From Acidimicrobiaceae bacterium (lineage in GTDB: Bacteria > Actinomycetota > Acidimicrobiia > Acidimicrobiales > Poriferisodalaceae): DNA of 64,000 bases. The position numbers and the translations under genes are program-made. Each line of letters starts with the position of its first letter. The first letter of the stretch is position 1. The notes beneath the pieces were generated by a model. The model searched no databases. It was not told where the DNA came from and worked only from the letters and a program-made list of their open reading frames with translations. The stretch lies in assembly GCA_002722565.1 (NCBI GenBank), contig PBMG01000012.1:1-64000 (forward strand), in the 5' to 3' direction. Shown here one piece after another: positions 1-64,000 of this stretch.

Positions 1-558
1 CTCCGAAAAGTATTGGAACGGCTCGACATTCAACCACCACGGCGTCCAATTACCACCAATGTGACGAGTCGGTACTACCCAACGGGTGAAGGGGCTCGTG
101 AAGAAATACTGGAAACATTGGCGCAGCAAGTTGCTGCACCCGTGGAGTGGATTGCGCAGGTAGAGCGCATGTATGCGGATGGCGCACGCATTTTCGTGGA
201 GTGTGGTTGGCGATTTGCCTGCTCACCTACTAATGACGTTCGGGACTATCGAGATATCCGAATATGGGTGGTGGCCCATCCGTGTATTGAAGGATTAGCT
301 TCCGTGATCAGGATTGAAGTTATGGACTTGTTGAACGGCAGTGTCACCTATTGGGATTCGACCTGTAGACGCCTAAAAGAAGTTTCGCAGGCTGGCAGGG
401 CGGCATTTACCTGCAGCCACAATGACTCCTTGGAATATTCGGATAAAACTGTCTTAGCCACTCTGAGTCACTATGTTCCAGATCGACCTGATATCAACCT
501 TGTTAAGAGAATTCAGACCTTTCGATGTCTGGAGAGTTATAGCTACCGGAAATATTGA
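1..558 (+). pseudogene. Acyltransferase-domain remnant of a polyketide-type synthase, cut by the left edge
   Basis: The frame is open from base 1 and the true start lies outside the window. The first 65 or so residues match the C-terminal part of malonyl-CoA:ACP acyltransferase domains: a PPRRPITTNVTSR segment corresponds to the usual P-V-x-SN-V-T-G strand, then Q-Q-V-AAPVEW-I, then GARIFVECG. The family continues GP after this motif; here it is GW. After that only a faint resemblance remains (an AHP tripeptide and a LLNG end that recall the GLYAxG end of PUFA-synthase AT domains). The last 70 residues resemble nothing I know and end in TGA TAG. No ketosynthase or carrier domain follows. It is best read as the decayed 3' end of a PKS or PUFA-synthase-type gene on an integrated element. 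A diverged but intact small protein is the alternative. Confidence 0.5.
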
Positions 559-671
559 TAGCGATTTCCTGAACCAAACTCGAACCTCTGTCGATAGACA
601 GTAAAAGTATGTGGGGGAGTAGCGGCACACCGCCGGGGTCAAGAAAGAGTTGCGGTCTCGCCGGGGTGGTT

Positions 672-693
672 CTCGGGGCGCGCTCGGGGCGCG
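672..693 (+). repeat. Tandem 11-bp direct repeat
   Basis: Two exact head-to-tail copies of CTCGGGGCGCG lie inside a GC-rich stretch, flanked by TCTCG and CGAGA-like ends that also let the region fold back on itself. The function is unknown. It sits about 105 bp before the tRNA-Val fragment, within the presumed end of the integrated element. Confidence 0.6.
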
Positions 694-798
694 AGAGACC
701 TCATAACCCCTCAAAATGATCATTATCGACTCGAAGCGAAACCCCAGTGTTTATAGGGGTGGAGTGTTGTTTGTGGGGTTAGCCGATTTGCCATGGGA

Positions 799-846
799 TG
801 CATGACACGCAAGAGGTCACAGGTTCGATTCCTGTATCGCCCACCA
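799..846 (+). other. 3' fragment of tRNA-Val(GAC), probable attachment-site copy
   Basis: The sequence reads as the 3' half of a valine tRNA: anticodon loop ATGACAC with anticodon GAC at 804-806, the 3' anticodon strand GCAAG, the variable loop, a T arm with perfect ACAGG/CCTGT pairing around TTCGATT, an acceptor 3' strand ATCGCCC, discriminator A and an encoded CCA (844-846). The 5' anticodon strand pairs only at three positions next to the loop. No D arm and no 5' acceptor strand GGGCGAT lie upstream, so this is not a complete tRNA gene. A tRNA 3' end ending sharply in the anticodon stem is the usual footprint of site-specific integration by a tyrosine recombinase. The orientation places the element to the left of the fragment. 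Confidence 0.75.
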
Positions 847-985
847 CTTCAAAACCCTTTTAATGAGGCTGCGGATAGTCCTTGCTAGCTGATTGTTTAG
901 TTAGGCGGCCTTGTCCTAGATTGGCATAGCTCGGTCGAACAACAGGAGTTCGGTGGGAACGGGTAAAAGTTAAGGGAATGTTGTT

Positions 986-1576
986 GTGTCAATTTTTCAG
1001 GCGAGTATTGCGTCAGTTCAAGACCTAGATGCATTTGTTGAAGCGGCATCGTGGAGCCGAGAACTAGTTAAGGACATGGGTTGCACTGATACGTCAATCA
1101 TGCAAGTCGCCGTTGGTGGAGATCAAGTAGGTCTTGTAGGAGTCTCCTTTGACTGGGAGACCATGGACGCTGCTCTCGAAGGGTCCGCCGCTCTAATGGC
1201 AAATGACCAGATCAGGCAGATGATGGGTGATTGCGGTGTGACGGTTCACCGCCGGAGCCTCATGCGAATCTTGGGTGAACGAGGCGAGAGAAACGGCGCC
1301 TACCTAAGTTGCGTGTACACCTCGGGAACGCCGAGTGCTGATGGGATGGATGTTGGTTGGGGCCTAATGAAAGACGGTTGCAACGGCTTAATGGGAGCTG
1401 CAGGTGTAATCACCGGTATGTCTCCATGGACCGGAGCGATCTTTAGCTGGACCGATTCCATCGACTCATTGATGGAGTGCTCCGCTAGAGCTTGGTCTGA
1501 TCCTCAAATGGCAGAGATCCAAGCTAAAAGTGATACGAAACCAGTGGGCCGAATTATCGGCCGCATTTTGGCTTAA
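986..1576 (+). CDS. Hypothetical protein with two similar alpha+beta halves
   Basis: I do not recognise the family. The 196-residue product starts at GTG, 12 bp downstream of an AAGGGA ribosome-binding-like stretch. It appears to contain two halves of roughly 90 residues, each with a hydrophobic strand, a helix ending near an SLME or ALEG segment and a closing GRI-like strand. The layout resembles duplicated dimeric alpha-beta-barrel (ABM/NIPSNAP-like) proteins. There is no signal peptide or membrane segment, so it is probably cytosolic. It stands alone, followed directly by a perfect intrinsic terminator. No function is assigned. Confidence 0.7.
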   Translation: MSIFQASIASVQDLDAFVEAASWSRELVKDMGCTDTSIMQVAVGGDQVGLVGVSFDWETMDAALEGSAALMANDQIRQMMGDCGVTVHRRSLMRILGERGERNGAYLSCVYTSGTPSADGMDVGWGLMKDGCNGLMGAAGVITGMSPWTGAIFSWTDSIDSLMECSARAWSDPQMAEIQAKSDTKPVGRIIGRILA

Positions 1577-1607
1577 ATCTGAATAACTGACTGAAATCCA
1601 AAGGTTT

Positions 1608-1645
1608 CGGCGGCCGCCAGTTTGGCGGCCGCCGACCGTCTTTTT
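1608..1645 (+). terminator. Intrinsic terminator after the hypothetical gene
   Basis: A perfect 12-bp stem, CGGCGGCCGCCA paired with TGGCGGCCGCCG, closes a 3-nt GTT loop. A run of five T follows at 1641-1645. It lies 31 bp after the stop codon of the upstream gene and points in the same direction. Confidence 0.92.
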
Positions 1646-2043
1646 AAGTGCCACACAAAAAACTATTTGAAGAACAAGGTCATTCGAAAATTGTGAGGCG
1701 AGAGCAGATGTCGGGCATAGAGTTCGGCTTGGAGGTCAACAACATGCTCTGAGTCTTGACAGCCGCTGTAGCTGGATGGTCATCCATGCGCATTGCTAAA
1801 AAGAGAAACAACCAAAAGTCCCCCGATAGCCCAGAAGCTTTAGAGCGGGATGAGAGATCCGAACAAAAGTAGGAGCCATCTTGGAGCTGTTGATTGGCGT
1901 TTCGGTTCAGCAGAGGCTGCATGCGGACGCTGTCATGAATCGCCAGGGCGTTCAATGAAAACGGCGGATCTGAAACTAGCTCCCTACGTATTTATTAAGT
2001 TAAACTAACAGGTTCTATAAGGGACCCCTGAAAGTATGGAAAA
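1646..2043. other. Intergenic region without a convincing gene
   Basis: No frame here has a recognisable product. A minus-strand frame of 91 codons (1680-1955) has no ribosome-binding site and a sequence unlike a folded protein. A plus-strand frame at 1708-1872 contains an internal TGA. The 3' end presumably holds the promoter of the small-peptide/ahpCF block; the segment near 1985-2040 is AT-rich, but no clear -35/-10 pair can be named. Confidence 0.4.
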
Positions 2044-2169
2044 ATGATGATGCTTGCTCACCACTCGGCAAACGAAATACCGAACCTCATCACCGTCGGA
2101 GGAGTTTGCTTCGCTCTTGCGGTGACATTCGCAGTCGCGATCAGCTTTCGAGTCAGCAGAGCTAAATAG
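2044..2169 (+). CDS. Small single-span membrane peptide (41 aa)
   Basis: A short frame opens with three consecutive ATG codons. Residues 4-18 are polar and include a His-His pair (LAHHS). Residues 19-35 form one hydrophobic span rich in V, A, F and L, followed by a basic end (RVSRAK). This is the pattern of single-pass small membrane proteins. It ends 82 bp before ahpC on the same strand, so it may be co-transcribed with the peroxide-defence genes. The ribosome-binding site is weak. It could be a chance frame; the hydrophobic span followed by positive charges is the main argument for it. Confidence 0.5.
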   Translation: MMMLAHHSANEIPNLITVGGVCFALAVTFAVAISFRVSRAK

Positions 2170-2251
2170 CAATAGATGTCGATGGCTTGCAAGGGCGGGC
2201 CATCAAACAAAAAGACTTCCTGTTAAGAGACCAAAAAGAAAGAAAGGCGCC

Positions 2252-2815
2252 ATGTCGCTCATTGGAACCACTATCGAACCCTTTTCAGCAACCGCTTTCC
2301 ACGGTGGAGATTTCGTCGATATCTCTAGTGGAGCGTTAGATGGAAAATGGTCAATCGTATTTTTTTATCCGGCAGATTTCACCTTCGTTTGCCCAACAGA
2401 ACTTGAAGATTTAGCTGATAAATATGACCAGTTTCAGGCGATCGATGTCGAGATATATGCCGTATCCACAGACACTCATCACACACACAAGGCCTGGCAT
2501 GGTTCCTCTGACAAAGTAGGAAAGGTCAAATTCCCAATGTTGGGAGACCCGACTGGTTCGATCACGAGAGCTTTCGACGTGATGATTGAATCAGATGGTC
2601 AGGCTGATCGCGCTACCTACGTGATTGACCCGGATGGTGTCATTCAAGTAATCGAACTGTCAGCGGATGGAATTGGTCGAAACGCTAACGAGTTGCTCCG
2701 GAAAGTTAGGGCTGCCCAATATGTTAGAGACCATCCGAATGAGGTTTGTCCAGCTAACTGGGAAGAGGGAGACGAGACCTTGGCTCCGTCTTTTGATCTG
2801 AGCGGAAAGATATAG
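2252..2815 (+). CDS. ahpC: Alkyl hydroperoxide reductase subunit C (typical 2-Cys peroxiredoxin)
   Basis: Reduces hydrogen peroxide, organic peroxides and peroxynitrite in the cytosol, using electrons from AhpF. The 187-residue length is normal for AhpC. The peroxidatic cysteine lies in the FTFVCPTE motif (about residue 47), and the resolving cysteine in VCPANW (about residue 166), followed by the expected C-terminal tail. The start ATG is preceded by a purine-rich AAGAAAGAAAGG. The stop is 10 bp before ahpF, so the two form an operon. No OxyR or PerR gene is adjacent. Confidence 0.97.
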   Translation: MSLIGTTIEPFSATAFHGGDFVDISSGALDGKWSIVFFYPADFTFVCPTELEDLADKYDQFQAIDVEIYAVSTDTHHTHKAWHGSSDKVGKVKFPMLGDPTGSITRAFDVMIESDGQADRATYVIDPDGVIQVIELSADGIGRNANELLRKVRAAQYVRDHPNEVCPANWEEGDETLAPSFDLSGKI

Positions 2816-2825
2816 ACCCGATCTC

Positions 2826-4403
2826 GTGTTAGAAGCCGAACTTCTAGTCGCTCTAGAGGACCATCTGGGAAAGCTGGTTCATGATGTTGTTTTCGTGTTG
2901 CGTAGCGATGAGAGTGATGCATCAGCTGAGATGGCAGAGTTCTTGGGAGAAGTTTCTTCGCTTTCATCGAGACTTGCTGTGCAAGAAAGCGATGCTCCGG
3001 GCTATCGACCTAGTTTCTGTATACAACGCAAAGATGCAGGTATCTCTGTTGACTTCGCGGCGATACCGATGGGACACGAGTTCACCTCGTTTGTGCTCGC
3101 CCTGCTTCAGGTAGGGGGTCATCCACCTGTGGTTGACCCGGAAATTGCAGCCGAAATATCGAATGTTGCTGGGGAGCACGTTTTCGAAACAGTGGTTTCG
3201 TTGTCATGCCAAAAGTGTCCTGATGTGGTCCAGGCACTGAATATCATGTCGGTCCTTAACCCGAATATTCGACATACGACAATCGACGGTGGACTTTTTC
3301 CTGAAGAGGTAGAAAAGCGCCAGGTTGGGTCAGTTCCGGCGATCTTCCACAACGGAGAGCTTTTTGAATACGGTCTAATGTCGCTGGAAGAAATTCTGGG
3401 CAGGTTGAGTGATGATTCGGTTTCAGCAGCCGCTCAGCGAATTTCTGACCGAGACCCTTATGACGTGATAGTTGTCGGTGCGGGCCCTGCTGGTTGTGCG
3501 TCAGCTATGTATGCGGCCAGAAAGGGTTTGCGGACTGTGGTTGTTAGCGACCGTTTTGGCGGTCAGCTTCTCGACACACTTGGTATTGAAAATCTTCCAT
3601 CAGTGATCCGGACTGAGGGACCTGACTTAGCTAGAGATTTAGAGCAACAACTCCGAAGTCTTGAGCTTGACATCATTTCTTCTCAAAGCGTCGAAAAACT
3701 CATTCCTGGGGAAGCATCAGGGTTGCACTTACTTCGACTTGCCTCAGGTGCCGAGCTCAAAGGGAGGTCCATCGTAGTAGCGAGTGGGGCCCGCTGGCGG
3801 CGTCTTGAAGTGCCGGGTGAAGAGGAATACTTGAATAAGGGAGTCGCATTTTGTCCGCATTGCGATGGGCCTTTGTTTAAAGGTAAGCGTGTCGCTGTTG
3901 TAGGTGGGGGGAACAGTGGGGTAGAGGCTGCTATTGATCTGGCGGGTCTGGCCAGCCATGTAACGCTTATCGAATTTATGCCTGAGTTACTAGCCGATGA
4001 CGTTCTGCAAAGAGCACTTGAAGGACTTGAAAATGTTGAGGTGATCGTGAGCGCTGCAACTAGATCGATAGGCGGCAACGGTGAAGGTGTAACTGAGCTT
4101 ATTTATGAAGATCGGACGACGGGCGAAAATACTGTTGTTGAACTTGATGGTGTATTTGTTCAGATTGGGCTGATTCCGAATACTGAATGGCTATCGGGCT
4201 CTTTGGAGCTTTCGGAACGAAATGAAATAGTTATTGATGAGCGTGGCAGGACTTCTGTCGCTGGTGTTGTAGCGGCTGGTGACTGTACTACTGAGCCGTA
4301 CAAACAAATCGTGGTGGCAATGGGTGCTGGCTCAACTGCTGGATTAAGCGCATTCGACTATCTCATTCGTAATGCCGTGAATATGGTCGAAGTAGAAATC
4401 TGA
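2826..4403 (+). CDS. ahpF: Alkyl hydroperoxide reductase subunit F
   Basis: Flavoprotein that passes electrons from NAD(P)H to AhpC. The 525-residue length fits the full AhpF architecture. An N-terminal tandem thioredoxin-fold domain carries a CQKC redox pair near residue 130. A FAD-binding region with VVGAGPAG (about 217-224) follows, then a CPHC catalytic disulfide near residue 345, a pyridine-nucleotide site VVGGGNSGVEAA and the closing AAGDCT FAD motif. It starts at GTG, 10 bp after ahpC. Its last 41 bp overlap the end of the convergent sodX-like gene. Confidence 0.97.
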   Translation: MLEAELLVALEDHLGKLVHDVVFVLRSDESDASAEMAEFLGEVSSLSSRLAVQESDAPGYRPSFCIQRKDAGISVDFAAIPMGHEFTSFVLALLQVGGHPPVVDPEIAAEISNVAGEHVFETVVSLSCQKCPDVVQALNIMSVLNPNIRHTTIDGGLFPEEVEKRQVGSVPAIFHNGELFEYGLMSLEEILGRLSDDSVSAAAQRISDRDPYDVIVVGAGPAGCASAMYAARKGLRTVVVSDRFGGQLLDTLGIENLPSVIRTEGPDLARDLEQQLRSLELDIISSQSVEKLIPGEASGLHLLRLASGAELKGRSIVVASGARWRRLEVPGEEEYLNKGVAFCPHCDGPLFKGKRVAVVGGGNSGVEAAIDLAGLASHVTLIEFMPELLADDVLQRALEGLENVEVIVSAATRSIGGNGEGVTELIYEDRTTGENTVVELDGVFVQIGLIPNTEWLSGSLELSERNEIVIDERGRTSVAGVVAAGDCTTEPYKQIVVAMGAGSTAGLSAFDYLIRNAVNMVEVEI

Positions 4404-4695
4404 TTCTGATGCCTCGCCCTGATGACGTTGTTCTGAAATGCAGTACGACACGGTACGAGCCTTGGATGTTGACGTTGCCGAATTGCCGTGAGTCGACCGC
4501 AGAGTGGTCTGGACTGTCGGAGAGCAAATGCATTGTGTCGTCAGGGTTTACTGCGGCTACGCGCTTGAGTAGCCACCGAGAGGTTTCTACAGGGTGTTGT
4601 GCGACTCGCAACTGGCCGACCGCTGCTCGATTAGATCTGATGGCGACTACCCCGTCGCCATCGAGAAACAGGGGTTCCATTGAGTTCCCCGACAC
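4363..4695 (-). CDS. sodX: Nickel-type superoxide dismutase maturation protease (S26 family, SodX-like)
   Basis: A signal-peptidase-I-like serine protease that in Ni-SOD organisms removes the N-terminal propeptide of SodN so that His1 and Cys2 can bind nickel. The SGNSMEP motif carries the nucleophilic serine, and LLKRV the general-base lysine, both typical of family S26. The gene is divergent from sodN. The first GTG (4695) leaves almost nothing before the catalytic motif. The frame is open for more than 30 further codons upstream and codes a plausible basic strand (RRRPTFIVKRFLV), so the real start may be an unusual codon such as ATT near 4740, which follows an AGGGGG stretch. The gene end overlaps ahpF. 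Confidence 0.88.
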   Translation of the reverse strand: MSGNSMEPLFLDGDGVVAIRSNRAAVGQLRVAQHPVETSRWLLKRVAAVNPDDTMHLLSDSPDHSAVDSRQFGNVNIQGSYRVVLHFRTTSSGRGIRIRFLLRPYSRHYE

Positions 4696-4798
4696 GAGGA
4701 ATCGTTTGACGATAAATGTCGGACGTCTTCGAGGAGAAATAATTGACCCCCTTAGAGGCTCATCATTATGAGTAACTCGGCGGGAAACTTACCTAGAA

Positions 4799-5236
4799 AT
4801 GAGGCTAATTAACATGCTGTCCAAGTTTTTTGTTAATGCTGAACGCGCTCATGCCCACTGTGACCTGTATTGCGGGGTCTACGACCCGGCACAAGCGAAG
4901 ATTGAGGCATTGAGTTGTAAGAAGACCATGTTGAAATATCACGAGTCGTCAGACGAGCATTTCCGTCAGCGATGTGTGCTTGTAAAAGAAGAGCGAGCAG
5001 AAGAGACCAAACACCATTTGATGGTGCTTTGGGCAGACTTCTTTACGCCAGCGCATTTTGAGGAATTCCCTGATCTTCACGCACAATTTTGGCGAGCTAT
5101 TCACCAGGCTGGAGAAGTTAAGAAGTCGACTGATCCCGCAGTTGCCGATCAGCTTCTTGCTTACATAGACGAGATTGCGGATGTCTTTTGGGCCACAGAA
5201 AAAGGCCGGGACATGGGTGTTTACGCTCCAGATTGA
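4799..5236 (+). CDS. sodN: Nickel superoxide dismutase
   Basis: Converts superoxide to oxygen and hydrogen peroxide, so it works directly with the neighbouring AhpCF. The 145-residue precursor has a propeptide of about 19 residues ending ERAHA, then the nickel hook HCDLYCGVYDP (His20, Cys21, Cys25 in the precursor). The remaining helical-bundle sequence is typical, for example the HHLMVLWADFF helix. The canonical hook is HCxxPCGxY; here the proline is tyrosine (Tyr24, mature position 5). Translation may start at ATG 4799 or at the in-frame ATG 15 bp later. The intergenic space with the divergent protease gene is about 100 bp. Confidence 0.96.
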   Translation: MRLINMLSKFFVNAERAHAHCDLYCGVYDPAQAKIEALSCKKTMLKYHESSDEHFRQRCVLVKEERAEETKHHLMVLWADFFTPAHFEEFPDLHAQFWRAIHQAGEVKKSTDPAVADQLLAYIDEIADVFWATEKGRDMGVYAPD

Positions 5237-5287
5237 GAGATGATTATTGGTAGGTAAGCGAATGTGTTTGGAAGCGGCCCTGAGGAG

Positions 5288-6508
5288 CTATCCGTTCGCG
5301 TTGGCTACTACGCCGTCGTCGTGCAGTTTCCCAATTTCAGCTGAAGTCATTCCCAGGACTTCAAGCAGGATCTCGTCTGTGTGTTCGCCGAGTCGAGGAG
5401 CAATAGTTGGATCTCCTCGGTCAATTTCAGAAAACGATAGCGGTGATCCCGGAGCGAGCACCCGCCCAACTCCGGGCTGATCAATGCGTCGAAACATAGG
5501 GTTGTCGGAGGTAGCCCGGCGGTCCTCGTTTACAAGTTGAACAAAGGTTTGGTAGGGCCCCCAGCAGACTCCTTTGGCATCAAAGATTTCGGCTATTTCG
5601 TCGAGGTCGTGTGCCTCGATGAACGGTGCCATAAATGATGCGATTGCATCTCGGGCATCCCAGCGGTCTCCTTCTTTGCTGAGGTCAACCCCGAGTGCGT
5701 CCTCGATAGCTGGTAGATGTTCAATGATGTTTGTTGCTTCGGCGAGGCTTTGCCATTGGCGCTTGCTGATTGCGACGACCATTATGCGTCTGTCGTCTTT
5801 GGTGGCGAAGTCTCGGCCAAATGCGCCGTAAAGATCATTGCCAACGGGGACTCGGTCTTCTTTCGTTAGTTGTGCTTGGGCCATGTAACCGAGGTTGGCA
5901 ACCATCGCGAAAGCGACATCTGTGAGAGAAATTTTGGAAAGCTGACCGATTCCGGTTCTTTGTCGGTATCGCTCTGCTGCTAGCAGTCCAACAGCAGCAG
6001 TTAAACCAGTAGCTGTATCCCAGGCCGGCAGTACGTGATTGGTTGGCATGGTTGAGCCAGTTGGCCCAGTAGCCATTGCGAATCCTGATGAGGGGTTCAC
6101 GGTGTAATCGACGGCAGTTGATTCATCGGGATTTCCGATGATGTTCATATAGATGAGGTCTTCGCGCTCAGCACGCAATCGTTCGTAGGAAAGCCAACTG
6201 GATTCAGGGAAGTTGGAAAGGAATATTCCGTTTTCTTCGCCGGGTTCAGTTATTAGCTGTGTGACAAGATCTCTTCCAGTGTCGCTTCGCAGATCGACTT
6301 GGATAGATCGCTTACCTTTGTTGAGGCCTGCCCAGAAGAGACTGACACCTTCTTCTGTGACGGGCCACCTTTGGTAGTCGAGTCCTCCTCCGATGGCGTC
6401 GAAACGAATGACGTCTGCTCCCAGTTGAGCGAGAGTCATGCCCCCTAGAGGAGCAGCCACAAAAGCTGATCCTTCGATTACTCGTAGTCCTTGCAGTACT
6501 GGCGTCAT
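5288..6508 (-). CDS. mct: 2-methylfumaryl-CoA isomerase-like CoA-transferase (mesaconyl-CoA C1-C4 transferase, Mct-like)
   Basis: A family III (CaiB/BaiF) CoA-transferase of 406 residues. From memory of the Chloroflexus protein of the 3-hydroxypropionate bi-cycle, the match is unusually close: EGSAFVAAPLGGMTLAQLG, then a GGGLDYxRWPVT stretch, LFWAGLNKGKRSI, VDYTVNP, NHVLPAWD, YGAFGRDF and the end RLGEHTDEILLEVLG. The conserved catalytic aspartate is present in SLTDVAFAM. The enzyme moves CoA within mesaconate from C1 to C4. It follows two MaoC-type hydratase genes on the same strand, the larger also resembling the hydratase of that pathway. A mesaconate or itaconate role outside the bi-cycle is possible. 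Confidence 0.82.
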   Translation of the reverse strand: MTPVLQGLRVIEGSAFVAAPLGGMTLAQLGADVIRFDAIGGGLDYQRWPVTEEGVSLFWAGLNKGKRSIQVDLRSDTGRDLVTQLITEPGEENGIFLSNFPESSWLSYERLRAEREDLIYMNIIGNPDESTAVDYTVNPSSGFAMATGPTGSTMPTNHVLPAWDTATGLTAAVGLLAAERYRQRTGIGQLSKISLTDVAFAMVANLGYMAQAQLTKEDRVPVGNDLYGAFGRDFATKDDRRIMVVAISKRQWQSLAEATNIIEHLPAIEDALGVDLSKEGDRWDARDAIASFMAPFIEAHDLDEIAEIFDAKGVCWGPYQTFVQLVNEDRRATSDNPMFRRIDQPGVGRVLAPGSPLSFSEIDRGDPTIAPRLGEHTDEILLEVLGMTSAEIGKLHDDGVVANANG

Positions 6509-6589
6509 AGTTGACCTCTAATCGTCGTGCCCCCCTCGCCCCATCAACGACCTAAGTTCTGGTCTCGAAATATTAATTTCGTGATTTGT

Positions 6590-7555
6590 TTATGGAGCGA
6601 AAACAATCGGTGTCCATACCAGAATGTCACTACCTGAGGACTCTTGCTCGTTTGTGGTGGAACCACGTATTTCGAATCGCATAAGTCGACCTCCCTTAAC
6701 TGGAAGGATTTCTTTCAGTTCGTGTCTGAATTCCAGCAGGTCGCCTTCGAAAGCAGGTCCGACGTGGTCACAGCCGTCCCACGCAACGATCGTGGCAACG
6801 CCCGGGAGTAGACGACTCAACGATGCCTGAGCTAATCCTTGAACGTGACCTCCATAGACGAGGCGCTTTCCGTAGATACTTGCTGAAGCGTCTCGATGAA
6901 CGAATGCTTGATTAAAGGTCATTCGAGCTAGGGAGGGAGCTAGATCTACGTGGTCTCTCATAGCGTCTGCTCTGGACTCGCCCAGATCCCATCCGGTGGG
7001 GGTCAAGCTACTTAAGTCCCAATCAGGTACAAGTTCGGTGAGACCTTCAAGGGGTGCGGGATCTGATGGGCCGGGGATCTCAGATGAATGACCGGGCGAT
7101 CCCGACTTGCTGGCCACTAAAGCACATCTTTCGTATTGAACTACTGGGCCACGATCTGTTGAGGTTTCGATCCCTAACCAAACTTTGCCTCGATGTTGTC
7201 CGTCTTTTGGTTTGGCATCAGATAACCCGAGAACGGTTGTGGTGGTTTTGATTGTTTCGCCTACTTCCACGGATCTCAGAATTCGAACTGATCGGTAGTA
7301 GAGATTCGCTATTGCTTTGCGGGTGGCGTTGGTTGTCTGTCCAATAGCGAACTGCATGACCAGTCCAGGGTTGACAAGTGCCTCGCTGGAGCCGCTAACT
7401 CTTTGGTATGCGTCTTGATCTGCTGATGCAAAGTGTTGGTCGCCAGTGATCATTCTGTACGCGACATTGTCAGCTTCTGTGACGGTTACCGCCGGCAGCG
7501 GAGGGATTGTCATGCCATGTTCAAAGTCGTCGTAGTAGGGGCCGTCGTTGTCCAC
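6590..7555 (-). CDS. Double hot-dog MaoC hydratase, 2-methylfumaryl-CoA hydratase-like (Mch-like)
   Basis: A 321-residue protein with two MaoC-like hot-dog halves. The N-terminal half has YYDDFEHGMTI and TVTEADNVAY, as in mesaconyl-CoA/beta-methylmalyl-CoA hydratases, followed by KAIANLYYRS and a GETIKTTTTVLG strand. The C-terminal half has a catalytic-like MTFNQAFVHRD and the conserved YGKRLVYGGHV. These agree with Chloroflexus Mch as I remember it. The expected reaction is reversible hydration of mesaconyl-C1-CoA to beta-methylmalyl-CoA. It lies 81 bp upstream of the Mct-like gene, which strengthens the assignment. A different acyl-CoA hydratase activity cannot be excluded. Confidence 0.75.
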   Translation of the reverse strand: MDNDGPYYDDFEHGMTIPPLPAVTVTEADNVAYRMITGDQHFASADQDAYQRVSGSSEALVNPGLVMQFAIGQTTNATRKAIANLYYRSVRILRSVEVGETIKTTTTVLGLSDAKPKDGQHRGKVWLGIETSTDRGPVVQYERCALVASKSGSPGHSSEIPGPSDPAPLEGLTELVPDWDLSSLTPTGWDLGESRADAMRDHVDLAPSLARMTFNQAFVHRDASASIYGKRLVYGGHVQGLAQASLSRLLPGVATIVAWDGCDHVGPAFEGDLLEFRHELKEILPVKGGRLMRFEIRGSTTNEQESSGSDILVWTPIVFAP

Positions 7556-7661
7556 GGTGTTTCCTTCTTTGCGGTTTAGGTGATTACAGGTTATGTCTAG
7601 CTTTCATCGGGTTAGGAAGCCACGCAACGCGTGGGGAGATAGCAACAAGTTTGGCTTGGGT

Positions 7662-8135
7662 TTATGACTTTCCCTCAGAGGGGTCTTTTCTCGCGATCAG
7701 CATGGTTGGAACTGCTTGCAGCGCTACTTCACCTTTCTGGTTGATGAGCTGGTTTTTGATCTCGATAAGACCCAGCCCTTTACGCGACTTGCTTTCTCGT
7801 TTCTTCATTATCTCGACGGTTAGCGTTAGAACGTCTCCGACGCGAACTGGTGCGGGCCAAGACAGTTCACTTAAGCCAGCTGCTCCGACGCTATGTTCCC
7901 CCAAGAAGTCCTCAGCCAGCAGCTTCATCATTAAAGAACCGGTATGCCAGCCTGATGCGATGAGGCTGCCGTAAATGGTTTGAGAGGCTGCTTCGGGGTC
8001 GATGTGAAAGCGTTGAGGGTCAAATTGAGTGGCGAAGTCAATCATTTCGTCTTCTGTCATCACAGTCGAGCCGAGTGTGAATTTTTCGCCGACTGAGAAA
8101 TCATCGTAGAAACGTTCTTTGCAGGGGATGTCCAT
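7662..8135 (-). CDS. Single-domain MaoC family acyl dehydratase
   Basis: A 157-residue hot-dog protein of the (R)-specific enoyl-CoA hydratase type. It has the FYDDFSVGEKF entry motif, the catalytic-type DPQRFHID segment (Asp and His about ten residues after the hydratase helix start), GLIASGWHT-like packing (GSLIASGWHTGS) and the closing VRVGDVLTL strand. It probably hydrates an enoyl-CoA, and in context possibly a mesaconyl-C4-CoA-like intermediate of the same pathway as the two downstream genes. The spacing to the next gene is 106 bp. Confidence 0.85.
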   Translation of the reverse strand: MDIPCKERFYDDFSVGEKFTLGSTVMTEDEMIDFATQFDPQRFHIDPEAASQTIYGSLIASGWHTGSLMMKLLAEDFLGEHSVGAAGLSELSWPAPVRVGDVLTLTVEIMKKRESKSRKGLGLIEIKNQLINQKGEVALQAVPTMLIARKDPSEGKS

Positions 8136-8241
8136 GCAGTTGTTTATCTTTCTATTTAGGCGCCTTGAGGGGGAGCTACATCAATAGCAACGGGGCGATT
8201 CCGTGAGCTCAGAATTTTTGGCGATGGGCTAGAGACAGGCT

Positions 8242-9099
8242 TTATTTGTATTGATCTTTAAATTCTGACAGTTGGTCAAGCTTTGGAATGACGGTGTCAG
8301 CATCTGCAGGAGGCAGCGTAAATACGATTCGGTTGCAGCCAGCTTCGATCAGAGTGTCAACGATTTCTGCTTTCGGCGGAGTTCCGAACTGTCCGAAATC
8401 AAAAGATTCAGGGTCTCGACCGGCATCCTCTGCCATCTGTTTAAGGGTGTTGATTTGGTCGGCGAAGTCGTAGCGCCCGCTAATCGGCATGAAGCCGTCG
8501 CAGTATTCGACGATGTCTTTCATCGTTTTTGGACCAGCTGCTCCACCTAAAATAATTGGAGGGTGTGGTTTCTGGGTTGGTTTGGGCCATTGCCAGCTGG
8601 AGCTGAATTCGACGTGTTCGCCGTGAAATTCGGCTTCGTCGTTGGCCCAGATTTCTTTCATTGCCAAAATTCGTTCGCGCATGACAGCCCGACGTTCGCC
8701 GAATTTGACTCCATGGTGGTGAAGTTCTTCTTTGTTCCAGCCGTAACCGATGCCGAAAAGAAACCGGCCGTCGGTTAGCGCGTCAACTGTTGCGACGCTC
8801 TTTGCGAGCCAGATCGGATCTCTTTGTGGGACAAGAGTGATACCAGTGCCGAGTTTGATTTTGTTGGTGACTGCACCTGCCATCCCCAACGCTACGAACT
8901 GGTCATGGGTTCGCCAGTACTCCTCTGGGAGGGGCGGTGCCTTTGGGTTAAGACCCCAGGGTGTTTCTCGGCTAGTTGGAATGTGACTGTGTTCAGGGAA
9001 CCAAATTGATTCAAAACCACGGTCCTCGGCTTCCTTGGCCAAGGTCATTGGGTTAATCGCTTTGTCGGTCGGGAACATGTTTATGCCGAAATCAGTCAT
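8242..9099 (-). CDS. Luciferase-like (LLM class) F420- or flavin-dependent oxidoreductase
   Basis: A 285-residue TIM-barrel oxidoreductase. Features are the N-terminal strand TDFGINMFPTD, ESIWFPEHSHIP, the KLGTGITLVPQRDP segment, the GRFLFGIGYGWN motif and the PHPPIILGGAAGPKT turn. The GxGxGWN-type motif and length are typical of actinobacterial F420-dependent members, although FMN use cannot be excluded. The substrate is unknown. It is the first gene upstream of the MaoC/Mct block, with a 106-bp gap. Confidence 0.9.
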   Translation of the reverse strand: MTDFGINMFPTDKAINPMTLAKEAEDRGFESIWFPEHSHIPTSRETPWGLNPKAPPLPEEYWRTHDQFVALGMAGAVTNKIKLGTGITLVPQRDPIWLAKSVATVDALTDGRFLFGIGYGWNKEELHHHGVKFGERRAVMRERILAMKEIWANDEAEFHGEHVEFSSSWQWPKPTQKPHPPIILGGAAGPKTMKDIVEYCDGFMPISGRYDFADQINTLKQMAEDAGRDPESFDFGQFGTPPKAEIVDTLIEAGCNRIVFTLPPADADTVIPKLDQLSEFKDQYK

Positions 9100-9179
9100 A
9101 GGTGGATCATAACCATGTCGATATGCGCGTTGCTCGCTGTGTTTTGAAAGCTAACGGTATTAGTGAATCAGCCTCTAAA

Positions 9180-9214
9180 AATGCGATGAGTCCTCATGGG
9201 ATTGAGGACTCATC
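9180..9214 (-). terminator. Intrinsic terminator after the ABM gene (minus strand)
   Basis: A perfect 12-bp inverted repeat, GATGAGTCCTCA and TGAGGACTCATC, has a 6-nt loop. Read on the minus strand, the stem is followed within three bases by a run of five T. It lies about 80 bp beyond the stop of the 9297-9590 gene and separates it from the oxidoreductase at 8242-9099. Confidence 0.88.
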
Positions 9215-9296
9215 AAGAGGTGGTCAGTGCTGTCTTTCTGACACCTGATCGCCGAAGTCTTTCAGACTTGGCGTTGCTAGTTAGATAATGACTTTG

Positions 9297-9590
9297 TTAG
9301 GCGTCGTGGCTATCTAGATAGGTGACTTGGAGGTTTCCTGCCAATACTGGTGCGAGCATTTCTGGCAGTCCGGTGTCCATCCGCCATTGCAGATAAGCCT
9401 GATGATTTTCTTTGAGTGCAAACTTCTCCCACAGGACGACGGTGTCTGGATTGTTGTCGTCGCTGTAAACCTCGATTGACTCACAGCCTTCAAAGGCACG
9501 AGTGTCGGCTAGAGCTCCGCGGAGGATTTCGATTAGTTCAGGTCCTTTGCCTTCTTGGCAAGGGAACACGACGTGAATAGTTTGAGACAT
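9297..9590 (-). CDS. Antibiotic biosynthesis monooxygenase (ABM) domain protein
   Basis: A 97-residue dimeric alpha-beta-barrel protein. The pattern is an N-terminal strand (TIHVVFPCQEG), a long helix (GPELIEILRGALADTRAFEGC), a strand SIEVYSD, then VVLWEKFALKENHQAYLQWR and a final strand. The WEKF/Y...HxxY core is the ABM signature. Such proteins are small cofactor-free oxygenases or quinone/heme-related enzymes. The substrate cannot be told. It has a private terminator and is probably monocistronic. Confidence 0.85.
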   Translation of the reverse strand: MSQTIHVVFPCQEGKGPELIEILRGALADTRAFEGCESIEVYSDDNNPDTVVLWEKFALKENHQAYLQWRMDTGLPEMLAPVLAGNLQVTYLDSHDA

Positions 9591-9717
9591 CTTTAACTTC
9601 CTTAAGGAATAATTTGCAGTGTGTGATTTAGAAGCTCATCACCTTTGGTTGAGAACGTCAATTTTTGCTCTTGGCTTGTATTGGAAACAGGAATATATGA
9701 CTAGGAGTTGGCTTTAA

Positions 9718-10113
9718 TTATCTTCTTGGTATTGAGGCCGCAATGATCTCGACCTCAATGTCTCCTACTACCAGTGGGGCGCCAACAGTCGTTCTGCAGG
9801 GATAAGGGGCCTCAAACACGTCTAGAAAGACTTCGTTCCAAATGGCGAACTCTGTCACGTCGGTGAGTTGAGCGTTGACTTTGATGACGTGGTCAAGCGA
9901 AAGGCCCATATCTTCGAGCATCGAACCGAAGTTTTCTAGAGCAACTCTGGCTTGTGTGGCTAGGTCGCCACCTGTTACTTCGAATGTGTCGAGGTTGATC
10001 GCTGTCATGCCGCTAAAGAAATACAAATCACCGACTTGTATTGCAGTCGAGTTTTTAATGTTGAATTCTTCGAGTGCGGCGGCTGCTGAAGGGGACGAGT
10101 GAATGATAGTCAT
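9718..10113 (-). CDS. RidA family (Rid/YjgF/UK114) protein
   Basis: A 131-residue protein of the Rid family, whose RidA members hydrolyse reactive enamine/imine intermediates. It shows the family core: a GDLYFFSGMTA strand, the QARVALENFGSMLEDMG helix, VIKVNAQLTDV, and the end PCRTTVGAPLVV-x-EVEIIA, in which the arginine is the substrate-binding residue of active members. It may instead belong to one of the Rid subfamilies with a pathway-specific deaminase role. Confidence 0.92.
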   Translation of the reverse strand: MTIIHSSPSAAAALEEFNIKNSTAIQVGDLYFFSGMTAINLDTFEVTGGDLATQARVALENFGSMLEDMGLSLDHVIKVNAQLTDVTEFAIWNEVFLDVFEAPYPCRTTVGAPLVVGDIEVEIIAASIPRR

Positions 10114-10175
10114 GGCCGAACACCATAGACGTCATTGGTTAGAGCCTGTTGCTGAGCAAGGCAACCGGTTGGTGG

Positions 10176-10802
10176 CTAGGAGTCGCTCCCACACATTTGA
10201 CCACCTTCGTCGAGGTAGATCGAATTCTTAGGCTGAGCGAACAAGGCTTCGACGGCAGGTACGAATTCTTCGAGAATCATCGAGTCATAACTTGGATCAA
10301 AGGCTGTTTGGTCGAACTCTTGACAGAATTCGACGGTGAGGTCGTAAGCAGGGTGACCTTGAAACTGATCTCTCATGTTGCGGTCGAGGCCGAGGTAGTG
10401 AAAAAAGTTGTAACCCTGAAAAATGCCGTGCTTTTCTACCATCCAAAGGTGTTCTTCGCTAACGAAAGGTTTGAGAATCGCTACAGCTATATCGGGGTGA
10501 TTGTAAGAACCAAGAGTGTCGCCAATGTCGTGGAGTAGGGCACAAACAACGTATTCATCGGACTTGTTGGCTCGGTAGGCGCGAGTAGCGGTCTGTAGTG
10601 AATGTTCCATTCGGTCGACGGAAAAGCCGCCGTGGTCGCCTTCTAACAGTCGGAGGTGGTCGAGAACTCGACTAGCGACGCTGCTGGCCATCTGTTGGTT
10701 GTGTGCTGCAATGATCTTCCAATCGAGAGCGGTTCCTTCAGTCATCGCTCCAAATGTCGCAGATTGTTCCAGTAGATCTTTACTGTCGACGGTAGTGCTC
10801 AT
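10176..10802 (-). CDS. HD-domain protein, possible MIOX/PhnZ-like di-iron oxygenase or phosphohydrolase
   Basis: A 208-residue soluble protein with an HD superfamily metal site: MEHSLQTA (His), ALLHDIGD (the His-Asp pair), then VEKHGIF and a late YDQTAFDPSYD aspartate segment. The arrangement recalls the mixed-valent di-iron HD oxygenases (inositol oxygenase, PhnZ, TmpB), but the sequence belongs to a separate subfamily often annotated only as HD domain. The NHPDIAVAIL and FQGHPAYD segments are well formed, so the fold looks intact. Nothing nearby points to phosphonate use. The substrate is unknown. Confidence 0.8.
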   Translation of the reverse strand: MSTTVDSKDLLEQSATFGAMTEGTALDWKIIAAHNQQMASSVASRVLDHLRLLEGDHGGFSVDRMEHSLQTATRAYRANKSDEYVVCALLHDIGDTLGSYNHPDIAVAILKPFVSEEHLWMVEKHGIFQGYNFFHYLGLDRNMRDQFQGHPAYDLTVEFCQEFDQTAFDPSYDSMILEEFVPAVEALFAQPKNSIYLDEGGQMCGSDS

Positions 10803-10970
10803 TTGATCCTCTTTTTTTTGGTGCTGCCTTTATGGTAACCGGTCTGAGGTGCGCAGTTCTCTTGTGGAAGTTTCGTTTAGTAGAGCTTGGCTTTGGTGCT
10901 GATGTTGCGGGTAGATAGGCTGACCGATAGAACAGTATTAAGTAACCTAAACATGATTGAAGGGTGAGAC

Positions 10971-12401
10971 ATGGAACTCAGCTCCAACTTAGGCCGTTTT
11001 TATATCAATGGAGAGTGGGTTGAACCGTCTACGGACGCCACAGTTGAGGTCATAAATCCGGCGACTGAAGCACCAATAGCTTCTATCGCTATGGGTACTC
11101 CAGCCGATGTAGATGCTGCGGTTGACGCTGCGCAGGCAGCCTTCGATAGCTACTCACAAACTTCAATTGAGTATCGCGTTGAGTTGTTGAATCGGATTAC
11201 TGGGCTTTTGAGTGCCCGATCAGAAGATCTTGCAAGCCTAATTTCTGCTGAGATGGGGGCCCCGAAAGGTCTCGCTAAGGCAGCTCAGGCGCCAACTGGA
11301 GTAGCTCATTTCGCGACGATGGCTCAGATCCTGGGTTCCTATGAGTTCGAAGAACAGATGGGTAGATCCTTGATTGCAAAGGAGCCGGTTGGGGTTGTGG
11401 GGATGATCACGCCTTGGAACTGGCCTCTCAACCAGATTGCGTGCAAGGTAGCGCCGGCTCTTGCTGCTGGTTGCACAATGGTGCTGAAGCCCTCAGAGGT
11501 TGCCCCGCTCAACGCCATCTTGTTCGCTGAATTGCTAGATGAAGCTGAAGTTCCCGCCGGTGTCTTTAATTTAGTTAATGGCGATGGGCCGTCGGTAGGA
11601 GCTCACCTATCAGCACATCCCGGAGTTGACATGATGTCATTTACTGGCTCCACGCGAGCAGGAGTTGAGGTAGCCCGAAATGCGGCTCCGACCGTAAAGC
11701 GAGTAGCTCAAGAGCTTGGTGGAAAGTCCGCGAACATCATTCTGGACGACGCTGACCTGGCTGAAGCTGTAGGTCGTGATGCGTTTGGAATGTGCACCAA
11801 TTCCGGTCAGTCATGCAACGCTGCTACCCGGATGTTCGTCCCGTTTAGCCGCATGGAAGAAGCTGCGGCTATAGCCAAAGGCTCAATGGAGTCGGTTGCA
11901 GTCGGAGACCCGGTTAGCGATGGAACAATTATTGGACCAGTGGTTTCTGAAGTGCAGTGGAACAAAATCCAAGCGTTAATTGAGGCCGGCATTGAGGAAG
12001 GGGCCACCTTGGTCACAGGTGGAACTGGACGCCCGGAAGGTTTGGACAGCGGATATTTCGTTCGACCGACGCTCTTCACCAATGTTACGAATGAGATGCG
12101 AATCGCCCAAGAAGAGATTTTCGGGCCGGTACTAGTAATGATCGGGTATGAAGACGATGACGATGCAGTGCGTATGGCAAACGAAACGCTTTACGGACTC
12201 TCAGGCTATGTGTCGGGCAGCCAAGATAGGGCAATGTCGGTGGCTAGGAGAATCCGTAGCGGCAATGTTCATGTAAACGGAGCGGGCCCCGACTTCAACG
12301 CGCCGTTTGGCGGTTACAAGCAGTCAGGTAACGGCCGCGAATGGGGTCAACATGGCTTTGAAGAGTTCCTAGAAATTAAAGCCATCATGGGGGCTGGCTA
12401 A
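10971..12401 (+). CDS. NAD(P)-dependent aldehyde dehydrogenase
   Basis: A 476-residue class 1/2-like aldehyde dehydrogenase that oxidises aldehydes to carboxylates. The NAD fold motif MITPWNWPLNQI is near residue 145. The FTGSTRAG turn follows, then the general-base segment QELGGKSANII, the catalytic cysteine in NSGQSCNAA (about residue 281) and the EEIFGPVL motif. It is divergent from the HD-domain gene with 168 bp between them, and begins at ATG just after AGGGTGAGAC. Substrate specificity cannot be read from the sequence. Confidence 0.96.
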   Translation: MELSSNLGRFYINGEWVEPSTDATVEVINPATEAPIASIAMGTPADVDAAVDAAQAAFDSYSQTSIEYRVELLNRITGLLSARSEDLASLISAEMGAPKGLAKAAQAPTGVAHFATMAQILGSYEFEEQMGRSLIAKEPVGVVGMITPWNWPLNQIACKVAPALAAGCTMVLKPSEVAPLNAILFAELLDEAEVPAGVFNLVNGDGPSVGAHLSAHPGVDMMSFTGSTRAGVEVARNAAPTVKRVAQELGGKSANIILDDADLAEAVGRDAFGMCTNSGQSCNAATRMFVPFSRMEEAAAIAKGSMESVAVGDPVSDGTIIGPVVSEVQWNKIQALIEAGIEEGATLVTGGTGRPEGLDSGYFVRPTLFTNVTNEMRIAQEEIFGPVLVMIGYEDDDDAVRMANETLYGLSGYVSGSQDRAMSVARRIRSGNVHVNGAGPDFNAPFGGYKQSGNGREWGQHGFEEFLEIKAIMGAG

Positions 12402-12486
12402 GTTTCACAGTCCCGAGATTGGCGTTGCTTCAGAATCGAAGCGCGTATCAAAAGCTAGATGTAGACGAGATCTGAGCGATACTGGC

Positions 12487-14421
12487 TTGGTGAGGTTTCC
12501 CCAAAGTTTGGTTGTATGCGCGTTGTTGGCTGTCTCCTGCTCGACCGCAGGCGAAACAGACGCCACCAACCAACTCGGCGGATCGACAACAAAGACGACT
12601 ACCACGACGCGCCTTGAGAAGGCTTCAACAGAGACTTCACCGAAGACCACTGCGGTCGCGACAACAGTTGACGTAGACGTTAACGTCAACGATTTTGAAC
12701 TGACAGTGGTGGCGCCGGCGCTTGTCGACAGCTATTCACAGTTCGAGGTTTCAGTGGTCTCACAGGAAGAGATAACTGACATCCAAATCGTTTCCGATGG
12801 GTTCATTGTGTTGGCTTCAACAGAACAATCGCTCACGCTCGTCAGTCCCATCGTTCAACGAAACGAAACAATCGAATACTCAGTTGATGTCACCACCGCA
12901 GATGGACGTTCAAAGAGGGTTGGCCTCCAAATCGAAGTGGCCCTGTACGAGCATGACGTCTCACGTACCAGACACCTCAAGCCAGATGACTTAGAGGGCA
13001 CGAGCAGCAAGGACTACGCCGTCTTCAATTTCGGTTTTGAAACAGTTTTCGTCAACGAGCGCTACAACGAAACCTATTGCTACCCAACGGTTAATGACTG
13101 CGACGAACGAGACGGTTCATTTACTGCAGACGCACACAACATGATGGTCGGAGACTTCAACGGTGACGGTCACCAAGACCTAGTGGTCGGTTGGGCCATT
13201 TTCCCACACACGATGACCCACCAAGAGCGAAGCACAGTGAGGGTGTACCTCAACGACGGAACAGGTCGGCTCATAGCAGATCCGACGATTTACTTCTCCG
13301 GAGAGCCACCAGAACGCAACATGTCGTATCGACTAGTAGTTGACGACTTCAACCAGGATGGGGTTGACGATATCTTCGCCGGCTCGCAAGGTTTACTGAA
13401 ACTCCTCCCAACTGGAGAGAGAATCAATGACATGGACCCTCACGTTTTGCTGCTATCTCGTGATGGCAAACTCTTTGATGCCTCGGACACCATCGACTAT
13501 CGCGGCAACAGATTTTTTGCTCATGATGCTTCGTCGGGAGACATAAACGGTGATGGGTTCCCCGATATCTTGGCAGCGCGGACTTTGTTTTTGAATGATG
13601 GCGGAGCAGGGTTTGTGAATTCAATCGAGAATCTGCCTGAGGCAATGCGTCGTACTGACCACTACGTTATGTCGTCCCTACTTGAAGACTTTAATGGCGA
13701 TGGTTTGGCCGACCCGGTGCTTTTGTGGGGAGACGAAATAGATTCTTTGAACCCCTGGCCGGCACAAATAGCTATCAGTGACAAGCAAAAGCCGAGTGAT
13801 CAATGGGAGGTGCACGGTCTGCCCACGGGGCGGTTCGGACAGGGAACCACCAAATTCAACCATGCCTCCACTGCAGACATCGACAGTGACGGAGATATAG
13901 ACATCGTCATCGGAACCACGAGGGCCGGAAGCCTTTACTACGTGGGAAGATTCATCCAAATTCTTCGCAACGACGGCTCAGGAAATTTCACCGATATCAG
14001 CCAAGAGGCACTGGGTGAACAACCAAGGGCCTTGAATTATGAAGATCCAGAAGTTGAGGTGGAGTGCACTGTGTGGGGAGAAGGCCAGGTAGTTCTTCTC
14101 GATGTCGATAACGACGGTGACATCGATATAACTGACCGAACACACGGTGGAGCGAACGGCGGAAAAGAAGCATGCCCTGGGATAGAAATTTATTTGAACG
14201 ACGGGGACGGCAATTTTTCGAGCGATGAATCAAGTGACCTAGCTTGGGTCAGACAACATCAGATACCGGGCTTTGTGGCTTTGACGCCAGCTGACCATGA
14301 GATTGGTAATGCAATCCCGATAGATCTCGACGGTCGTTTCGGAATCGATTACGTCGCTCAGATACGGTCGCCCTGGGGAGGCTTGTTCGCATTTCTCTAT
14401 CAAGTGATGTCATTGGAGTAA
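12487..14421 (+). CDS. Secreted FG-GAP/VCBS beta-propeller lipoprotein
   Basis: A 644-residue surface protein. The N-terminus has a hydrophobic signal sequence ending LAVSCS, a lipobox for lipidation at Cys, followed by a Thr-rich linker. At least six calcium-binding D-x-[ND]-x-DG repeats follow (GDFNGDGHQD, DDFNQDGVDD, GDINGDGFPD, EDFNGDGLAD, ADIDSDGDID, LDVDNDGDID), the signature of integrin-like FG-GAP propellers. The start is TTG (12487) or the next codon, GTG. It is probably an extracellular binding or carbohydrate-sensing protein. It converges with the TauD gene. Confidence 0.9.
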   Translation: MVRFPQSLVVCALLAVSCSTAGETDATNQLGGSTTKTTTTTRLEKASTETSPKTTAVATTVDVDVNVNDFELTVVAPALVDSYSQFEVSVVSQEEITDIQIVSDGFIVLASTEQSLTLVSPIVQRNETIEYSVDVTTADGRSKRVGLQIEVALYEHDVSRTRHLKPDDLEGTSSKDYAVFNFGFETVFVNERYNETYCYPTVNDCDERDGSFTADAHNMMVGDFNGDGHQDLVVGWAIFPHTMTHQERSTVRVYLNDGTGRLIADPTIYFSGEPPERNMSYRLVVDDFNQDGVDDIFAGSQGLLKLLPTGERINDMDPHVLLLSRDGKLFDASDTIDYRGNRFFAHDASSGDINGDGFPDILAARTLFLNDGGAGFVNSIENLPEAMRRTDHYVMSSLLEDFNGDGLADPVLLWGDEIDSLNPWPAQIAISDKQKPSDQWEVHGLPTGRFGQGTTKFNHASTADIDSDGDIDIVIGTTRAGSLYYVGRFIQILRNDGSGNFTDISQEALGEQPRALNYEDPEVEVECTVWGEGQVVLLDVDNDGDIDITDRTHGGANGGKEACPGIEIYLNDGDGNFSSDESSDLAWVRQHQIPGFVALTPADHEIGNAIPIDLDGRFGIDYVAQIRSPWGGLFAFLYQVMSLE

Positions 14422-14460
14422 ACGAACGATGGTTGCGCAACTAAGAACGTTGGTATCCGT

Positions 14461-15441
14461 TCAGAACGACGCTGTTGTCGCCCCATACATTCGGTCTTTG
14501 GTTTCCTCACGCAAAAACCCGAGTTCCTCGGTGAGAGCCCGACGACCTGCTTCAGCTTCCGGATCCTCGGGATAGTAAGCCAATTCAGAGGCAGGGTCTC
14601 CAGCGACTCGGGTCCCGATCAGATATCGAGGCTTGCTGTAGTCGTAAGGACGGGCTCGGTGAAGCGCTCTCCGGTTATCCCATAGCAGTGTGTCCCCGGC
14701 AACCCAATTATGGCTGTAGACCCGCGAATCGTCAGCGACGACGTGTTCTACGAGAGACCGGATCAGATTGCGGCTTTCTTCTCGAGTGAGGCCTGGAATT
14801 CCGAAGGCATGTCGCCCAACGAACAAGTTCGGCTTCCCCGTCTCCGGATGAATCTTGACCATAGGCCGCAGATAAGCCTCCCCGTGATACACCTCGCCGT
14901 ATACGCCGTCGCCTTCTGCATCTGGGAAGTCCCCGAGGTCATTCGCCTGAGAAAAGTTTGTTGAATGGTATGCGCTTAATTCAGCGACCTTTTCTCTTGT
15001 GGCTTGGTCCAGAGTGTCATAGCCGGATTGCAGATCAGCTAACTCAGTTTGTCCGCCTTCATCCGGAACGACCACGGCAGACAGCATCGCCACCTTGCTG
15101 GCGATCGGTTTATAAGTGGAGTCGGTGTGCCAGGCCTCGTTTCCGACGTTTGTTCGCATTATTTGCGACTGGAGGTCATGAATCTTTCCGAAGCTACCGT
15201 CCTCATGTTTCTTCTGGTTGGCCATAGGAGCCCCACCAAATTCCAACTCCCCGAAACGTTGACCAAACGCGGTGCTTTCTTGCTCGTTGAGGTGTTGACC
15301 GGGGAGAAGCAAAAATCCGTGTTCCAAAAAAGCTGCATGCAGATCATTGAACTCGCCGTCACTCAGATTTTTTAGATCTACTCCCGTGGCGGTAGCACCA
15401 AACGCTTTGCCGATCATCGGCACGATTTTTATGTCACTCAT
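14461..15441 (-). CDS. TauD/TfdA family Fe(II)/2-oxoglutarate dioxygenase
   Basis: A 326-residue oxygenase. The facial triad is visible as HTDSTY (His-x-Asp) and the distal LWDNRRALHRARPYD (His, with the downstream Arg for 2-oxoglutarate). GFLLLPGQHL and GELEFGG-type segments are typical. I chose ATG at 15441 because GGGGAAC lies 3 bp before it; a TTG four codons upstream is the alternative. Substrates in the family include taurine, alkyl sulfates and aryloxyalkanoates, and none can be chosen here. It is followed upstream by a ring-cleavage-type hydratase gene on the same strand. Confidence 0.92.
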   Translation of the reverse strand: MSDIKIVPMIGKAFGATATGVDLKNLSDGEFNDLHAAFLEHGFLLLPGQHLNEQESTAFGQRFGELEFGGAPMANQKKHEDGSFGKIHDLQSQIMRTNVGNEAWHTDSTYKPIASKVAMLSAVVVPDEGGQTELADLQSGYDTLDQATREKVAELSAYHSTNFSQANDLGDFPDAEGDGVYGEVYHGEAYLRPMVKIHPETGKPNLFVGRHAFGIPGLTREESRNLIRSLVEHVVADDSRVYSHNWVAGDTLLWDNRRALHRARPYDYSKPRYLIGTRVAGDPASELAYYPEDPEAEAGRRALTEELGFLREETKDRMYGATTASF

Positions 15442-15517
15442 CGTGTTCCCCAAGTCCCTTATTGGTAACAGGCTAGCTAACGGGAAACAGTAGGGGTGAG
15501 AATTTAGTGGTGCGACG

Positions 15518-16345
15518 CTACAAGCAAGCGAGTTCTACTGATCCGTGGTCGCCTACAAAGAACTTCACTCGGTCAGCGACCTGCGGGAAATAAGTGATGA
15601 CTGTGCTGCCAGTCATCACGAATTCACCTGCTCGGATCGTACGACCTCGGTCGTTGAGGTGGTTTGCGAGCCAAGCAACTGCTTCGAAAGGGTGACCCAG
15701 GGCGTCTCCGGTCTTACCAGATCCGAGAACCTCGCCGTTTACTTCCAGAACAGTAGGTGTGTCGACCAGGTCAATGTCTTGCCAGTCAGCGAAAGGAGAG
15801 CCCAAAATGACTCCAGCGTTCCATGCGTTCTCAGACACTGAGTCGAAGGGGTTGAGTTGGTCATAGTTGGCGTCTCGGTCTTCGATCAGTTCAAAGGATG
15901 GGTAGCAAGCATCTACTGCATCGCGAACAGTCTCTTTTGTGTGTGTTGTTGTGGCATCGAGGTCAGCTCCAAGTTGAACAGCGATTTCGCATTCCAAACC
16001 AAGATGTCGATGATCGCTGAGAACGACCTGCCCGGGAGAGTTTTGAACGCGACTATTAAACACGGCGCCAGACAACGGATGGTCGACACCGCAGAACTCT
16101 TGCATGGCCTTGCTCGTGAGAGCGACTTTCCAAGCGACCACCTGTTCACCTCGGCCGGTCATGATGTCGATAAATGCGTCCTGGATGAGGTAGGCGTTTT
16201 CCAAAGAGGCATCCTCGACCCTGTTTGCCATGGTGTGGTGTTGCGCCTTAGTTTCAAGCTCTTCCAGGAATGATGCCGCTATTTCGAGTCGGTCTTGCTC
16301 GTTCACAACGGGCCTTCTTTCATTGCTTTCTGTTGATTGTTGCAC
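15518..16345 (-). CDS. 2-keto-4-pentenoate hydratase / 4-oxalocrotonate decarboxylase family protein
   Basis: A 275-residue member of the fumarylacetoacetate-hydrolase-like fold of MhpD/DmpH. It carries VVAWKVALTS near residue 70, a metal-binding ECEIAVQLG (Glu-x-Glu) segment, PSFELIEDRD with the third acidic ligand, NAWNAGVILG and the C-terminal FVMTGS-T turn. Such enzymes act late in meta-cleavage of aromatics. It starts at GTG 16345; a second GTG 13 codons on has a better AGAAGG site. It probably shares a transcript with the TauD gene, 76 bp away. Confidence 0.88.
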   Translation of the reverse strand: MQQSTESNERRPVVNEQDRLEIAASFLEELETKAQHHTMANRVEDASLENAYLIQDAFIDIMTGRGEQVVAWKVALTSKAMQEFCGVDHPLSGAVFNSRVQNSPGQVVLSDHRHLGLECEIAVQLGADLDATTTHTKETVRDAVDACYPSFELIEDRDANYDQLNPFDSVSENAWNAGVILGSPFADWQDIDLVDTPTVLEVNGEVLGSGKTGDALGHPFEAVAWLANHLNDRGRTIRAGEFVMTGSTVITYFPQVADRVKFFVGDHGSVELACL

Positions 16346-16409
16346 TCAATTCGCATACATGCACCACTCATGAACCCTGAGAAGGCTTTGCGTATGGAAA
16401 GTCACGCTT

Positions 16410-18761
16410 TTAGTAGAGGGCCTCAACTGCTGCGAGATCAGCGATTCTGTCTCCGTCGTACCCCAACATGTCGCTTAGTACGTCGAAAGTATGTTCACCG
16501 ATTGGTGGCCCTCCCCACAGAGTATTTGAGGGAGTCCGGCTGAGTTGATAATGGGAACCTTCTACTACGGTCTCGCCGGCGTATGCCTGTGGTACTCGCC
16601 GAAAGTGGTTCCGATGGATGAGCTGGGGGTCTGAGACCGCATCAGCAGAATCCGAGACGATGTGGGCCGCGATGCCATTGGATTGTAAAAGCTCTTGAAG
16701 TTCGAAACGATCTTGAGACTCAGTCCAATTAGCGATTGTCGAATCGTCCAAGTTTGCTTCACCTACGAGCTTGGAAAGTGTCTCTTCCGCTGTGGAGTTT
16801 TGACACACCACTGCTATCCATTTGTCATCACCTTGGACTGGATAGACACCGTGTACTGAATAGCGTTCGCTGGAGTTTCCTAATCGTTGCGCAGTGCGCC
16901 CGTTGACTTCTTGGTCTAGGAGAGCTGGACCAAGAAGGTGTAATGCTGATTCATGCTGGCTGAGATCTATATAAGCACCTTCACCTGTTCGACGATGATG
17001 ATCTAGCGCTGCTACGAGAGCGGTGACGGTAAAGCGTGGTGCGGTGTAGTCGGTATAGGCAAGAAACGGCCCAGTTGGCGGCCGGTCTGGCCAACCAGTG
17101 ATTTCGTAGAACCCGCTCAAAGCCCCAGCGAGCATCCCAAAGCCGGGGTACATGTTCATGGGACCGGTTTGTCCCATCAGACAGCTCGACAACATCACGA
17201 CGTCGGGTTTTCGTTTCTTTATTGACTCATAATCAAGTCCCCAATTCGCCATCGCTTTCGGAGTAAAGGATTCGATTACGACATCTGCCCAGTCGATCAA
17301 ATCCCAGATGACTGTGTGGGCTTCTTCGACAGATAGGTCAAGACTGATCATGTGTTTTCCGGCGTTAGCGGAGTGGTATTGCGCCGTGTTGTCAGGGTGA
17401 GTTTCATCGTTTACGAATGGTCCGGCGTTGCGAATCACATCGATCCGTCCTTCGGACTCGACTCTTACGACAGTCGCTCCGTGGTCAGCGAGATTGCGCG
17501 TCGCCATCGGAGCGGCTATTGCCCATGTAAAATCTAGAACCTTTATTCCCTCTAAGGGCTTACTTGTAGGCGCAGGGTCAACAGGAGAGGGGCTTGTCGG
17601 TTTTCTATTGAGATCTGCGAGTATTTCTTTGTTGTGTTCTCCTAGTTTGGGTGGCGGTCCAAGATTCTTGAGTGGCGTGGTTGCCTTCGCGAAACGGCCG
17701 GGAAATTTGTGCCCAAGCTGGGGAACTTCTTCAAAAAACTCGCGAGCCTCAAGGTGTTCAGATTCAAGTATGTCTTTTGTAGTGGCGACTGGCGCGATGA
17801 GAAGCCGCCGCTCACTGTTCCCGGTCATTAATTCGGCTTTGGTTTTACTTGCGGTAAATGCTGCAATCGCGTCTTGGGCTCGATAGAGATCTTCCGGATC
17901 AGCCTGTCCAGTAAAAATCATTGTAAAGAAATCGACCCAGTTCTGATCGCGGGTTGCTTCGTCACAAAAACCTTCCTCGTGCACCCAGTCCATCATTCGT
18001 TGGCTGTAAGGGCCGAGCATCTCGCCGAACATGAAGCACATTGAGATGAAACCATCTAATGCTGGATAGACGGTTCGAATAACGTATTCTCCGGCCTTGA
18101 TACCTCCGCCTGCGCGTCCCCAGGGAGGGGCGCCTACAGCGCTCGTCATTAACATCGTTTGGGTGCACTGAGTTACTGCTTGCTGAGCTGAAACGTCTAT
18201 GTGTTGGCCGCAGCCGGAAGTCGTTCTTTCGAAAAGAGCGATACTTGTTGCTTCGGCGGCTTCAAGAGCAGCATGTAACCAGCCTTGCGGCACTGCACCG
18301 ATCTGGAGCGGTGCTCTATCGGGATCTCCTGTGAAGCCGAGTTGGCCGCCGCTCGCCAGCAACGTCAAGTCAGTTGCTATCCAATCGCTTTTGGGACCGG
18401 TCGCGCCAAAGGGCGACACTTTAACTGTCAGAAGAGAAGGGTTAGCCGATCGCAGCTTGTCAAGATCTAAACCTTCGAACGCTCCGCAATCGAGGACGAC
18501 ATCGGACGTCGCAGCAAGTAACTCGATTTCTTCCACTCCGCCGATGACGGATTTTTTTCCACGGTTCCAAGCCCAGTGAGTGAGAGACTTTTCGATGTTT
18601 ACGTCATCTTGTTCGAAAGGCCCTATGTGTCGTGAACTGTTGCCAGCTGGCGGTTCGACTGCTATTACCTCAGCCCCTAGCTGGGCTAGCAGCAATCCAG
18701 TCAAGTTAGAACGTTCGTCAGTAAGGTCGAGAATTCGGTAAGGGGACAACATGTCTTCCAT
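16410..18761 (-). CDS. Double-domain CaiB/BaiF (family III) CoA-transferase
   Basis: 783 residues made of two complete family III CoA-transferase domains. The first (about 1-385) starts LSPYRILDLTDERS and ends LGEHNKEILADL. The second (about 400-783) starts GIKVLDFTWAIAAPMATR and ends IGEHTFDVLSDMLG. In the position of the catalytic aspartate the first domain has SAQQAV (Gln) and the second SQHESAL (Glu). One domain may be structural. The protein presumably moves CoA between carboxylic acids in a catabolic route; the substrate is unknown. It is divergent from the small zinc-ribbon-like gene. Confidence 0.9.
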   Translation of the reverse strand: MEDMLSPYRILDLTDERSNLTGLLLAQLGAEVIAVEPPAGNSSRHIGPFEQDDVNIEKSLTHWAWNRGKKSVIGGVEEIELLAATSDVVLDCGAFEGLDLDKLRSANPSLLTVKVSPFGATGPKSDWIATDLTLLASGGQLGFTGDPDRAPLQIGAVPQGWLHAALEAAEATSIALFERTTSGCGQHIDVSAQQAVTQCTQTMLMTSAVGAPPWGRAGGGIKAGEYVIRTVYPALDGFISMCFMFGEMLGPYSQRMMDWVHEEGFCDEATRDQNWVDFFTMIFTGQADPEDLYRAQDAIAAFTASKTKAELMTGNSERRLLIAPVATTKDILESEHLEAREFFEEVPQLGHKFPGRFAKATTPLKNLGPPPKLGEHNKEILADLNRKPTSPSPVDPAPTSKPLEGIKVLDFTWAIAAPMATRNLADHGATVVRVESEGRIDVIRNAGPFVNDETHPDNTAQYHSANAGKHMISLDLSVEEAHTVIWDLIDWADVVIESFTPKAMANWGLDYESIKKRKPDVVMLSSCLMGQTGPMNMYPGFGMLAGALSGFYEITGWPDRPPTGPFLAYTDYTAPRFTVTALVAALDHHRRTGEGAYIDLSQHESALHLLGPALLDQEVNGRTAQRLGNSSERYSVHGVYPVQGDDKWIAVVCQNSTAEETLSKLVGEANLDDSTIANWTESQDRFELQELLQSNGIAAHIVSDSADAVSDPQLIHRNHFRRVPQAYAGETVVEGSHYQLSRTPSNTLWGGPPIGEHTFDVLSDMLGYDGDRIADLAAVEALY

Positions 18762-18822
18762 TCTGCCTTGTGGATAGGCAGCACGTGAGATGATGCTAAG
18801 TCTGTCAGTGGAGGTAGAAGAG

Positions 18823-19332
18823 ATGGAACGTGACGAAGAGCGTCTACATATGTTGCGAGAAGCGATCTACCTGGCTGATGAAATTCTCTCGGAGGTGAAG
18901 GGTAACCCTCGGGCTCAGGTTGACTCAACTGTCCGAGCGAAGCTTGTTCATGGGCGGGATTGGAGGATGCGCTACCTAAAGCATCTGGAAGAAGGTGGGC
19001 CGATGCTGGAAGCTGGCGATGAGTGGTCTATGCATCAAGGTCATGATCTCGCCATTGAGTGGGGGTATGAGGTTTGGGATGAGAATCGAATCGGATTGCG
19101 ATGCCGAAGTTGTGACGATTGGGTTCAGTTGTATGACGTCGAGGAGAACTCGTCGTCGACGTTGACGGTCGCTGACCTGTATTTAGAGCACGAAACCCAC
19201 ACGGTCGTGTCTTGGCGTCGCGACCTAGATGCGGGAATTGAGTGTGTCACTTGCGGAGCAGTTGAGGAGAAAGGTTTCCCGCTGTTAGAAGCTCCGGTGA
19301 GTAGTTGGTTTGATGCTGTTTGGAATGGTTGA
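18823..19332 (+). CDS. Hypothetical protein with two CxxC pairs
   Basis: Unrecognised family. I chose ATG 18823 rather than the ATG 33 bp upstream because GGAGG sits 8 bp before it. The 169-residue product has an acidic helical N-terminus (about 1-70). The C-terminal part has RCRSCDDW and, about 50 residues later, ECVTCGAV. The two CxxC pairs look like the halves of a split zinc ribbon. No signal or membrane segment is seen. It is followed by tRNA-Leu on the opposite strand. The role is unknown; nucleic-acid or protein binding would fit a zinc ribbon. Confidence 0.72.
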   Translation: MERDEERLHMLREAIYLADEILSEVKGNPRAQVDSTVRAKLVHGRDWRMRYLKHLEEGGPMLEAGDEWSMHQGHDLAIEWGYEVWDENRIGLRCRSCDDWVQLYDVEENSSSTLTVADLYLEHETHTVVSWRRDLDAGIECVTCGAVEEKGFPLLEAPVSSWFDAVWNG

Positions 19333-19358
19333 TTGCGTTCAGTGAAGTGAAGAATTTG

Positions 19359-19440
19359 TGCGCCGGGTGGGACTCGAACCCACACGCCCGAAGACACCGG
19401 CACCTAAAGCCGGCGCGTCTGCCAGTTCCGCCACCGGCGC
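19359..19440 (-). tRNA. tRNA-Leu (anticodon TAG)
   Basis: The minus strand folds as a complete cloverleaf. The acceptor GCGCCGG pairs with CCGGCGC, the anticodon stem GCCGGC/GCCGGT encloses TTTAGGT with anticodon TAG (19404-19406), a long variable arm follows as expected for a class II tRNA, and the T arm contains GTTCGAGTC. The discriminator is A and CCA is not encoded. It reads CUA and probably other CUN leucine codons. Confidence 0.97.
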
Positions 19441-19551
19441 TCTAGTGACAACTTATCGGTCAAATGTGTCGAGTATTCAACTCGCGGACTTAAGAGCGCC
19501 AATGCCATCTGCTTTTAGTGCGAACTAAGGTCTGATGGAAGAGGAGGATGA

Positions 19552-20325
19552 ATGCTGAGATTGACCTTTCTGATGCGCCGCAAAGAAGGTATGACGAAAG
19601 AGGAGATGCAAAGGTATTGGCTTGAAGAACACGGCCCTCTCGTTGCTAGCTACTCGAAAACGTTGAACATGCTTCGTTACGTGCAGGTGCATTCCACCGA
19701 TGATGATCACAGCCGTCTTACCGGTCGTCGTGGAGAGATGGAAGAGCCTTACGACGGCGTGGCAGAGGTTTGGTGGGAGTCAAAGAACGCAATGTTTGAA
19801 GCAACGCGTTCTGGGGAAGGGCGAGAAGCGGATCGGGCTCTTCGAGACGATGAACAGCGCTTCATTGATTTGGAACGCTCTGTGGCTTGGTTTAATTACG
19901 AATATCCGCAGGTGAACCCGACACCAGAAAATGTTGTGGCGAGCGAGCGTTCAAGTTTGGTTAAGTTGTACTTCCCTCTGCGTCAGCTTGATTCTTTGAG
20001 CATGGAAGAAGCTCAGTGGTATTGGCGAACACACCATGGCCCGGTTATCCGGCGGCAAGCTCATGGATCGGGGATCGTTCGGTATCAACAGGTTCACCGA
20101 GATGAAGCAGAATTAACCGAGGGGATTAACCGCTCTCGCGGATCGAAAATAGAGCCATATCTTGGTCACGCTGAGGTGTGGATGGATCGGTCAGCGATGG
20201 GGAATCCGACTCCAGAAAATCGAGCTGCAGCTAAGCGTGCTTATGAGGATGAAGCAAATTTCATAGATTTTGAGCGGTCGACGATGTTTTTAGCGAAGGA
20301 ACACGTATTTATTGATCGACGTTAG
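19552..20325 (+). CDS. Tandem EthD-domain protein
   Basis: A 257-residue protein with two EthD-type dimeric alpha-beta-barrel domains. The first (about 1-120) has FLMRRKEGMTKEEMQRYWLEEHGPLV, the second (about 135-250) has LYFPLRQLDSLSMEEAQWYWRTHHGPVI; both keep the W-x3-HGP motif and a DLERS/DFERS end. EthD folds occur in alkane/ether degradation and polyketide cyclisation and often bind hydrophobic substrates. An AGGAGGATGA site precedes the ATG. Its last 17 bp overlap the convergent nitroreductase fusion. Confidence 0.88.
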   Translation: MLRLTFLMRRKEGMTKEEMQRYWLEEHGPLVASYSKTLNMLRYVQVHSTDDDHSRLTGRRGEMEEPYDGVAEVWWESKNAMFEATRSGEGREADRALRDDEQRFIDLERSVAWFNYEYPQVNPTPENVVASERSSLVKLYFPLRQLDSLSMEEAQWYWRTHHGPVIRRQAHGSGIVRYQQVHRDEAELTEGINRSRGSKIEPYLGHAEVWMDRSAMGNPTPENRAAAKRAYEDEANFIDFERSTMFLAKEHVFIDRR

Positions 20326-21490
20326 GTCCGTCGTCGACCAACGTCTTCACTCCTTCTACAACGCGTTGCATGTTTGATTTGTGGATTAAACGTCGTTCGA
20401 ATAGGACCGCGTTTTCTCTTGAGGGATCTTCTTGTGCTCTTGGTGCGGTGCCATTGTTCTCTTTCCCAATGACCATTGAAAATCGGAGTCGGCTTCCGGT
20501 GCCTTGTTCAGCTAAATCGAAGCGCCAAATAGCCCCTGGATTATCTGGATCTGTGATGCGCCATTCAAATACTTGGCGCTCAACCCATTCTGTAACAATG
20601 CATTCGGTCTCCCAGTCACGTAATCCCGGGATTGAGTTGCGACCGGTAAACCTTGACCCGACTCCTGTCTGGTCTTGGGAAACCCATTCTGCTCCGACGA
20701 ACTCGTTGGAAAAGAGTGCTGGCATGTTGATGTCAGAAATTACTTCCCAAACTTTTCTCGGCCTTGCATCGGTATCGATTTCTGTTACTACACCTGGTCC
20801 GTCTTGAATCCGAGCGGAGCCGTCAGCGCTCGGTAGTTCTCGGGTGAAGCCCCATTGGTCGAAATAGGTGATGTTCGACGCTGGTCGTCTGGGTGCAGGG
20901 GAGAATTCCTGTCCGATTGTGTATGCCACAGGGAAGCACACCAATGTGGTGACGCCATTGGGTATCCCTAATATTTTGCTGACTTCGGCTGTTTTGTTGT
21001 TCAACATTGTGGCGTAGGCAGTGCCTAGGCCACGCGATCGTAAAGCTAGGTTGAAGCTCCATGCTGAAGGAATAGCGCTATCAAAAAGTCCTGGGCGACC
21101 GCTGTTGTCATGGAGGCCCCAAATAGCGCAAATAACTAGAGCTGGTGCTTTCGAAAAATTGTCAACTAGGTATGCGCTTGAGCTAACAACATGCTCTTTT
21201 GGGTGGCCAGTGCCTTCCAATCTTCCTCTGGCTTGAAGGAATAGGGTCCCGACTTCGGCGTACAAGCTCCCTAGCTGGTCTTTGAGTCCTTGGTCGCGGA
21301 TTACGAGCCAACGCCTACTCGCGTCGTTGCCGCCGGTAGGTGCCTGTTCGGCTAAGTCAATGCATTCGAAAATTACGTCATCGGTGACGTCGCGAGCGAA
21401 GTCCAAACGCTTACGAACGGCTCGTGTTGTAGTTAGTAAGCGGTCAATTTGTTTGAGGTCAAAACCAGATTCTGAAAGGTCACGATTCAT
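20309..21490 (-). CDS. Nitroreductase-SRPBCC fusion protein
   Basis: 393 residues with two domains. Residues 15-220 are an FMN nitroreductase: TTRAVRKRLDF at the phosphate-binding start, EQAPTGGNDASRRWLVI, and the GLGTAYATMLNN and LVCFPVAYTIG segments. Residues 235-385 are a START-like SRPBCC domain with ARPRKVWEVISDINMPA, VGSRFTGRN and a long C-terminal helix. Fusing a flavin reductase or dehydrogenase to a hydrophobic-ligand pocket suggests one enzyme that binds and reduces a bulky lipophilic molecule. That is inference. The next gene upstream is an MFS carrier, 34 bp away on the same strand. Confidence 0.88.
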   Translation of the reverse strand: MNRDLSESGFDLKQIDRLLTTTRAVRKRLDFARDVTDDVIFECIDLAEQAPTGGNDASRRWLVIRDQGLKDQLGSLYAEVGTLFLQARGRLEGTGHPKEHVVSSSAYLVDNFSKAPALVICAIWGLHDNSGRPGLFDSAIPSAWSFNLALRSRGLGTAYATMLNNKTAEVSKILGIPNGVTTLVCFPVAYTIGQEFSPAPRRPASNITYFDQWGFTRELPSADGSARIQDGPGVVTEIDTDARPRKVWEVISDINMPALFSNEFVGAEWVSQDQTGVGSRFTGRNSIPGLRDWETECIVTEWVERQVFEWRITDPDNPGAIWRFDLAEQGTGSRLRFSMVIGKENNGTAPRAQEDPSRENAVLFERRLIHKSNMQRVVEGVKTLVDDGPNVDQ

Positions 21491-21524
21491 GTAATGAATT
21501 TAGGCTGATAGCCCTTCAGTGTGC

Positions 21525-22772
21525 TTAATGGGGGCGTACGCAAAAAACTGATGGAGGAACCAAGGGCTGATTAGGCGGTGGTGTTGGGAGAGGTTTCGGT
21601 GTTGATGTTGGGAGTTTAGGTAGCCGAAGTGCCCCAACAATTCCTAATAAAGCACAAGCAGATGAGAGCAACAACACCCAAAGGAAAGTGGATGTCCAGT
21701 CGGCTAAGACGCCACCAATCTGCGGCGAAACCATTTGTGCTACACCGAAAGCCAAAGTAGCTGCGCTGAAACCGGGACCGTAATCCTCAGCTGACGCGTT
21801 TTCGACGAAGTACATGGTCAGGGTTACTGGAATTGAGGCGAATATCATCCCAATCACTATTGACGCCCCAAGAGTAGGCAGTACCCAACCAGGCAGGATG
21901 CTGAGTACGAGAACGGTCCAAAGACCGAAGGCGCATCCGAGGGTTGCTCGGGTTCCGAAGGTGGCGACTGACTTAGCGACAATTGGACCGCCGAACACCA
22001 TCCCCAGCCCGATCAAGGTGAATGACAAAGAAGCGTTGCTGGCCGACCAGCCGTTGTCATCTTCTAGCCGGCTACTCATGAACGCTAGAACGAGGAGATA
22101 CATAAAACCGAATGTGGTGTACATGGCGGTGATCGGTTTCCACCCAGGTACACGACGTAGCGCATCAAACCCGCCCACACTGCCTTTAGGCGAGAGCTGA
22201 TCTTGAGCGTGTCTAACTATGGCTACGGTTCCGACTGCTACTAGAAGTCCGATTGTTGCTTGGACTACGTAAACATTGCGCCAGCCTTCATCTCCCCATA
22301 CCCGTCGAACCCAGCCAGCGAGTTGGCTGGTGAACACGATGCTTAGGGCCATGCCCGATGAAAGAAGTCCGATGGCCGTGCCGCGTTTTTCGGGTGGGAA
22401 TGCAGCGCTTGCAACAACAGGGGTCGGAATCCAAACCCATGCTCCGCCAAAGCCACAGCAGAACATCCCAAACATCAAAACAGCAGCATTAGGAGCAAGT
22501 GCCGAGACAACCTGCCCGCCTACGGCAATGAGTAGTCCAACCTTCATGACCGTCAAGAGTTTGATGCGCGAGGCAGCTATAGCTACAGCCAAGGTGCCGA
22601 TTAGATAGGCAGCAACGTTTGCGGTAGCAATTGAACCAGCGACCGTATTTGATAGTCCTAGATCAGAGCGCATTGCAGGTAATACGACACCTAGCGTAAA
22701 CCTGCCAAAACCTTGAGCTACACCGGCGCTCGCTGCTGCAAACGCAACAGCTATCCAGGCGCGAGCGGTCAC
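21525..22772 (-). CDS. Major facilitator superfamily transporter
   Basis: A 415-residue inner-membrane protein with about twelve hydrophobic spans. The first helix contains GVAQGFGRFTLGVVLP, typical of the YbfB/CynX-like MFS group, and the cytosolic loop has GTAIGLLSSGMA. The C-terminus is proline-rich. A perfect 19-bp palindrome begins 7 bp upstream of its start. It is probably co-transcribed with the downstream nitroreductase fusion (34 bp). The transported substrate is unknown. Confidence 0.9.
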   Translation of the reverse strand: MTARAWIAVAFAAASAGVAQGFGRFTLGVVLPAMRSDLGLSNTVAGSIATANVAAYLIGTLAVAIAASRIKLLTVMKVGLLIAVGGQVVSALAPNAAVLMFGMFCCGFGGAWVWIPTPVVASAAFPPEKRGTAIGLLSSGMALSIVFTSQLAGWVRRVWGDEGWRNVYVVQATIGLLVAVGTVAIVRHAQDQLSPKGSVGGFDALRRVPGWKPITAMYTTFGFMYLLVLAFMSSRLEDDNGWSASNASLSFTLIGLGMVFGGPIVAKSVATFGTRATLGCAFGLWTVLVLSILPGWVLPTLGASIVIGMIFASIPVTLTMYFVENASAEDYGPGFSAATLAFGVAQMVSPQIGGVLADWTSTFLWVLLLSSACALLGIVGALRLPKLPTSTPKPLPTPPPNQPLVPPSVFCVRPH

Positions 22773-22779
22773 CCTAAGA

Positions 22780-22798
22780 GACTATCAATTTGATAGTC
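22780..22798. promoter_or_regulatory. Perfect 19-bp palindrome, likely operator of the MFS/BVMO divergent region
   Basis: GACTATCAA and TTGATAGTC flank a single T. It lies 7 bp upstream of the MFS start and 121 bp upstream of the BVMO start. The ATCAA/TTGAT core is the kind bound by MarR- or GntR-type dimers. It has no T-run and is too short in GC to act as a terminator. Confidence 0.65.
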
Positions 22799-22919
22799 AC
22801 AGGCAGGTCAGAGTGGCGGGCAAAGCGCCGTATGGGTGTGATTTCAATCGAGCCCGATCGAAGCAGCACGACCCCATCTTGATTGCCTAACATCACTAGG
22901 GTCCGAACAGGAGAGCAAA

Positions 22920-24773
22920 ATGGCGATCAGTATCGATCCCGAAACAGGCCTCAAAATTTTTGACACTCGAGCCGGTAAGGCAAGTGACAAAATTCAAGGT
23001 AAGGGTTATCAGGTCAACTCTGATACCAGTCTGAAAACGCTTCCCGAAGTTTCTCAGGCAGCAAAGTTCGATGCTGTTGAGCAGGCGAAATATCGGGAAT
23101 TCAAAGAGCAACGGCGAGGTGCTGCTGATTACATGACGATGGAGGGGGAATTTTCTAAGTATCTCGAAGACCACTATTCCGACTCTCCTGTTGAACGCGA
23201 TGCCTTAACTGACGACTGCGAAATAGTCGTGATCGGCGCAGGTTTCGCGGGGCTCCTTCTTTGGTACCGACTTAAAGAAGCAGGTTTCCAAGATGTCAGG
23301 TTCTGCGAAAAAGGTGGTGACGTAGGGGGCACTTGGTATTGGAATCGCTACCCAGGTATCGCATGCGATGTTGAGTCCTACAGCTACCTGCCTCTCTTAG
23401 AGGAAATGGAATATTTCCCTACAATGAAGTTTGCTTCAGGTTTTGAGATTCTTGAGTATTGCCAGTCAATGGCCACCAAGTTCGGGTTCTATGACAAATG
23501 TCTCTTCCATACCACGGTCGAGCGAACTGACTGGGATGAAGAAACAAGACGCTGGACTGTGCATACAGACCGCGGAGATGCAATGCGCTCTCGTTACGTT
23601 ATTTTGGCTAATGGCATTTTGACAACTCCCAAACTCGCTCGGATTGAGGGAATGGAACGATTCGAAGGGGAGTCATTCCACACCTCGCGTTGGCGTTATG
23701 ACGTGGATCTTGAGGGAAAGAGGGTTGGGATTATCGGTACGGGCGCTACATCAGTCCAAGCTGTTCCGGAGCTCGCAAAAATTGTCGGCGATCTGTACGT
23801 GTTTCAGCGCACACCTTCGTCAATTGACGTACGCGACCAGCGAGTTACAGGAGCAGATGAAATCGAATCCTGGAAAGAAGAACCGGGCTGGGCAAGAGCC
23901 CGAAGAAAGCGATTTTCAAGGATTTCAGCCGGCCGCTCAGCGATCCAAGCAAACGACGACTACCTGGCAGGGAAAGTTGATGATTTCAAGCAACGCAAAG
24001 AACACGATCGGAAACTCACACCCGAGGAAATGGTTGAAAAACAGTTGGATTCAAATTTCCGCATCATGGAGCAGATACGGGCCCGAGTCGATGAGATAGT
24101 CGAAGATCCAAAAACAGCGGAGGCGTTAAAGCCCTACTACCCATATGGCTGCAAGCGACCCACATTCCACGATGAGTATTTGCCTACGTTCAACTTGCCG
24201 CATGTCCACTTAGTAGATACCGCGCCCATGGGTGTGACGAATATCAACCAAAACGGAGTAGTTCACGAAGGCCAGGAATACCCACTCGATGTGCTGATTT
24301 ATGCCACTGGCTTCCAGTGGATGGCGACGTCAACCTTCAACATGGTCACTGGTAGGGGTGGCCAAACGATGAAAGATAAGTGGGAAACTGAAGGGACCAA
24401 GACCTTCCTAGGGATCCATAGCAATGGGTTCCCGAATTTGTTCATCATGACTGGACCGCAAGGCGGAGGCGGAAGCTTCAACTTCACCGACGCGATAGAG
24501 ACGCATGCGGATTACATCGTCTGGATGCTTTCGATGATGCGAGAAGAAGGGCATGAAGTCGTCGACATCACTGAAGAAGCAGAAATGAACTATGCCGAAC
24601 ACTGTCGACAGGCTGACATAGCTACGGCACCACTTCGAGATTGCCTGTCCTATTACAACGGTCATGGCGATTCGGAACCAGGAAGTCTTGCCTATTACGG
24701 GGGAGGTAATTGGCACAAGTTTCGTGTTCGAGCTCAAGAAACCCTTGACACCTACGCGTTTGAATCCTCCTAA
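22920..24773 (+). CDS. Baeyer-Villiger-type flavin monooxygenase
   Basis: A 617-residue flavoprotein that inserts oxygen next to a ketone using NADPH and O2. It has the first dinucleotide motif VVIGAGFAG (about 104-112), GGTWYWNRYPG typical of BVMOs, the BVMO fingerprint FEGESFHTSRW (F-x-G-x3-H-x3-W) near residue 250, a second dinucleotide motif GIIGTGATSVQ, and the GPQGGGGSFNFTD region late in the chain. The N-terminus carries about 100 extra residues, as in the larger cyclic-ketone enzymes. An AGGAGAGC site precedes the ATG. It converges with an LLM oxidoreductase gene. Confidence 0.93.
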   Translation: MAISIDPETGLKIFDTRAGKASDKIQGKGYQVNSDTSLKTLPEVSQAAKFDAVEQAKYREFKEQRRGAADYMTMEGEFSKYLEDHYSDSPVERDALTDDCEIVVIGAGFAGLLLWYRLKEAGFQDVRFCEKGGDVGGTWYWNRYPGIACDVESYSYLPLLEEMEYFPTMKFASGFEILEYCQSMATKFGFYDKCLFHTTVERTDWDEETRRWTVHTDRGDAMRSRYVILANGILTTPKLARIEGMERFEGESFHTSRWRYDVDLEGKRVGIIGTGATSVQAVPELAKIVGDLYVFQRTPSSIDVRDQRVTGADEIESWKEEPGWARARRKRFSRISAGRSAIQANDDYLAGKVDDFKQRKEHDRKLTPEEMVEKQLDSNFRIMEQIRARVDEIVEDPKTAEALKPYYPYGCKRPTFHDEYLPTFNLPHVHLVDTAPMGVTNINQNGVVHEGQEYPLDVLIYATGFQWMATSTFNMVTGRGGQTMKDKWETEGTKTFLGIHSNGFPNLFIMTGPQGGGGSFNFTDAIETHADYIVWMLSMMREEGHEVVDITEEAEMNYAEHCRQADIATAPLRDCLSYYNGHGDSEPGSLAYYGGGNWHKFRVRAQETLDTYAFESS

Positions 24774-24777
24774 TTCG

Positions 24778-25776
24778 CTACTTCAGAAGCGGTATTACCT
24801 CTGTTGCAAGACGTTCAAGGTTTCTTGCCATGAATTCGGGGTCAAGTCCTGGTGGTAAGCCCGAAGTGGCTATGTCTGTGATTCCGTATAGCTCAATGAA
24901 ATCTGTGAGTTCCTTAACGACTTCGTCGGCGGTTCCTATGAGCACGTTCTGAGGTATGCCGCCTTCGCTGCCCCAGCCGTAGTCATCGGGGGTCTCGGCC
25001 ATAAATGTTCCGTAAACGCCCATGCGAAAACGTTCAGCCTCTCGTATAGCTGGCCAGTCTTTGTCGAAGTCATCTGTTACGTAGACAGATCTAATAATCC
25101 CTACTCGATAATCGTTGGGATCTCCGCCGTCGGCTTTGACTGCATCTCTCCATGGGTCAAGGACGTCTTCTCTTCGTCCTTGTGGCAGCAAGTTCGTTCC
25201 GAAGCGAGCTGCTCGCAGTGCTCCGGGTTCTTTCATAGCGGCTATCCACAGGGGCGGACCTCCGACCTGCACTGGTTTCGGGTAAACGTTTATGTTTGAT
25301 AGTTGATAGCGCTTGCCCGTAAAACTAAATGGCTCATCTGCCCAACAAAGTCGGAGTATCTCGATGGCTTCGTCGGTCATAGAAACTCGGTTCTTGAGTG
25401 GAACCCCAAATGCTTCGAATTCTTTGGGCACGTAACCCATCCCAATTCCGAATTCCATCCGACCTTCAGAGATGTGATCTAGGACAGCTAGTTCTTCGGC
25501 GAGTCTCACCGGGTGATACAGGGGCAGCAACGCTATGTCGTTGGAGATCCGAATATTTCTAGTCCGAGCTGCTATTGCCCCAGCTAATGGTTGAAAGGCT
25601 GGGAGATAACCGTCCTCTAGAAAGTGGTGTTCCGTAAACCAAACGTGGTCAAACCCAAGTTCATCGGCCAGGACCGCTTGTTCGATTGTTGCTGAGTAAA
25701 CGTCAGACATGGACAAATCGCCGCCAGGTATGTGGCGACAGTCATACATAACGCCGAATCGAAGTGGTTGCGGCAT
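24778..25776 (-). CDS. Luciferase-like (LLM class) flavin-dependent monooxygenase
   Basis: A 332-residue bacterial-luciferase-type barrel. It has GFDHVWFTEHHFLEDGYLP, the RIRISNDIALLPLYHPVRLAEE block and a GRMEFGIGMGYVPKEFEAFG motif, all typical of the FMN-dependent alkanal monooxygenase-like branch. It lies back-to-back with the selenoprotein gene (64 bp) and tail-to-tail with the BVMO. The substrate is unknown. The intergenic space has a short CGGTC/GACCG inverted repeat. Confidence 0.9.
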   Translation of the reverse strand: MPQPLRFGVMYDCRHIPGGDLSMSDVYSATIEQAVLADELGFDHVWFTEHHFLEDGYLPAFQPLAGAIAARTRNIRISNDIALLPLYHPVRLAEELAVLDHISEGRMEFGIGMGYVPKEFEAFGVPLKNRVSMTDEAIEILRLCWADEPFSFTGKRYQLSNINVYPKPVQVGGPPLWIAAMKEPGALRAARFGTNLLPQGRREDVLDPWRDAVKADGGDPNDYRVGIIRSVYVTDDFDKDWPAIREAERFRMGVYGTFMAETPDDYGWGSEGGIPQNVLIGTADEVVKELTDFIELYGITDIATSGLPPGLDPEFMARNLERLATEVIPLLK

Positions 25777-25840
25777 TTGTCTGCTCCCTTATGGCCGGTC
25801 ACAGGACCGTAGTCGTTTCTGACGGGCTAAGTTTTACCGT

Positions 25841-27001
25841 ATGCAGATCGAACGTGATACTCGTGGGGCTGAGTTGGCGCCCAATCAATACGAAGACGCC
25901 GAGGGATACATAGCTCCCTTGCCGGCCGGATCTGGGCCCAGATCCAACCCTTTGGGAGCGTTTCCTACGGGACCGGAAGTTGGAGAACGCCTACCTGACG
26001 TTGTAGCAGTTGATTCAGACGGCGTAACTCTTGACCTGCACGAGGATCGCGAAGGGAAACCTGTGGTCTTGGTCTTTACCCGATCGGCTGTTTGGTGACC
26101 GCCATGTCGCACCCAGCTGGTCGAGCTGGAAAAGGGAATGTCTGACTTCGAAGCTGCGGGGGCCAAGTTGTATGTACTGAGTTACGACGAAGTTGATGCG
26201 CTCGCCGACTATAAAAAGGCCCACAGGGCTAGTTTCACGATGCTCTCGGATTCTGATAGCGAGGTCATACGGTCGTTTGGGATTCTTAATACAACTATCG
26301 CTGAGGATGATCACCCTTGGTATGGGATTCCGTACCCCGGTGTCTATGTGACTAATTCTGAGGGAATTGTTACCCAAAAATTCTTTGAAAATAATTTCAC
26401 CGTTCGGCCGGGAGCTGAACAGTTGGTTGCCGCTGTAAAGGGAGAAGAGTTCACTCTTGCCGAAAGACCTGTAACAGGTGAACAAGTAAACGTTGAGATT
26501 GAATTCGACGGGGCTGACCTGCCGATCGGTATCACTAGGCAAATAGTGGCCCGTTTTTCGGTACCCGAAGGTATGCACCTCTATCAAGAGCCAGTGCCCG
26601 AAGGGCTAGTTGCGGCATCGATTGAGCTAGATGGAGACGTGGAAGGAATACTGCCTTACACGATGATTGCTCCTGATACACGTCCTCTGACTTTAGGTAC
26701 CGATGGACACACGCTCGAGGTCTACGAAGGAAACGTGATCTTGCGTTTGCCGATCGCCCAGAATGGTAGGGCCATCACGAAAGATGATGATGGCCGCTGG
26801 GTCACGATTAGCGGCAAGGTTCGTTGGCAGGCTTGCGACTCTGAGGCATGTTTGCTTCCTGAAGAAGAGTCGTTCAATTTTCGTGTACCAGCGGCTTTTA
26901 CTGTCATGGCGGACATGGGGCCTGGCGAGGGGCGTGTCCCTTCGATGAATGGGGCTACGCACTTTAAAAAGATGACAGATCGGCGCAAGACCGAGTCTTG
27001 A
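25841..27001 (+). CDS. Selenocysteine peroxiredoxin-like protein fused to a DsbD-alpha-like domain
   Basis: A 386-residue product if the in-frame TGA at 26096-26098 is read as selenocysteine (Sec86). Codons before and after are in the same frame. The interrupted peptide is FTRSAVW-U-PPCRTQLVELE, which matches the FxRSADWCPxCKxQL active site of AhpC/TSA-type thiol peroxidases, with Sec in place of the peroxidatic Cys and Cys89 completing UxxC. Downstream, residues 100-200 continue the thioredoxin fold (GAKLYVLSYD, FTMLSDSDSEV). Residues about 214-350 resemble the N-terminal DsbD domain, with WQACDSEACLLPEE (Cys332, Cys337). A perfect SECIS-like hairpin follows the TGA. No signal peptide is seen. 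Read as two genes, it would have lost its active site. Confidence 0.9.
26096..26129 (+). promoter_or_regulatory. Bacterial SECIS element directly after the UGA codon
   Basis: After the TGA, a 14-nt spacer leads into a perfect stem, CCAGCT (26113-26118) and AGCTGG (26124-26129), closing the loop GGTCG. Bacterial SECIS elements sit within the coding region just 3' of the UGA, and the E. coli fdhF element has a GGUC core in its apical loop about 18 nt after the UGA. Here the GGTC begins 20 nt after the TGA. SelB would bind it to deliver Sec-tRNA. selA, selB and selC are not in this window. Confidence 0.85.
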
Positions 27002-27059
27002 TCGGGACTCGAATAATCGTTCAGTAAAATAATGAACCCGATTGACATAGGCTAGGCAA

Positions 27060-27932
27060 ATGGCGAACCTCGTTTATTTCGATGCTGATGCAGATAGCGA
27101 TGATGTTCTTACAACTCTTCGTGAGGACGGTGCGTGTGTGCTTGTGGATGTAATGAGCGATGAGCTCCGGTCGCGCGTTGACAGTGAACTCCGACCGTTT
27201 ATTGCTTCAACTCCTACAGGGCGTGACGATTTCAGTGGGAGGCTCACAGCTCGGACCGGAGCGCTGGTGGCTCGTAGTGAAGCCGCTCGAGAGTTAGTGA
27301 TGCATCCGACTACGACTGATCTTGCCCGCCAGTTCCTGGAACCTTATACCGACAAAATCCAATTACATCTCACTCAAATCATCAACATTCAGCCTGGTCA
27401 GGGCGCTCAACCTCGCCACCGTGATCGACTCGCATGGGGCGGCTACGTGCCCGCTGAAATTGAGCCTCAGTTCAACACGATTTGGGCATTGACGGATTTC
27501 ACCGAAGAAAATGGAGCGACTCGGGTCGTACCGGGATCTGCTGGGTGGCCTGATGATCGTCGAGCTTTGGATGAGGAAACAAGTCAGGCGGTAATGACTG
27601 CGGGGTCTGTTTTGCTCTACTCAGGGTCAGTTATTCATGGAGGCGGTAAGAACTGTTCTGATTCTGACCGGACTGGTGTAAACATCACCTACTGCCTGGG
27701 ATGGTTGCGTACTGAAGAGAATCAGTATCTGTCATGTCCGCCAGAGATAGCTAAGAGCCTTGATCATGATTTACAAGAGATGCTTGGCTACACAATGGGA
27801 AGTTACGCCCTGGGTTACTACAGCGACCCGAGCGGTGTCAGCGAAATTAATGATTTGCGTCCACCTGAGTTCATTCTTGACCGCCGGCCGAGAGATAAAG
27901 CATCTAGTTCCGCTCTCATTGCCGACTATTAA
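27060..27932 (+). CDS. Phytanoyl-CoA dioxygenase (PhyH) family protein
   Basis: A 290-residue Fe(II)/2-oxoglutarate oxygenase. The HRDRLAWGG segment supplies the His-x-Asp metal ligands, ENGATRVVPGSAGW is the usual PhyH strand, and SGSVIHGGGKN supplies the distal His, with Arg (DRTGVNITY) for 2-oxoglutarate. The likely role is hydroxylation of a small organic or acyl substrate in the cytosol. It starts 58 bp after the selenoprotein gene on the same strand and overlaps the convergent MFS gene by 4 bp. Confidence 0.92.
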   Translation: MANLVYFDADADSDDVLTTLREDGACVLVDVMSDELRSRVDSELRPFIASTPTGRDDFSGRLTARTGALVARSEAARELVMHPTTTDLARQFLEPYTDKIQLHLTQIINIQPGQGAQPRHRDRLAWGGYVPAEIEPQFNTIWALTDFTEENGATRVVPGSAGWPDDRRALDEETSQAVMTAGSVLLYSGSVIHGGGKNCSDSDRTGVNITYCLGWLRTEENQYLSCPPEIAKSLDHDLQEMLGYTMGSYALGYYSDPSGVSEINDLRPPEFILDRRPRDKASSSALIADY

Positions 27933-29083
27933 ATCGACTTCGACTCTGAATTTCGTTCCGAGAGGGGTGGAGGGTCGAGTAGCCAACTGCTTGACAGCAG
28001 AACCAACATGGTTATCGCTCCGATAAGGAAAGCTGGACCCGGTCCGAGCCACGAGTAGAGCGGCGCTGCAGTTAAAGCGCCAACCATTGATGCGGCTGAA
28101 CCCATGGCTTCCCCGAGTCCTTGAGCGGCTGCGGCGTCATCTAACGGTGCCGCGTCGGAAACGGCAGCCTGAGATCCAGGGGATTGCACTGCCTCCATCA
28201 TTCCGTGGGGCATCGCTGCGATGAAGAGAATGGGGACGGAAGATATCCATCCGTAGGAGGCCATTAATGGGACTGTTGCGAGCGCGGAAAGCAATGATGT
28301 GGCGCGGGGGCTGAATCGATCTGATAACGAGCCTGCCCACCTAGCTATTAGCAACATCGGTAGGGCAAAACCAGTTAAGGACAAGGTTACGATCATGGTT
28401 GACGCGCCCAAATTATCCATATGAGGCGCCCAAAGAGGTTCGAAAACTCCGATCGAATACCTGAAGGAGATCACGACCAATAACGCAGCGACCATTTGGC
28501 GGCTGCGTACCAAGCGTCGCAAAACTCTTTTCTGAGTTTGATCACTATTTTGTGTAGCTGGTATTTCTAACCGGTATATCGATAAATACGTTGCAATGGT
28601 CAGTGCACCGAAGAGAAGGAACGGTGTTCGAACGTTAAAGGCGACGGTCAAAGCACCAGCAATTGGAGGCCCAAAGACAAAACCGGCGATGTAAGAACCA
28701 TAAAATGAGCCGAGTTGTCGACCTTGGTTGGAGCCTGCGTTAACGATAATAAAACGTCTGCTGGCAGGAACAATCACTCCGATTCCTGCTCCGAGTATCA
28801 ATCGAGCAAGGATGAACTGCCACAACTGATCTGCGATCCCGAACCACAACAACCCTAAAGCTGAGGCAATGACTCCTAGTCGCAATAGCAGGCCTCCGTA
28901 GCCTCTGTCGGCGTATCGGGAGAGCCAGAGCTGAGTCACCAACGCGCCCACGAATGCAGCACCAGCGATCCATCCTAAGTTTCGCTCAGCTATTCCATAG
29001 GCATTGTGTATTTCGGCGAGAAGCGCAAAAACTGATGAAACACCAGCCATAGTGATCGCGGCAACTAGATAAAGACTTCGCAT
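27929..29083 (-). CDS. Major facilitator superfamily transporter
   Basis: A 384-residue integral membrane protein with about twelve hydrophobic spans. It has the MFS loop motif LSRYADRGYGG between spans 2 and 3 and a matching LSDRFSPRATS between spans 8 and 9. It lies 11 bp after the NTF2-like gene, so it is the last gene of a Rieske oxygenase - NTF2-like - MFS transcript. This suggests it imports the oxygenase substrate or exports a product. The substrate is unknown. Confidence 0.9.
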   Translation of the reverse strand: MRSLYLVAAITMAGVSSVFALLAEIHNAYGIAERNLGWIAGAAFVGALVTQLWLSRYADRGYGGLLLRLGVIASALGLLWFGIADQLWQFILARLILGAGIGVIVPASRRFIIVNAGSNQGRQLGSFYGSYIAGFVFGPPIAGALTVAFNVRTPFLLFGALTIATYLSIYRLEIPATQNSDQTQKRVLRRLVRSRQMVAALLVVISFRYSIGVFEPLWAPHMDNLGASTMIVTLSLTGFALPMLLIARWAGSLSDRFSPRATSLLSALATVPLMASYGWISSVPILFIAAMPHGMMEAVQSPGSQAAVSDAAPLDDAAAAQGLGEAMGSAASMVGALTAAPLYSWLGPGPAFLIGAITMLVLLSSSWLLDPPPLSERNSESKSI

Positions 29084-29094
29084 GTTCTAGATGC

Positions 29095-29526
29095 CTAGGT
29101 GTTGTAGCCAGGTGGAGGGCCAAAGGCGCCGCTGAGATCCGGTGGCCCTTGATAAAGCCAAGTCAATGTTCTGCTGGAGAATTTCCAACCTTCAGACCCC
29201 TTCTGATAGGTGTCATCGTAATGGCCTAGATAGAACAAGGATTTCCCGGATTTAGCTTTAGCGAACTCACATATATACCAGCGTCCCTCGCCGCTGTCCC
29301 CACTTGTAGTTGCCGTGCCGTTGAAGGTCATCTGATTCACTGCTTCGAACAGTTCCATCGAGGTCTGCATGGCTTGTCTTAGCGCGTCGTGTCCCTGAAC
29401 TGGCCCACGACCAATGTCCCATACGGCGTCGCTGGTCCAAAGTTCAAGCCAACTCTTCTGATCGTTCTTGCAGACGTGATCACAATAAGAGTGGACAAGG
29501 TGTCTTATCGACTCGATCTCATTCAT
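29095..29526 (-). CDS. NTF2-like (SnoaL/ring-hydroxylating dioxygenase beta-type) protein
   Basis: A 143-residue cone-shaped NTF2-fold protein. It has the N-terminal helix SIRHLVHSYCDHVCKNDQKS, ELWTSDAVWDIG, the GHDALRQAMQT helix and a long YLGHYDDTY strand. The family includes beta subunits of Rieske dioxygenases and SnoaL-like cyclases or dehydratases. It sits 10 bp downstream of the Rieske alpha-subunit gene, so a beta-subunit or auxiliary role is the best guess. Confidence 0.87.
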   Translation of the reverse strand: MNEIESIRHLVHSYCDHVCKNDQKSWLELWTSDAVWDIGRGPVQGHDALRQAMQTSMELFEAVNQMTFNGTATTSGDSGEGRWYICEFAKAKSGKSLFYLGHYDDTYQKGSEGWKFSSRTLTWLYQGPPDLSGAFGPPPGYNT

Positions 29527-29536
29527 TGAGGTGAGG

Positions 29537-30919
29537 TTACTTTGGGCCAGCTAGGTAGTGTTCGAGAGTTTCGTGAAAATGCCGTATGCGGCTCTCTTGG
29601 TAAGCCGCCAAGGTGACGGCCCCTCTTTTGCTGGCCTGTAGGCCTCGTTGAATGCGAATCAGATTGTCGGTGTCCTGGTCGACAACCATCCCTGCGCCTC
29701 CGAGCGCTGCAGCATCGGTCCAACTGTCGTTGAGTCCCAGTTTCGTTATAGCGCCGGGTGGTGGGGGTGGTCCTTCGTCGGGATTGGCGAACAGCAACAT
29801 GATTTCCATGATTGAGCTATGTGGGTCGTTGCCGTTAGGCCGAAAGCGGTAGCAGATCGGCACGCCTTGACCTCCCCAAGGCACCAGATTTGGAAAGAGA
29901 AAGTACTCGATGGCGTCAAGCGCTTCAGATGTTGAAAGGTGTGACATGTCCGCGCGAGCCGAGATACCAAGTTTCTCTCTGGCCCGGTTGGCGAGAAGGT
30001 CCCGCACGCGATCACCTTCCTGGGGAATGATCGGATCACCTCCATGGAAAGGAACATCTCTCTGCATTTTTCGGATCGTTTCCTCTGGCGGAACTTCTCG
30101 GAGGTTAGGGCTGGGCATTCCTTCGAGCGTGATCATCCTGTTCACGTGCCGGGAGCCCGGGAAGATGTCGTACTGGGTGTTCGCATCGGCTACGTAGGCG
30201 GCTGTTTGAGGGTGGGTTACACCAATGTGGTAGCTCTCGATGAAGGCTTCCAGTGCCAACTTCCAGTTACAGGGCATTATCTTTTCTACATGAGCTGCCT
30301 TCCAGCGGTCATCCAAAGGAAAATCTCGAAATTCGTCGTCTAGGACCTCTATGTAGGTTTCAAATGGCTCACATTCTTCGTCGAAATTTACAAAAACAAA
30401 TCCGCCCCAGAAAGCGATCTTTGTTTTTGGTAAACAGAACTCGTCAGGTTTGATGTCTGGGAAGTCCCAGCTATTGGGTATGTCGACTAACACACCTTCA
30501 AGGTCCCAAGTGAATCCGTGAAAGGGACACCTGAAGCGTTGAATATTGCCGCCCGTGGTTCGTAGCTGCGTTCCACGATGCAGACACGAATTGATGTAGG
30601 CACAGATTTCGGTTGGGCCTTCGCCCGTTCGCACGACTATGACTGATTCGGTAGCAACTTCGTAGACAATGTGATCTCCGACATTGGCTAACTCTTCGAG
30701 CCGGCACGCCATTTGCCAGACCTTTCGCCAGACGTGCTCGACCTCCAAGTCATGCCACTCTTGGCTGAGGTACCGATCTGCAGATATCTCTCGGTTGTCG
30801 CTAAATTCTGGTGGGTATTCTCGAAGTAGAACTTCAGGTGGCCCAATGGCATCCGTGCTGAGAACGTCCTGAACAGTAGGTCCAGGCGCACGCCCCTTAT
30901 GAGTCCCCTTCATGGTCAT
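29537..30919 (-). CDS. Rieske-type ring-hydroxylating dioxygenase alpha subunit
   Basis: A 460-residue oxygenase. The Rieske [2Fe-2S] ligands are in NSCLHRG (Cys-x-His) and FRCPFHGF (Cys-x2-His), at about residues 107-130. The catalytic non-heme iron site contains ESYHIGVTHPQ with two histidines; the third, acidic ligand lies further down. It needs a reductase that is not encoded next to it. Together with the NTF2-like gene and MFS gene it forms a three-gene unit for uptake and oxidation of an unknown, probably aromatic or terpenoid, substrate. Confidence 0.93.
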   Translation of the reverse strand: MTMKGTHKGRAPGPTVQDVLSTDAIGPPEVLLREYPPEFSDNREISADRYLSQEWHDLEVEHVWRKVWQMACRLEELANVGDHIVYEVATESVIVVRTGEGPTEICAYINSCLHRGTQLRTTGGNIQRFRCPFHGFTWDLEGVLVDIPNSWDFPDIKPDEFCLPKTKIAFWGGFVFVNFDEECEPFETYIEVLDDEFRDFPLDDRWKAAHVEKIMPCNWKLALEAFIESYHIGVTHPQTAAYVADANTQYDIFPGSRHVNRMITLEGMPSPNLREVPPEETIRKMQRDVPFHGGDPIIPQEGDRVRDLLANRAREKLGISARADMSHLSTSEALDAIEYFLFPNLVPWGGQGVPICYRFRPNGNDPHSSIMEIMLLFANPDEGPPPPPGAITKLGLNDSWTDAAALGGAGMVVDQDTDNLIRIQRGLQASKRGAVTLAAYQESRIRHFHETLEHYLAGPK

Positions 30920-30957
30920 AAGTTAGCTTTAGACAGTAAACGGTGAGGCCAAAATCG

Positions 30958-31467
30958 TTAACGTCTCATATTGAGGGATGCAGCGTGTTCGTCTGAGTCT
31001 TCTGCTAGGGGACCTCCGTAGATTTCCATTTCGAACCAATCGACGAATAAAGGATCTCTGGCTGGCTTCCATAGGGACCAAGCTGCCTTCGCGCCAGGGC
31101 TTTGCATCAGTCCTAACTTGAGAAGGTTCACGCGCATGTCGAGTTGGTCCTGAGTGGCTAAACCGTTCTGTTGCTGTTCGTAGGTGTCGAATAGATCGAC
31201 CAGCATGGTGTTGGTCCATAGTGTGACTCGCCACTGGTCTTCGCTTGTCAGTTCCTTTGACGAAAAATCTTTCGCTAGAAAGGAAACGAACTCTTCATTT
31301 TGGGTGGATGAAAGGTAACGCTCGTAAAGTCGGTTAGTCAGAGTGTGGCTGAATTGCGCTTTGGTGAGCTTTACGTTTAGTTGAGCTTCTCTAGCCAAAT
31401 AAATTAGTGAGAGGGGCAAAAGAGCACCCTCGATTATTTGGGCGATGATGCCTAAGTCATCTAACAC
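30958..31467 (-). CDS. Hypothetical membrane-anchored protein
   Basis: 169 residues with one N-terminal hydrophobic helix (about 6-24, IIAQIIEGALLPLSLIYLA), followed by a helical, mostly polar domain rich in Leu, Thr, Glu and Trp. Proteins of this shape (one anchor, then an all-helical cytosolic part with WxxTLW-like motifs) recur in marine bacteria, but I know no function. It has no close operon partner: 38 bp separate it from the Rieske gene on the same strand, so co-transcription is possible. Confidence 0.75.
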   Translation of the reverse strand: MLDDLGIIAQIIEGALLPLSLIYLAREAQLNVKLTKAQFSHTLTNRLYERYLSSTQNEEFVSFLAKDFSSKELTSEDQWRVTLWTNTMLVDLFDTYEQQQNGLATQDQLDMRVNLLKLGLMQSPGAKAAWSLWKPARDPLFVDWFEMEIYGGPLAEDSDEHAASLNMRR

Positions 31468-31682
31468 GGTTATCTCCTTTTCTTGGACTCCAATGTCCTA
31501 GTGAGTGGTTAGTCATAGTCGAGTAAGTAACTGTTGCTTAACTTTGGGTTGAATTGTCGGGGTTAGGCCCTGTTTTCCAAGCAGCGGGTTACGATCATTT
31601 TGATCCGATAGCGGAGACACAATCCAATATTGGTTCTGAAGCTTTTGTCTTATTGAGCACTCCCTAGTGGCTGTGATCTACG

Positions 31683-32636
31683 GTGCACGACATGACTTCA
31701 CATCCTTATTACGACCCCGAGGTGCGAGCGTATTTAGAGTCTCAACCATCTTTGGGAACGGTTAATTCTGACACCCTCGAAAGCGCAAGAAACTCTCGAC
31801 TTCTTCGGAACGAAGGAGTCCTGCTTTCAGATGAGGTTGAGCGTGTCGATCACTACATCCCCGGGCTCGATGGTCATGAAGTAAGAGTTCGCGTCCATAG
31901 CGTGAAGCGCTCTGGAGAGCTGAAACCAGCGTTGTATTGGACTCATGGCGGTGGGTATGTCCTAGGTGCTCCTGAACAGGACGATGATCGATTCGATCGG
32001 TGGTGTCAGCGCTTTGGTTTGGTGGGGGCAGCTGTGCAGTATCGCTTAGCGCCTGAACATCCGTACCCGAGCGGCCTAGAAGATTCCTATGCCGGCTTGA
32101 AGTGGTTGAAGGAGCATGGAGAGTCAGTGGGCGTTGACGTGAACCGAATCGGTATCGGCGGTCCGAGTGCTGGTGGTGGTATGGCTGCAGCATTAGCTCT
32201 GCTGGTTCGAGATCGGGGAGAATTCGAGATCGACTATCAGCTCCTCATATACCCGATGATTGATGACACTCGAACGACTACAACGGCCGGATGGAACGTA
32301 CCTATATGGGACCCGGAATCGAATTATTTTGGATGGAGTTCGTATCTCGGTGATCTATTCGGGACCGAAGATGTTCCTAGCCACGCGGCCCCCTCTAGGG
32401 AATCGGACCTTAGTAACTTGCCGACCACGTTCATCATGACGGGGAGCCTAGACGGATTTGCAGACGAAGATATTGAGTACGCAAAGAGACTCAATCATGC
32501 GGGGGTACCTGTGGAGCTTCATGTTTATCCTGGCGCACCGCACGGTTTTGACGGTTTTGCTGCGCAAACCGCAGTAGCGAAACAGGCCAGATCTGATATC
32601 AACAATTTCCTAGCGCGAATGCTTGAGTCTGATTAG
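31683..32636 (+). CDS. Alpha/beta hydrolase of the hormone-sensitive lipase type
   Basis: A 317-residue esterase of family IV. The oxyanion motif HGGGYVLG is near residue 87, the nucleophile elbow GPSAGGG (G-x-S-x-G) near 160, the Asp lies in the FIMTGSLDGFADED segment and the His in APHGFDG. The start is GTG 31683 or the ATG three codons later. It cleaves short acyl esters; the true substrate is unknown. It converges with the following oxidoreductase gene with 3 bp between stops. The 215 bp before it hold no gene. Confidence 0.93.
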   Translation: MHDMTSHPYYDPEVRAYLESQPSLGTVNSDTLESARNSRLLRNEGVLLSDEVERVDHYIPGLDGHEVRVRVHSVKRSGELKPALYWTHGGGYVLGAPEQDDDRFDRWCQRFGLVGAAVQYRLAPEHPYPSGLEDSYAGLKWLKEHGESVGVDVNRIGIGGPSAGGGMAAALALLVRDRGEFEIDYQLLIYPMIDDTRTTTTAGWNVPIWDPESNYFGWSSYLGDLFGTEDVPSHAAPSRESDLSNLPTTFIMTGSLDGFADEDIEYAKRLNHAGVPVELHVYPGAPHGFDGFAAQTAVAKQARSDINNFLARMLESD

Positions 32637-32639
32637 AGG

Positions 32640-33851
32640 TCAAGACTTTACGTAGAAAGATTCTCTTGCTTGAGATGGAGGAACAATAGGAATTTCCTCA
32701 TCGCTGAGTGGTGCCATCCATTGTTTTCTTTCAAGGGCGGCTTCAATAAAAGGTGCAAGTTCGGTGTTTTTATCCTCGACTCGCTGATCCCTATGAGGAG
32801 CGAAATGAGGAAGGACTTCTTCGCCAAACAGTTCGAGACTTTCGCAGATGTCTTCGTGTCGATTCTTGCCGCCTTGCTGCAGAAATATGACTTGATCGAC
32901 GCCCGCGGACTCGAATTCTTTTACCAGGGCTGTGTAATCCTCGGGAGTTCCGATACCTGGAGCCCCGATAGTCGGTAAATCAGGTCCCCTGAGTTCTTCG
33001 TATTCCCCCCATAGATTGCTGCGTCCGGGCCGTGTTTCGTTGGCTACGAGTGCGTTGACCGCATACCTGAAGAATTGAAACCCGTCGATCCCACGGCGCA
33101 TCGCCTCCTCGGCGTCTTTGTGGAGACTGAATCCAGCCACCATCGCTAAGTTCGCGTTTACGGTGTGTCCTAAGGGAACGCATTCTTCGCTTTTGATGAT
33201 GTCGTAGTAGGTGTTTGCCCAATCCTTTGCTTCGTCAGGGTCTACGAAACTAAATGCGAGTGCCCCTAATCCATTCCGAGCGGCCACCTCAATGGTTGAG
33301 CGATTCGTGCAGGCAATCCACATTGGGGGGTGAGGCTTCTGCATAGGTTTCGGGACAACGTTGCGGCATGGCATTGAGAAGCCTTCACCCTCGAAACCTG
33401 GGTAGGGTTCCATAACCATCATGTTTGCGACTTGTTCGGCGGCTTCGAGTGATAGTTCTCTCTTGCGCCGGGCATTAATTTCGTAACCGCGAAGCTCTAA
33501 ACGAGTGGCGCCTTCTCCGATACCGAATTCGACGCGTCCTCTCGATATGAGATCCAACATAGCGACAGTTTCCGCAGTACGAGACGGATGGTTGTAGTTC
33601 GGAATTACCTGGCGGATGCCTAAACCAATTCTTATCCGTTCGGTCTTTGCCGCTAGGGAGGCTAGGAACACGTCTGATGCTGAGCAATGGGAATACTCCT
33701 CAAGAAAATGATGCTCGACCGCCCACGCGTGATCGATGCCGATCTTGTCGGCTAAAACGATTTGTTCCGTCGCTTCTTCGATGAGACGTAACTCTGCTTC
33801 TTCGTCCCATGGTTTTGGCAATTGCAACTCGTAGAGCATTCCGAACTTCAT
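32640..33851 (-). CDS. Luciferase-like (LLM class) flavin-dependent monooxygenase
   Basis: A 403-residue member, longer than the other two in the window. It has KIGIDHAWAVEHHFLEEYSH, RIRIGLGIRQVIPNYNHPSRTAE and GRVEFGIGEGATRLELRGYE, typical of the FMN alkanal-monooxygenase-like branch. The extra length is mostly a C-terminal tail after the HEDICESLELFGEEVLPHF helix. The substrate is unknown. It faces away from the thioesterase gene. Confidence 0.9.
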   Translation of the reverse strand: MKFGMLYELQLPKPWDEEAELRLIEEATEQIVLADKIGIDHAWAVEHHFLEEYSHCSASDVFLASLAAKTERIRIGLGIRQVIPNYNHPSRTAETVAMLDLISRGRVEFGIGEGATRLELRGYEINARRKRELSLEAAEQVANMMVMEPYPGFEGEGFSMPCRNVVPKPMQKPHPPMWIACTNRSTIEVAARNGLGALAFSFVDPDEAKDWANTYYDIIKSEECVPLGHTVNANLAMVAGFSLHKDAEEAMRRGIDGFQFFRYAVNALVANETRPGRSNLWGEYEELRGPDLPTIGAPGIGTPEDYTALVKEFESAGVDQVIFLQQGGKNRHEDICESLELFGEEVLPHFAPHRDQRVEDKNTELAPFIEAALERKQWMAPLSDEEIPIVPPSQARESFYVKS

Positions 33852-33935
33852 ATTTACTCCTCTGCTGAAGCCAACCTGACGCTACAAGGCTGATCCTAAG
33901 ACATTCAGGTCTTTGATGAGACCCCAAGAGTGCTT

Positions 33936-34727
33936 TCAGGATCTAGAAAGTAAAAGGCTCGTTGATAATCCCTTAGCGACTAAGGATTGTTCCTGCCAGA
34001 CTTCTGTTTCAACGGTCGCTAAACCACCTGAGATTTCGCGACATATAGCGATGGCAACTAAATCTTGGCGTGTGGCTGGTCCCGAGAATCGAAGCGACAG
34101 GTCCGGGTTGGGGTGGGGGACCCACGTACCCCTAGGAAGAACAGCATCAACGGGTGGACCGACTGAAAGGTCAGCGGCTAGACAAGCACCCTCGCTACCG
34201 TCAGTGGTTGTTTCCCATGGGACTGTGACCAATGTCGCGATAGAAGCACCGACGCGAGATGCCCTCGGACGGGCGGTGTCTATGATCGGAACCTCAACTC
34301 CTTCTGGTTTTCGCCAAGGTTTAGAATTTTCGGACAAGTCAGAGGGTGGAGGTCCTAAGAGACCGCTATCTCGGTTAGCTGCTTGGATATCGGTTCTTAG
34401 GGATTCGGGAGCAGCGAAGACTACGCGTGCTTCGGTGGTTGGGGTACCTGAATCGTCGCTGAATTCAACTCGAAGAATTGTGATGCTTCGTCCAGATGAA
34501 AGAGTTGTGACTTGGGCTGTTGCTTGTGTAGTTGATAAACCGCGAAGGAAATGTATATCGAGGCCAGCTGCGATCCGGTTCGGCTCGACCGTGCGTCCTA
34601 AAGCAATGGCTGCGGCTGCTAAGGCGCCCCCGGTGACGCCTCCAAAAGCTCCGTGAATTTCGGCGGGCATATGTAGGTGCCACGCTTGATTCTTCGAAGA
34701 GGCGTCAAAGTACTCCAAAGGTGTCAT
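33936..34727 (-). CDS. Acyl-CoA thioesterase-like double hot-dog protein
   Basis: A 263-residue protein with two hot-dog halves of the TesB/thioesterase-like type. The first half has AEIHGAFGGVTGGALAAAAIALG and AGLDIHFLRGLSTTQATAQV. The second half ends in SLRFSGPATRQDLVAIAICREISGGLATVETEVWQEQ, where the usual late aspartate/glutamine region lies. It probably hydrolyses acyl-CoA. It is on the minus strand and divergent from the DUF1330-like gene. Confidence 0.8.
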   Translation of the reverse strand: MTPLEYFDASSKNQAWHLHMPAEIHGAFGGVTGGALAAAAIALGRTVEPNRIAAGLDIHFLRGLSTTQATAQVTTLSSGRSITILRVEFSDDSGTPTTEARVVFAAPESLRTDIQAANRDSGLLGPPPSDLSENSKPWRKPEGVEVPIIDTARPRASRVGASIATLVTVPWETTTDGSEGACLAADLSVGPPVDAVLPRGTWVPHPNPDLSLRFSGPATRQDLVAIAICREISGGLATVETEVWQEQSLVAKGLSTSLLLSRS

Positions 34728-34814
34728 AAAGATAGCCCTTCACCCTAATCGGATATATCTAGAGGGTAGGCCTCGTTGCTCTTCGGTCCGAACTGTTCGG
34801 GCTAGCTTGATTAC

Positions 34815-35201
34815 ATGGAAGGTAATAACACTTCAGCGGCGCACCAAATGGCGCGATTGGAGAAGTTGGCTGCCGCCTCCAAAGAGCTGCCGCTGGTGAT
34901 GTTGAATATCAATAAATATCGCCCGGAAGTCGATTTTCCTGGAGGGGAAAGTTACACCGCATATATGGAGTCAATTAGTTATTCGGTTGGAGAGGTTGGA
35001 GGTTCTGTTTTGTGGCGCTCACCGGTCCGCGGTTCGGTAGTGGGCGACCTTGAAGGTTTTCACGAAGTTCTAGCAGTGTGGTATCCAAGCCATAAAGCAT
35101 TCCTTGAGTTACCTAACGCAGATGGCGCTAGAGAAATGTTTCGCTACAGGAGGACATGCGTGGAGGAAGCCCACATTCTTGAATTGCCGGACATTAGTTA
35201 G
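34815..35201 (+). CDS. DUF1330-like small protein
   Basis: A 128-residue protein with a dimeric alpha-beta-barrel layout: PLVMLNINKYRP, GGESYTAYMESI, then GGSVLWRSPVRG, VLAVWYPSHKAFLEL (the Y-P-S-x-x-A-F signature of DUF1330) and a last helix. An N-terminal helical extension of about 25 residues precedes the fold. The function of the family is unknown. After it, 125 bp without a gene lead to the convergent enoyl-CoA hydratase. Confidence 0.85.
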   Translation: MEGNNTSAAHQMARLEKLAAASKELPLVMLNINKYRPEVDFPGGESYTAYMESISYSVGEVGGSVLWRSPVRGSVVGDLEGFHEVLAVWYPSHKAFLELPNADGAREMFRYRRTCVEEAHILELPDIS

Positions 35202-35326
35202 TTGAGTCGCTTAGCTTGAGGCCTATGACGGCTTTGAGCCTTCCAGGGGCACCCCAGAGTTCTAGGCGCAGAACATCAGATGGAAAGTTGCGCTAGAGAC
35301 AGCTGAAACGTTTAAGCGTTTAAAGA

Positions 35327-36133
35327 TTATCGACCGAGAAATTTGGGAGGTCGTTTCTCCATAAAGGCCGAGGGTCCTTCCACCGCATCTTCGGTTTTGG
35401 CCAGAGTTTCTCCTATTTGGGTTTCCAGAAGTAGGGCCTCTGACTCTTCTAGGTCTGCTGACTTTCGAACTACTTGCCGAGCTGCTTGGACAGCTAATGG
35501 CGCGTTCGATGCGATAATTTGAGCGAGCTCTATCGCTGAAGCCAAGGTTTCAGATACCGGGACCAGACGATTAAATAATCCCGAGTGAGCTAAATCGTCG
35601 CTGACAATTGGCTTCGCGCCAAGCAGCATCTCCATTGCCAACGCACCCGGCAGGTGTCGCCTGAGTAAGGCGGTGCCACCCATGCCTGGGATAAGACCTA
35701 GAGCAACCTCGGATAGGCCTAGCTTTACTCCTTGTGCGACTACTCGAAGGTCACAAGCAAGTACAAGCTCCATGCCTCCTGCGATCGCGTGACCGTTGAC
35801 TGCAGCGATGAGTGGTTTGCCGATGTCGTAACCTACGAGAGTCGCCCGCCGTAACAACTCTCTGTCTTCGAATATGGCTTGCTCGAACTGGTCTTGTGGT
35901 TCTCGAGAGCCCGTGATGAGGGGAATTGTGGTTCCTAAGTCGAAGCCGGAACAAAAAGTTGAATTATCGGCCCCTGTAAGAACCACGACCCAAACTTCAG
36001 AGTCCGCTTTGATGCTTTCCCAAAGTTCTGCGAGACCCACTATGAGCTCTGGGCTAAGCGAATTTCGAGCCTCAGGTCGGTTGAGCGTCACCAGACCAAC
36101 ATGGTCCTCCAACCGATATTCGAGAACCGCCAT
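35327..36133 (-). CDS. Enoyl-CoA hydratase/isomerase (crotonase) family protein
   Basis: A 268-residue crotonase-fold enzyme. It has VGLVTLNRPEARNSLSPEL near the start, the oxyanion segment VLTGADNSTFCSGFDL, the second oxyanion block AAVNGHAIAGGMELVLACDLRV and GLSEVALGLIPGMGG. At the two usual hydratase glutamate positions, AGGMELVLA contributes one Glu and LSEVALG another, so it may be an active hydratase. It starts one base after the stop of the PhyH gene, so the two form an operon. Confidence 0.92.
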   Translation of the reverse strand: MAVLEYRLEDHVGLVTLNRPEARNSLSPELIVGLAELWESIKADSEVWVVVLTGADNSTFCSGFDLGTTIPLITGSREPQDQFEQAIFEDRELLRRATLVGYDIGKPLIAAVNGHAIAGGMELVLACDLRVVAQGVKLGLSEVALGLIPGMGGTALLRRHLPGALAMEMLLGAKPIVSDDLAHSGLFNRLVPVSETLASAIELAQIIASNAPLAVQAARQVVRKSADLEESEALLLETQIGETLAKTEDAVEGPSAFMEKRPPKFLGR

Positions 36134-36134
36134 A

Positions 36135-37307
36135 TCAAATCCCTATGTCTCGTAAGTTGTAATCGCGTAAATGTGATTTTGTTTCTTCGCTCCACACGAA
36201 TTGTTCTTCAATCCCTCTGAAGGGTTCGTATACATAACGATCTTCATCAGGAAAATGTTGTGACCGAGCGTCGATCCCCCAGGCGATGGCCTTTGAGCGT
36301 TCAAAGATGTATTCCTCGTCATACTCTGACACTGGGTTGTGGACACCCCCACTTCGTATTCCGAGAACCGACGACCGACGATGAAATCCGAAATTAATTG
36401 TCACTCTGACATTTGAGCTCGTGTTGGCGAAGGAGCCATGAACTGCTTGTCGACTAGTCATCGCCACGTCACCAGGCCCGCAGATGACTGGGACGGCTTC
36501 AGGAAGCCGATCCGAACCGGCGTCTTCGACCATCTTCTTAATATTTATTTTGCCAACGCTATGTGAACCTGGAACCACCCAGAGTCCATTAGCTGCATCG
36601 CAACCGTATAGCTGAGCCATGAAGTTGAAGCCATGAGTGTGGTTATCTAATTCGGGACTATCCCAATGAGTCCAACCGTCCTGATGCCAAGCGACGGAAC
36701 CGCCCAGTCCGGGCTGCTTCAGCCACACGGCTTCGTTGAAAGGAGTGAAATCGGGTCCGTTGATACCTTCGGCGACTCTAAGTAGGTCTGGGTGCCCATA
36801 CAGCCTTAGACAGGCGTCAGAAAACTGCAGTGACCCTAGAAATAACTGAACAACGTAGTCGGGTGCCTCAGTGGGTGGGGCGGGTTCATTCATTTTTGCT
36901 TGGTGGCGGCCGTAGGAAGCATCGGTGCCACCAAGAGGGTCTGACAAGGGCCGCACCCAACTGATGTTTCTAGCTGTAAGACCTACGCCTAATGCCGTAT
37001 TGCCATATTTGTCTACTTCAGCGTCTTTGGTGATAGGTGACCTTTCAAGCATGTCCGCTACATCAGCTTCGATTTCCTTAAGTTCTTCCTCCTTAATGAC
37101 CTCTGTGAAGATATAAAAGCCATGTCGGTTATAAGAGTCCACTATGTCTCGATGTAGACGTCCGTCAGATCCAAAGCGGATAGGTCCGCGGTTGTCTAAC
37201 TCGAGAGCCCGCGATGTACCTCGCTCGCGATAGCTGACCATGGCTTCTTCGTCAGCTCCGTAGTCAACAATCGGAACTTGCACCAATGGAAGTGTTGTAT
37301 CGACCAT
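36135..37307 (-). CDS. Phytanoyl-CoA dioxygenase (PhyH) family protein, long form
   Basis: A 390-residue Fe(II)/2-oxoglutarate oxygenase. VAWHQDGWTHWD gives the His-x-Asp metal ligands, ANGLWVVPGSHSVG the usual second strand, and RQAVHGSFANTS the distal His, with Arg in VRVTINFGFHRR. About 70 residues precede the core (LDNRGPIRFGSDG). It lies directly upstream of the crotonase gene, suggesting joint action on a CoA-bound or acyl substrate, perhaps alpha-oxidation of a branched acid. The substrate is inference. Confidence 0.9.
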   Translation of the reverse strand: MVDTTLPLVQVPIVDYGADEEAMVSYRERGTSRALELDNRGPIRFGSDGRLHRDIVDSYNRHGFYIFTEVIKEEELKEIEADVADMLERSPITKDAEVDKYGNTALGVGLTARNISWVRPLSDPLGGTDASYGRHQAKMNEPAPPTEAPDYVVQLFLGSLQFSDACLRLYGHPDLLRVAEGINGPDFTPFNEAVWLKQPGLGGSVAWHQDGWTHWDSPELDNHTHGFNFMAQLYGCDAANGLWVVPGSHSVGKINIKKMVEDAGSDRLPEAVPVICGPGDVAMTSRQAVHGSFANTSSNVRVTINFGFHRRSSVLGIRSGGVHNPVSEYDEEYIFERSKAIAWGIDARSQHFPDEDRYVYEPFRGIEEQFVWSEETKSHLRDYNLRDIGI

Positions 37308-37405
37308 GCTCTTTGAATTTAGTCCTTTTTGTGGGTGGTGGTTTTCAGTAGAACACCTGTAGCGATAGGGACGCTTGATCGAGTGTGTTGCTGTACGGTC
37401 CCACT

Positions 37406-37759
37406 ATGCGTCTAGTCGAGAATTACATACGCGGTTTACTCAACTATGCGAACTTCGGTGGTAGGGCTAGCCGATCCGAATATTGGTGGTTTGCGGGCGC
37501 GAATCTGACCCTTGCCACAATTTTTTGGACCCTCGGGAAGTTAGGTTCGCCCCTGGGGAGTCTCAGCCTTCTATATGCGATAGTTCTTTTGTTACCTAAT
37601 TTGTCGATAACCGTCCGACGTCTTCACGATGTAGGTCGCAGCGGATGGTGGTTGCCGCTCGGCATATTGCCGACGCCGTTGGTATTCCTCATTCTCTTCT
37701 TCATGTGTCAATCAGGAGAGGAAGAAGCTAATCGTTTCGGTCCACCCTCTGTCGGCTAG
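37406..37759 (+). CDS. DUF805 membrane protein
   Basis: A 117-residue inner-membrane protein. I chose ATG 37406 instead of the TTG 21 bp upstream because the family begins near the motif YANFGGRASRSEYWWF, which follows after about 14 residues. Three or four hydrophobic spans are visible, with the family's RRLHDVGRSGWW motif between them. The function of DUF805 is unknown. Its stop abuts the convergent fumarase stop. Confidence 0.9.
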   Translation: MRLVENYIRGLLNYANFGGRASRSEYWWFAGANLTLATIFWTLGKLGSPLGSLSLLYAIVLLLPNLSITVRRLHDVGRSGWWLPLGILPTPLVFLILFFMCQSGEEEANRFGPPSVG

Positions 37760-39154
37760 CTACAGCAGCTTGCCTACCATGTCTTCGGGAACTACGACCT
37801 GATCGAATTCTTCAGCAGTGAGATGCCCTAGGTTCACCGCTTCTTCTCTAAGTGTTGTGCCGTTGGCATGTGCTGTTTGAGCGATTTCGGCAGCTTTGTA
37901 ATAGCCAATCTTTGTATTGAGAGCTGTCACTAGCATCAAGCTTTTTGAAAGTAATTCGTCGATTCGTTCTTGGTTTGGTTCGATTCCGACTGCGCAGTTG
38001 TCATTGAAACTTTGACAGGCATCGCCAATGAGTTGTGCACTGAGGAGGACGTTGTAGGCCATAACAGGCTTAAAGACGTTCAACTGGAACTGACCATGAG
38101 TGCCCGCAACTGCTACTGCTGAATCGTTCCCGATCACTTGAGCGCAAACCATGGTGATGGCTTCGCACTGAGTTGGGTTGACCTTGCCTGGCATGATTGA
38201 ACTCCCAGGCTCGTTGGCCGGAAGCACTATTTCGCCGATGCCGCACCTAGGACCACTTGCGAGCAGGCGGATGTTGTTGGCTATGTGCATGAGGCTTACG
38301 GCGACTCTTTTTAAGCTGCCGCTGATTTCGACCATTGCATCGTGTGCACTGAGTGCTTCGAATTTGTTTTCTGCTGTTACGAACGGATGGCCGGTGAGCT
38401 CCGCTATCTTCTCGGCGACCGCAACGTCGTAGCCCTCAGGTGCGTTAAGTCCAGTCCCTACTGCAGTCCCGCCTAATGCGAGCTCTCTAACTCTTTGCAG
38501 ACTGTCAGAAATGGCTTCGGTTCCTCGTTGTAACTGCATGGCGTAGCCGCTGAATTCTTGACCGAGTGTCAATGGAGTGGCGTCCATCAGGTGGGTTCGT
38601 CCCGTTTTAGTGACGGCCATAAATTCTTTTGCTTTTGCCGCCAACGTTTCGTGGAGGAGCGAAATTTTTGGCAGTGTTTCGGCGACGATTTTCTCGTATG
38701 TGGCCATATGCATAGCCGTCGGAAAAGTGTCATTCGAACTTTGACTCTTGTTTACGTCGTCGTTCGCCGAGACAAGTTTCTCCTGTCGGAAGTCGCCTCC
38801 CATGATCTCTGTGGCTCTATTCGCCACCACTTCGTTTACGTTCATGTTCGATTGAGTTCCTGATCCCGTCTGCCAAACAACTAGGGGGAACTGGTCATCG
38901 TGTTCGCCGGAAAGTATTTCGTCACAAGCAGATGCGATGGCCTGGGCTTTCTCGCCGGAGAAATCTGTTAAGTCTGCGTTTACAAGTGCTGATGCTTTCT
39001 TCAAGAAAGCAAACGCCCTAACTATCTCTTGGGGCATCAGCTGACCGCCGATTTCGAAGTTTTCAAGGCTGCGTTGAGTTTGAGCGGCCCAATATTTGTC
39101 GTCGGGAACTTCGATTTCGCCGAGAGTGTCTTTCTCTATACGGAACGCGCTCAT
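37760..39154 (-). CDS. fumC: Fumarate hydratase class II
   Basis: A 464-residue fumarase, the normal class II length. It converts fumarate to malate in the TCA cycle. The motifs of the superfamily are all present: [43 protein letters not shown] (catalytic His) and the signature [16 protein letters not shown] carrying the catalytic loop serine. Two further TCA genes, gltA and the aconitase gene, lie within 12 kb on the same strand. About 180 bp upstream hold no gene. Confidence 0.97.
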
Positions 39155-39335
39155 GATCGTGGATCCTCACTGTTTCGCGGAAAAAGGAAATATATCAATC
39201 CCGATAACTCCAATAGCTGTGACCGGGTATCGCTTCTGAATCCTAGATCTTGGAAGTCTTCAGCGACCTGTTTAAATTGGGGGTTTTATTCTGCGGCGGT
39301 TGAATCGGCTACTGCTGTTTGATGGAAGGGCTGCG

Positions 39336-39707
39336 CTATCGCAGAAAAGTCCACCAGGTGGATATTGCGATACCCGCTAGACCCAAAACAATCATTGTTA
39401 CGATGCTCGACCTTGGAATTCTTCCGTCACTATCGCTAGGTAGTCGACGTCGCACTATTTGCAGCAAGCGGTCGGCCCAAGCGACATCGCGACTGAGGAT
39501 GCCGAGTCCGATCGCAACAACTAGTAACCCTGGTCCCGGTAGTGGCATCAAGATCACTCCGAGGATTGTTACGAATGTTCCAGACGCCATCCGGAACAAC
39601 CTGGTTATTACCCCTTTGCGTGCCTCTTCGCGCGTTTCTTCGCGGTAGCCAGTCTCAAACTCCGCTTCGATCGCCGCTTCCTCGAAGCGGTTGTCTTGCT
39701 GGTCCAC
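39336..39707 (-). CDS. PGPGW-type transmembrane protein
   Basis: 123 residues. An acidic/basic N-terminal tail of about 45 residues is followed by a hydrophobic hairpin with the family motif PLPGPGLLVVAIGLGILSRDVAWA and, after a basic loop, a second hydrophobic span ending WWTFLR. The PGPG turn matches the PGPGW (TIGR02611-like) actinobacterial membrane proteins, which have no known function. It stands between fumC and a divergent metallo-hydrolase. Confidence 0.82.
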   Translation of the reverse strand: MDQQDNRFEEAAIEAEFETGYREETREEARKGVITRLFRMASGTFVTILGVILMPLPGPGLLVVAIGLGILSRDVAWADRLLQIVRRRLPSDSDGRIPRSSIVTMIVLGLAGIAISTWWTFLR

Positions 39708-39810
39708 TGAGGACTCCGTTCTTAGGGGTTTCCGTCATGCTTGTTAGCGCCGATCTAGTCTGGCGCGTGAGGTTCTTAGAATCTAGTGCTCGAAGGACGG
39801 GGGAGGGTTT

Positions 39811-40656
39811 ATGTCGACGTGGCAGATAGGTGACGTCTCAATTACCAAGGTTTTAGAAATGGAAAAGCATTGGCCTTTTTCGGCGTTGCTTCCTGGTGCC
39901 GAAGAAGTGGTAGACGAGTTTGAATGGCTGAAACCTGACTTTGTAACGGAGGAAGGAAGGATGAAGCTTTCGATTCATGCGTTGCTTGTTGAATCGGAAG
40001 GATTGACAATCATCGTCGACACATGTTGTGGGAATAACAAGCAGCGACCGGGTGCGACTCCCTTTGACAACCTGCAGACCGACTTCATGAGTGAACTTGA
40101 AAATTCCGGTTACAGGTCTGAAGACGTTGATGTTGTGATTAGTACCCATTTGCACGTTGACCATGTCGGCTGGAACACGACTTTTGTCGATGGCAGTTGG
40201 GTGCCGACTTTTCCAAATGCTGAGTATCTCTTCGTGAAAGATGAGCTTGCGCACTGGTCTAGTGAGCCGCAACATTATGGCCCGGTCTTTGAAGATTCAG
40301 TTCAGCCGATCCTTGATGCAGGGATGGCAACGATTATCGATGTTGATTACGAAATTACGGGCGAAATCGGCTTAGAGCTAACTGCTGGCCACACGCCAGG
40401 TCACGTGAGCGTAACTATTAATTCCCAAAATGAATCGGGACTTATTACAGGAGACATGACCCATCACCCTGTTCAATTTGCGAAGCCCGATTTAGCGTCG
40501 TCAGCGGATTGGAATCAGGACATGTCCACCGCAACTCGACACGAGGCCTACGAGCGTTGGAGCGACGGGAGGCTCATCATTGGCACCCACTTTGCTGGGA
40601 GGACTGCGGGAGTTCTCGTAGCTGAGGGAAACAGTTGGCGTTTCGAAGCTGTCTGA
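39811..40656 (+). CDS. Metallo-beta-lactamase-fold hydrolase
   Basis: A 281-residue MBL-fold enzyme. The metal-binding motif STHLHVDHVGWN (H-x-H-x-D-H) is near residue 110, TAGHTPGHVSVTI gives the next His, LITGDMTHHPVQ the bridging Asp, and IIGTHFAG the last His. It is of the N-acyl-homoserine-lactonase/quorum-quenching-like or general hydrolase group; the substrate cannot be read. It starts at ATG (39811) after a GGGGGAGGG stretch. Confidence 0.93.
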   Translation: MSTWQIGDVSITKVLEMEKHWPFSALLPGAEEVVDEFEWLKPDFVTEEGRMKLSIHALLVESEGLTIIVDTCCGNNKQRPGATPFDNLQTDFMSELENSGYRSEDVDVVISTHLHVDHVGWNTTFVDGSWVPTFPNAEYLFVKDELAHWSSEPQHYGPVFEDSVQPILDAGMATIIDVDYEITGEIGLELTAGHTPGHVSVTINSQNESGLITGDMTHHPVQFAKPDLASSADWNQDMSTATRHEAYERWSDGRLIIGTHFAGRTAGVLVAEGNSWRFEAV

Positions 40657-40685
40657 GGCCGCTATTGAGAGTGAGTGCTAGATCT

Positions 40686-41456
40686 TCATACCAGTAAGTT
40701 CAGTTGAATAGCCGAGACCGTATCTTCGTTCATCCCTAAACGAGTTAGTAAGAACTGCTTTACGCCGCCATGTTCGGCGTCGAAGTAAGCGAGCGTTTGT
40801 TCCATGGCTTGGCGTGGAGCTGATAGGGCTGGCCGGATTGCCTCAATGTCGGCTCCTGCTTCTTCCAGGCTTGGTCTGAGTTGGGCGATTCGACGTTCAG
40901 ACCTCAAGGTGTTGGTGAGCTCGTAGTCGTCTAGGACAAGTTCACGTTCTACGCCACATAATTCGAGGATCAATGCCGCAGCGATACCTGTTCGGTCTTT
41001 GCCTGCAGTGCAGTGGAAGAGCAATGGCCAGGATTCAATGTCTGCGGCTAGCTCCAGAAAGTTAACGAATTGTTGGCCCGAATCAGACAGCATTTCGATA
41101 TAGCTATCCGCTACATCTGTCACGGTTACCGCTGTGATTTCCCCAGCACGTATCCGATCGACGAACTCTGTTTGTTGGGCTATTTCATCTCCGATTGGGA
41201 GCGGGACGTGGGTCGTAACTGTCGACCACAAACGGGAAATATCACGATGGGTCTCTGCCGCAGTACGGAAGTCCACGACTGTGCGGATGCCGTAGCTAGC
41301 TAATTCTTCTAGGTCATCTTCGATTAGATCGCTCAAGCGGTCTGATCTAAAGATGGCATTTGTTCGGACCCGTCGACCTTCTCTCGTGGGATATCCGCCA
41401 ATATCTCGGCAGTTCATCGCACCGCTCAGGTCGATTATGGCGTTCTCACGGTTCAT
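40686..41456 (-). CDS. Tyrosine-protein phosphatase (Y_phosphatase3 family)
   Basis: A 256-residue protein with an N-terminal NCRDIGGYPT strand, FRSDRLSDL, and the P-loop HCTAGKDRTGIAA (H-C-x5-R) near residue 147. This is the bacterial Y_phosphatase3/MptpB-like group of phosphotyrosine or phosphoinositide phosphatases. Its first 4 bp overlap the stop of the acyl-CoA dehydrogenase gene (ATGA), so the two are translationally coupled. Confidence 0.92.
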   Translation of the reverse strand: MNRENAIIDLSGAMNCRDIGGYPTREGRRVRTNAIFRSDRLSDLIEDDLEELASYGIRTVVDFRTAAETHRDISRLWSTVTTHVPLPIGDEIAQQTEFVDRIRAGEITAVTVTDVADSYIEMLSDSGQQFVNFLELAADIESWPLLFHCTAGKDRTGIAAALILELCGVERELVLDDYELTNTLRSERRIAQLRPSLEEAGADIEAIRPALSAPRQAMEQTLAYFDAEHGGVKQFLLTRLGMNEDTVSAIQLNLLV

Positions 41457-42571
41457 GGCTGTGGACGCGGTTCTCTTGGTAGCCCGAGAATTCTCTCTCC
41501 GATGATGTTGCGAAGAATTTGGGTGGTGCCTCCCATGATTGTGTACGCGGGTGCATATGTCAGGTTTCGCGAGACCCTATTGCTCAGCATTGAGTCAGCC
41601 CCCACTGCGTACCCAATGAAGCTGGCCACGCTTTGCTCAAACTCGGTGCACCAGGTTTTCGTAACGGCTGAGTACTGGGGAAAGGGTGTTTGTCTGAGCA
41701 CGTTTCGGAGGACCATGTCTCGACCGATCTTGTATCCAGTTTCTATTCGTGCCATTTCTTGTCGAAGGAGCGGATTTTCGGGGTCGACCAGATCCTTTGT
41801 GTCAAGGTACAGACGTTGGTTAGATGCGAGTCGGTCAATGCCGCCCCGTTCGTGTTCCAGCTGGCGCATCGTTTGGCCGAAGCTGTTGTTAAGTTCGCCC
41901 ACAAGATTCTCGGCCGGAACGAGTACATCGCTGAAGAAGACTTCGTTGAAATGTGAATCGCCCGAAGCGTCTTTAATGGGTTTCACTTCGATGCCGGGTG
42001 ATCTCATGTCAACGATGAATTCGCTCATGCCTTTGTGTGGTGGTGCTTCGAGGTCGGTGCGGCATATCAAGTAACACCAATCAGCGGATTGAGCTCCGCT
42101 TGTCCAGATCTTTTGACCGTTTACTACCCAGTTTGAACCGTCTTGTATCGCCCGGGTGTTGATGCCGGCCACATTTGACCCGGCATCAGGTTCCGACATG
42201 CCAATGCACCATTTGGATTTGCCCTGCCGCATCGCCGGAAGGAATCTTTCTTGTTGCTCCTCGGTTCCATAGGCGAGAAGAACCGGGCCAATTTGTCTGT
42301 CTGGGAAAAAGGACCCGGCCATAGGTGCTCGTCCCAAGAGCAGTTGTTCTGTTACAACAAACCGTTCGACCTCGGGCCTCCCGTCGCCCCCTTTGTCGAT
42401 TGGCCAAGTCATGCCAATCCAACCTTTTTCGGCCAGCCTGAGAGTGAATTCGTCGCTGTAGCCGACGAGCCACCCGTCGTCGGTATTGAATAAATCGGAA
42501 GTCGCTCCGATGACCCATTGGCTAGCTTCGGCTGCTAAGTCATCAAAATGTTTTGGCCAGGTGTAATCCAT
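41453..42571 (-). CDS. Acyl-CoA dehydrogenase
   Basis: A 372-residue FAD enzyme. I chose ATG 42571, which gives MDYTWPKHFDDLAAEA, the normal beginning of the actinobacterial branch; the upstream 74-codon extension of the frame would run through the divergent gene's promoter. Motifs: GWIGMTWP, CIGMSEPDAGSN, GQKIWTSGAQSADWC and the late YTIMGGTTQILRNIIGERILG. It probably oxidises a specific acyl-CoA, possibly a sterol side chain or branched acid. It overlaps the phosphatase gene by 4 bp. Confidence 0.93.
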   Translation of the reverse strand: MDYTWPKHFDDLAAEASQWVIGATSDLFNTDDGWLVGYSDEFTLRLAEKGWIGMTWPIDKGGDGRPEVERFVVTEQLLLGRAPMAGSFFPDRQIGPVLLAYGTEEQQERFLPAMRQGKSKWCIGMSEPDAGSNVAGINTRAIQDGSNWVVNGQKIWTSGAQSADWCYLICRTDLEAPPHKGMSEFIVDMRSPGIEVKPIKDASGDSHFNEVFFSDVLVPAENLVGELNNSFGQTMRQLEHERGGIDRLASNQRLYLDTKDLVDPENPLLRQEMARIETGYKIGRDMVLRNVLRQTPFPQYSAVTKTWCTEFEQSVASFIGYAVGADSMLSNRVSRNLTYAPAYTIMGGTTQILRNIIGERILGLPREPRPQP

Positions 42572-42643
42572 TAAGACTTGAGCGTAGCTAAGACCCCTGC
42601 GTCTGGCGATTTTGGTTGGCGGATTACCGCTAACCTCGCCCGA

Positions 42644-43624
42644 ATGCGAGCAGTGGTGATAACTGAATACGGCAGTGAAGATGTTTTGGATGTGCAAGAG
42701 GTTCCAGAACCAGTGGCAGGGCCTGACCAGGTTGTAGTCGGTGTGAGTGCTTCGGCTATGAATCGTGCCGATTTGCTCCAGCGAGTCGGTCAATACCCGG
42801 CACCAGGTCCCAAGCCTGAGTTTGAGATACCGGGGTTGGAGTATTCGGGAGTGATTCTCGCTGTTGGTTCAGAGGTTTCTGCCTGGTCAACGGGCGACGC
42901 GGTAATGGGGATAGTTTCCGGTGGAGCAATGGCTGAGATGGTTGTAACCCATGAACGAATGCTCCAGCCGGTGCCTAGGGGTATCGATGTTGCTGATGCC
43001 GCTGCAATTCCTGAGGTTTTCATGACTGCTCATGATGCGCTCGTTACCCAGGGTGCTCTGCGGTCGGGCGGTCGAGCTTTGGTACACGCTGGTGCCTCGG
43101 GTGTAGGTACAGCATCTATCCAGATCGCAAGGGCGTTAGGGGCTGAGATAGCGGTCACTTGCTCTTCTAGCAAGGTTGAGGCCTGCAGAAATTTGGGTGC
43201 GGACTTGGTTGTGGACTACACGGCGAAAGATTTTTCAGAGGCTGTAGATGACTGGACTAGCGGCCAAGGAGTCGACGTGGTGCTTGATGTCATTGGGGGC
43301 GACTACTTAGCGAAGAACATTAAATCTTTGAAGGTTCAGGGACGCATCGTTCAGGTCGGTGTCATGGGCGCCCCTGTGGCTTCATTCGCATTGGGTGCTT
43401 TGCTGCCTAAGAGAGCTTCTTTAATAGGAACGGTGCTGCGTTCGCGGCCTATTGAACAGAAGATCGAAGCTAACCAACTTTTCATTTCGCAGCTGTTGCC
43501 TCGGTTTGATGACGGAAGTTTAAAACCTGTTATTGATTCAAGATTTCCGTTAGAGGAGATAGCCGGAGCTCACGCCTATATGGCTACAAACGCGAACATA
43601 GGAAAAATTCTGATCGACCTATAA
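42644..43624 (+). CDS. NADPH:quinone oxidoreductase-like medium-chain dehydrogenase
   Basis: A 326-residue zinc-free MDR family member of the PIG3 (TP53I3) type. I chose ATG 42644, giving MRAVVITEYGSEDVLDVQEVP, the usual start of the family; the frame runs 22 codons further upstream. It has NRADLLQRVGQYP, the nucleotide-binding VHAGASGVGTASIQIARALG, and a terminal VAHAYMATNANIGKI-like end. It reduces quinones or enals with NADPH. It is divergent from the acyl-CoA dehydrogenase with 72 bp between them. Confidence 0.92.
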   Translation: MRAVVITEYGSEDVLDVQEVPEPVAGPDQVVVGVSASAMNRADLLQRVGQYPAPGPKPEFEIPGLEYSGVILAVGSEVSAWSTGDAVMGIVSGGAMAEMVVTHERMLQPVPRGIDVADAAAIPEVFMTAHDALVTQGALRSGGRALVHAGASGVGTASIQIARALGAEIAVTCSSSKVEACRNLGADLVVDYTAKDFSEAVDDWTSGQGVDVVLDVIGGDYLAKNIKSLKVQGRIVQVGVMGAPVASFALGALLPKRASLIGTVLRSRPIEQKIEANQLFISQLLPRFDDGSLKPVIDSRFPLEEIAGAHAYMATNANIGKILIDL

Positions 43625-43641
43625 GGCTGCGCTGATTGGAA

Positions 43642-44913
43642 TCAGCGGTTTGAGATTGGTACGTAATCTCGTTCGTCTGGTCCGGTGTACATCTGACGTG
43701 GTCGGTAGATTTTTTGTTCAGGGTCATCGAGCATTTCTTGCCAGTGCGCCAGCCAGCCTGGTGTTCGGCCTATAGCAAACAACACCGTGAACATGTCCAT
43801 GGGAAAGCCCATCGCTTCGTAGATAAGCCCGGAGTAAAAGTCGACGTTGGGATACAGGTTTCGGTCGATGAAGTAGGGGTCGCTTAAAGCGACTTCTTCC
43901 AACTTCATGGCGATGTCCAACAGAGGGTTCATCCCTGTTACTTGGAACACCTGATCGGCGGTCTTCTTGATGATGGTTGCGCGCGGGTCGTAGCTCTTGT
44001 AAACCCGGTGCCCGAAACCTTGCAGAAGGGTCTCACCGGACTTCACTTTTTCAACATACGCAGCGACGTTGTCGAAGCTTCCTATTTCGTGAAGCATGTG
44101 AATTACAGCCTCGTTCGCGCCGCCATGTAGGGGTCCGTAGAGGCCGCATGTTGCGGCGGCAACTGCAGAGTAGGGGTCAGCATTGCTGGAGCCCACGGTT
44201 CGCATTGTGGTGGTCGAACAGTTTTGTTCGTGGTCAGCGTGAAGGATTAGAAGGATGTCTAGCGCACGCGTCAGAATGGGGTCTGGTTCATAAGCAGGAT
44301 CCGCAACGTTCCACATCATTCGAAGGAAGTTTCCGGTGTAACCAAGATGGTTAACGGGATACTCGTACGGCAGACCTAAACGGTTTTTGTAAGCAAAGGC
44401 TGCCATCGTTGGCATTTTTGCTATAAGTCGGATGGTCTGTATTAGACGGTTGTGTGGATCGTCTATGTCTTTGGCCTCGGGATAGAAAGTTGACAGCGCC
44501 GCTACCGTTGAAACCAGGGTTCCCATTGGGTGGGCGTCGTAACGGAAGCTGTGCATAAACCGAGCGATGTCTTCATGCACATAAGTGTGGTACGTGATGT
44601 GGTCTACCCACTCTGTAGCCTCATCTTCTGTCGGGAGCTCGCCGTTGAGTAGCAAATAGCAAACTTCAAGAAAGTTTGAGTGTTCTGCTAATTGTTCTAT
44701 CGGGTACCCGCGATATCGAAGGATGCCGTTACCGCCGTCGATGTAGGTGATTTGGCTGTTGCAATTCGCTGTAGACATGTAGGCCGGGTCGTAAAACCAC
44801 ATTCCCTTGTCTAACTCGCGAAGAGCAGATGAGGAGATTGTGCCATCCACGATTGGGACTGTGACTGTTTCTCCGCTTCGGTTATCTGTAATTGTGAAGG
44901 ACTCTTCTGACAC
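43642..44913 (-). CDS. gltA: Citrate synthase
   Basis: A 423-residue type II (hexameric, GltA-like) citrate synthase that condenses acetyl-CoA with oxaloacetate. The catalytic residues are seen in LHGGANEAV (His), GFGHRVYKSYDPRA (His) and YPNVDFYSG (Asp). LHADHEQNCSTTTMR is also typical. The N-terminal beta domain (SFTITDNRSGETVTVP) is present. It stands as a single gene on the minus strand, with about 200 gene-free bases upstream that must hold its promoter. Confidence 0.97.
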   Translation of the reverse strand: MSEESFTITDNRSGETVTVPIVDGTISSSALRELDKGMWFYDPAYMSTANCNSQITYIDGGNGILRYRGYPIEQLAEHSNFLEVCYLLLNGELPTEDEATEWVDHITYHTYVHEDIARFMHSFRYDAHPMGTLVSTVAALSTFYPEAKDIDDPHNRLIQTIRLIAKMPTMAAFAYKNRLGLPYEYPVNHLGYTGNFLRMMWNVADPAYEPDPILTRALDILLILHADHEQNCSTTTMRTVGSSNADPYSAVAAATCGLYGPLHGGANEAVIHMLHEIGSFDNVAAYVEKVKSGETLLQGFGHRVYKSYDPRATIIKKTADQVFQVTGMNPLLDIAMKLEEVALSDPYFIDRNLYPNVDFYSGLIYEAMGFPMDMFTVLFAIGRTPGWLAHWQEMLDDPEQKIYRPRQMYTGPDERDYVPISNR

Positions 44914-45109
44914 GGTTATTCCTCTGCATTCTGTACGTCTTATTTGTCCGCAAAGGGGTCAAGCCCTCAGGTGCGCCGTTGCACGGCTTGATAAACCCCG
45001 CCCGGACCGTACATCAAGTTGGGACGGTTCGCCTCTTTCAGTGGGTCAGTTTTTTGTCATCTTTACGAAGAGCGTCATGAATGGTCTGTCTGATGGTGCG
45101 TCAAGCGGC
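44914..45109. other. Intergenic region upstream of gltA
   Basis: No gene is seen. A GTCAAGCC and GGCTTGA-like inverted repeat around 44958-44993 could form a weak hairpin in the gltA leader. There is no T-run and no recognised riboswitch. The stretch ends at the carboxyltransferase stop codon. Confidence 0.35.
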
Positions 45110-46519
45110 TTAAAGAGGTGAGTTATCGTGCCTTCGTTGCTGCAGTTGCTCTCGCTTTGAGCTGAATAGGTCAACGAGGTCTGCTAGCTCTTTTCGTGTG
45201 TCGGCTGGATCAATCACCGCATCTACGAATCCTCGTTCAGCGCCGACGTAGGGGTTTAGGTAGGTCTCTTCGTAATCTTCTACCCAGGCAGCGATTGTTT
45301 CCTCTGACTCACCGCGTTGCAGAATTTGGGCGGCCTGAGTGGCTCCCATTACAGCGATCTCGGCTGTGGGCCAGGCTAGGTAGGCATCGTTGCCCATTGT
45401 TTTGGAGTCCATAACGATGAATGCACCGCCATAAGATTTTCGGAGTACTAGCGAAATCCTTGGGACAGTCGCTCTTGCGTAGGCGAAGGCCATTTGCGCT
45501 CCGTGCCTGATCATTCCTCGCCATTCAAGGTCTTTTCCGGGGTAGAAACCTGGGGTATCGACGAAGGTGATGATGGGCAAATTAAATGCGTCACACATTG
45601 CGACGAACCGGGCACCTTTTTGGGAAGCTGGAATGTCGAGGGTGCCGGCAATTGCCATGGGCTGATTCGCGACGATTCCTACAGGTCGGCCACCGATGCT
45701 GCCGAATCCGGTAACGAGATTTGCGGCCCAACCTCCGCGAAGTTCTAGAAAATCGTGGTCGTCGACGACCAGGCTGATTACGTCGCGAACGTCATATGAA
45801 CCTGTTGGCGTGTCGGGTAGAAGTTCTCCGGCTTCTGGGGTTTGTCGGTCTATTGGGTCTGACGACGGATTGAATGGCGCTTCGTTCTCATTGTGATTGG
45901 GTAAGAAGCGTAAAATGTCGCTGATGGTTGGAAGAACATCGTCATGAGGTACGACGATGCTCGCTGCTCCTGTGTCTCGATAGTGGACGTTAGCGCCGCC
46001 TAGTTCTTCGACGTCAACCTGGACTCCGGTCATTTGGCGGACAGGTACTGGTCCGCTAACAAAGGCGTAAGCGTCGTCTGCCATGACGACGATGTCGGCT
46101 AGCCCTATTAGTAGAGCGGTTCCCGAAACAGCTGGACCGGTTACCCCTGCCAGGATTGGTACTACGCCGGAAGCCTTAGCGAGAACTCGTGCGGCCCGCC
46201 CCCAGCCATCGAGGGCTGCGACGCCATGGTTTGCGTCTGCGCCGGAAGAGGCGAGTAGTAACACGATTGGAAGGTGCTTTTCTAAAGCAAGATTTGCGGC
46301 TGCTGTAAGTGTGTCGCCGTCTTCGGGTGTGAGAGCCCCTCGGTGTTCGGGATCTTCTGCTCGGATAAGCATGACTGGGCGACCATCGAGATCATGTACG
46401 CCAGCAATGGCATGGGCTGGGGTGCCTTGCCGGATCTGAAGCGTGCTTGGAGTCGTCACATGACTGAGCGTAGGCGAGTTGAGTGCATCAATAGTGCTGT
46501 TCGTCATAAACGCGTTCAA
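45110..46519 (-). CDS. Acyl-CoA carboxylase carboxyltransferase (beta) subunit
   Basis: A 469-residue protein with two crotonase-like carboxyltransferase halves. The first (about 35-190) has GVTGPAVSGTALLIGLADIVVM. The second (about 240-455) has GWAANLVTGFGSIGGRPVGIVANQP, FVDTPGFYPG, VPRISLVLRKSYGGAFIVM and the ending NPYVGAERGFVDAVIDPADTR. It would transfer CO2 from carboxybiotin to acetyl- or propionyl-CoA. No biotin carboxylase is adjacent. It is translationally coupled to an upstream LysR gene by a 4-bp ATGA overlap. Confidence 0.92.
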   Translation of the reverse strand: MNAFMTNSTIDALNSPTLSHVTTPSTLQIRQGTPAHAIAGVHDLDGRPVMLIRAEDPEHRGALTPEDGDTLTAAANLALEKHLPIVLLLASSGADANHGVAALDGWGRAARVLAKASGVVPILAGVTGPAVSGTALLIGLADIVVMADDAYAFVSGPVPVRQMTGVQVDVEELGGANVHYRDTGAASIVVPHDDVLPTISDILRFLPNHNENEAPFNPSSDPIDRQTPEAGELLPDTPTGSYDVRDVISLVVDDHDFLELRGGWAANLVTGFGSIGGRPVGIVANQPMAIAGTLDIPASQKGARFVAMCDAFNLPIITFVDTPGFYPGKDLEWRGMIRHGAQMAFAYARATVPRISLVLRKSYGGAFIVMDSKTMGNDAYLAWPTAEIAVMGATQAAQILQRGESEETIAAWVEDYEETYLNPYVGAERGFVDAVIDPADTRKELADLVDLFSSKREQLQQRRHDNSPL

Positions 46520-47433
46520 ACAGCGGTCAAACCCTCGATACTTGGTGCTCGATCGCGGACAATTTGCCTAAGCACATCTCTGGTTGCTGATGCCGGGGCG
46601 GAAAGCATCCCGCGCCGCCGAATAGCTAATCCGACTCGACGTCGAGGCATGTCTTGAAGGGTTAAGACCGCCCATCCGCCGCGCCCTATCCATGATGGTA
46701 TGGCGGTTATTGGCACTATCGCGGGCGCGTACCCTTGGAACGCCATCGTTGCGGCGAGGCGTATGCCATCAAGTTCGGCAATGGTGCGGAGCTCAACATT
46801 CTCTTCACGGGCTTTGTCATCAATGAGGACCCGTAGGTTTGAACCTGGGGGACTTAGCAGCAAGTTGTGTTCTGCGAGTTCACCGATGTGGATCGGTCTG
46901 TCCCCGTCGCTAGCAAGGGAATGTCCGTCTGGTGCTATGACGACGAGCTGCTCTTCGAAGAGAGGGGTTGTAAATAATTCGTCGTGTTGAAGGGGAGTGT
47001 TGATAACCGTTAGATCGAGGTCGCCATGTTCAAGTAGCGGGATTAACGCGGTCGTGGTCGAATCGATGACGGTGGTCATGACATCTGGAAAGACTCGGCT
47101 GAGTTCGTCTAGTAGCGGAGGTAGGAGCCAACGCCCGGTTGTTCCAATGATGCCTATCCTTACCTGGCCGCTAACCCGCGAGGTCATCGAGGTCACGTCA
47201 TCTCGAAGTGCAGCTAGCTCTGTATTTATCCGTCGGGCACGTGTTAGCACGGCACGGCCTTCTGGAGTTAACTCGCCTGCGCTTCTATCGACGAGGATGG
47301 CGCCTAGGTCATCTTCAAGGCGGGCTATGTGAGTTGAAATATTGGATTGGACCGTATCTAGGGCGCGGGCAGCGGCGGAAAATCGACCGTGTTCTGCTAC
47401 CGCGGCGAGGGCATCGAGTTGCTTCAATTCCAT
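46516..47433 (-). CDS. LysR family transcriptional regulator
   Basis: A 305-residue regulator. The winged helix-turn-helix spans residues 1-60 (ALAAVAEHGRFSAAARALDTVQSNISTHI). The effector domain follows (QVRIGIIGTTGRWLLPPLL, then ELDGIRLAATMAFQGYAPAIVP). It precedes the carboxyltransferase gene and overlaps it by 4 bp. An unusual arrangement follows: regulator and target-like gene lie in the same operon rather than divergently. Autoregulation is likely but cannot be shown. Confidence 0.94.
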   Translation of the reverse strand: MELKQLDALAAVAEHGRFSAAARALDTVQSNISTHIARLEDDLGAILVDRSAGELTPEGRAVLTRARRINTELAALRDDVTSMTSRVSGQVRIGIIGTTGRWLLPPLLDELSRVFPDVMTTVIDSTTTALIPLLEHGDLDLTVINTPLQHDELFTTPLFEEQLVVIAPDGHSLASDGDRPIHIGELAEHNLLLSPPGSNLRVLIDDKAREENVELRTIAELDGIRLAATMAFQGYAPAIVPITAIPSWIGRGGWAVLTLQDMPRRRVGLAIRRRGMLSAPASATRDVLRQIVRDRAPSIEGLTAV

Positions 47434-47578
47434 AGCAACAGACTACCTTTCAATCTGTTTAACAGATCAAAAGTATCTATAAGTTCGGCTTGATGAATGA
47501 CCCATGGGTAACTAAGGTGAAATTTGTCGGGATTTAACGGCTTCCCCCGAGTCGCCCGACATTGAACGACTGCCAAAA

Positions 47579-47617
47579 GGTGCCCCCCACCTAGGCGGTT
47601 AGCCGAGGCGGAGCACC
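47579..47617 (-). terminator. Probable terminator of the aconitase gene (minus strand)
   Basis: Read on the minus strand, GGTGCTCC pairs with the 3' part GGGGGCACC (one G-T pair), with an inner CGG/CCG-type stem, and is followed directly by TTTT. It lies about 100 bp after the aconitase stop. The 280-bp space here holds no gene. Confidence 0.65.
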
Positions 47618-47637
47618 CCTTCCTCCTTACGGCTCTT

Positions 47638-47674
47638 GAAACCGGCCCGCCCCCCGGGCCGGTTTCCTAATTTT
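47638..47674 (+). terminator. Strong GC-rich hairpin between acn and lysR
   Basis: A perfect 12-bp stem, GAAACCGGCCCG and CGGGCCGGTTTC, closes a loop of five C. On the plus strand, CTAATTTT follows. On the minus strand no T-run follows. It may add to aconitase transcript processing, or terminate a plus-strand transcript that would start between 47440 and 47637. Confidence 0.65.
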
Positions 47675-47716
47675 CGGGCCGGTTAGCGAGAATGCAAAAT
47701 GCTGGTTAGCGGTTAG

Positions 47717-49996
47717 CTATACAGAGGCTCGGATGATGTTCAGGGCAGATCCAGCTTTGAACCATTCGATCTGCTCGGCGCTGAAGGTGTGGTTTGCCAG
47801 GAAGGACCACGTAGAGCTTTGTGGAGTTGTCACTTCGACTTCTACTTGTTGTCCTGGCGTAAGTTGATTTAGCGCGCGAACAGCGATGCGGTCATCTTCG
47901 TTGATTTTGTCGTAATCGGCGGGATCAGCGAATGTAAGAGGAAGCATTCCTTGCTTTTTCAAGTTGGTTTCGTGGATTCTCGCGAATGAACGTGCGATTG
48001 CTACCAGTCCGCCGCGGAATCGTGGTTCCATAGCGGCGTGTTCACGGCTTGAACCTTCGCCCATGTTCTCGTCGCCGATAACCACCCATCCTTGATTCGC
48101 CTCATGGTAACTGCGGGCGATATCTGGAAAGGTTTGAGTTGCGCCAGTGAGCTGGTTCTTGCCGTAGCCAACCTCGTACCCGTCGAACGCATTTACCGCC
48201 CCGAGGTAGAGGTTGCCTGAAATGTTTTCAAGGTGACCGCGGTATTTGAGCCAAGGACCGGCCATAGAGATGTGGTCAGTTGTGAATTTTCCCTGGGCCT
48301 TAACGAGAATCGGCAGATTTTCGTAGTCGTTGCCGCTCCAGGCTTCAAAGGGTTGAAGAACTTGAAGGCGGTCAGATGTGGGGGAGACTTTCACTTCAAC
48401 GTGGGAGGCATCTGCCGGTGGTGCAACGAACGTGTTTTGTCCGGGATCGAAGCCTTGAGGTGGTAGTTCGATGCCAACAGGAACGGATAGAGAAACCTCT
48501 TCTCCGTTTTCGTTTTGCAAGGTGTCGGTCAAAGGGTCAAAGTCGATTGTGCCAGCCAGAGCTAATGCCATAACGGTTTCAGGGGAGGTAACGAAAGCCA
48601 AAGTTGCCGGGTCACCGTCGTTTCGCTTTGGGAAATTTCGGTTATAAGAAGTGACTATGACGTTGGCTTCGCCCGCGGTGTGATCATCTTCGGCGCTTCT
48701 GTCCCATTGGCCAATGCACGGTCCGCAAGCATTTGCCAGGACTGTCGCTCCTAATGCTTCGAAGTCAGCCAAGAGTCCATCTCGTTCGATGGTGGCTCTT
48801 ACCTGCTCTGAGCCTGGAGTTATAAGCAGCTTAGTTTTAGCTGTAATTCCGTTGGCTGTAGCCTCACGGGCAATGCTGGCCGCTCGGGTGATGTCTTCGT
48901 AGCTCGAATTAGTGCACGAACCAATTAGCGCGGCGCTGATGCTGGAAGGCCAGCCGTTAGCTTCTGCTTCTTCTCCCAATTCGGCAACTTCTCGGGCTAA
49001 GTCAGGTGTGTGTGGTCCGTTGATGTGAGGGCTGAGAGTCGATAGGTCGATCTCAATCACTTCGTCGTAGTAATTCTGAGGGTTGGCGATTACTTCATCG
49101 TCTGCTCGAAGGTGTTCAGCGACAGTGTTTGCTAGATCAGCGACGTCTTCGCGCCCTGTTGATTTCAGGTAACGGCTCATTGCTTCGTCGTACCCGAAGA
49201 GTGAAGTCGTGGCGCCGATTTCAGCGCCCATGTTGCAGATGGTTGCTTTGCCCGTGCAACTCAATGATTCCGCCCCTGGGCCAAAGTATTCAACGATGGC
49301 GCCAGTCCCCCCTTTGACTGTGAGTACTTCAGCAACTTTCAAGATGATGTCTTTAGGGGCGCTCCAGCCAGATAATTCTCCTGTGAGGTGCACCCCGATT
49401 GCTTTTGGCCAACGAACATTCCAGGCGAAACCTGTCATCACATCAACTGCGTCGGCGCCTCCGACTCCGACAGCGATCATTCCGAGCCCGCCGGCATTAG
49501 GGGTGTGGCTGTCGGTGCCGATCATCATTCCACCTGGGAACGCATATTGTTCAAGTACGACCTGATGGATTATGCCGCTTCCGGGCATCCAGAATCCGGC
49601 GCCGTATTTCGCGCACACGCTTTCTAAAAAGTCGTAGACCTCTTCGTTATTTTCATTAGCGGCTAACAGGTCAGTTTTGCCGTCGTCCCTTGCTTGTATG
49701 AGATGGTCGCAATGAGTGGTGGTTGGCACCGCAACCTCAGGAAGGCCAGCAGTCATAAATTGAAGCCAAGCCATCTGTGCTGTCGCGTCTTGCATAGCAA
49801 CACGATCAGGATTCAGGTCAACGTAGCTGACGCCTCGTTCCAACTCTTGGTCTTCAGATGCCAAGTGGTTGATGAGAACCTTTTCCGCCAGTGTGAGCGA
49901 ACGCCCTAACTTTTCGCGTCCCATTACAGTGCTGTCAGCAAGATTGTCGTACACCTTCGCTATCAGCTCTATAGGGGTATTCGCGGCTACTGGCAT
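47717..49996 (-). CDS. acn: Aconitate hydratase, mitochondrial type
   Basis: A 759-residue aconitase that isomerises citrate to isocitrate. The three 4Fe-4S cysteine ligands are in LIGSCTNSS and [11 protein letters not shown]. Other family motifs are [34 protein letters not shown] and the swivel-domain [18 protein letters not shown]. The length and sequence match the mitochondrial-type branch (about 750-780 residues), not the 890-900-residue AcnA common in other actinobacteria. No regulator is adjacent; two hairpins lie downstream. Confidence 0.96.
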
Positions 49997-50081
49997 TTAA
50001 GTTCCCTCTTCTATATTCGTGCCGATGAGTGCTCTAAAGAAGATACGCCTTTTACGGCATTTCGCCACTTGCGGTTCAACT

Positions 50082-51041
50082 TTAGACGTAGGGCCAACGA
50101 CGTTCACCGTCGTTTCTCTCTTTATCTTCGTCGCTCAGCGCCCAACGGCGACGCCATGGAGCACCATCTGGCCCTTGGATTCCTGGACTTTCATCAGAGT
50201 GTGAACGTTGTCGAGCGGCGAACCAGTTGCCCGTAGCTGTTTCGTCGGCGAGAGATTCGACAGCAGCTTGAAGTTTCCGAGTGAATCGCCGATTGTTGTC
50301 TTCTTCGGCGAACTCTAATGGTCTTCCGAAGTTGACTGTCGCCTTGGATCGCTTTGGCCAGTTGCGTCCTTTTCGCAGAATATCGAATGTTCCTCGAATA
50401 TGGACAGGAACTACTGGAACCCCTGCCTGCTTCGCAAGAAAGGCAGCTCCAGGCCGAAATTCTTGACCCCACCCATCAGGTGACCTTCCACCTTCTGGGT
50501 AGATCACCATGCTCCACCCGGATCGAAGCAGGTCCACTGCTTTTTCGATTGTGTTTCGGTTGATCGAAGTGCGTTCTATGGGTATGGCTCCTATGAACAA
50601 CGCGGAGATCGCCCCGGTCGTGCGGTTCCCGAAGAAATAGTCGGCAGCAGCTCCTACAAAGGCTTTGTGTTTCCAAGGCGGGGGCATGGAAGTCAACATC
50701 AATAATGTGTCGGCGTGACTTTGATGATTTGCTGCGAAAATTGCTGGTCCATCGAGGTCGTGGAGGCGATCGAGTCCCCTAATCGTTGGACTCGCGTAAT
50801 AGTTGATGACTCCTTTGCCAATAGTGGAAAGAGCTATTCGTCTTGTGAGTCTGGAGGCATATCTGCGTGCCCAATCGGTCTCGTAGTTCCCGCCGATATT
50901 AGAGGGCAGAGGAATTTGGCCCTCCGGTGTCTCAGCTGCCTTTAGTGGAAATTCAACCTTCCGAACGACGCGAGAAATCGAAGCTTTAGTTCTTCGGTCA
51001 GTCAAGTGACTGATTGGGTTTCTGCGATTCGGATCCGTCAT
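50082..51041 (-). CDS. 1-acyl-glycerol-3-phosphate acyltransferase-like (PlsC) protein
   Basis: A 319-residue acyltransferase. The catalytic NHQSHADTLL (H-x4-D) is near residue 109, and the second block is VIYPEGGRSPDGW; AGVPVVPVHIRGT follows. An N-terminal extension of about 80 residues (basic, IGGNYETDWARRYA) precedes the core. It transfers acyl groups to a lysophospholipid or another lipid alcohol at the membrane. It is the third gene of the operon that starts with the reductase-HAD fusion; the gap to the LarA-like gene is 14 bp. Confidence 0.9.
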   Translation of the reverse strand: MTDPNRRNPISHLTDRRTKASISRVVRKVEFPLKAAETPEGQIPLPSNIGGNYETDWARRYASRLTRRIALSTIGKGVINYYASPTIRGLDRLHDLDGPAIFAANHQSHADTLLMLTSMPPPWKHKAFVGAAADYFFGNRTTGAISALFIGAIPIERTSINRNTIEKAVDLLRSGWSMVIYPEGGRSPDGWGQEFRPGAAFLAKQAGVPVVPVHIRGTFDILRKGRNWPKRSKATVNFGRPLEFAEEDNNRRFTRKLQAAVESLADETATGNWFAARQRSHSDESPGIQGPDGAPWRRRWALSDEDKERNDGERRWPYV

Positions 51042-51055
51042 TTTTGTTCCTAGAA

Positions 51056-52648
51056 CTAGACGACGTCAGCCATGAGGACTGGTGGATTGTGGATGTGAGT
51101 CAGGGTTGGGTCGCGACCGACGACGTCAGTTGCCATCTCGAGAGCATCACGCATAGTACTAGCGGAGCGAAAGCCCATCCTCTTCGTTGCGCGTTGATCT
51201 CCGCCCACGATTATGACCTGGCCAACATGTTGAAGGGCGTGTGAGCACCAGTACCACATATAAAAAGGATGCACCCCGTGGTAGGCGTAAGAGGTTCGAT
51301 ATAGATGTCGGTACCACTCATCTTCGGCGTAACGTTTCTCATACTTATGTTCGATTGTTTTGGGGTCGGTCGTGTCGGCGAGCACTTCCTCAAAGAAATC
51401 TATATAACTCGGATGGTGAACGGGATGAAATTCCCATGGGGTGGGGTGGCTCATGATTACTACTCCACCTTCGCGCACTAAGGGCTTGCCCTTGTACATG
51501 TTGAATAAGTAACCCAATCCGAGGCATGCGACGAGGATTGGATTCATTATGGAGTTCACGTTGTAGGGGCCCAAATATGGGAGTCCCATTGAGAGAATGT
51601 CAGTTTGTCCCTCAACTCTTACTAAGTGTTGTCTGTAAACATTGGCAGTTGTCACTTTGTGGACTTCTTCCACCTCGCCAGCTTGGATTGAAGTCAATCC
51701 GTAGGGAGCGCGGATGCTTTGGAAGATAGATCGTGCTGTTTTTCTGGGAATTTTGTCTAGAAATTTCTTTGTGCCCAATAAAAGCATGCGCTCTTTGGCA
51801 TTCATCTCCCACTCGCGTTTTTGTAGAAAATCCCAAGGAGCTGGAAATGTGTCGTTATTGAGTGTTGTTTCGATCTGGAAAATCTTGACACCGGCGTCTC
51901 TAATTAGTCGACCCTGGCGCCAGTTTTTGGTGTGAAGTTCACTGTTTTCTTGGTCCATGAACGATTTAGACCGTTGCATTGTTTCAACATTGTGGTGGTG
52001 GCGAATTGCGGTATAGCCGGAGAGACCTGTAGCGACGCTCTTGTGGCCGCCGTCCATCGAAACGAGGTTTATGTTGACGTAGATGATGAGATCGGACTCT
52101 GCTGCCCTTTTGGAGATAACGACTTCTTCTCCGTGGTCAGTTTCGCCAAGGTGGGACAAGGCGTCCGGGTCCTCAGCATCAAAGTTGTATAGCTGGCCGT
52201 TAGGGGCGAAAGCGTCATAGACGCGATCGCCCACTGCGTGACGCAACTCTGCCTCGGTCATCCTTCTGTGCAGGGCCAGGGCAGCTATGAGGTGGACATC
52301 GTCGACTCCGGCGCTTGCTGCTGTATCAAGAATCTGTTCGATAATGCGACCCCTAATATCAGGAGCTTGCATTTGGGGTAAGGGAAGGGAGATGTCGTCA
52401 AAGGCGATAGTTAGTTTCATTCCTTTGGTAAGTAAGGCCGCGAGAGGGGGAGAGTCACCAAGGGGGTTATCTAGGGCGTGGCGGATGGCGCTATCCACAT
52501 CCTCGATTGGTTCGATAGGTTCGTTGGGGTAGACAACCCGGCTACCTGAAGGCAGTCTTTCGAAGCGGAATCCTTCTCCATGATGAAAAACTATTGGGGG
52601 AGTGGTCCTGTCAACCTCAAGTACCAGGCCTTGTCGAGCAGACATCAA
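51056..52648 (-). CDS. LarA-like protein (lactate racemase domain, DUF2088)
   Basis: A 530-residue protein homologous to the nickel-pincer enzyme lactate racemase, but longer (LarA is about 425). The N-terminal Rossmann-like part has TIAFDDISLPLP and AALALHRRMTEAELR with His127. The segment MDGGHKSVATGLSGYTAI keeps the lysine (Lys203) that in LarA holds the nickel-pincer nucleotide, and His217-219 follow. The C-terminal half, with SHPTPWEFHPVHHPSYIDFF and a Tyr/Trp-rich stretch, is unlike LarA. No larB/C/E is adjacent. It overlaps the reductase gene by 4 bp. The substrate is unknown, possibly a lipid-linked 2-hydroxy acid or polyol. Confidence 0.82.
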   Translation of the reverse strand: MMSARQGLVLEVDRTTPPIVFHHGEGFRFERLPSGSRVVYPNEPIEPIEDVDSAIRHALDNPLGDSPPLAALLTKGMKLTIAFDDISLPLPQMQAPDIRGRIIEQILDTAASAGVDDVHLIAALALHRRMTEAELRHAVGDRVYDAFAPNGQLYNFDAEDPDALSHLGETDHGEEVVISKRAAESDLIIYVNINLVSMDGGHKSVATGLSGYTAIRHHHNVETMQRSKSFMDQENSELHTKNWRQGRLIRDAGVKIFQIETTLNNDTFPAPWDFLQKREWEMNAKERMLLLGTKKFLDKIPRKTARSIFQSIRAPYGLTSIQAGEVEEVHKVTTANVYRQHLVRVEGQTDILSMGLPYLGPYNVNSIMNPILVACLGLGYLFNMYKGKPLVREGGVVIMSHPTPWEFHPVHHPSYIDFFEEVLADTTDPKTIEHKYEKRYAEDEWYRHLYRTSYAYHGVHPFYMWYWCSHALQHVGQVIIVGGDQRATKRMGFRSASTMRDALEMATDVVGRDPTLTHIHNPPVLMADVV

Positions 52649-54984
52649 CGAACTCCTTCTCTGTTGGTTAGTAGCTTCGGACGCTGCCCCATAGGAAGTA
52701 ATGGTTTAGGGGCCCCAGCGGTCTTTGGCCAATTTTCAGTTAACCAACCGCGCTTTTCGGCGATCGTTACTAAGCGAGTTTCTGGGTTCACTGCAACCGG
52801 GTAACCGACGGCTTCCAGCATGGGGAGGTCAGATGCTGAGTCGGCGTAAGCGACGCCTTGCGCTGGGTCCAGTCCGTTGTCTTCAGCCCAATCGATCATT
52901 AGTTGTGCACGAACTTCACCCGTTGGGGGTACGTCAAGCATTTCCCCAGTGAGTTTTCCGTTTTTTCGGTCAATTCTCGCTGAGATGATGTGGTCGAACA
53001 GGGGGCGGAGAGGTTCGACGGCGATGTCTAACGCGCCAGTGATTAAGACTGTCTGATGTCCTGCCGCCCTGTGTGCTCGGACACGTCGCAGGCCGGCTGG
53101 AAAGGATTTGATGAGAATAAGGTCACTCAGCATTTCTGCTGCGTCTGCTTCTAGCTGGTGTAACGGGGCACCTTTGTATCGCTGGTAGAAGTACCTGAGA
53201 AAATCTGTTCGGTCTCGTTTGTCCCGTCTCCAAAGTCCCGGAGTTTCAGTCAATGTTCGAAGGGTAAATTTAAGCCGTTGTTTGGGGTTCAAGTGGCGAG
53301 TAGCTAGCCATGCGTAGCTTTCGACGACGTTGCTGGCGATCAGCGTATTCTCGAGGTCGAAAGCGGCAAAATGACGGTCAGTGTCCAGAACCGCTGAACG
53401 GAGTCGTTCTGAGCGGCTTGGTCCGCTGCGTTTTTCTGGAGTCGTTTTAACTCTTGCTTGGATTACTACGGTTGGTAGATGCACTTCGGTGATGTAGTGA
53501 TGCCAGTCGATGACACTTGGATCGAATCCGAACTGAGCTTGGTCTTCGGCAGATAGGGACTGCCATAGGGAAAGTGTGTGTTGTATCCCATAGATAGCTT
53601 CGCATTTCCCATAAGCACCATAGATATCGATATAACCCTTAAGTTGGTCGAGATTTTGGCGTCGTTCCGCAAACTTGCTTGTAAAGCTGCTTTCACCGCG
53701 AATTGGTAACCGATTGATGACTTTGGCAGCTAAATCGAAGGCTTTCACCACGCGATGTAGTTGTTCTTCGAGGCCACTCGAGCCTGCGTACTTCCATTCT
53801 GTGCTGGCAGTGGGGTGACCGTTAGCGTCATAGACGGGATGCTCGCGGAACCACTCCATGGCAGTGTCGAGTAGTTTTTTGAATTGCAGTGGATTGGTGG
53901 AACCAGAGGCAATTTGAAACACTTCGGGTTCAGGTTCTGGACCTTTTGCTGCTACGGCGATTATGGCAGCGGCCACCATGTCTACTGGGATGACGTCAAT
54001 GATTCCTTCGGGGTAACCAGGAAAAGTATCAAGCTCGCCTTTAGCGAAAGAAACGATAAGTGGTTCAGCCATTCGAAAGCCGCGGATCCAGCCAGGCGAT
54101 GGTTCCGACCATGCAGATTCAATTATTGAGGGGCGAACGATGCTGACAGGTACATCTCCGTGAAGTTCGATAAGAGCGGTCTCTCCTAATGCTTTTGAAT
54201 AGGTGTAGACATCAGGCCACCCGAGTGACGTTGCGCGACTTCGACCCGCTTCGACCATCTGGTCATCGACCCATGCCTCTCTGAGCTGTTCGGTCTTCGC
54301 AGCGAGCATCGGTAGGCCAGCGGCCCCGAGTTCCTCGCGAGCACCTTTCCGAAACCCTTCAAGTTGCTCAGGTATTCGACTTCGCGCATCTAGATCCGCT
54401 CGTGTTCGTCGTGCAGCTTCAACTTCTGCCCGCCAATCAACGTTTACCTGGAAAGGGGTGCCGGCGAGAAATTCTTCATTGGCTGCTCCACGTCTGTTCC
54501 CGGCTACGTAGCAGGTTGAAACCGCCACAAGGTGAGGGGTTACGTTTGCCTCCGACAGGAGCTGAATTATGCGGTTGGGTCCCAGCAGGTTGATCTCGAT
54601 TGAACTATCCAGCGGGCTATCGAAACTTACTGTCGCGGCAGAATGAATAACTACATCGCATGAGACGAATAGCGCACGGTCTTGTTCGTTAAGCCCCAAT
54701 CCGTCGTTAGTGACGTCACCAGACACGACAGAAACTCTGCGTTCGCAGGTCCGGTCAAACTCTTCTCCCCATTGTGACCTGAGTTTGTCGAAGGCATCGT
54801 TGCGAAAGATTTCGCGTTCGACTCGACGCTGTGCGCTATTGCGGCGGGTTGGTCGGACCAGAAGAACAAGATCACAGTCCGGTACGCAACGCATTAGTCG
54901 TTCCACCAGGGCTGTTCCCAGAAAACCGGTACTGCCAGTTATCGCTATCCGTTTGCCCGAAAGGGACTCACTGATCACATCCAT
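52645..54984 (-). CDS. Fatty-acyl-reductase-like SDR fused to a HAD-IB domain
   Basis: Residue numbers assume ATG 54984 (779 aa). The N-terminal 480 or so residues form an extended SDR like alcohol-forming fatty acyl reductases: RIAITGSTGFLGTALV, VIHSAATVSFD, VSTCYVAGN and the active-site YTYSKALGE. The C-terminal 240 residues form a HAD-IB phosphatase-like domain with FDLENTL, VLITGAL and AYADSASDLPML. Motif I has Glu where HAD phosphatases have the second Asp (D-x-D). A start at ATG 55020 is possible, but it would place the TetR-type palindrome inside the coding region. First gene of a three-gene operon. Confidence 0.88.
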   Translation of the reverse strand: MDVISESLSGKRIAITGSTGFLGTALVERLMRCVPDCDLVLLVRPTRRNSAQRRVEREIFRNDAFDKLRSQWGEEFDRTCERRVSVVSGDVTNDGLGLNEQDRALFVSCDVVIHSAATVSFDSPLDSSIEINLLGPNRIIQLLSEANVTPHLVAVSTCYVAGNRRGAANEEFLAGTPFQVNVDWRAEVEAARRTRADLDARSRIPEQLEGFRKGAREELGAAGLPMLAAKTEQLREAWVDDQMVEAGRSRATSLGWPDVYTYSKALGETALIELHGDVPVSIVRPSIIESAWSEPSPGWIRGFRMAEPLIVSFAKGELDTFPGYPEGIIDVIPVDMVAAAIIAVAAKGPEPEPEVFQIASGSTNPLQFKKLLDTAMEWFREHPVYDANGHPTASTEWKYAGSSGLEEQLHRVVKAFDLAAKVINRLPIRGESSFTSKFAERRQNLDQLKGYIDIYGAYGKCEAIYGIQHTLSLWQSLSAEDQAQFGFDPSVIDWHHYITEVHLPTVVIQARVKTTPEKRSGPSRSERLRSAVLDTDRHFAAFDLENTLIASNVVESYAWLATRHLNPKQRLKFTLRTLTETPGLWRRDKRDRTDFLRYFYQRYKGAPLHQLEADAAEMLSDLILIKSFPAGLRRVRAHRAAGHQTVLITGALDIAVEPLRPLFDHIISARIDRKNGKLTGEMLDVPPTGEVRAQLMIDWAEDNGLDPAQGVAYADSASDLPMLEAVGYPVAVNPETRLVTIAEKRGWLTENWPKTAGAPKPLLPMGQRPKLLTNREGVR

Positions 54985-54998
54985 AGTTTTAGCAGAAA

Positions 54999-55016
54999 AC
55001 TTACCAAATGGTAAGT
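54999..55016. promoter_or_regulatory. Perfect palindromic operator between the reductase-HAD and TetR genes
   Basis: ACTTACCA and TGGTAAGT flank AA. The TTACC/GGTAA arms are a common TetR-family target type. It lies 14 bp before the chosen reductase start and 30 bp before the divergent TetR GTG, so binding there would block both promoters. Confidence 0.82.
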
Positions 55017-55046
55017 CCATGTTGGATTTCGATCTAGAATGTTGGG

Positions 55047-55637
55047 GTGCCTGCTCGGACGCGCGAACGAATTCTGGATTCAGCCTTGGCTGCATTTGGT
55101 TTGCGAGGCTACGACTCGACCTCACTGGATGATTTGGCGTCTGATCTGGGAATCACCAAACAAGCAATTCTGTACCACTTCTCTTCTAAAGAGCACTTGT
55201 TGACTTCGACGATTGAGCTTGCGGTGCATGAACTTGGTTTGGCTTTATCTGGTGCAGCGAACCCGCAAGCTGTTGGTTTTCAGCGCATCGAGGATCTGGT
55301 TCGCGCAACGTTTTCATTGGCAGCGCGCCGCCCAGAGGTGCTTGGTCTTGTCCGTGTGGTTTCGCGACAAGGAGGAGACGCTTCGGGGGAGTTGGCGTCG
55401 GCTATGAGCGTCATGCTTAGCGAGGCTGTGCGGTTCGTAGAGACTGAAATGGTTGCTGGGCGTTTTCGGCGCCATGAGCCTCGAATGTTGTTGCTTGCTG
55501 TGTATTCGGCTGTAGTCGGAGTAGCTACAGAGCCAGAAGTGATGAGAGCACTTGGCTTGGAACCTGATTTGCGCTCGCTTGTGAGAGCACGACGAGAAAC
55601 CATTGAGTTTCTTCGTGCGGCGCTGATTGCTGACTAG
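55047..55637 (+). CDS. TetR family transcriptional regulator
   Basis: A 196-residue repressor. The helix-turn-helix spans residues 1-47 (RERILDSALAAFGLRGYDSTSLDDLASDLGITKQAILYHF). The C-terminal ligand domain is all-helical. It starts at GTG with no Shine-Dalgarno site; TAGAAT (55035-55040) ends 6 bp before the GTG and looks like a -10 box, so the transcript may be leaderless. It probably represses the divergent lipid operon and itself through the palindrome at 54999-55016; a fatty-acid-like ligand is a guess. Its stop overlaps the convergent lipoprotein stop. Confidence 0.93.
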   Translation: MPARTRERILDSALAAFGLRGYDSTSLDDLASDLGITKQAILYHFSSKEHLLTSTIELAVHELGLALSGAANPQAVGFQRIEDLVRATFSLAARRPEVLGLVRVVSRQGGDASGELASAMSVMLSEAVRFVETEMVAGRFRRHEPRMLLLAVYSAVVGVATEPEVMRALGLEPDLRSLVRARRETIEFLRAALIAD

Positions 55638-56584
55638 GGGCTCTCAGAAGTTAAGTCAGCGAATAGGCGAGCGCATGGCGCCACGGATCTACCCCCGCAG
55701 GAGATGCCGAACTTTATGTAGATGCTGTCGGCGGGGCCGTATTTGGCTAGGTCTTTGCAGGATCGGGCGTCTTGGTTGCCGCACAATACCCATAGTTGGT
55801 CGAGTAGTTCGTCTTCGCCAGGTGGCTCCATGCTTGGTTTCAACTCATTAAGCGATGGTGGTTCACCGTCGTATTCGAGAATCAAAGTGCAGTAGGTGGT
55901 TCCTCGGGCCCCGCAGCTTGTGCCAAATTGAGAGTAGAGGGAGCCGCTGGTAGCGGTGAGTCGCAGTTCGCCGCAGGATGAAGTGCTGCCATCAGCACAA
56001 TTGGCCCATAGTTTGTCTAGCTCTTCGTCGTCACCTGGTGGTGGGGTAAGAGGGCTTAGGTCTCCGTTGGGCTGATCGATTCCGAGAAGTAGAGAGCAGT
56101 CCATGTTGCGTCGACCCCCGCAGCTGAAAGCGAATTGTTCGTAGTCGCTTCCGCGGGGCGCAGAGTAGAAGAGGTTGTCGCACGCTTTAGCGTCTCCTAG
56201 CCCGCATTCTCGCCAGTACTCGTCTAAGAGTGGGTCCTTGCCTGGCGGGGCGTCTGTTGGGTCAAAGGTAGAAGGGGCCTGTAATAGCTCTTCTGGTACT
56301 TGTGGCTTCTCGTTGTCGGTTTGTAGTTGGGTGGGTTGATCGCTTGGGGTTAACCGACACAACTCGGTTGCCATGTCGACTGCGATTTCCTCATCGGGGC
56401 TTAGGTCGTTGGTGAGGTTGGTGAGGTTGAGTTCCCAGCCCGTGAGAAGTCGGTCTTGTACGCAAGCCCGTTCTTGTTCGGTGAGGCTGCTGGTGAATTG
56501 CTGGCCTTCGTTAGGCGTACTCGTCCCATAAGAACAGGACGATATGAGCAGGGGAAGCAGCCAAATGATCAGACGGCCTTTCAT
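55634..56584 (-). CDS. Triple-repeat Cys-rich lipoprotein
   Basis: A 316-residue exported protein. The N-terminus WLLPLLISSCSYG is a lipobox signal sequence with the modified Cys at about residue 17. After a low-complexity linker come three repeats of roughly 57-60 residues (about 110-170, 180-240, 250-310). Each has PPGxDxxLDxLW, then a C-x5-8-C pair, then YxxFxxSCGGR/SCGAR and a final Cys. Four cysteines per repeat suggest disulfides outside the membrane. I know this repeat only from actinobacterial hypothetical proteins. It starts 1 bp into the Ddl-like stop, so it may be in that operon. Confidence 0.82.
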   Translation of the reverse strand: MKGRLIIWLLPLLISSCSYGTSTPNEGQQFTSSLTEQERACVQDRLLTGWELNLTNLTNDLSPDEEIAVDMATELCRLTPSDQPTQLQTDNEKPQVPEELLQAPSTFDPTDAPPGKDPLLDEYWRECGLGDAKACDNLFYSAPRGSDYEQFAFSCGGRRNMDCSLLLGIDQPNGDLSPLTPPPGDDEELDKLWANCADGSTSSCGELRLTATSGSLYSQFGTSCGARGTTYCTLILEYDGEPPSLNELKPSMEPPGEDELLDQLWVLCGNQDARSCKDLAKYGPADSIYIKFGISCGGRSVAPCARLFADLTSESP

Positions 56585-57687
56585 TACGCCAGCTTGTGTG
56601 AAATGGCGCCGACGTCGCGTAGAGCGGTCCCATCAGCGCCATCAGTTTGAAATCTCGCTGCGGGATTTTCGCTCGCTTCTTGGATGAGGTCAGTTAGTAA
56701 CTGACCAAAGGAGACACCTTCGTGAGCCCAGAAGTACCAACTTAAAGAACCTGGGATTGTGTTGATTTCGTTGATCCACAGACCGTCGGCGTTCCAGAGA
56801 AAGTCGATCCGTGCCACCGAACGCACCATCGCTAATTGGACTACTTGGTCAGCGATAGTTCTGAGTTTTCCCTCAATGCCGGGGGGTAGGTCGGCGGGGA
56901 GTTCCCTTGGCGCGCTGGCCATCCCCTCGCTGCCGGTGAGGTATTTGTCGGCGTAGCTGTAGATCCCGCCATCTTCTGGCCGAAGTGGTCGTTCTACTGC
57001 GCTCAGAGTAGTGGTTGGGTAGGTTCGCACTGAGATGTTGAGGTCGACGGCATCGCTCAGGTATCTCTGTGCCACGGCACCCAATCGGAGAAGGGGTTGA
57101 GTCTTTACTAGAGCTTTGGCAGTAGCGAGATCATCAACCACTTCGATACCTATAGAAGACCCACCAAACCTTGGTTTGATTATGAAAGGCCCGGGTTCGT
57201 TAAGGGTTAGATCGTCGGTGACGAGGTGTAGCGGCAAACTTGGTATTCCCGCAGCCTCCATAGTTCCTGAAAAAGCCAGCTTGTCCATTCCTATAGCTGC
57301 GCCTTGTTGACTTGGGCCGGTGTAGTTGATGCCAGCTAAATCGAACATTGCTTGGAGGCTGCCATCTTCGCCTGGTCCTCCATGACAACAGACCACTACG
57401 GCTGAAATATCGATTGGGCTTTGTTTGCCGCGTTTTCCAGCCTTATAGAAGCCACCGTTCTCACCTATCTGAATTGATACCGGCTGTGCTGATCTTGGCA
57501 AGCCATCAGCGAATTCGTTTGGTTCGATGTCAGCAGGGACTTGGAACCAGTTCCCGGTTTTGGACCAGTACAGAGCTACTACGTCGTTGCCGGCGTCGGA
57601 CAAGGCTCGTACAGCCTGCAATCCTGTCAGGATCGAGATGTCGTGTTCGGGTGAAGGGCTGCCGAAGCAGACTGCTGGACGGTTCAT
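56584..57687 (-). CDS. D-alanine--D-alanine ligase-like ATP-grasp enzyme
   Basis: A 367-residue ATP-grasp ligase. It has the N-terminal SPSPEHDISILTGL (the EHxVS-type first-substrate loop), CCHGGPGEDGSLQ, FIIKPRFGGSSIGIEVV (ATP-binding) and the C-terminal RIDFLWNADGLWINEINTIPGSLSWYFW, with the metal-binding Glu and Asn. This is the Ddl fold, and the expected product is a D-Ala-D-Ala-type dipeptide. It follows a membrane Mur ligase gene by 68 bp, so it may supply that ligase rather than, or as well as, the main peptidoglycan route. Confidence 0.9.
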   Translation of the reverse strand: MNRPAVCFGSPSPEHDISILTGLQAVRALSDAGNDVVALYWSKTGNWFQVPADIEPNEFADGLPRSAQPVSIQIGENGGFYKAGKRGKQSPIDISAVVVCCHGGPGEDGSLQAMFDLAGINYTGPSQQGAAIGMDKLAFSGTMEAAGIPSLPLHLVTDDLTLNEPGPFIIKPRFGGSSIGIEVVDDLATAKALVKTQPLLRLGAVAQRYLSDAVDLNISVRTYPTTTLSAVERPLRPEDGGIYSYADKYLTGSEGMASAPRELPADLPPGIEGKLRTIADQVVQLAMVRSVARIDFLWNADGLWINEINTIPGSLSWYFWAHEGVSFGQLLTDLIQEASENPAARFQTDGADGTALRDVGAISHKLA

Positions 57688-57755
57688 TACCTCCTATGAA
57701 ACCGCAGATAGTGTCCGGGTGGGTGTCACCAGCAGATTCTTGTTGAGGCTTCCGC

Positions 57756-59273
57756 TTACGCGTAGTGATCTGGCAAATCGTTCTCGTAGAGGACAGCGTC
57801 GCCGGGTTTGAGGTTGTCGCGGATCCATCTGATGGCTTCGTCGCGGTTTGGTAAGAGATGAACGCGGGCAGTTCCATCTCTTGAACCATTTACCAGAGCA
57901 CTTCTATTTGTTCGTCCGACTATCAGGAGGTCGTCGGCGATGAGGCTGGCGTCGACTCCGAATCGTCTATTTTCAGGATTCTGTCGATTTCCGAGTTCGA
58001 CCATTCCAGGGGTCACCACGGCCTTACGGTTGGCATCGAGTCCGGTTAGTGTTTCTAACGCTGCTGCTGCACCTGCTGGATTGCTGTTGTAGGTGTCATC
58101 GATGATTGTTACGCCGGACTCGCTAACGACTACTTGGCGGCGATGATCGGCGCCTGGCAATGTAGCGAGCCGGTGAGCGATGGTTTCTTCTGGGGTATTT
58201 AACGAAACCGCAACTGCAACGGCGCAAGCGACATTTGTTGGTGCGGCATCGATGGTTAAGTTCTTGACTATCCGATTGTTTGCAACCGTGACTGTCAAGC
58301 CCTCTTCGGAGTGCACAAAGACGTCGGCTGTCGGATCTTTTTCTGAGCACTTTAGGACGTTGATTCCGGAAGCCTGAAGACGGTCGGCTTCGGCGGTCAG
58401 TCCATAGGCGTCAATGTTGATGATCGCAGTTTTACTCGTTGCAAAGATCTCGCTTTTTGAGGAGACGATTGTATCGAGATCCCCGAAACGCTCTAGATGT
58501 ACGGGGCCGATCGCCGATAAGACTGAGATCGATGGTCTTACCCAGCTGACCAAATCAGCTATTTCGCCTGGGCCGTAGGTCCCCATTTCAGCGACAAAAA
58601 TATCTGTTCCGCTATGGAGGTGTTCATTGACGGCTCGGGAAAGCCCAGCACTATTGTTGAAGCTTGCTGGGCTGGCCACAACGCTGTGACTTTCAGATAA
58701 AAGGTGACGGACGTAGCCCTTAATGGTCGTCTTCCCATAAGAACCAGTGATAGCCACCCGAATAGGGTTAATTCGCTCCAGCGTGTCTGCAGCCTGTTCG
58801 ACGTAGCGTCGGGCAAATTTTTGTTCGATCGGCTTTAAGAGAGCTAAAGCAATATCGATAAAGATTGGAACACAAATCGCGATGAAGCCATAAGCCACTG
58901 AGTTGACTTCCAACTGTCGTACTACCAAAAACAGGACACAGATTAAGATTGTCGCGACACTGGCTACTGTGCGAAGTCGACGTGTCCACGCTAAAGCGCT
59001 CGTTCGACCCTTAAGTGTCAAACCAAGTGGGCCTAGAGCTAACACTGTCGCGGTGATGATGCAGGCACCAGAAAACCAAATGGTCATCACAGCACCGGTC
59101 ATCGCTGTCAACATCAATAGCGGGTTGAGGACCCCTAACCTCCACCACCTAGCAGCGAAACGTGACGCGGAGAGAGCAAGATAATGTTCGCGTTGAGCGA
59201 CGCGAAGCCATCGTATGGCCGACAACAATGAGCTGATTAGACAGGCTGCCAAACACAGATCTGTTGGGGTCAT
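57756..59273 (-). CDS. Membrane-anchored Mur ligase (MurF-like)
   Basis: 505 residues. The first 150 or so contain four or five hydrophobic spans in place of the usual MurF substrate domain. The central Mur ligase domain follows: P-loop AITGSYGKTTIKGY (about 175), SFNNSAGLSRAVNEHL, VAEMGTYGPGEIADLV and SAIGPVHLERFG. The C-terminal domain has IIDDTYNSNPAGAAAALETL, typical of MurF. It would join D-Ala-D-Ala or a similar peptide to a membrane-bound acceptor. It overlaps the hydrolase gene by 4 bp. The true acceptor is unknown. Confidence 0.87.
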   Translation of the reverse strand: MTPTDLCLAACLISSLLSAIRWLRVAQREHYLALSASRFAARWWRLGVLNPLLMLTAMTGAVMTIWFSGACIITATVLALGPLGLTLKGRTSALAWTRRLRTVASVATILICVLFLVVRQLEVNSVAYGFIAICVPIFIDIALALLKPIEQKFARRYVEQAADTLERINPIRVAITGSYGKTTIKGYVRHLLSESHSVVASPASFNNSAGLSRAVNEHLHSGTDIFVAEMGTYGPGEIADLVSWVRPSISVLSAIGPVHLERFGDLDTIVSSKSEIFATSKTAIINIDAYGLTAEADRLQASGINVLKCSEKDPTADVFVHSEEGLTVTVANNRIVKNLTIDAAPTNVACAVAVAVSLNTPEETIAHRLATLPGADHRRQVVVSESGVTIIDDTYNSNPAGAAAALETLTGLDANRKAVVTPGMVELGNRQNPENRRFGVDASLIADDLLIVGRTNRSALVNGSRDGTARVHLLPNRDEAIRWIRDNLKPGDAVLYENDLPDHYA

Positions 59274-60013
59274 GACAGAGCCCCCAAACGTCGATCGATT
59301 GCTTCGCGTAAAGCGTTTGGAGCGGTAGTCGGAACGAAGTGATCTATACCGCCGAGGAGCGTCAACCTAGCGTCAGCCAATAACGCTTCAGCTCGAGCGG
59401 CGATCTCTGGGGGAGCCGCTTCGTCGCCATCACCCCACAGAAGATCGACTGGCGCTGATATAGAACGCAGCTGCTGCTCGTAAGACTCGTTGACTACCGT
59501 CACCAAAATATCGCGCATGACCCCTGAAGCTGCTCGGTAGTCTGCGCTCCCATATTTATCTCGCAACCCCTCCAACACCTGGTCGTTGACCAGCCCCCAT
59601 TTGTGCATCAGACGACCAAAACGAAAACGCAATGCGGGTCGACCGCGACGATGTGCTCGGTGAAGAAGGGGCACTCCAGTCAGAACGAGCCCTCCAACAG
59701 CAGCGGGTCTTTGCTCAGCTAAATGAACGGCGACCCGTCCTCCAAAGCTATGTCCCACCAAAACCACTGGCGTATCGCAAATCTCAAGAATTGGACCGAC
59801 AAGCTCAGCGTACATCGCAGCTCCGCCCACCTCAGAAGGTGGTGGTGATACTCCGAAACCAGGAAGATCGATGCTAACTGCATCAAGACCCTCCAAGCTG
59901 GAAGCGAAATCTTGATGAGAGCGGCCCCACCCGTGTAATGCCACTACACGCGGAGAAGCGGCCCCAAAACGGGTACCGAATAACGATCCGTCGGCAAAGC
60001 TAGAAAGCGCCAC
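59270..60013 (-). CDS. Alpha/beta hydrolase
   Basis: A 247-residue alpha/beta-fold hydrolase. It has VVALHGWGRSHQDF (oxyanion HGWG), the nucleophile elbow LVGHSFGGRVAVH (G-x-S-x-G, Ser near residue 89), an Asp in LLWGDGDEAAP and a late His in GGIDHFVPT. It is the first gene of the hydrolase, membrane Mur ligase, Ddl-like set, coupled by an ATGA overlap. A role in trimming peptides or lipid precursors in the cell envelope is inferred from context only. Confidence 0.9.
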   Translation of the reverse strand: MALSSFADGSLFGTRFGAASPRVVALHGWGRSHQDFASSLEGLDAVSIDLPGFGVSPPPSEVGGAAMYAELVGPILEICDTPVVLVGHSFGGRVAVHLAEQRPAAVGGLVLTGVPLLHRAHRRGRPALRFRFGRLMHKWGLVNDQVLEGLRDKYGSADYRAASGVMRDILVTVVNESYEQQLRSISAPVDLLWGDGDEAAPPEIAARAEALLADARLTLLGGIDHFVPTTAPNALREAIDRRLGALS

Positions 60014-60053
60014 TTAATTATTCTGATCGAAGTTCAGCTACTAGTGGGCGCGC

Positions 60054-61891
<1,838 letters not shown>

Positions 61892-61892
<1 letters not shown>

Positions 61893-61930
61893 TATGTAAG
61901 AAGGAGTAGTCCGCGTAGCGATCCGTTCAC
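61892..61930 (-). CDS. leuL: Leader peptide for leucine attenuation
   Basis: A 12-codon frame starting at GTG reads M-N-G-S-L-R-G-L-L-L-L-T. Five of twelve residues are leucine, four of them in a row, using CTA, CTC, CTT and CTT. Its TAG stop overlaps the first attenuator stem. No strong ribosome-binding site is seen and the frame is open further upstream, so the exact start is uncertain. The leucine run just before leuA makes a control peptide far more likely than chance. Confidence 0.7.
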
Positions 61931-62004
61931 GAAGCTAACGATAGCACCGGAATTCTTCTTTGGTACATAAAGGTTTCTCGGTGCTTGAGGGGAACTCAGG
62001 CACT

Positions 62005-62925
62005 CTAGGCAGCTTTAGGTTCGGCTATCAGCCTCGCAAACAATGCGTCTTTCATCCCCGAGGTTGAGACAACAGCGCTGTGTACTCCCAGAGATCTCAT
62101 GGACTGTCGTAGGATTGTCGCACCCAAAGGCATTAATTCACATCTCTGAGAGTCCATGCCCGGTAGGGCTAATCGAGCCTGAGTCGACAGCTCCGAGAAG
62201 GTTTTGATTAGATGACCAAGATCGGAACAATTAATCGATAGGCCATCAAGGCTTTCTGGCACCTCTGACCTGCGAACTGTGTGTATCAGCTTGGTCAAAG
62301 CCAGTGGCATTCCGCCGACAAGAACAACAGACGAGTTTTCGACCTGGTTGATCGCCGCTGAGACAGGTTTCAGGCTTTCGTTAATGTGGTGTTCAAGTCG
62401 AACTCTTGTTGAGGTTTCTATGAAGCCGCCGGTCGAAGCTCTCGGAGCGAGAACGCTAGTACCTAGGGGACAAATCAAACTATGTTCCGGGCCTCTACTC
62501 CCAAGCCTGCCGCTGGCAAATCCTAAGCTCCCGCCAGTCAGAACAATGGTGGTTAGATCATCAAGGTTTGGGAAGCGATCAGCTGCAGCCTTCCAGATAA
62601 GGGCATTTTCCTCTTCGGGAAGCAACAGTTTGATCTGGCAGCCAGATTCTCTTTCTATATGGGAGACGACCGCAGGACCATTAGCCGCCAAACGGAAAGA
62701 CTCAGTAGCTACGGCGATGACCCTTTGGCAATTATGGGCCTTGGCAGCTGTCATGAATTCTTGGGTTAGCCGCGTCGCTGCTGAAATATCGTTTTGGGTG
62801 AACGAACCGTTTGAACTGACGGAGGCGCCAAGATGGAGGTGATGACTTCTTCGATCAACTTCATCACCTGTGTTGATGGTGAGCCTGCAAGCGGTGCTTC
62901 CCAGCTCTATCAAAGCGACTCTCAC
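62005..62925 (-). CDS. Ppx/GppA family exopolyphosphatase-like protein
   Basis: A 306-residue ASKHA-fold protein matching the core (two-domain) part of exopolyphosphatase/guanosine pentaphosphatase. It has LIELGSTACRLTI at the first phosphate loop, VIAVATESFRLAANG, LLPEEENALIWKAA (the usual SGxEEA region, here PEEEN) and TIVLTGGSLGFASG at the second loop. It lacks the C-terminal HD-like domain of long Ppx. Likely substrates are polyphosphate or pppGpp. It is upstream of leuA on the same strand, but the leuL leader (and presumably its promoter) lies between them. Confidence 0.88.
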   Translation of the reverse strand: MRVALIELGSTACRLTINTGDEVDRRSHHLHLGASVSSNGSFTQNDISAATRLTQEFMTAAKAHNCQRVIAVATESFRLAANGPAVVSHIERESGCQIKLLLPEEENALIWKAAADRFPNLDDLTTIVLTGGSLGFASGRLGSRGPEHSLICPLGTSVLAPRASTGGFIETSTRVRLEHHINESLKPVSAAINQVENSSVVLVGGMPLALTKLIHTVRRSEVPESLDGLSINCSDLGHLIKTFSELSTQARLALPGMDSQRCELMPLGATILRQSMRSLGVHSAVVSTSGMKDALFARLIAEPKAA

Positions 62926-62993
62926 GAGCCTGAGGCTAGAAAGGTTCGCAGCCGTAGTGGTGGACCCGATGGTCGGTCATTACCAAGACAGGC

Positions 62994-64000
62994 TTAAACC
63001 AGTTCGAAAGAGAAGTCAGGAAGCACTTCGACTGAACGTCCTACATGTTCTTCGGTCATCATCGACTCCATAAGTGGTAGGTCGCTGGTACCTGCCCACT
63101 GTCTTCCGTTAGGGGTACGCACTGATGCCAAACCACGCTCAGGGCCGTCAGCTCCGTGCATGACTGTGTAGGCCTCAATTGTGCCGCTACCAACGTGTTC
63201 AGCATCCAAATCAACGCTTGGGAAAGCATCGATCTCGACTTGGCAGTCCTCGTGCTGGAAGCCTTGGCTGGGAGGGTTGGTGCTGTACAAGCCAAAAGCG
63301 TGTTTGGTTATGTAGCCACCGTTCGCTGAGCACAAACCGGTGGTACCAGCATCTTCTCTCAACACGTTGGCCATAGTCGCAATTGAATGCGTGACGTAAT
63401 TGTTGAGAGGGCCGCCCGCAAATGTCAGACCGCCTGTTTGAGTTAGCTGCCGGTCTAGTCCTAGTTCCATTTCGGTGGCAGCTATTTGCACAGCTGATGG
63501 AAAGCAGCTGTACAAATCGATGTGGTCGATGTCGTCGGGTGTTACGCCCGCCAGGGCCATGGCCTTCCTCCCTGCCACCCGGATAGCTGGTGAAGAATGG
63601 AGGTCAGCTCGATTGGAAACGAAGTTTGTGTCTGCCCCATCTGTACCCGAATGCGGAAATAACCAACGGTCTCGAGCAACACCAGCAGCCTCAGCGGCCT
63701 CAGCGGAGCACACAATAAGTGCCGCTGCTTGATCTAGGTCCCAATTGGAGTTCATTGCCTTGGTGTAAGGAAACCCAACAAGGCGGTTAGAAGTTCCAGG
63801 GTCTCTGATCTCTTCAGCGGTCATAGGGTTTTGAACCCACGAATAAGGGTTCTCGCAAGCTACGCGATTAAACGTTTCCCAAAGTTTGCTGACACGATCT
63901 CGATGCTCGTCGATGGTCTCGCCTCTGGACGCACGAAAAGCGGATTCGAAGATTGGATAAAAGTTGATGGGCATAGCGAAACCGCGTTCGAGTTCCACGG
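62994..64000 (-). CDS. Thiolase superfamily protein (acetyl-CoA acetyltransferase-like), 5' end cut by the window edge
   Basis: The last 334 residues or so of a thiolase-fold protein; the start lies to the right. Seen here are NPMTAEEIRDPG, a GFPYTKAMNSNWDLDQAAALIVCS block, DDIDHIDLYSCFPSAVQIAATEMELG, GGPLNNYVTHSIATM (the N-x-x-x-H region of thiolases) and GLCSANGGYITKHAFGLYS. This is the SCP-x/acetyl-CoA acetyltransferase-like branch common in actinobacteria. The N-terminal cysteine region is not visible, so activity cannot be judged. It would act in beta-oxidation or side-chain degradation. Confidence 0.88.
   Translation of the reverse strand, partial: VELERGFAMPINFYPIFESAFRASRGETIDEHRDRVSKLWETFNRVACENPYSWVQNPMTAEEIRDPGTSNRLVGFPYTKAMNSNWDLDQAAALIVCSAEAAEAAGVARDRWLFPHSGTDGADTNFVSNRADLHSSPAIRVAGRKAMALAGVTPDDIDHIDLYSCFPSAVQIAATEMELGLDRQLTQTGGLTFAGGPLNNYVTHSIATMANVLREDAGTTGLCSANGGYITKHAFGLYSTNPPSQGFQHEDCQVEIDAFPSVDLDAEHVGSGTIEAYTVMHGADGPERGLASVRTPNGRQWAGTSDLPLMESMMTEEHVGRSVEVLPDFSFELV

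Follow-up and report, generated by a model that had tools for sequence, protein, structure and literature searches.

A predicted Prx-like UxxC selenoprotein with a C-terminal DsbD_N domain in Acidimicrobiia

Introduction

Prx-like selenoproteins with a UxxC active site have been known since 2006-2008 (PMC1794560, PMC2398784) and are also present in a 2026 review (PMC13188914). They have the AhpC/TSA fold (PF00578; GOS "Prx-like 1/3"; "Redoxin family protein" in the review), carry Sec at the first position of UxxC, occur in marine bacteria and have Cys homologues of the CxxC type. One of them, GOS Prx-like 3, was described as fused to "Unknown_3", where three Cys are conserved, a CxxC among them (PMC2398784). 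DsbD-like parts are also known in selenoproteins, as in TsoB, a rhodanese/DsbD fusion-like protein (NF045694; PMC13188914). In DsbD itself, the N-terminal domain (nDsbD) has an Ig fold and passes electrons from cDsbD to DsbC, DsbG and CcmG via C103/C109 (PMC7347389). No AhpC/TSA-DsbD_N selenoprotein is found by name in the 2026 review (PMC13188914).

Here we describe a gene from an Acidimicrobiaceae bacterium (GCA_002722565.1), found in a window of 64,000 nucleotides (contig PBMG01000012.1, positions 1 to 64,000), whose predicted product combines both parts. It shares with the Prx-like UxxC proteins the fold, the position of Sec, the marine occurrence and the existence of CxxC homologues, but the entries of that class are listed under one domain, while this protein adds DsbD_N. 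Going by its description, GOS Prx-like 3 with its "Unknown_3" differs from the present protein, in which the added part is DsbD_N with two Cys as CX4C. The HEU0032618.1 entry of the review may be of the same family. Proteins of the SelL/PRXL2 type (NF040769, AhpC-TSA_2) have a comparable CxxC/UxxU-type active site and local similarity to the N-terminal domain (E=2.3e-12, with matches in 28/29 family members); however, the protein scores 46.9 bits against a cut-off of 120, and SelL is UxxU whereas this is UxxC plus a DsbD_N domain. TsoB differs in having a rhodanese domain and a UxxxxU with two Sec, and NF045694 is not matched.

Results

Gene structure and genomic context

The gene occupies positions 25841..27001 of the forward strand, from an ATG to a terminal TGA (26999-27001) that is an ordinary stop, replaced by TAA or TAG in some relatives. 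It contains a single in-frame TGA (26096..26098), and reading through it as U gives a protein of 386 aa including Sec86, located in a W-U-P-P-C motif. Standard ORF calling breaks the gene into pieces of 85 aa and 287 aa, which a preliminary description of this DNA, made from the sequence alone, had joined into one selenoprotein; its coordinates, frame, Sec codon, motif and Cys332/Cys337 pair are all as found here.

The assembly has 2.47 Mb in 22 contigs, and among named relatives it is closest to MAGs of Acidimicrobiaceae/Acidimicrobiales, a large part of which are marine. Upstream of the gene are a flavin monooxygenase (22920-24773) and a luciferase-like monooxygenase (24778-25776), and downstream a phytanoyl-CoA dioxygenase-like gene (27060-27932). 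The flanking gene order is conserved across close Acidimicrobiia relatives, with no evident functional link between these neighbors and the protein. Window positions 16935-34935 are repeated in another contig (C22:40000-58000, L071). These 18 kb, selenoprotein gene included, differ by a single mismatch, probably as a result of assembly redundancy or of two near-identical strains.

Conservation of the in-frame TGA

Codon 86 is TGA in 18/18 close orthologues from independent MAGs and GTDB genomes (best segments 70-89% identical), which share the start and, when intact, have an otherwise open frame around the TGA. The same is true for 30/30 two-domain relatives inspected in samples of the order and class (Acidimicrobiia), and the W-x-P-x-C codon is TGA in 5/5 additional ones. 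Since all independent relatives have the same codon, this TGA is neither a chance event nor a sequencing error; sequencing error and pseudogenization are ruled out by the conservation in the 18 orthologues and 30 two-domain relatives. None of the close relatives has a codon that is neither Cys nor Sec at this position, a case that had been proposed as contrary evidence. Single-domain relatives of the N-terminal domain have mostly TGC or TGT at codon 86, so that Cys homologues do align there, as the preliminary description had suggested checking.

The two ORFs given by automatic calling could still be taken as two separate genes, or as a pseudogene, with TGA86 as a true stop and translation restarting at ATG 26138. 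We consider this extremely improbable, because codon 86 is never TAA, TAG or a sense codon in any two-domain relative, the break would fall inside the active-site motif, and Met100 is not conserved in distant members. Changes between this gene and its relatives are mostly synonymous both 5' and 3' of the TGA, as in purifying selection on both sides, and the covariation of the hairpin described below also argues against two genes. A single gene is thus the reading followed here.

SECIS hairpin and Sec machinery

A candidate bacterial SECIS hairpin is located at 26113..26129 (+), with a 6-bp stem CCAGCU/AGCUGG (26113-26118 with 26124-26129) and the apical loop GGUCG (26119-26123). It is part of the MFE fold of the region 3' of the TGA, and the folding energy of the region is no better than that of shuffled sequences (z = -0.05). 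There was no match in Rfam, which is no surprise because bSECIS elements do not form one single family. Over 30 sequences, 99.4% of the stem cells are paired and 16 cells are changed on both sides (C-G/G-C/U-A at the base, G-C to A-U and C-G to U-A). This covariation score was reached by 0/500 shuffles, and slid versions of the stem are only 1-39% paired. Within codons 1-200, synonymous diversity is lowest at codons 91-98 (0/100,000 random samples as low), and this stretch of strongest synonymous constraint coincides with the stem. The spacing of 20 nt from UGA to loop and the G-rich loop start agree with the published bSECIS model, in which the loop lies 16-37 nt from the UGA and has G at its first positions (PMC13188914).

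The genes selA, selB, selC and selD, whose search had been recommended, are all present in this genome. selA adjoins selB, and a tRNA-Sec with UCA anticodon is on the same contig. SelD has its own in-frame TGA, in HGAG-U-ACK (C1:65406-66341, minus strand, L070), and is thus a selenoprotein too. Taken together, the conserved TGA, the hairpin and the sel genes agree with the Sec assignment made from the sequence alone, and the sequence strongly supports that the organism's SelA/SelB/SelC/SelD decode UGA86 as Sec via this hairpin.

The preliminary description considered Sec to be uncommon in actinobacteria of this kind, which does not hold for this order: Sec use is common in it, since SelA was found in 180/298 genomes. 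Among the 23 order genomes bearing the family, 22 have SelA (hypergeometric P = 9e-5, without correction for kinship), and the remaining one is an 83%-complete assembly of about 520 contigs.

The N-terminal domain is of the UxxC type

Residues 47-186 (25979..26398, +) form an AhpC/TSA-Redoxin domain of thioredoxin fold according to Pfam and Foldseek, with U86, C89 and P166, the latter at the cis-Pro position. PF00578 (AhpC-TSA) matches residues 47-179 above the cut-off (E=5.9e-26), followed by PF08534 (E=4.6e-16). The AlphaFold model of the whole protein (pLDDT 87, pTM 0.87) matched Bcp4/PrxQ and also ResA-like structures through this domain. These results sustain the AhpC/TSA-type fold claimed before. 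All 29 aligned family members have both AhpC-TSA and DsbD_N matches, and U86, P87, C89, P166, C332 and C337 are invariant among them, with Q330 and P340 also among the few invariant columns.

The same description placed Sec at the peroxidatic Cys of a peroxiredoxin, which is not what the alignments indicate. In the profile alignments, residue 86 is matched by Thr/Ser in AhpE/PrxQ-type proteins, whose peroxidatic Cys lines up with Cys89. Thus, the Thr/Ser position of the canonical PxxxT/SxxC motif is taken by Sec86, and FxRS stands in place of the Pro-containing loop of peroxiredoxins. The catalytic Arg is also lacking, its place being the cis-Pro position: TxxC peroxiredoxins have Arg at 166 where the alignment reaches it, whereas the family has the invariant Pro166. 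Single-domain CxxC relatives combine Cys at 86 with Pro at 166. The Arg/cis-Pro exchange is a known mark dividing peroxiredoxins from thioredoxins (PMC2757866). With Sec86 at the Thr/Ser position and Pro166 instead of Arg, the domain therefore resembles a thioredoxin-type, Prx-like UxxC oxidoreductase more than a peroxiredoxin, and an AhpC/TSA-Redoxin domain with UxxC is what defines the Prx-like UxxC thiol:disulfide oxidoreductases.

The protein had also been called a Sec peroxidase. In such an enzyme, Sec86 would reduce H2O2 or organic peroxides, or Cys89 would be peroxidatic and Sec86 resolving, with regeneration by the nDsbD-like domain. It is true that PrxQ/Bcp and AhpE peroxiredoxins, similar in overall fold, are the best sequence and fold (PDB) matches of the N-terminal domain, and that peroxides may be substrates of some CxxC or UxxC Prx-like proteins. 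Peroxidase activity is possible given the local PrxQ/Bcp similarity. We find a Sec-dependent peroxidase unlikely as the main function, since PxxxTxxC and the active-site Arg are absent, and the lack of Thr/Ser at 86 and the Pro at 166 are both common to the CxxC thiol oxidoreductase-like relatives.

The C-terminal domain resembles nDsbD

Residues 213-354 (26477..26902, +) correspond to an nDsbD domain with a predicted Ig-like fold, as had been proposed for this part of the protein, and Pfam, profile and fold searches agree on it. PF11412 (DsbD_N) matches residues 232-346 with 33.3 bits against a cut-off of 25. In the profile comparison with PDB, DsbD was the top match with a weak E value (0.19), and C332 (26834-26836) and C337 (26849-26851) are aligned opposite its C103/C109 pair. 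Modelled alone, the domain has pLDDT 93 and its top 15 Foldseek matches in PDB are all nDsbD/ScsB; phmmer with this domain alone gave no useful match in PDB. The Ig-like fold and the Cys pair are shared with nDsbD (DsbD-alpha) and the N-domain of ScsB, but the spacing is CX4C instead of the CX5C of nDsbD, one residue fewer.

Unlike DsbD, the gene does not encode the 8-TM membrane domain, cDsbD or a signal for periplasmic export, and the thioredoxin-fold domain lies N-terminal of the nDsbD part. Hydrophobicity revealed no signal peptide or membrane segment in any member. Since they lack a hydrophobic N-terminus and membrane segments, a cytoplasmic location is probable, an unusual one for an nDsbD-type domain.

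This cytoplasm-like setting, and the fact that DsbD_N occurs in the genome solely in this gene (in the two near-identical contigs) and in one paralogue, could fit a binding or structural domain in which the Cys pair forms a stable disulfide and takes no part in a redox relay. Such a role is quite improbable, because the few invariant columns include C332, C337, Q330 and P340, which lie within the nDsbD active-site alignment, and a disulfide with a structural role would be atypical of the reducing cytoplasm. A redox role of the pair is the one we prefer.

Distribution of the family

The paralogue (C9:1680-2798, minus strand, L066/L069) has the same architecture, with W-U-P-P-C encoded with TGA and CX4C, and its SECIS stem CAGUU/AACUG is compensatory to that of the window copy. 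Of the 298 order genomes, 23 contain two-domain relatives, and other families of the class have them too; in the family alignment, they are 25-86% identical to the protein studied here. No two-domain Cys form was found in 396 Actinomycetota, 298 order genomes or 395 class genomes, nor did plasmids contain a two-domain Cys homologue covering 80% of the query. The chromosomes covered by this search are those of Actinomycetota, plus one close-relative scan of genome contigs beyond them.

Single-domain Prx-like loci with a TGA-encoded RGDW-U-PYC or RGFA-U-PFC were also observed, five in other Actinomycetota (L106, L107, L108, L112 and L125) and one more at L055. They are likely further selenoprotein genes that were split or missed.

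Discussion

We suggest, with a probability of about 0.7, that this gene encodes a Prx-like UxxC thiol:disulfide oxidoreductase selenoprotein, C-terminally fused to an nDsbD-like dithiol domain that is its likely electron partner. While Prx-like UxxC selenoproteins are already known, we have not found the obligate-Sec fusion to DsbD-N described.

As nDsbD serves thioredoxin-fold partners, U86-C89 and C332-C337 may exchange electrons within one chain, and the analogy suggests that this occurs inside a single polypeptide. An intramolecular path of this kind had already been raised from the sequence, and the fused nDsbD-type domain and the invariant redox residues from which we infer it are in agreement. 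We also infer the direction of electron flow, the substrate and the final donor. Sec86 would attack an oxidized substrate, either a disulfide or perhaps an electrophile of another kind such as a peroxide, and Cys89 would then close a Se-S bond with Sec86. This bond would be reduced by Cys337/Cys332 of the nDsbD-like domain, docking in the way that nDsbD does with cDsbD, DsbC and CcmG, all partners of thioredoxin fold, and the resulting Cys332-Cys337 disulfide would be reduced by a cytoplasmic donor. Unlike that of DsbD, the relay would most likely be cytoplasmic. More tentatively, and with somewhat less than even confidence, it could be a self-contained cytoplasmic relay, in which a Sec domain tied to its nDsbD reductant never reverted to Cys and acts on a substrate outside those of known selenoproteins.

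Because gene callers split the protein, the annotations of many Acidimicrobiia, both marine and not, are likely to show this redox enzyme as two fragments. The nDsbD-type domain is known as a periplasmic hub, and this family places it in a seemingly cytoplasmic protein. The absence of a two-domain Cys form from the sampled genomes makes the family a useful case for the question of when Sec is irreplaceable. To our knowledge, the reductants of the Prx-like UxxC selenoprotein class are mostly unknown, and the fusion points straight to a redox partner, an idea that is testable in a single polypeptide.
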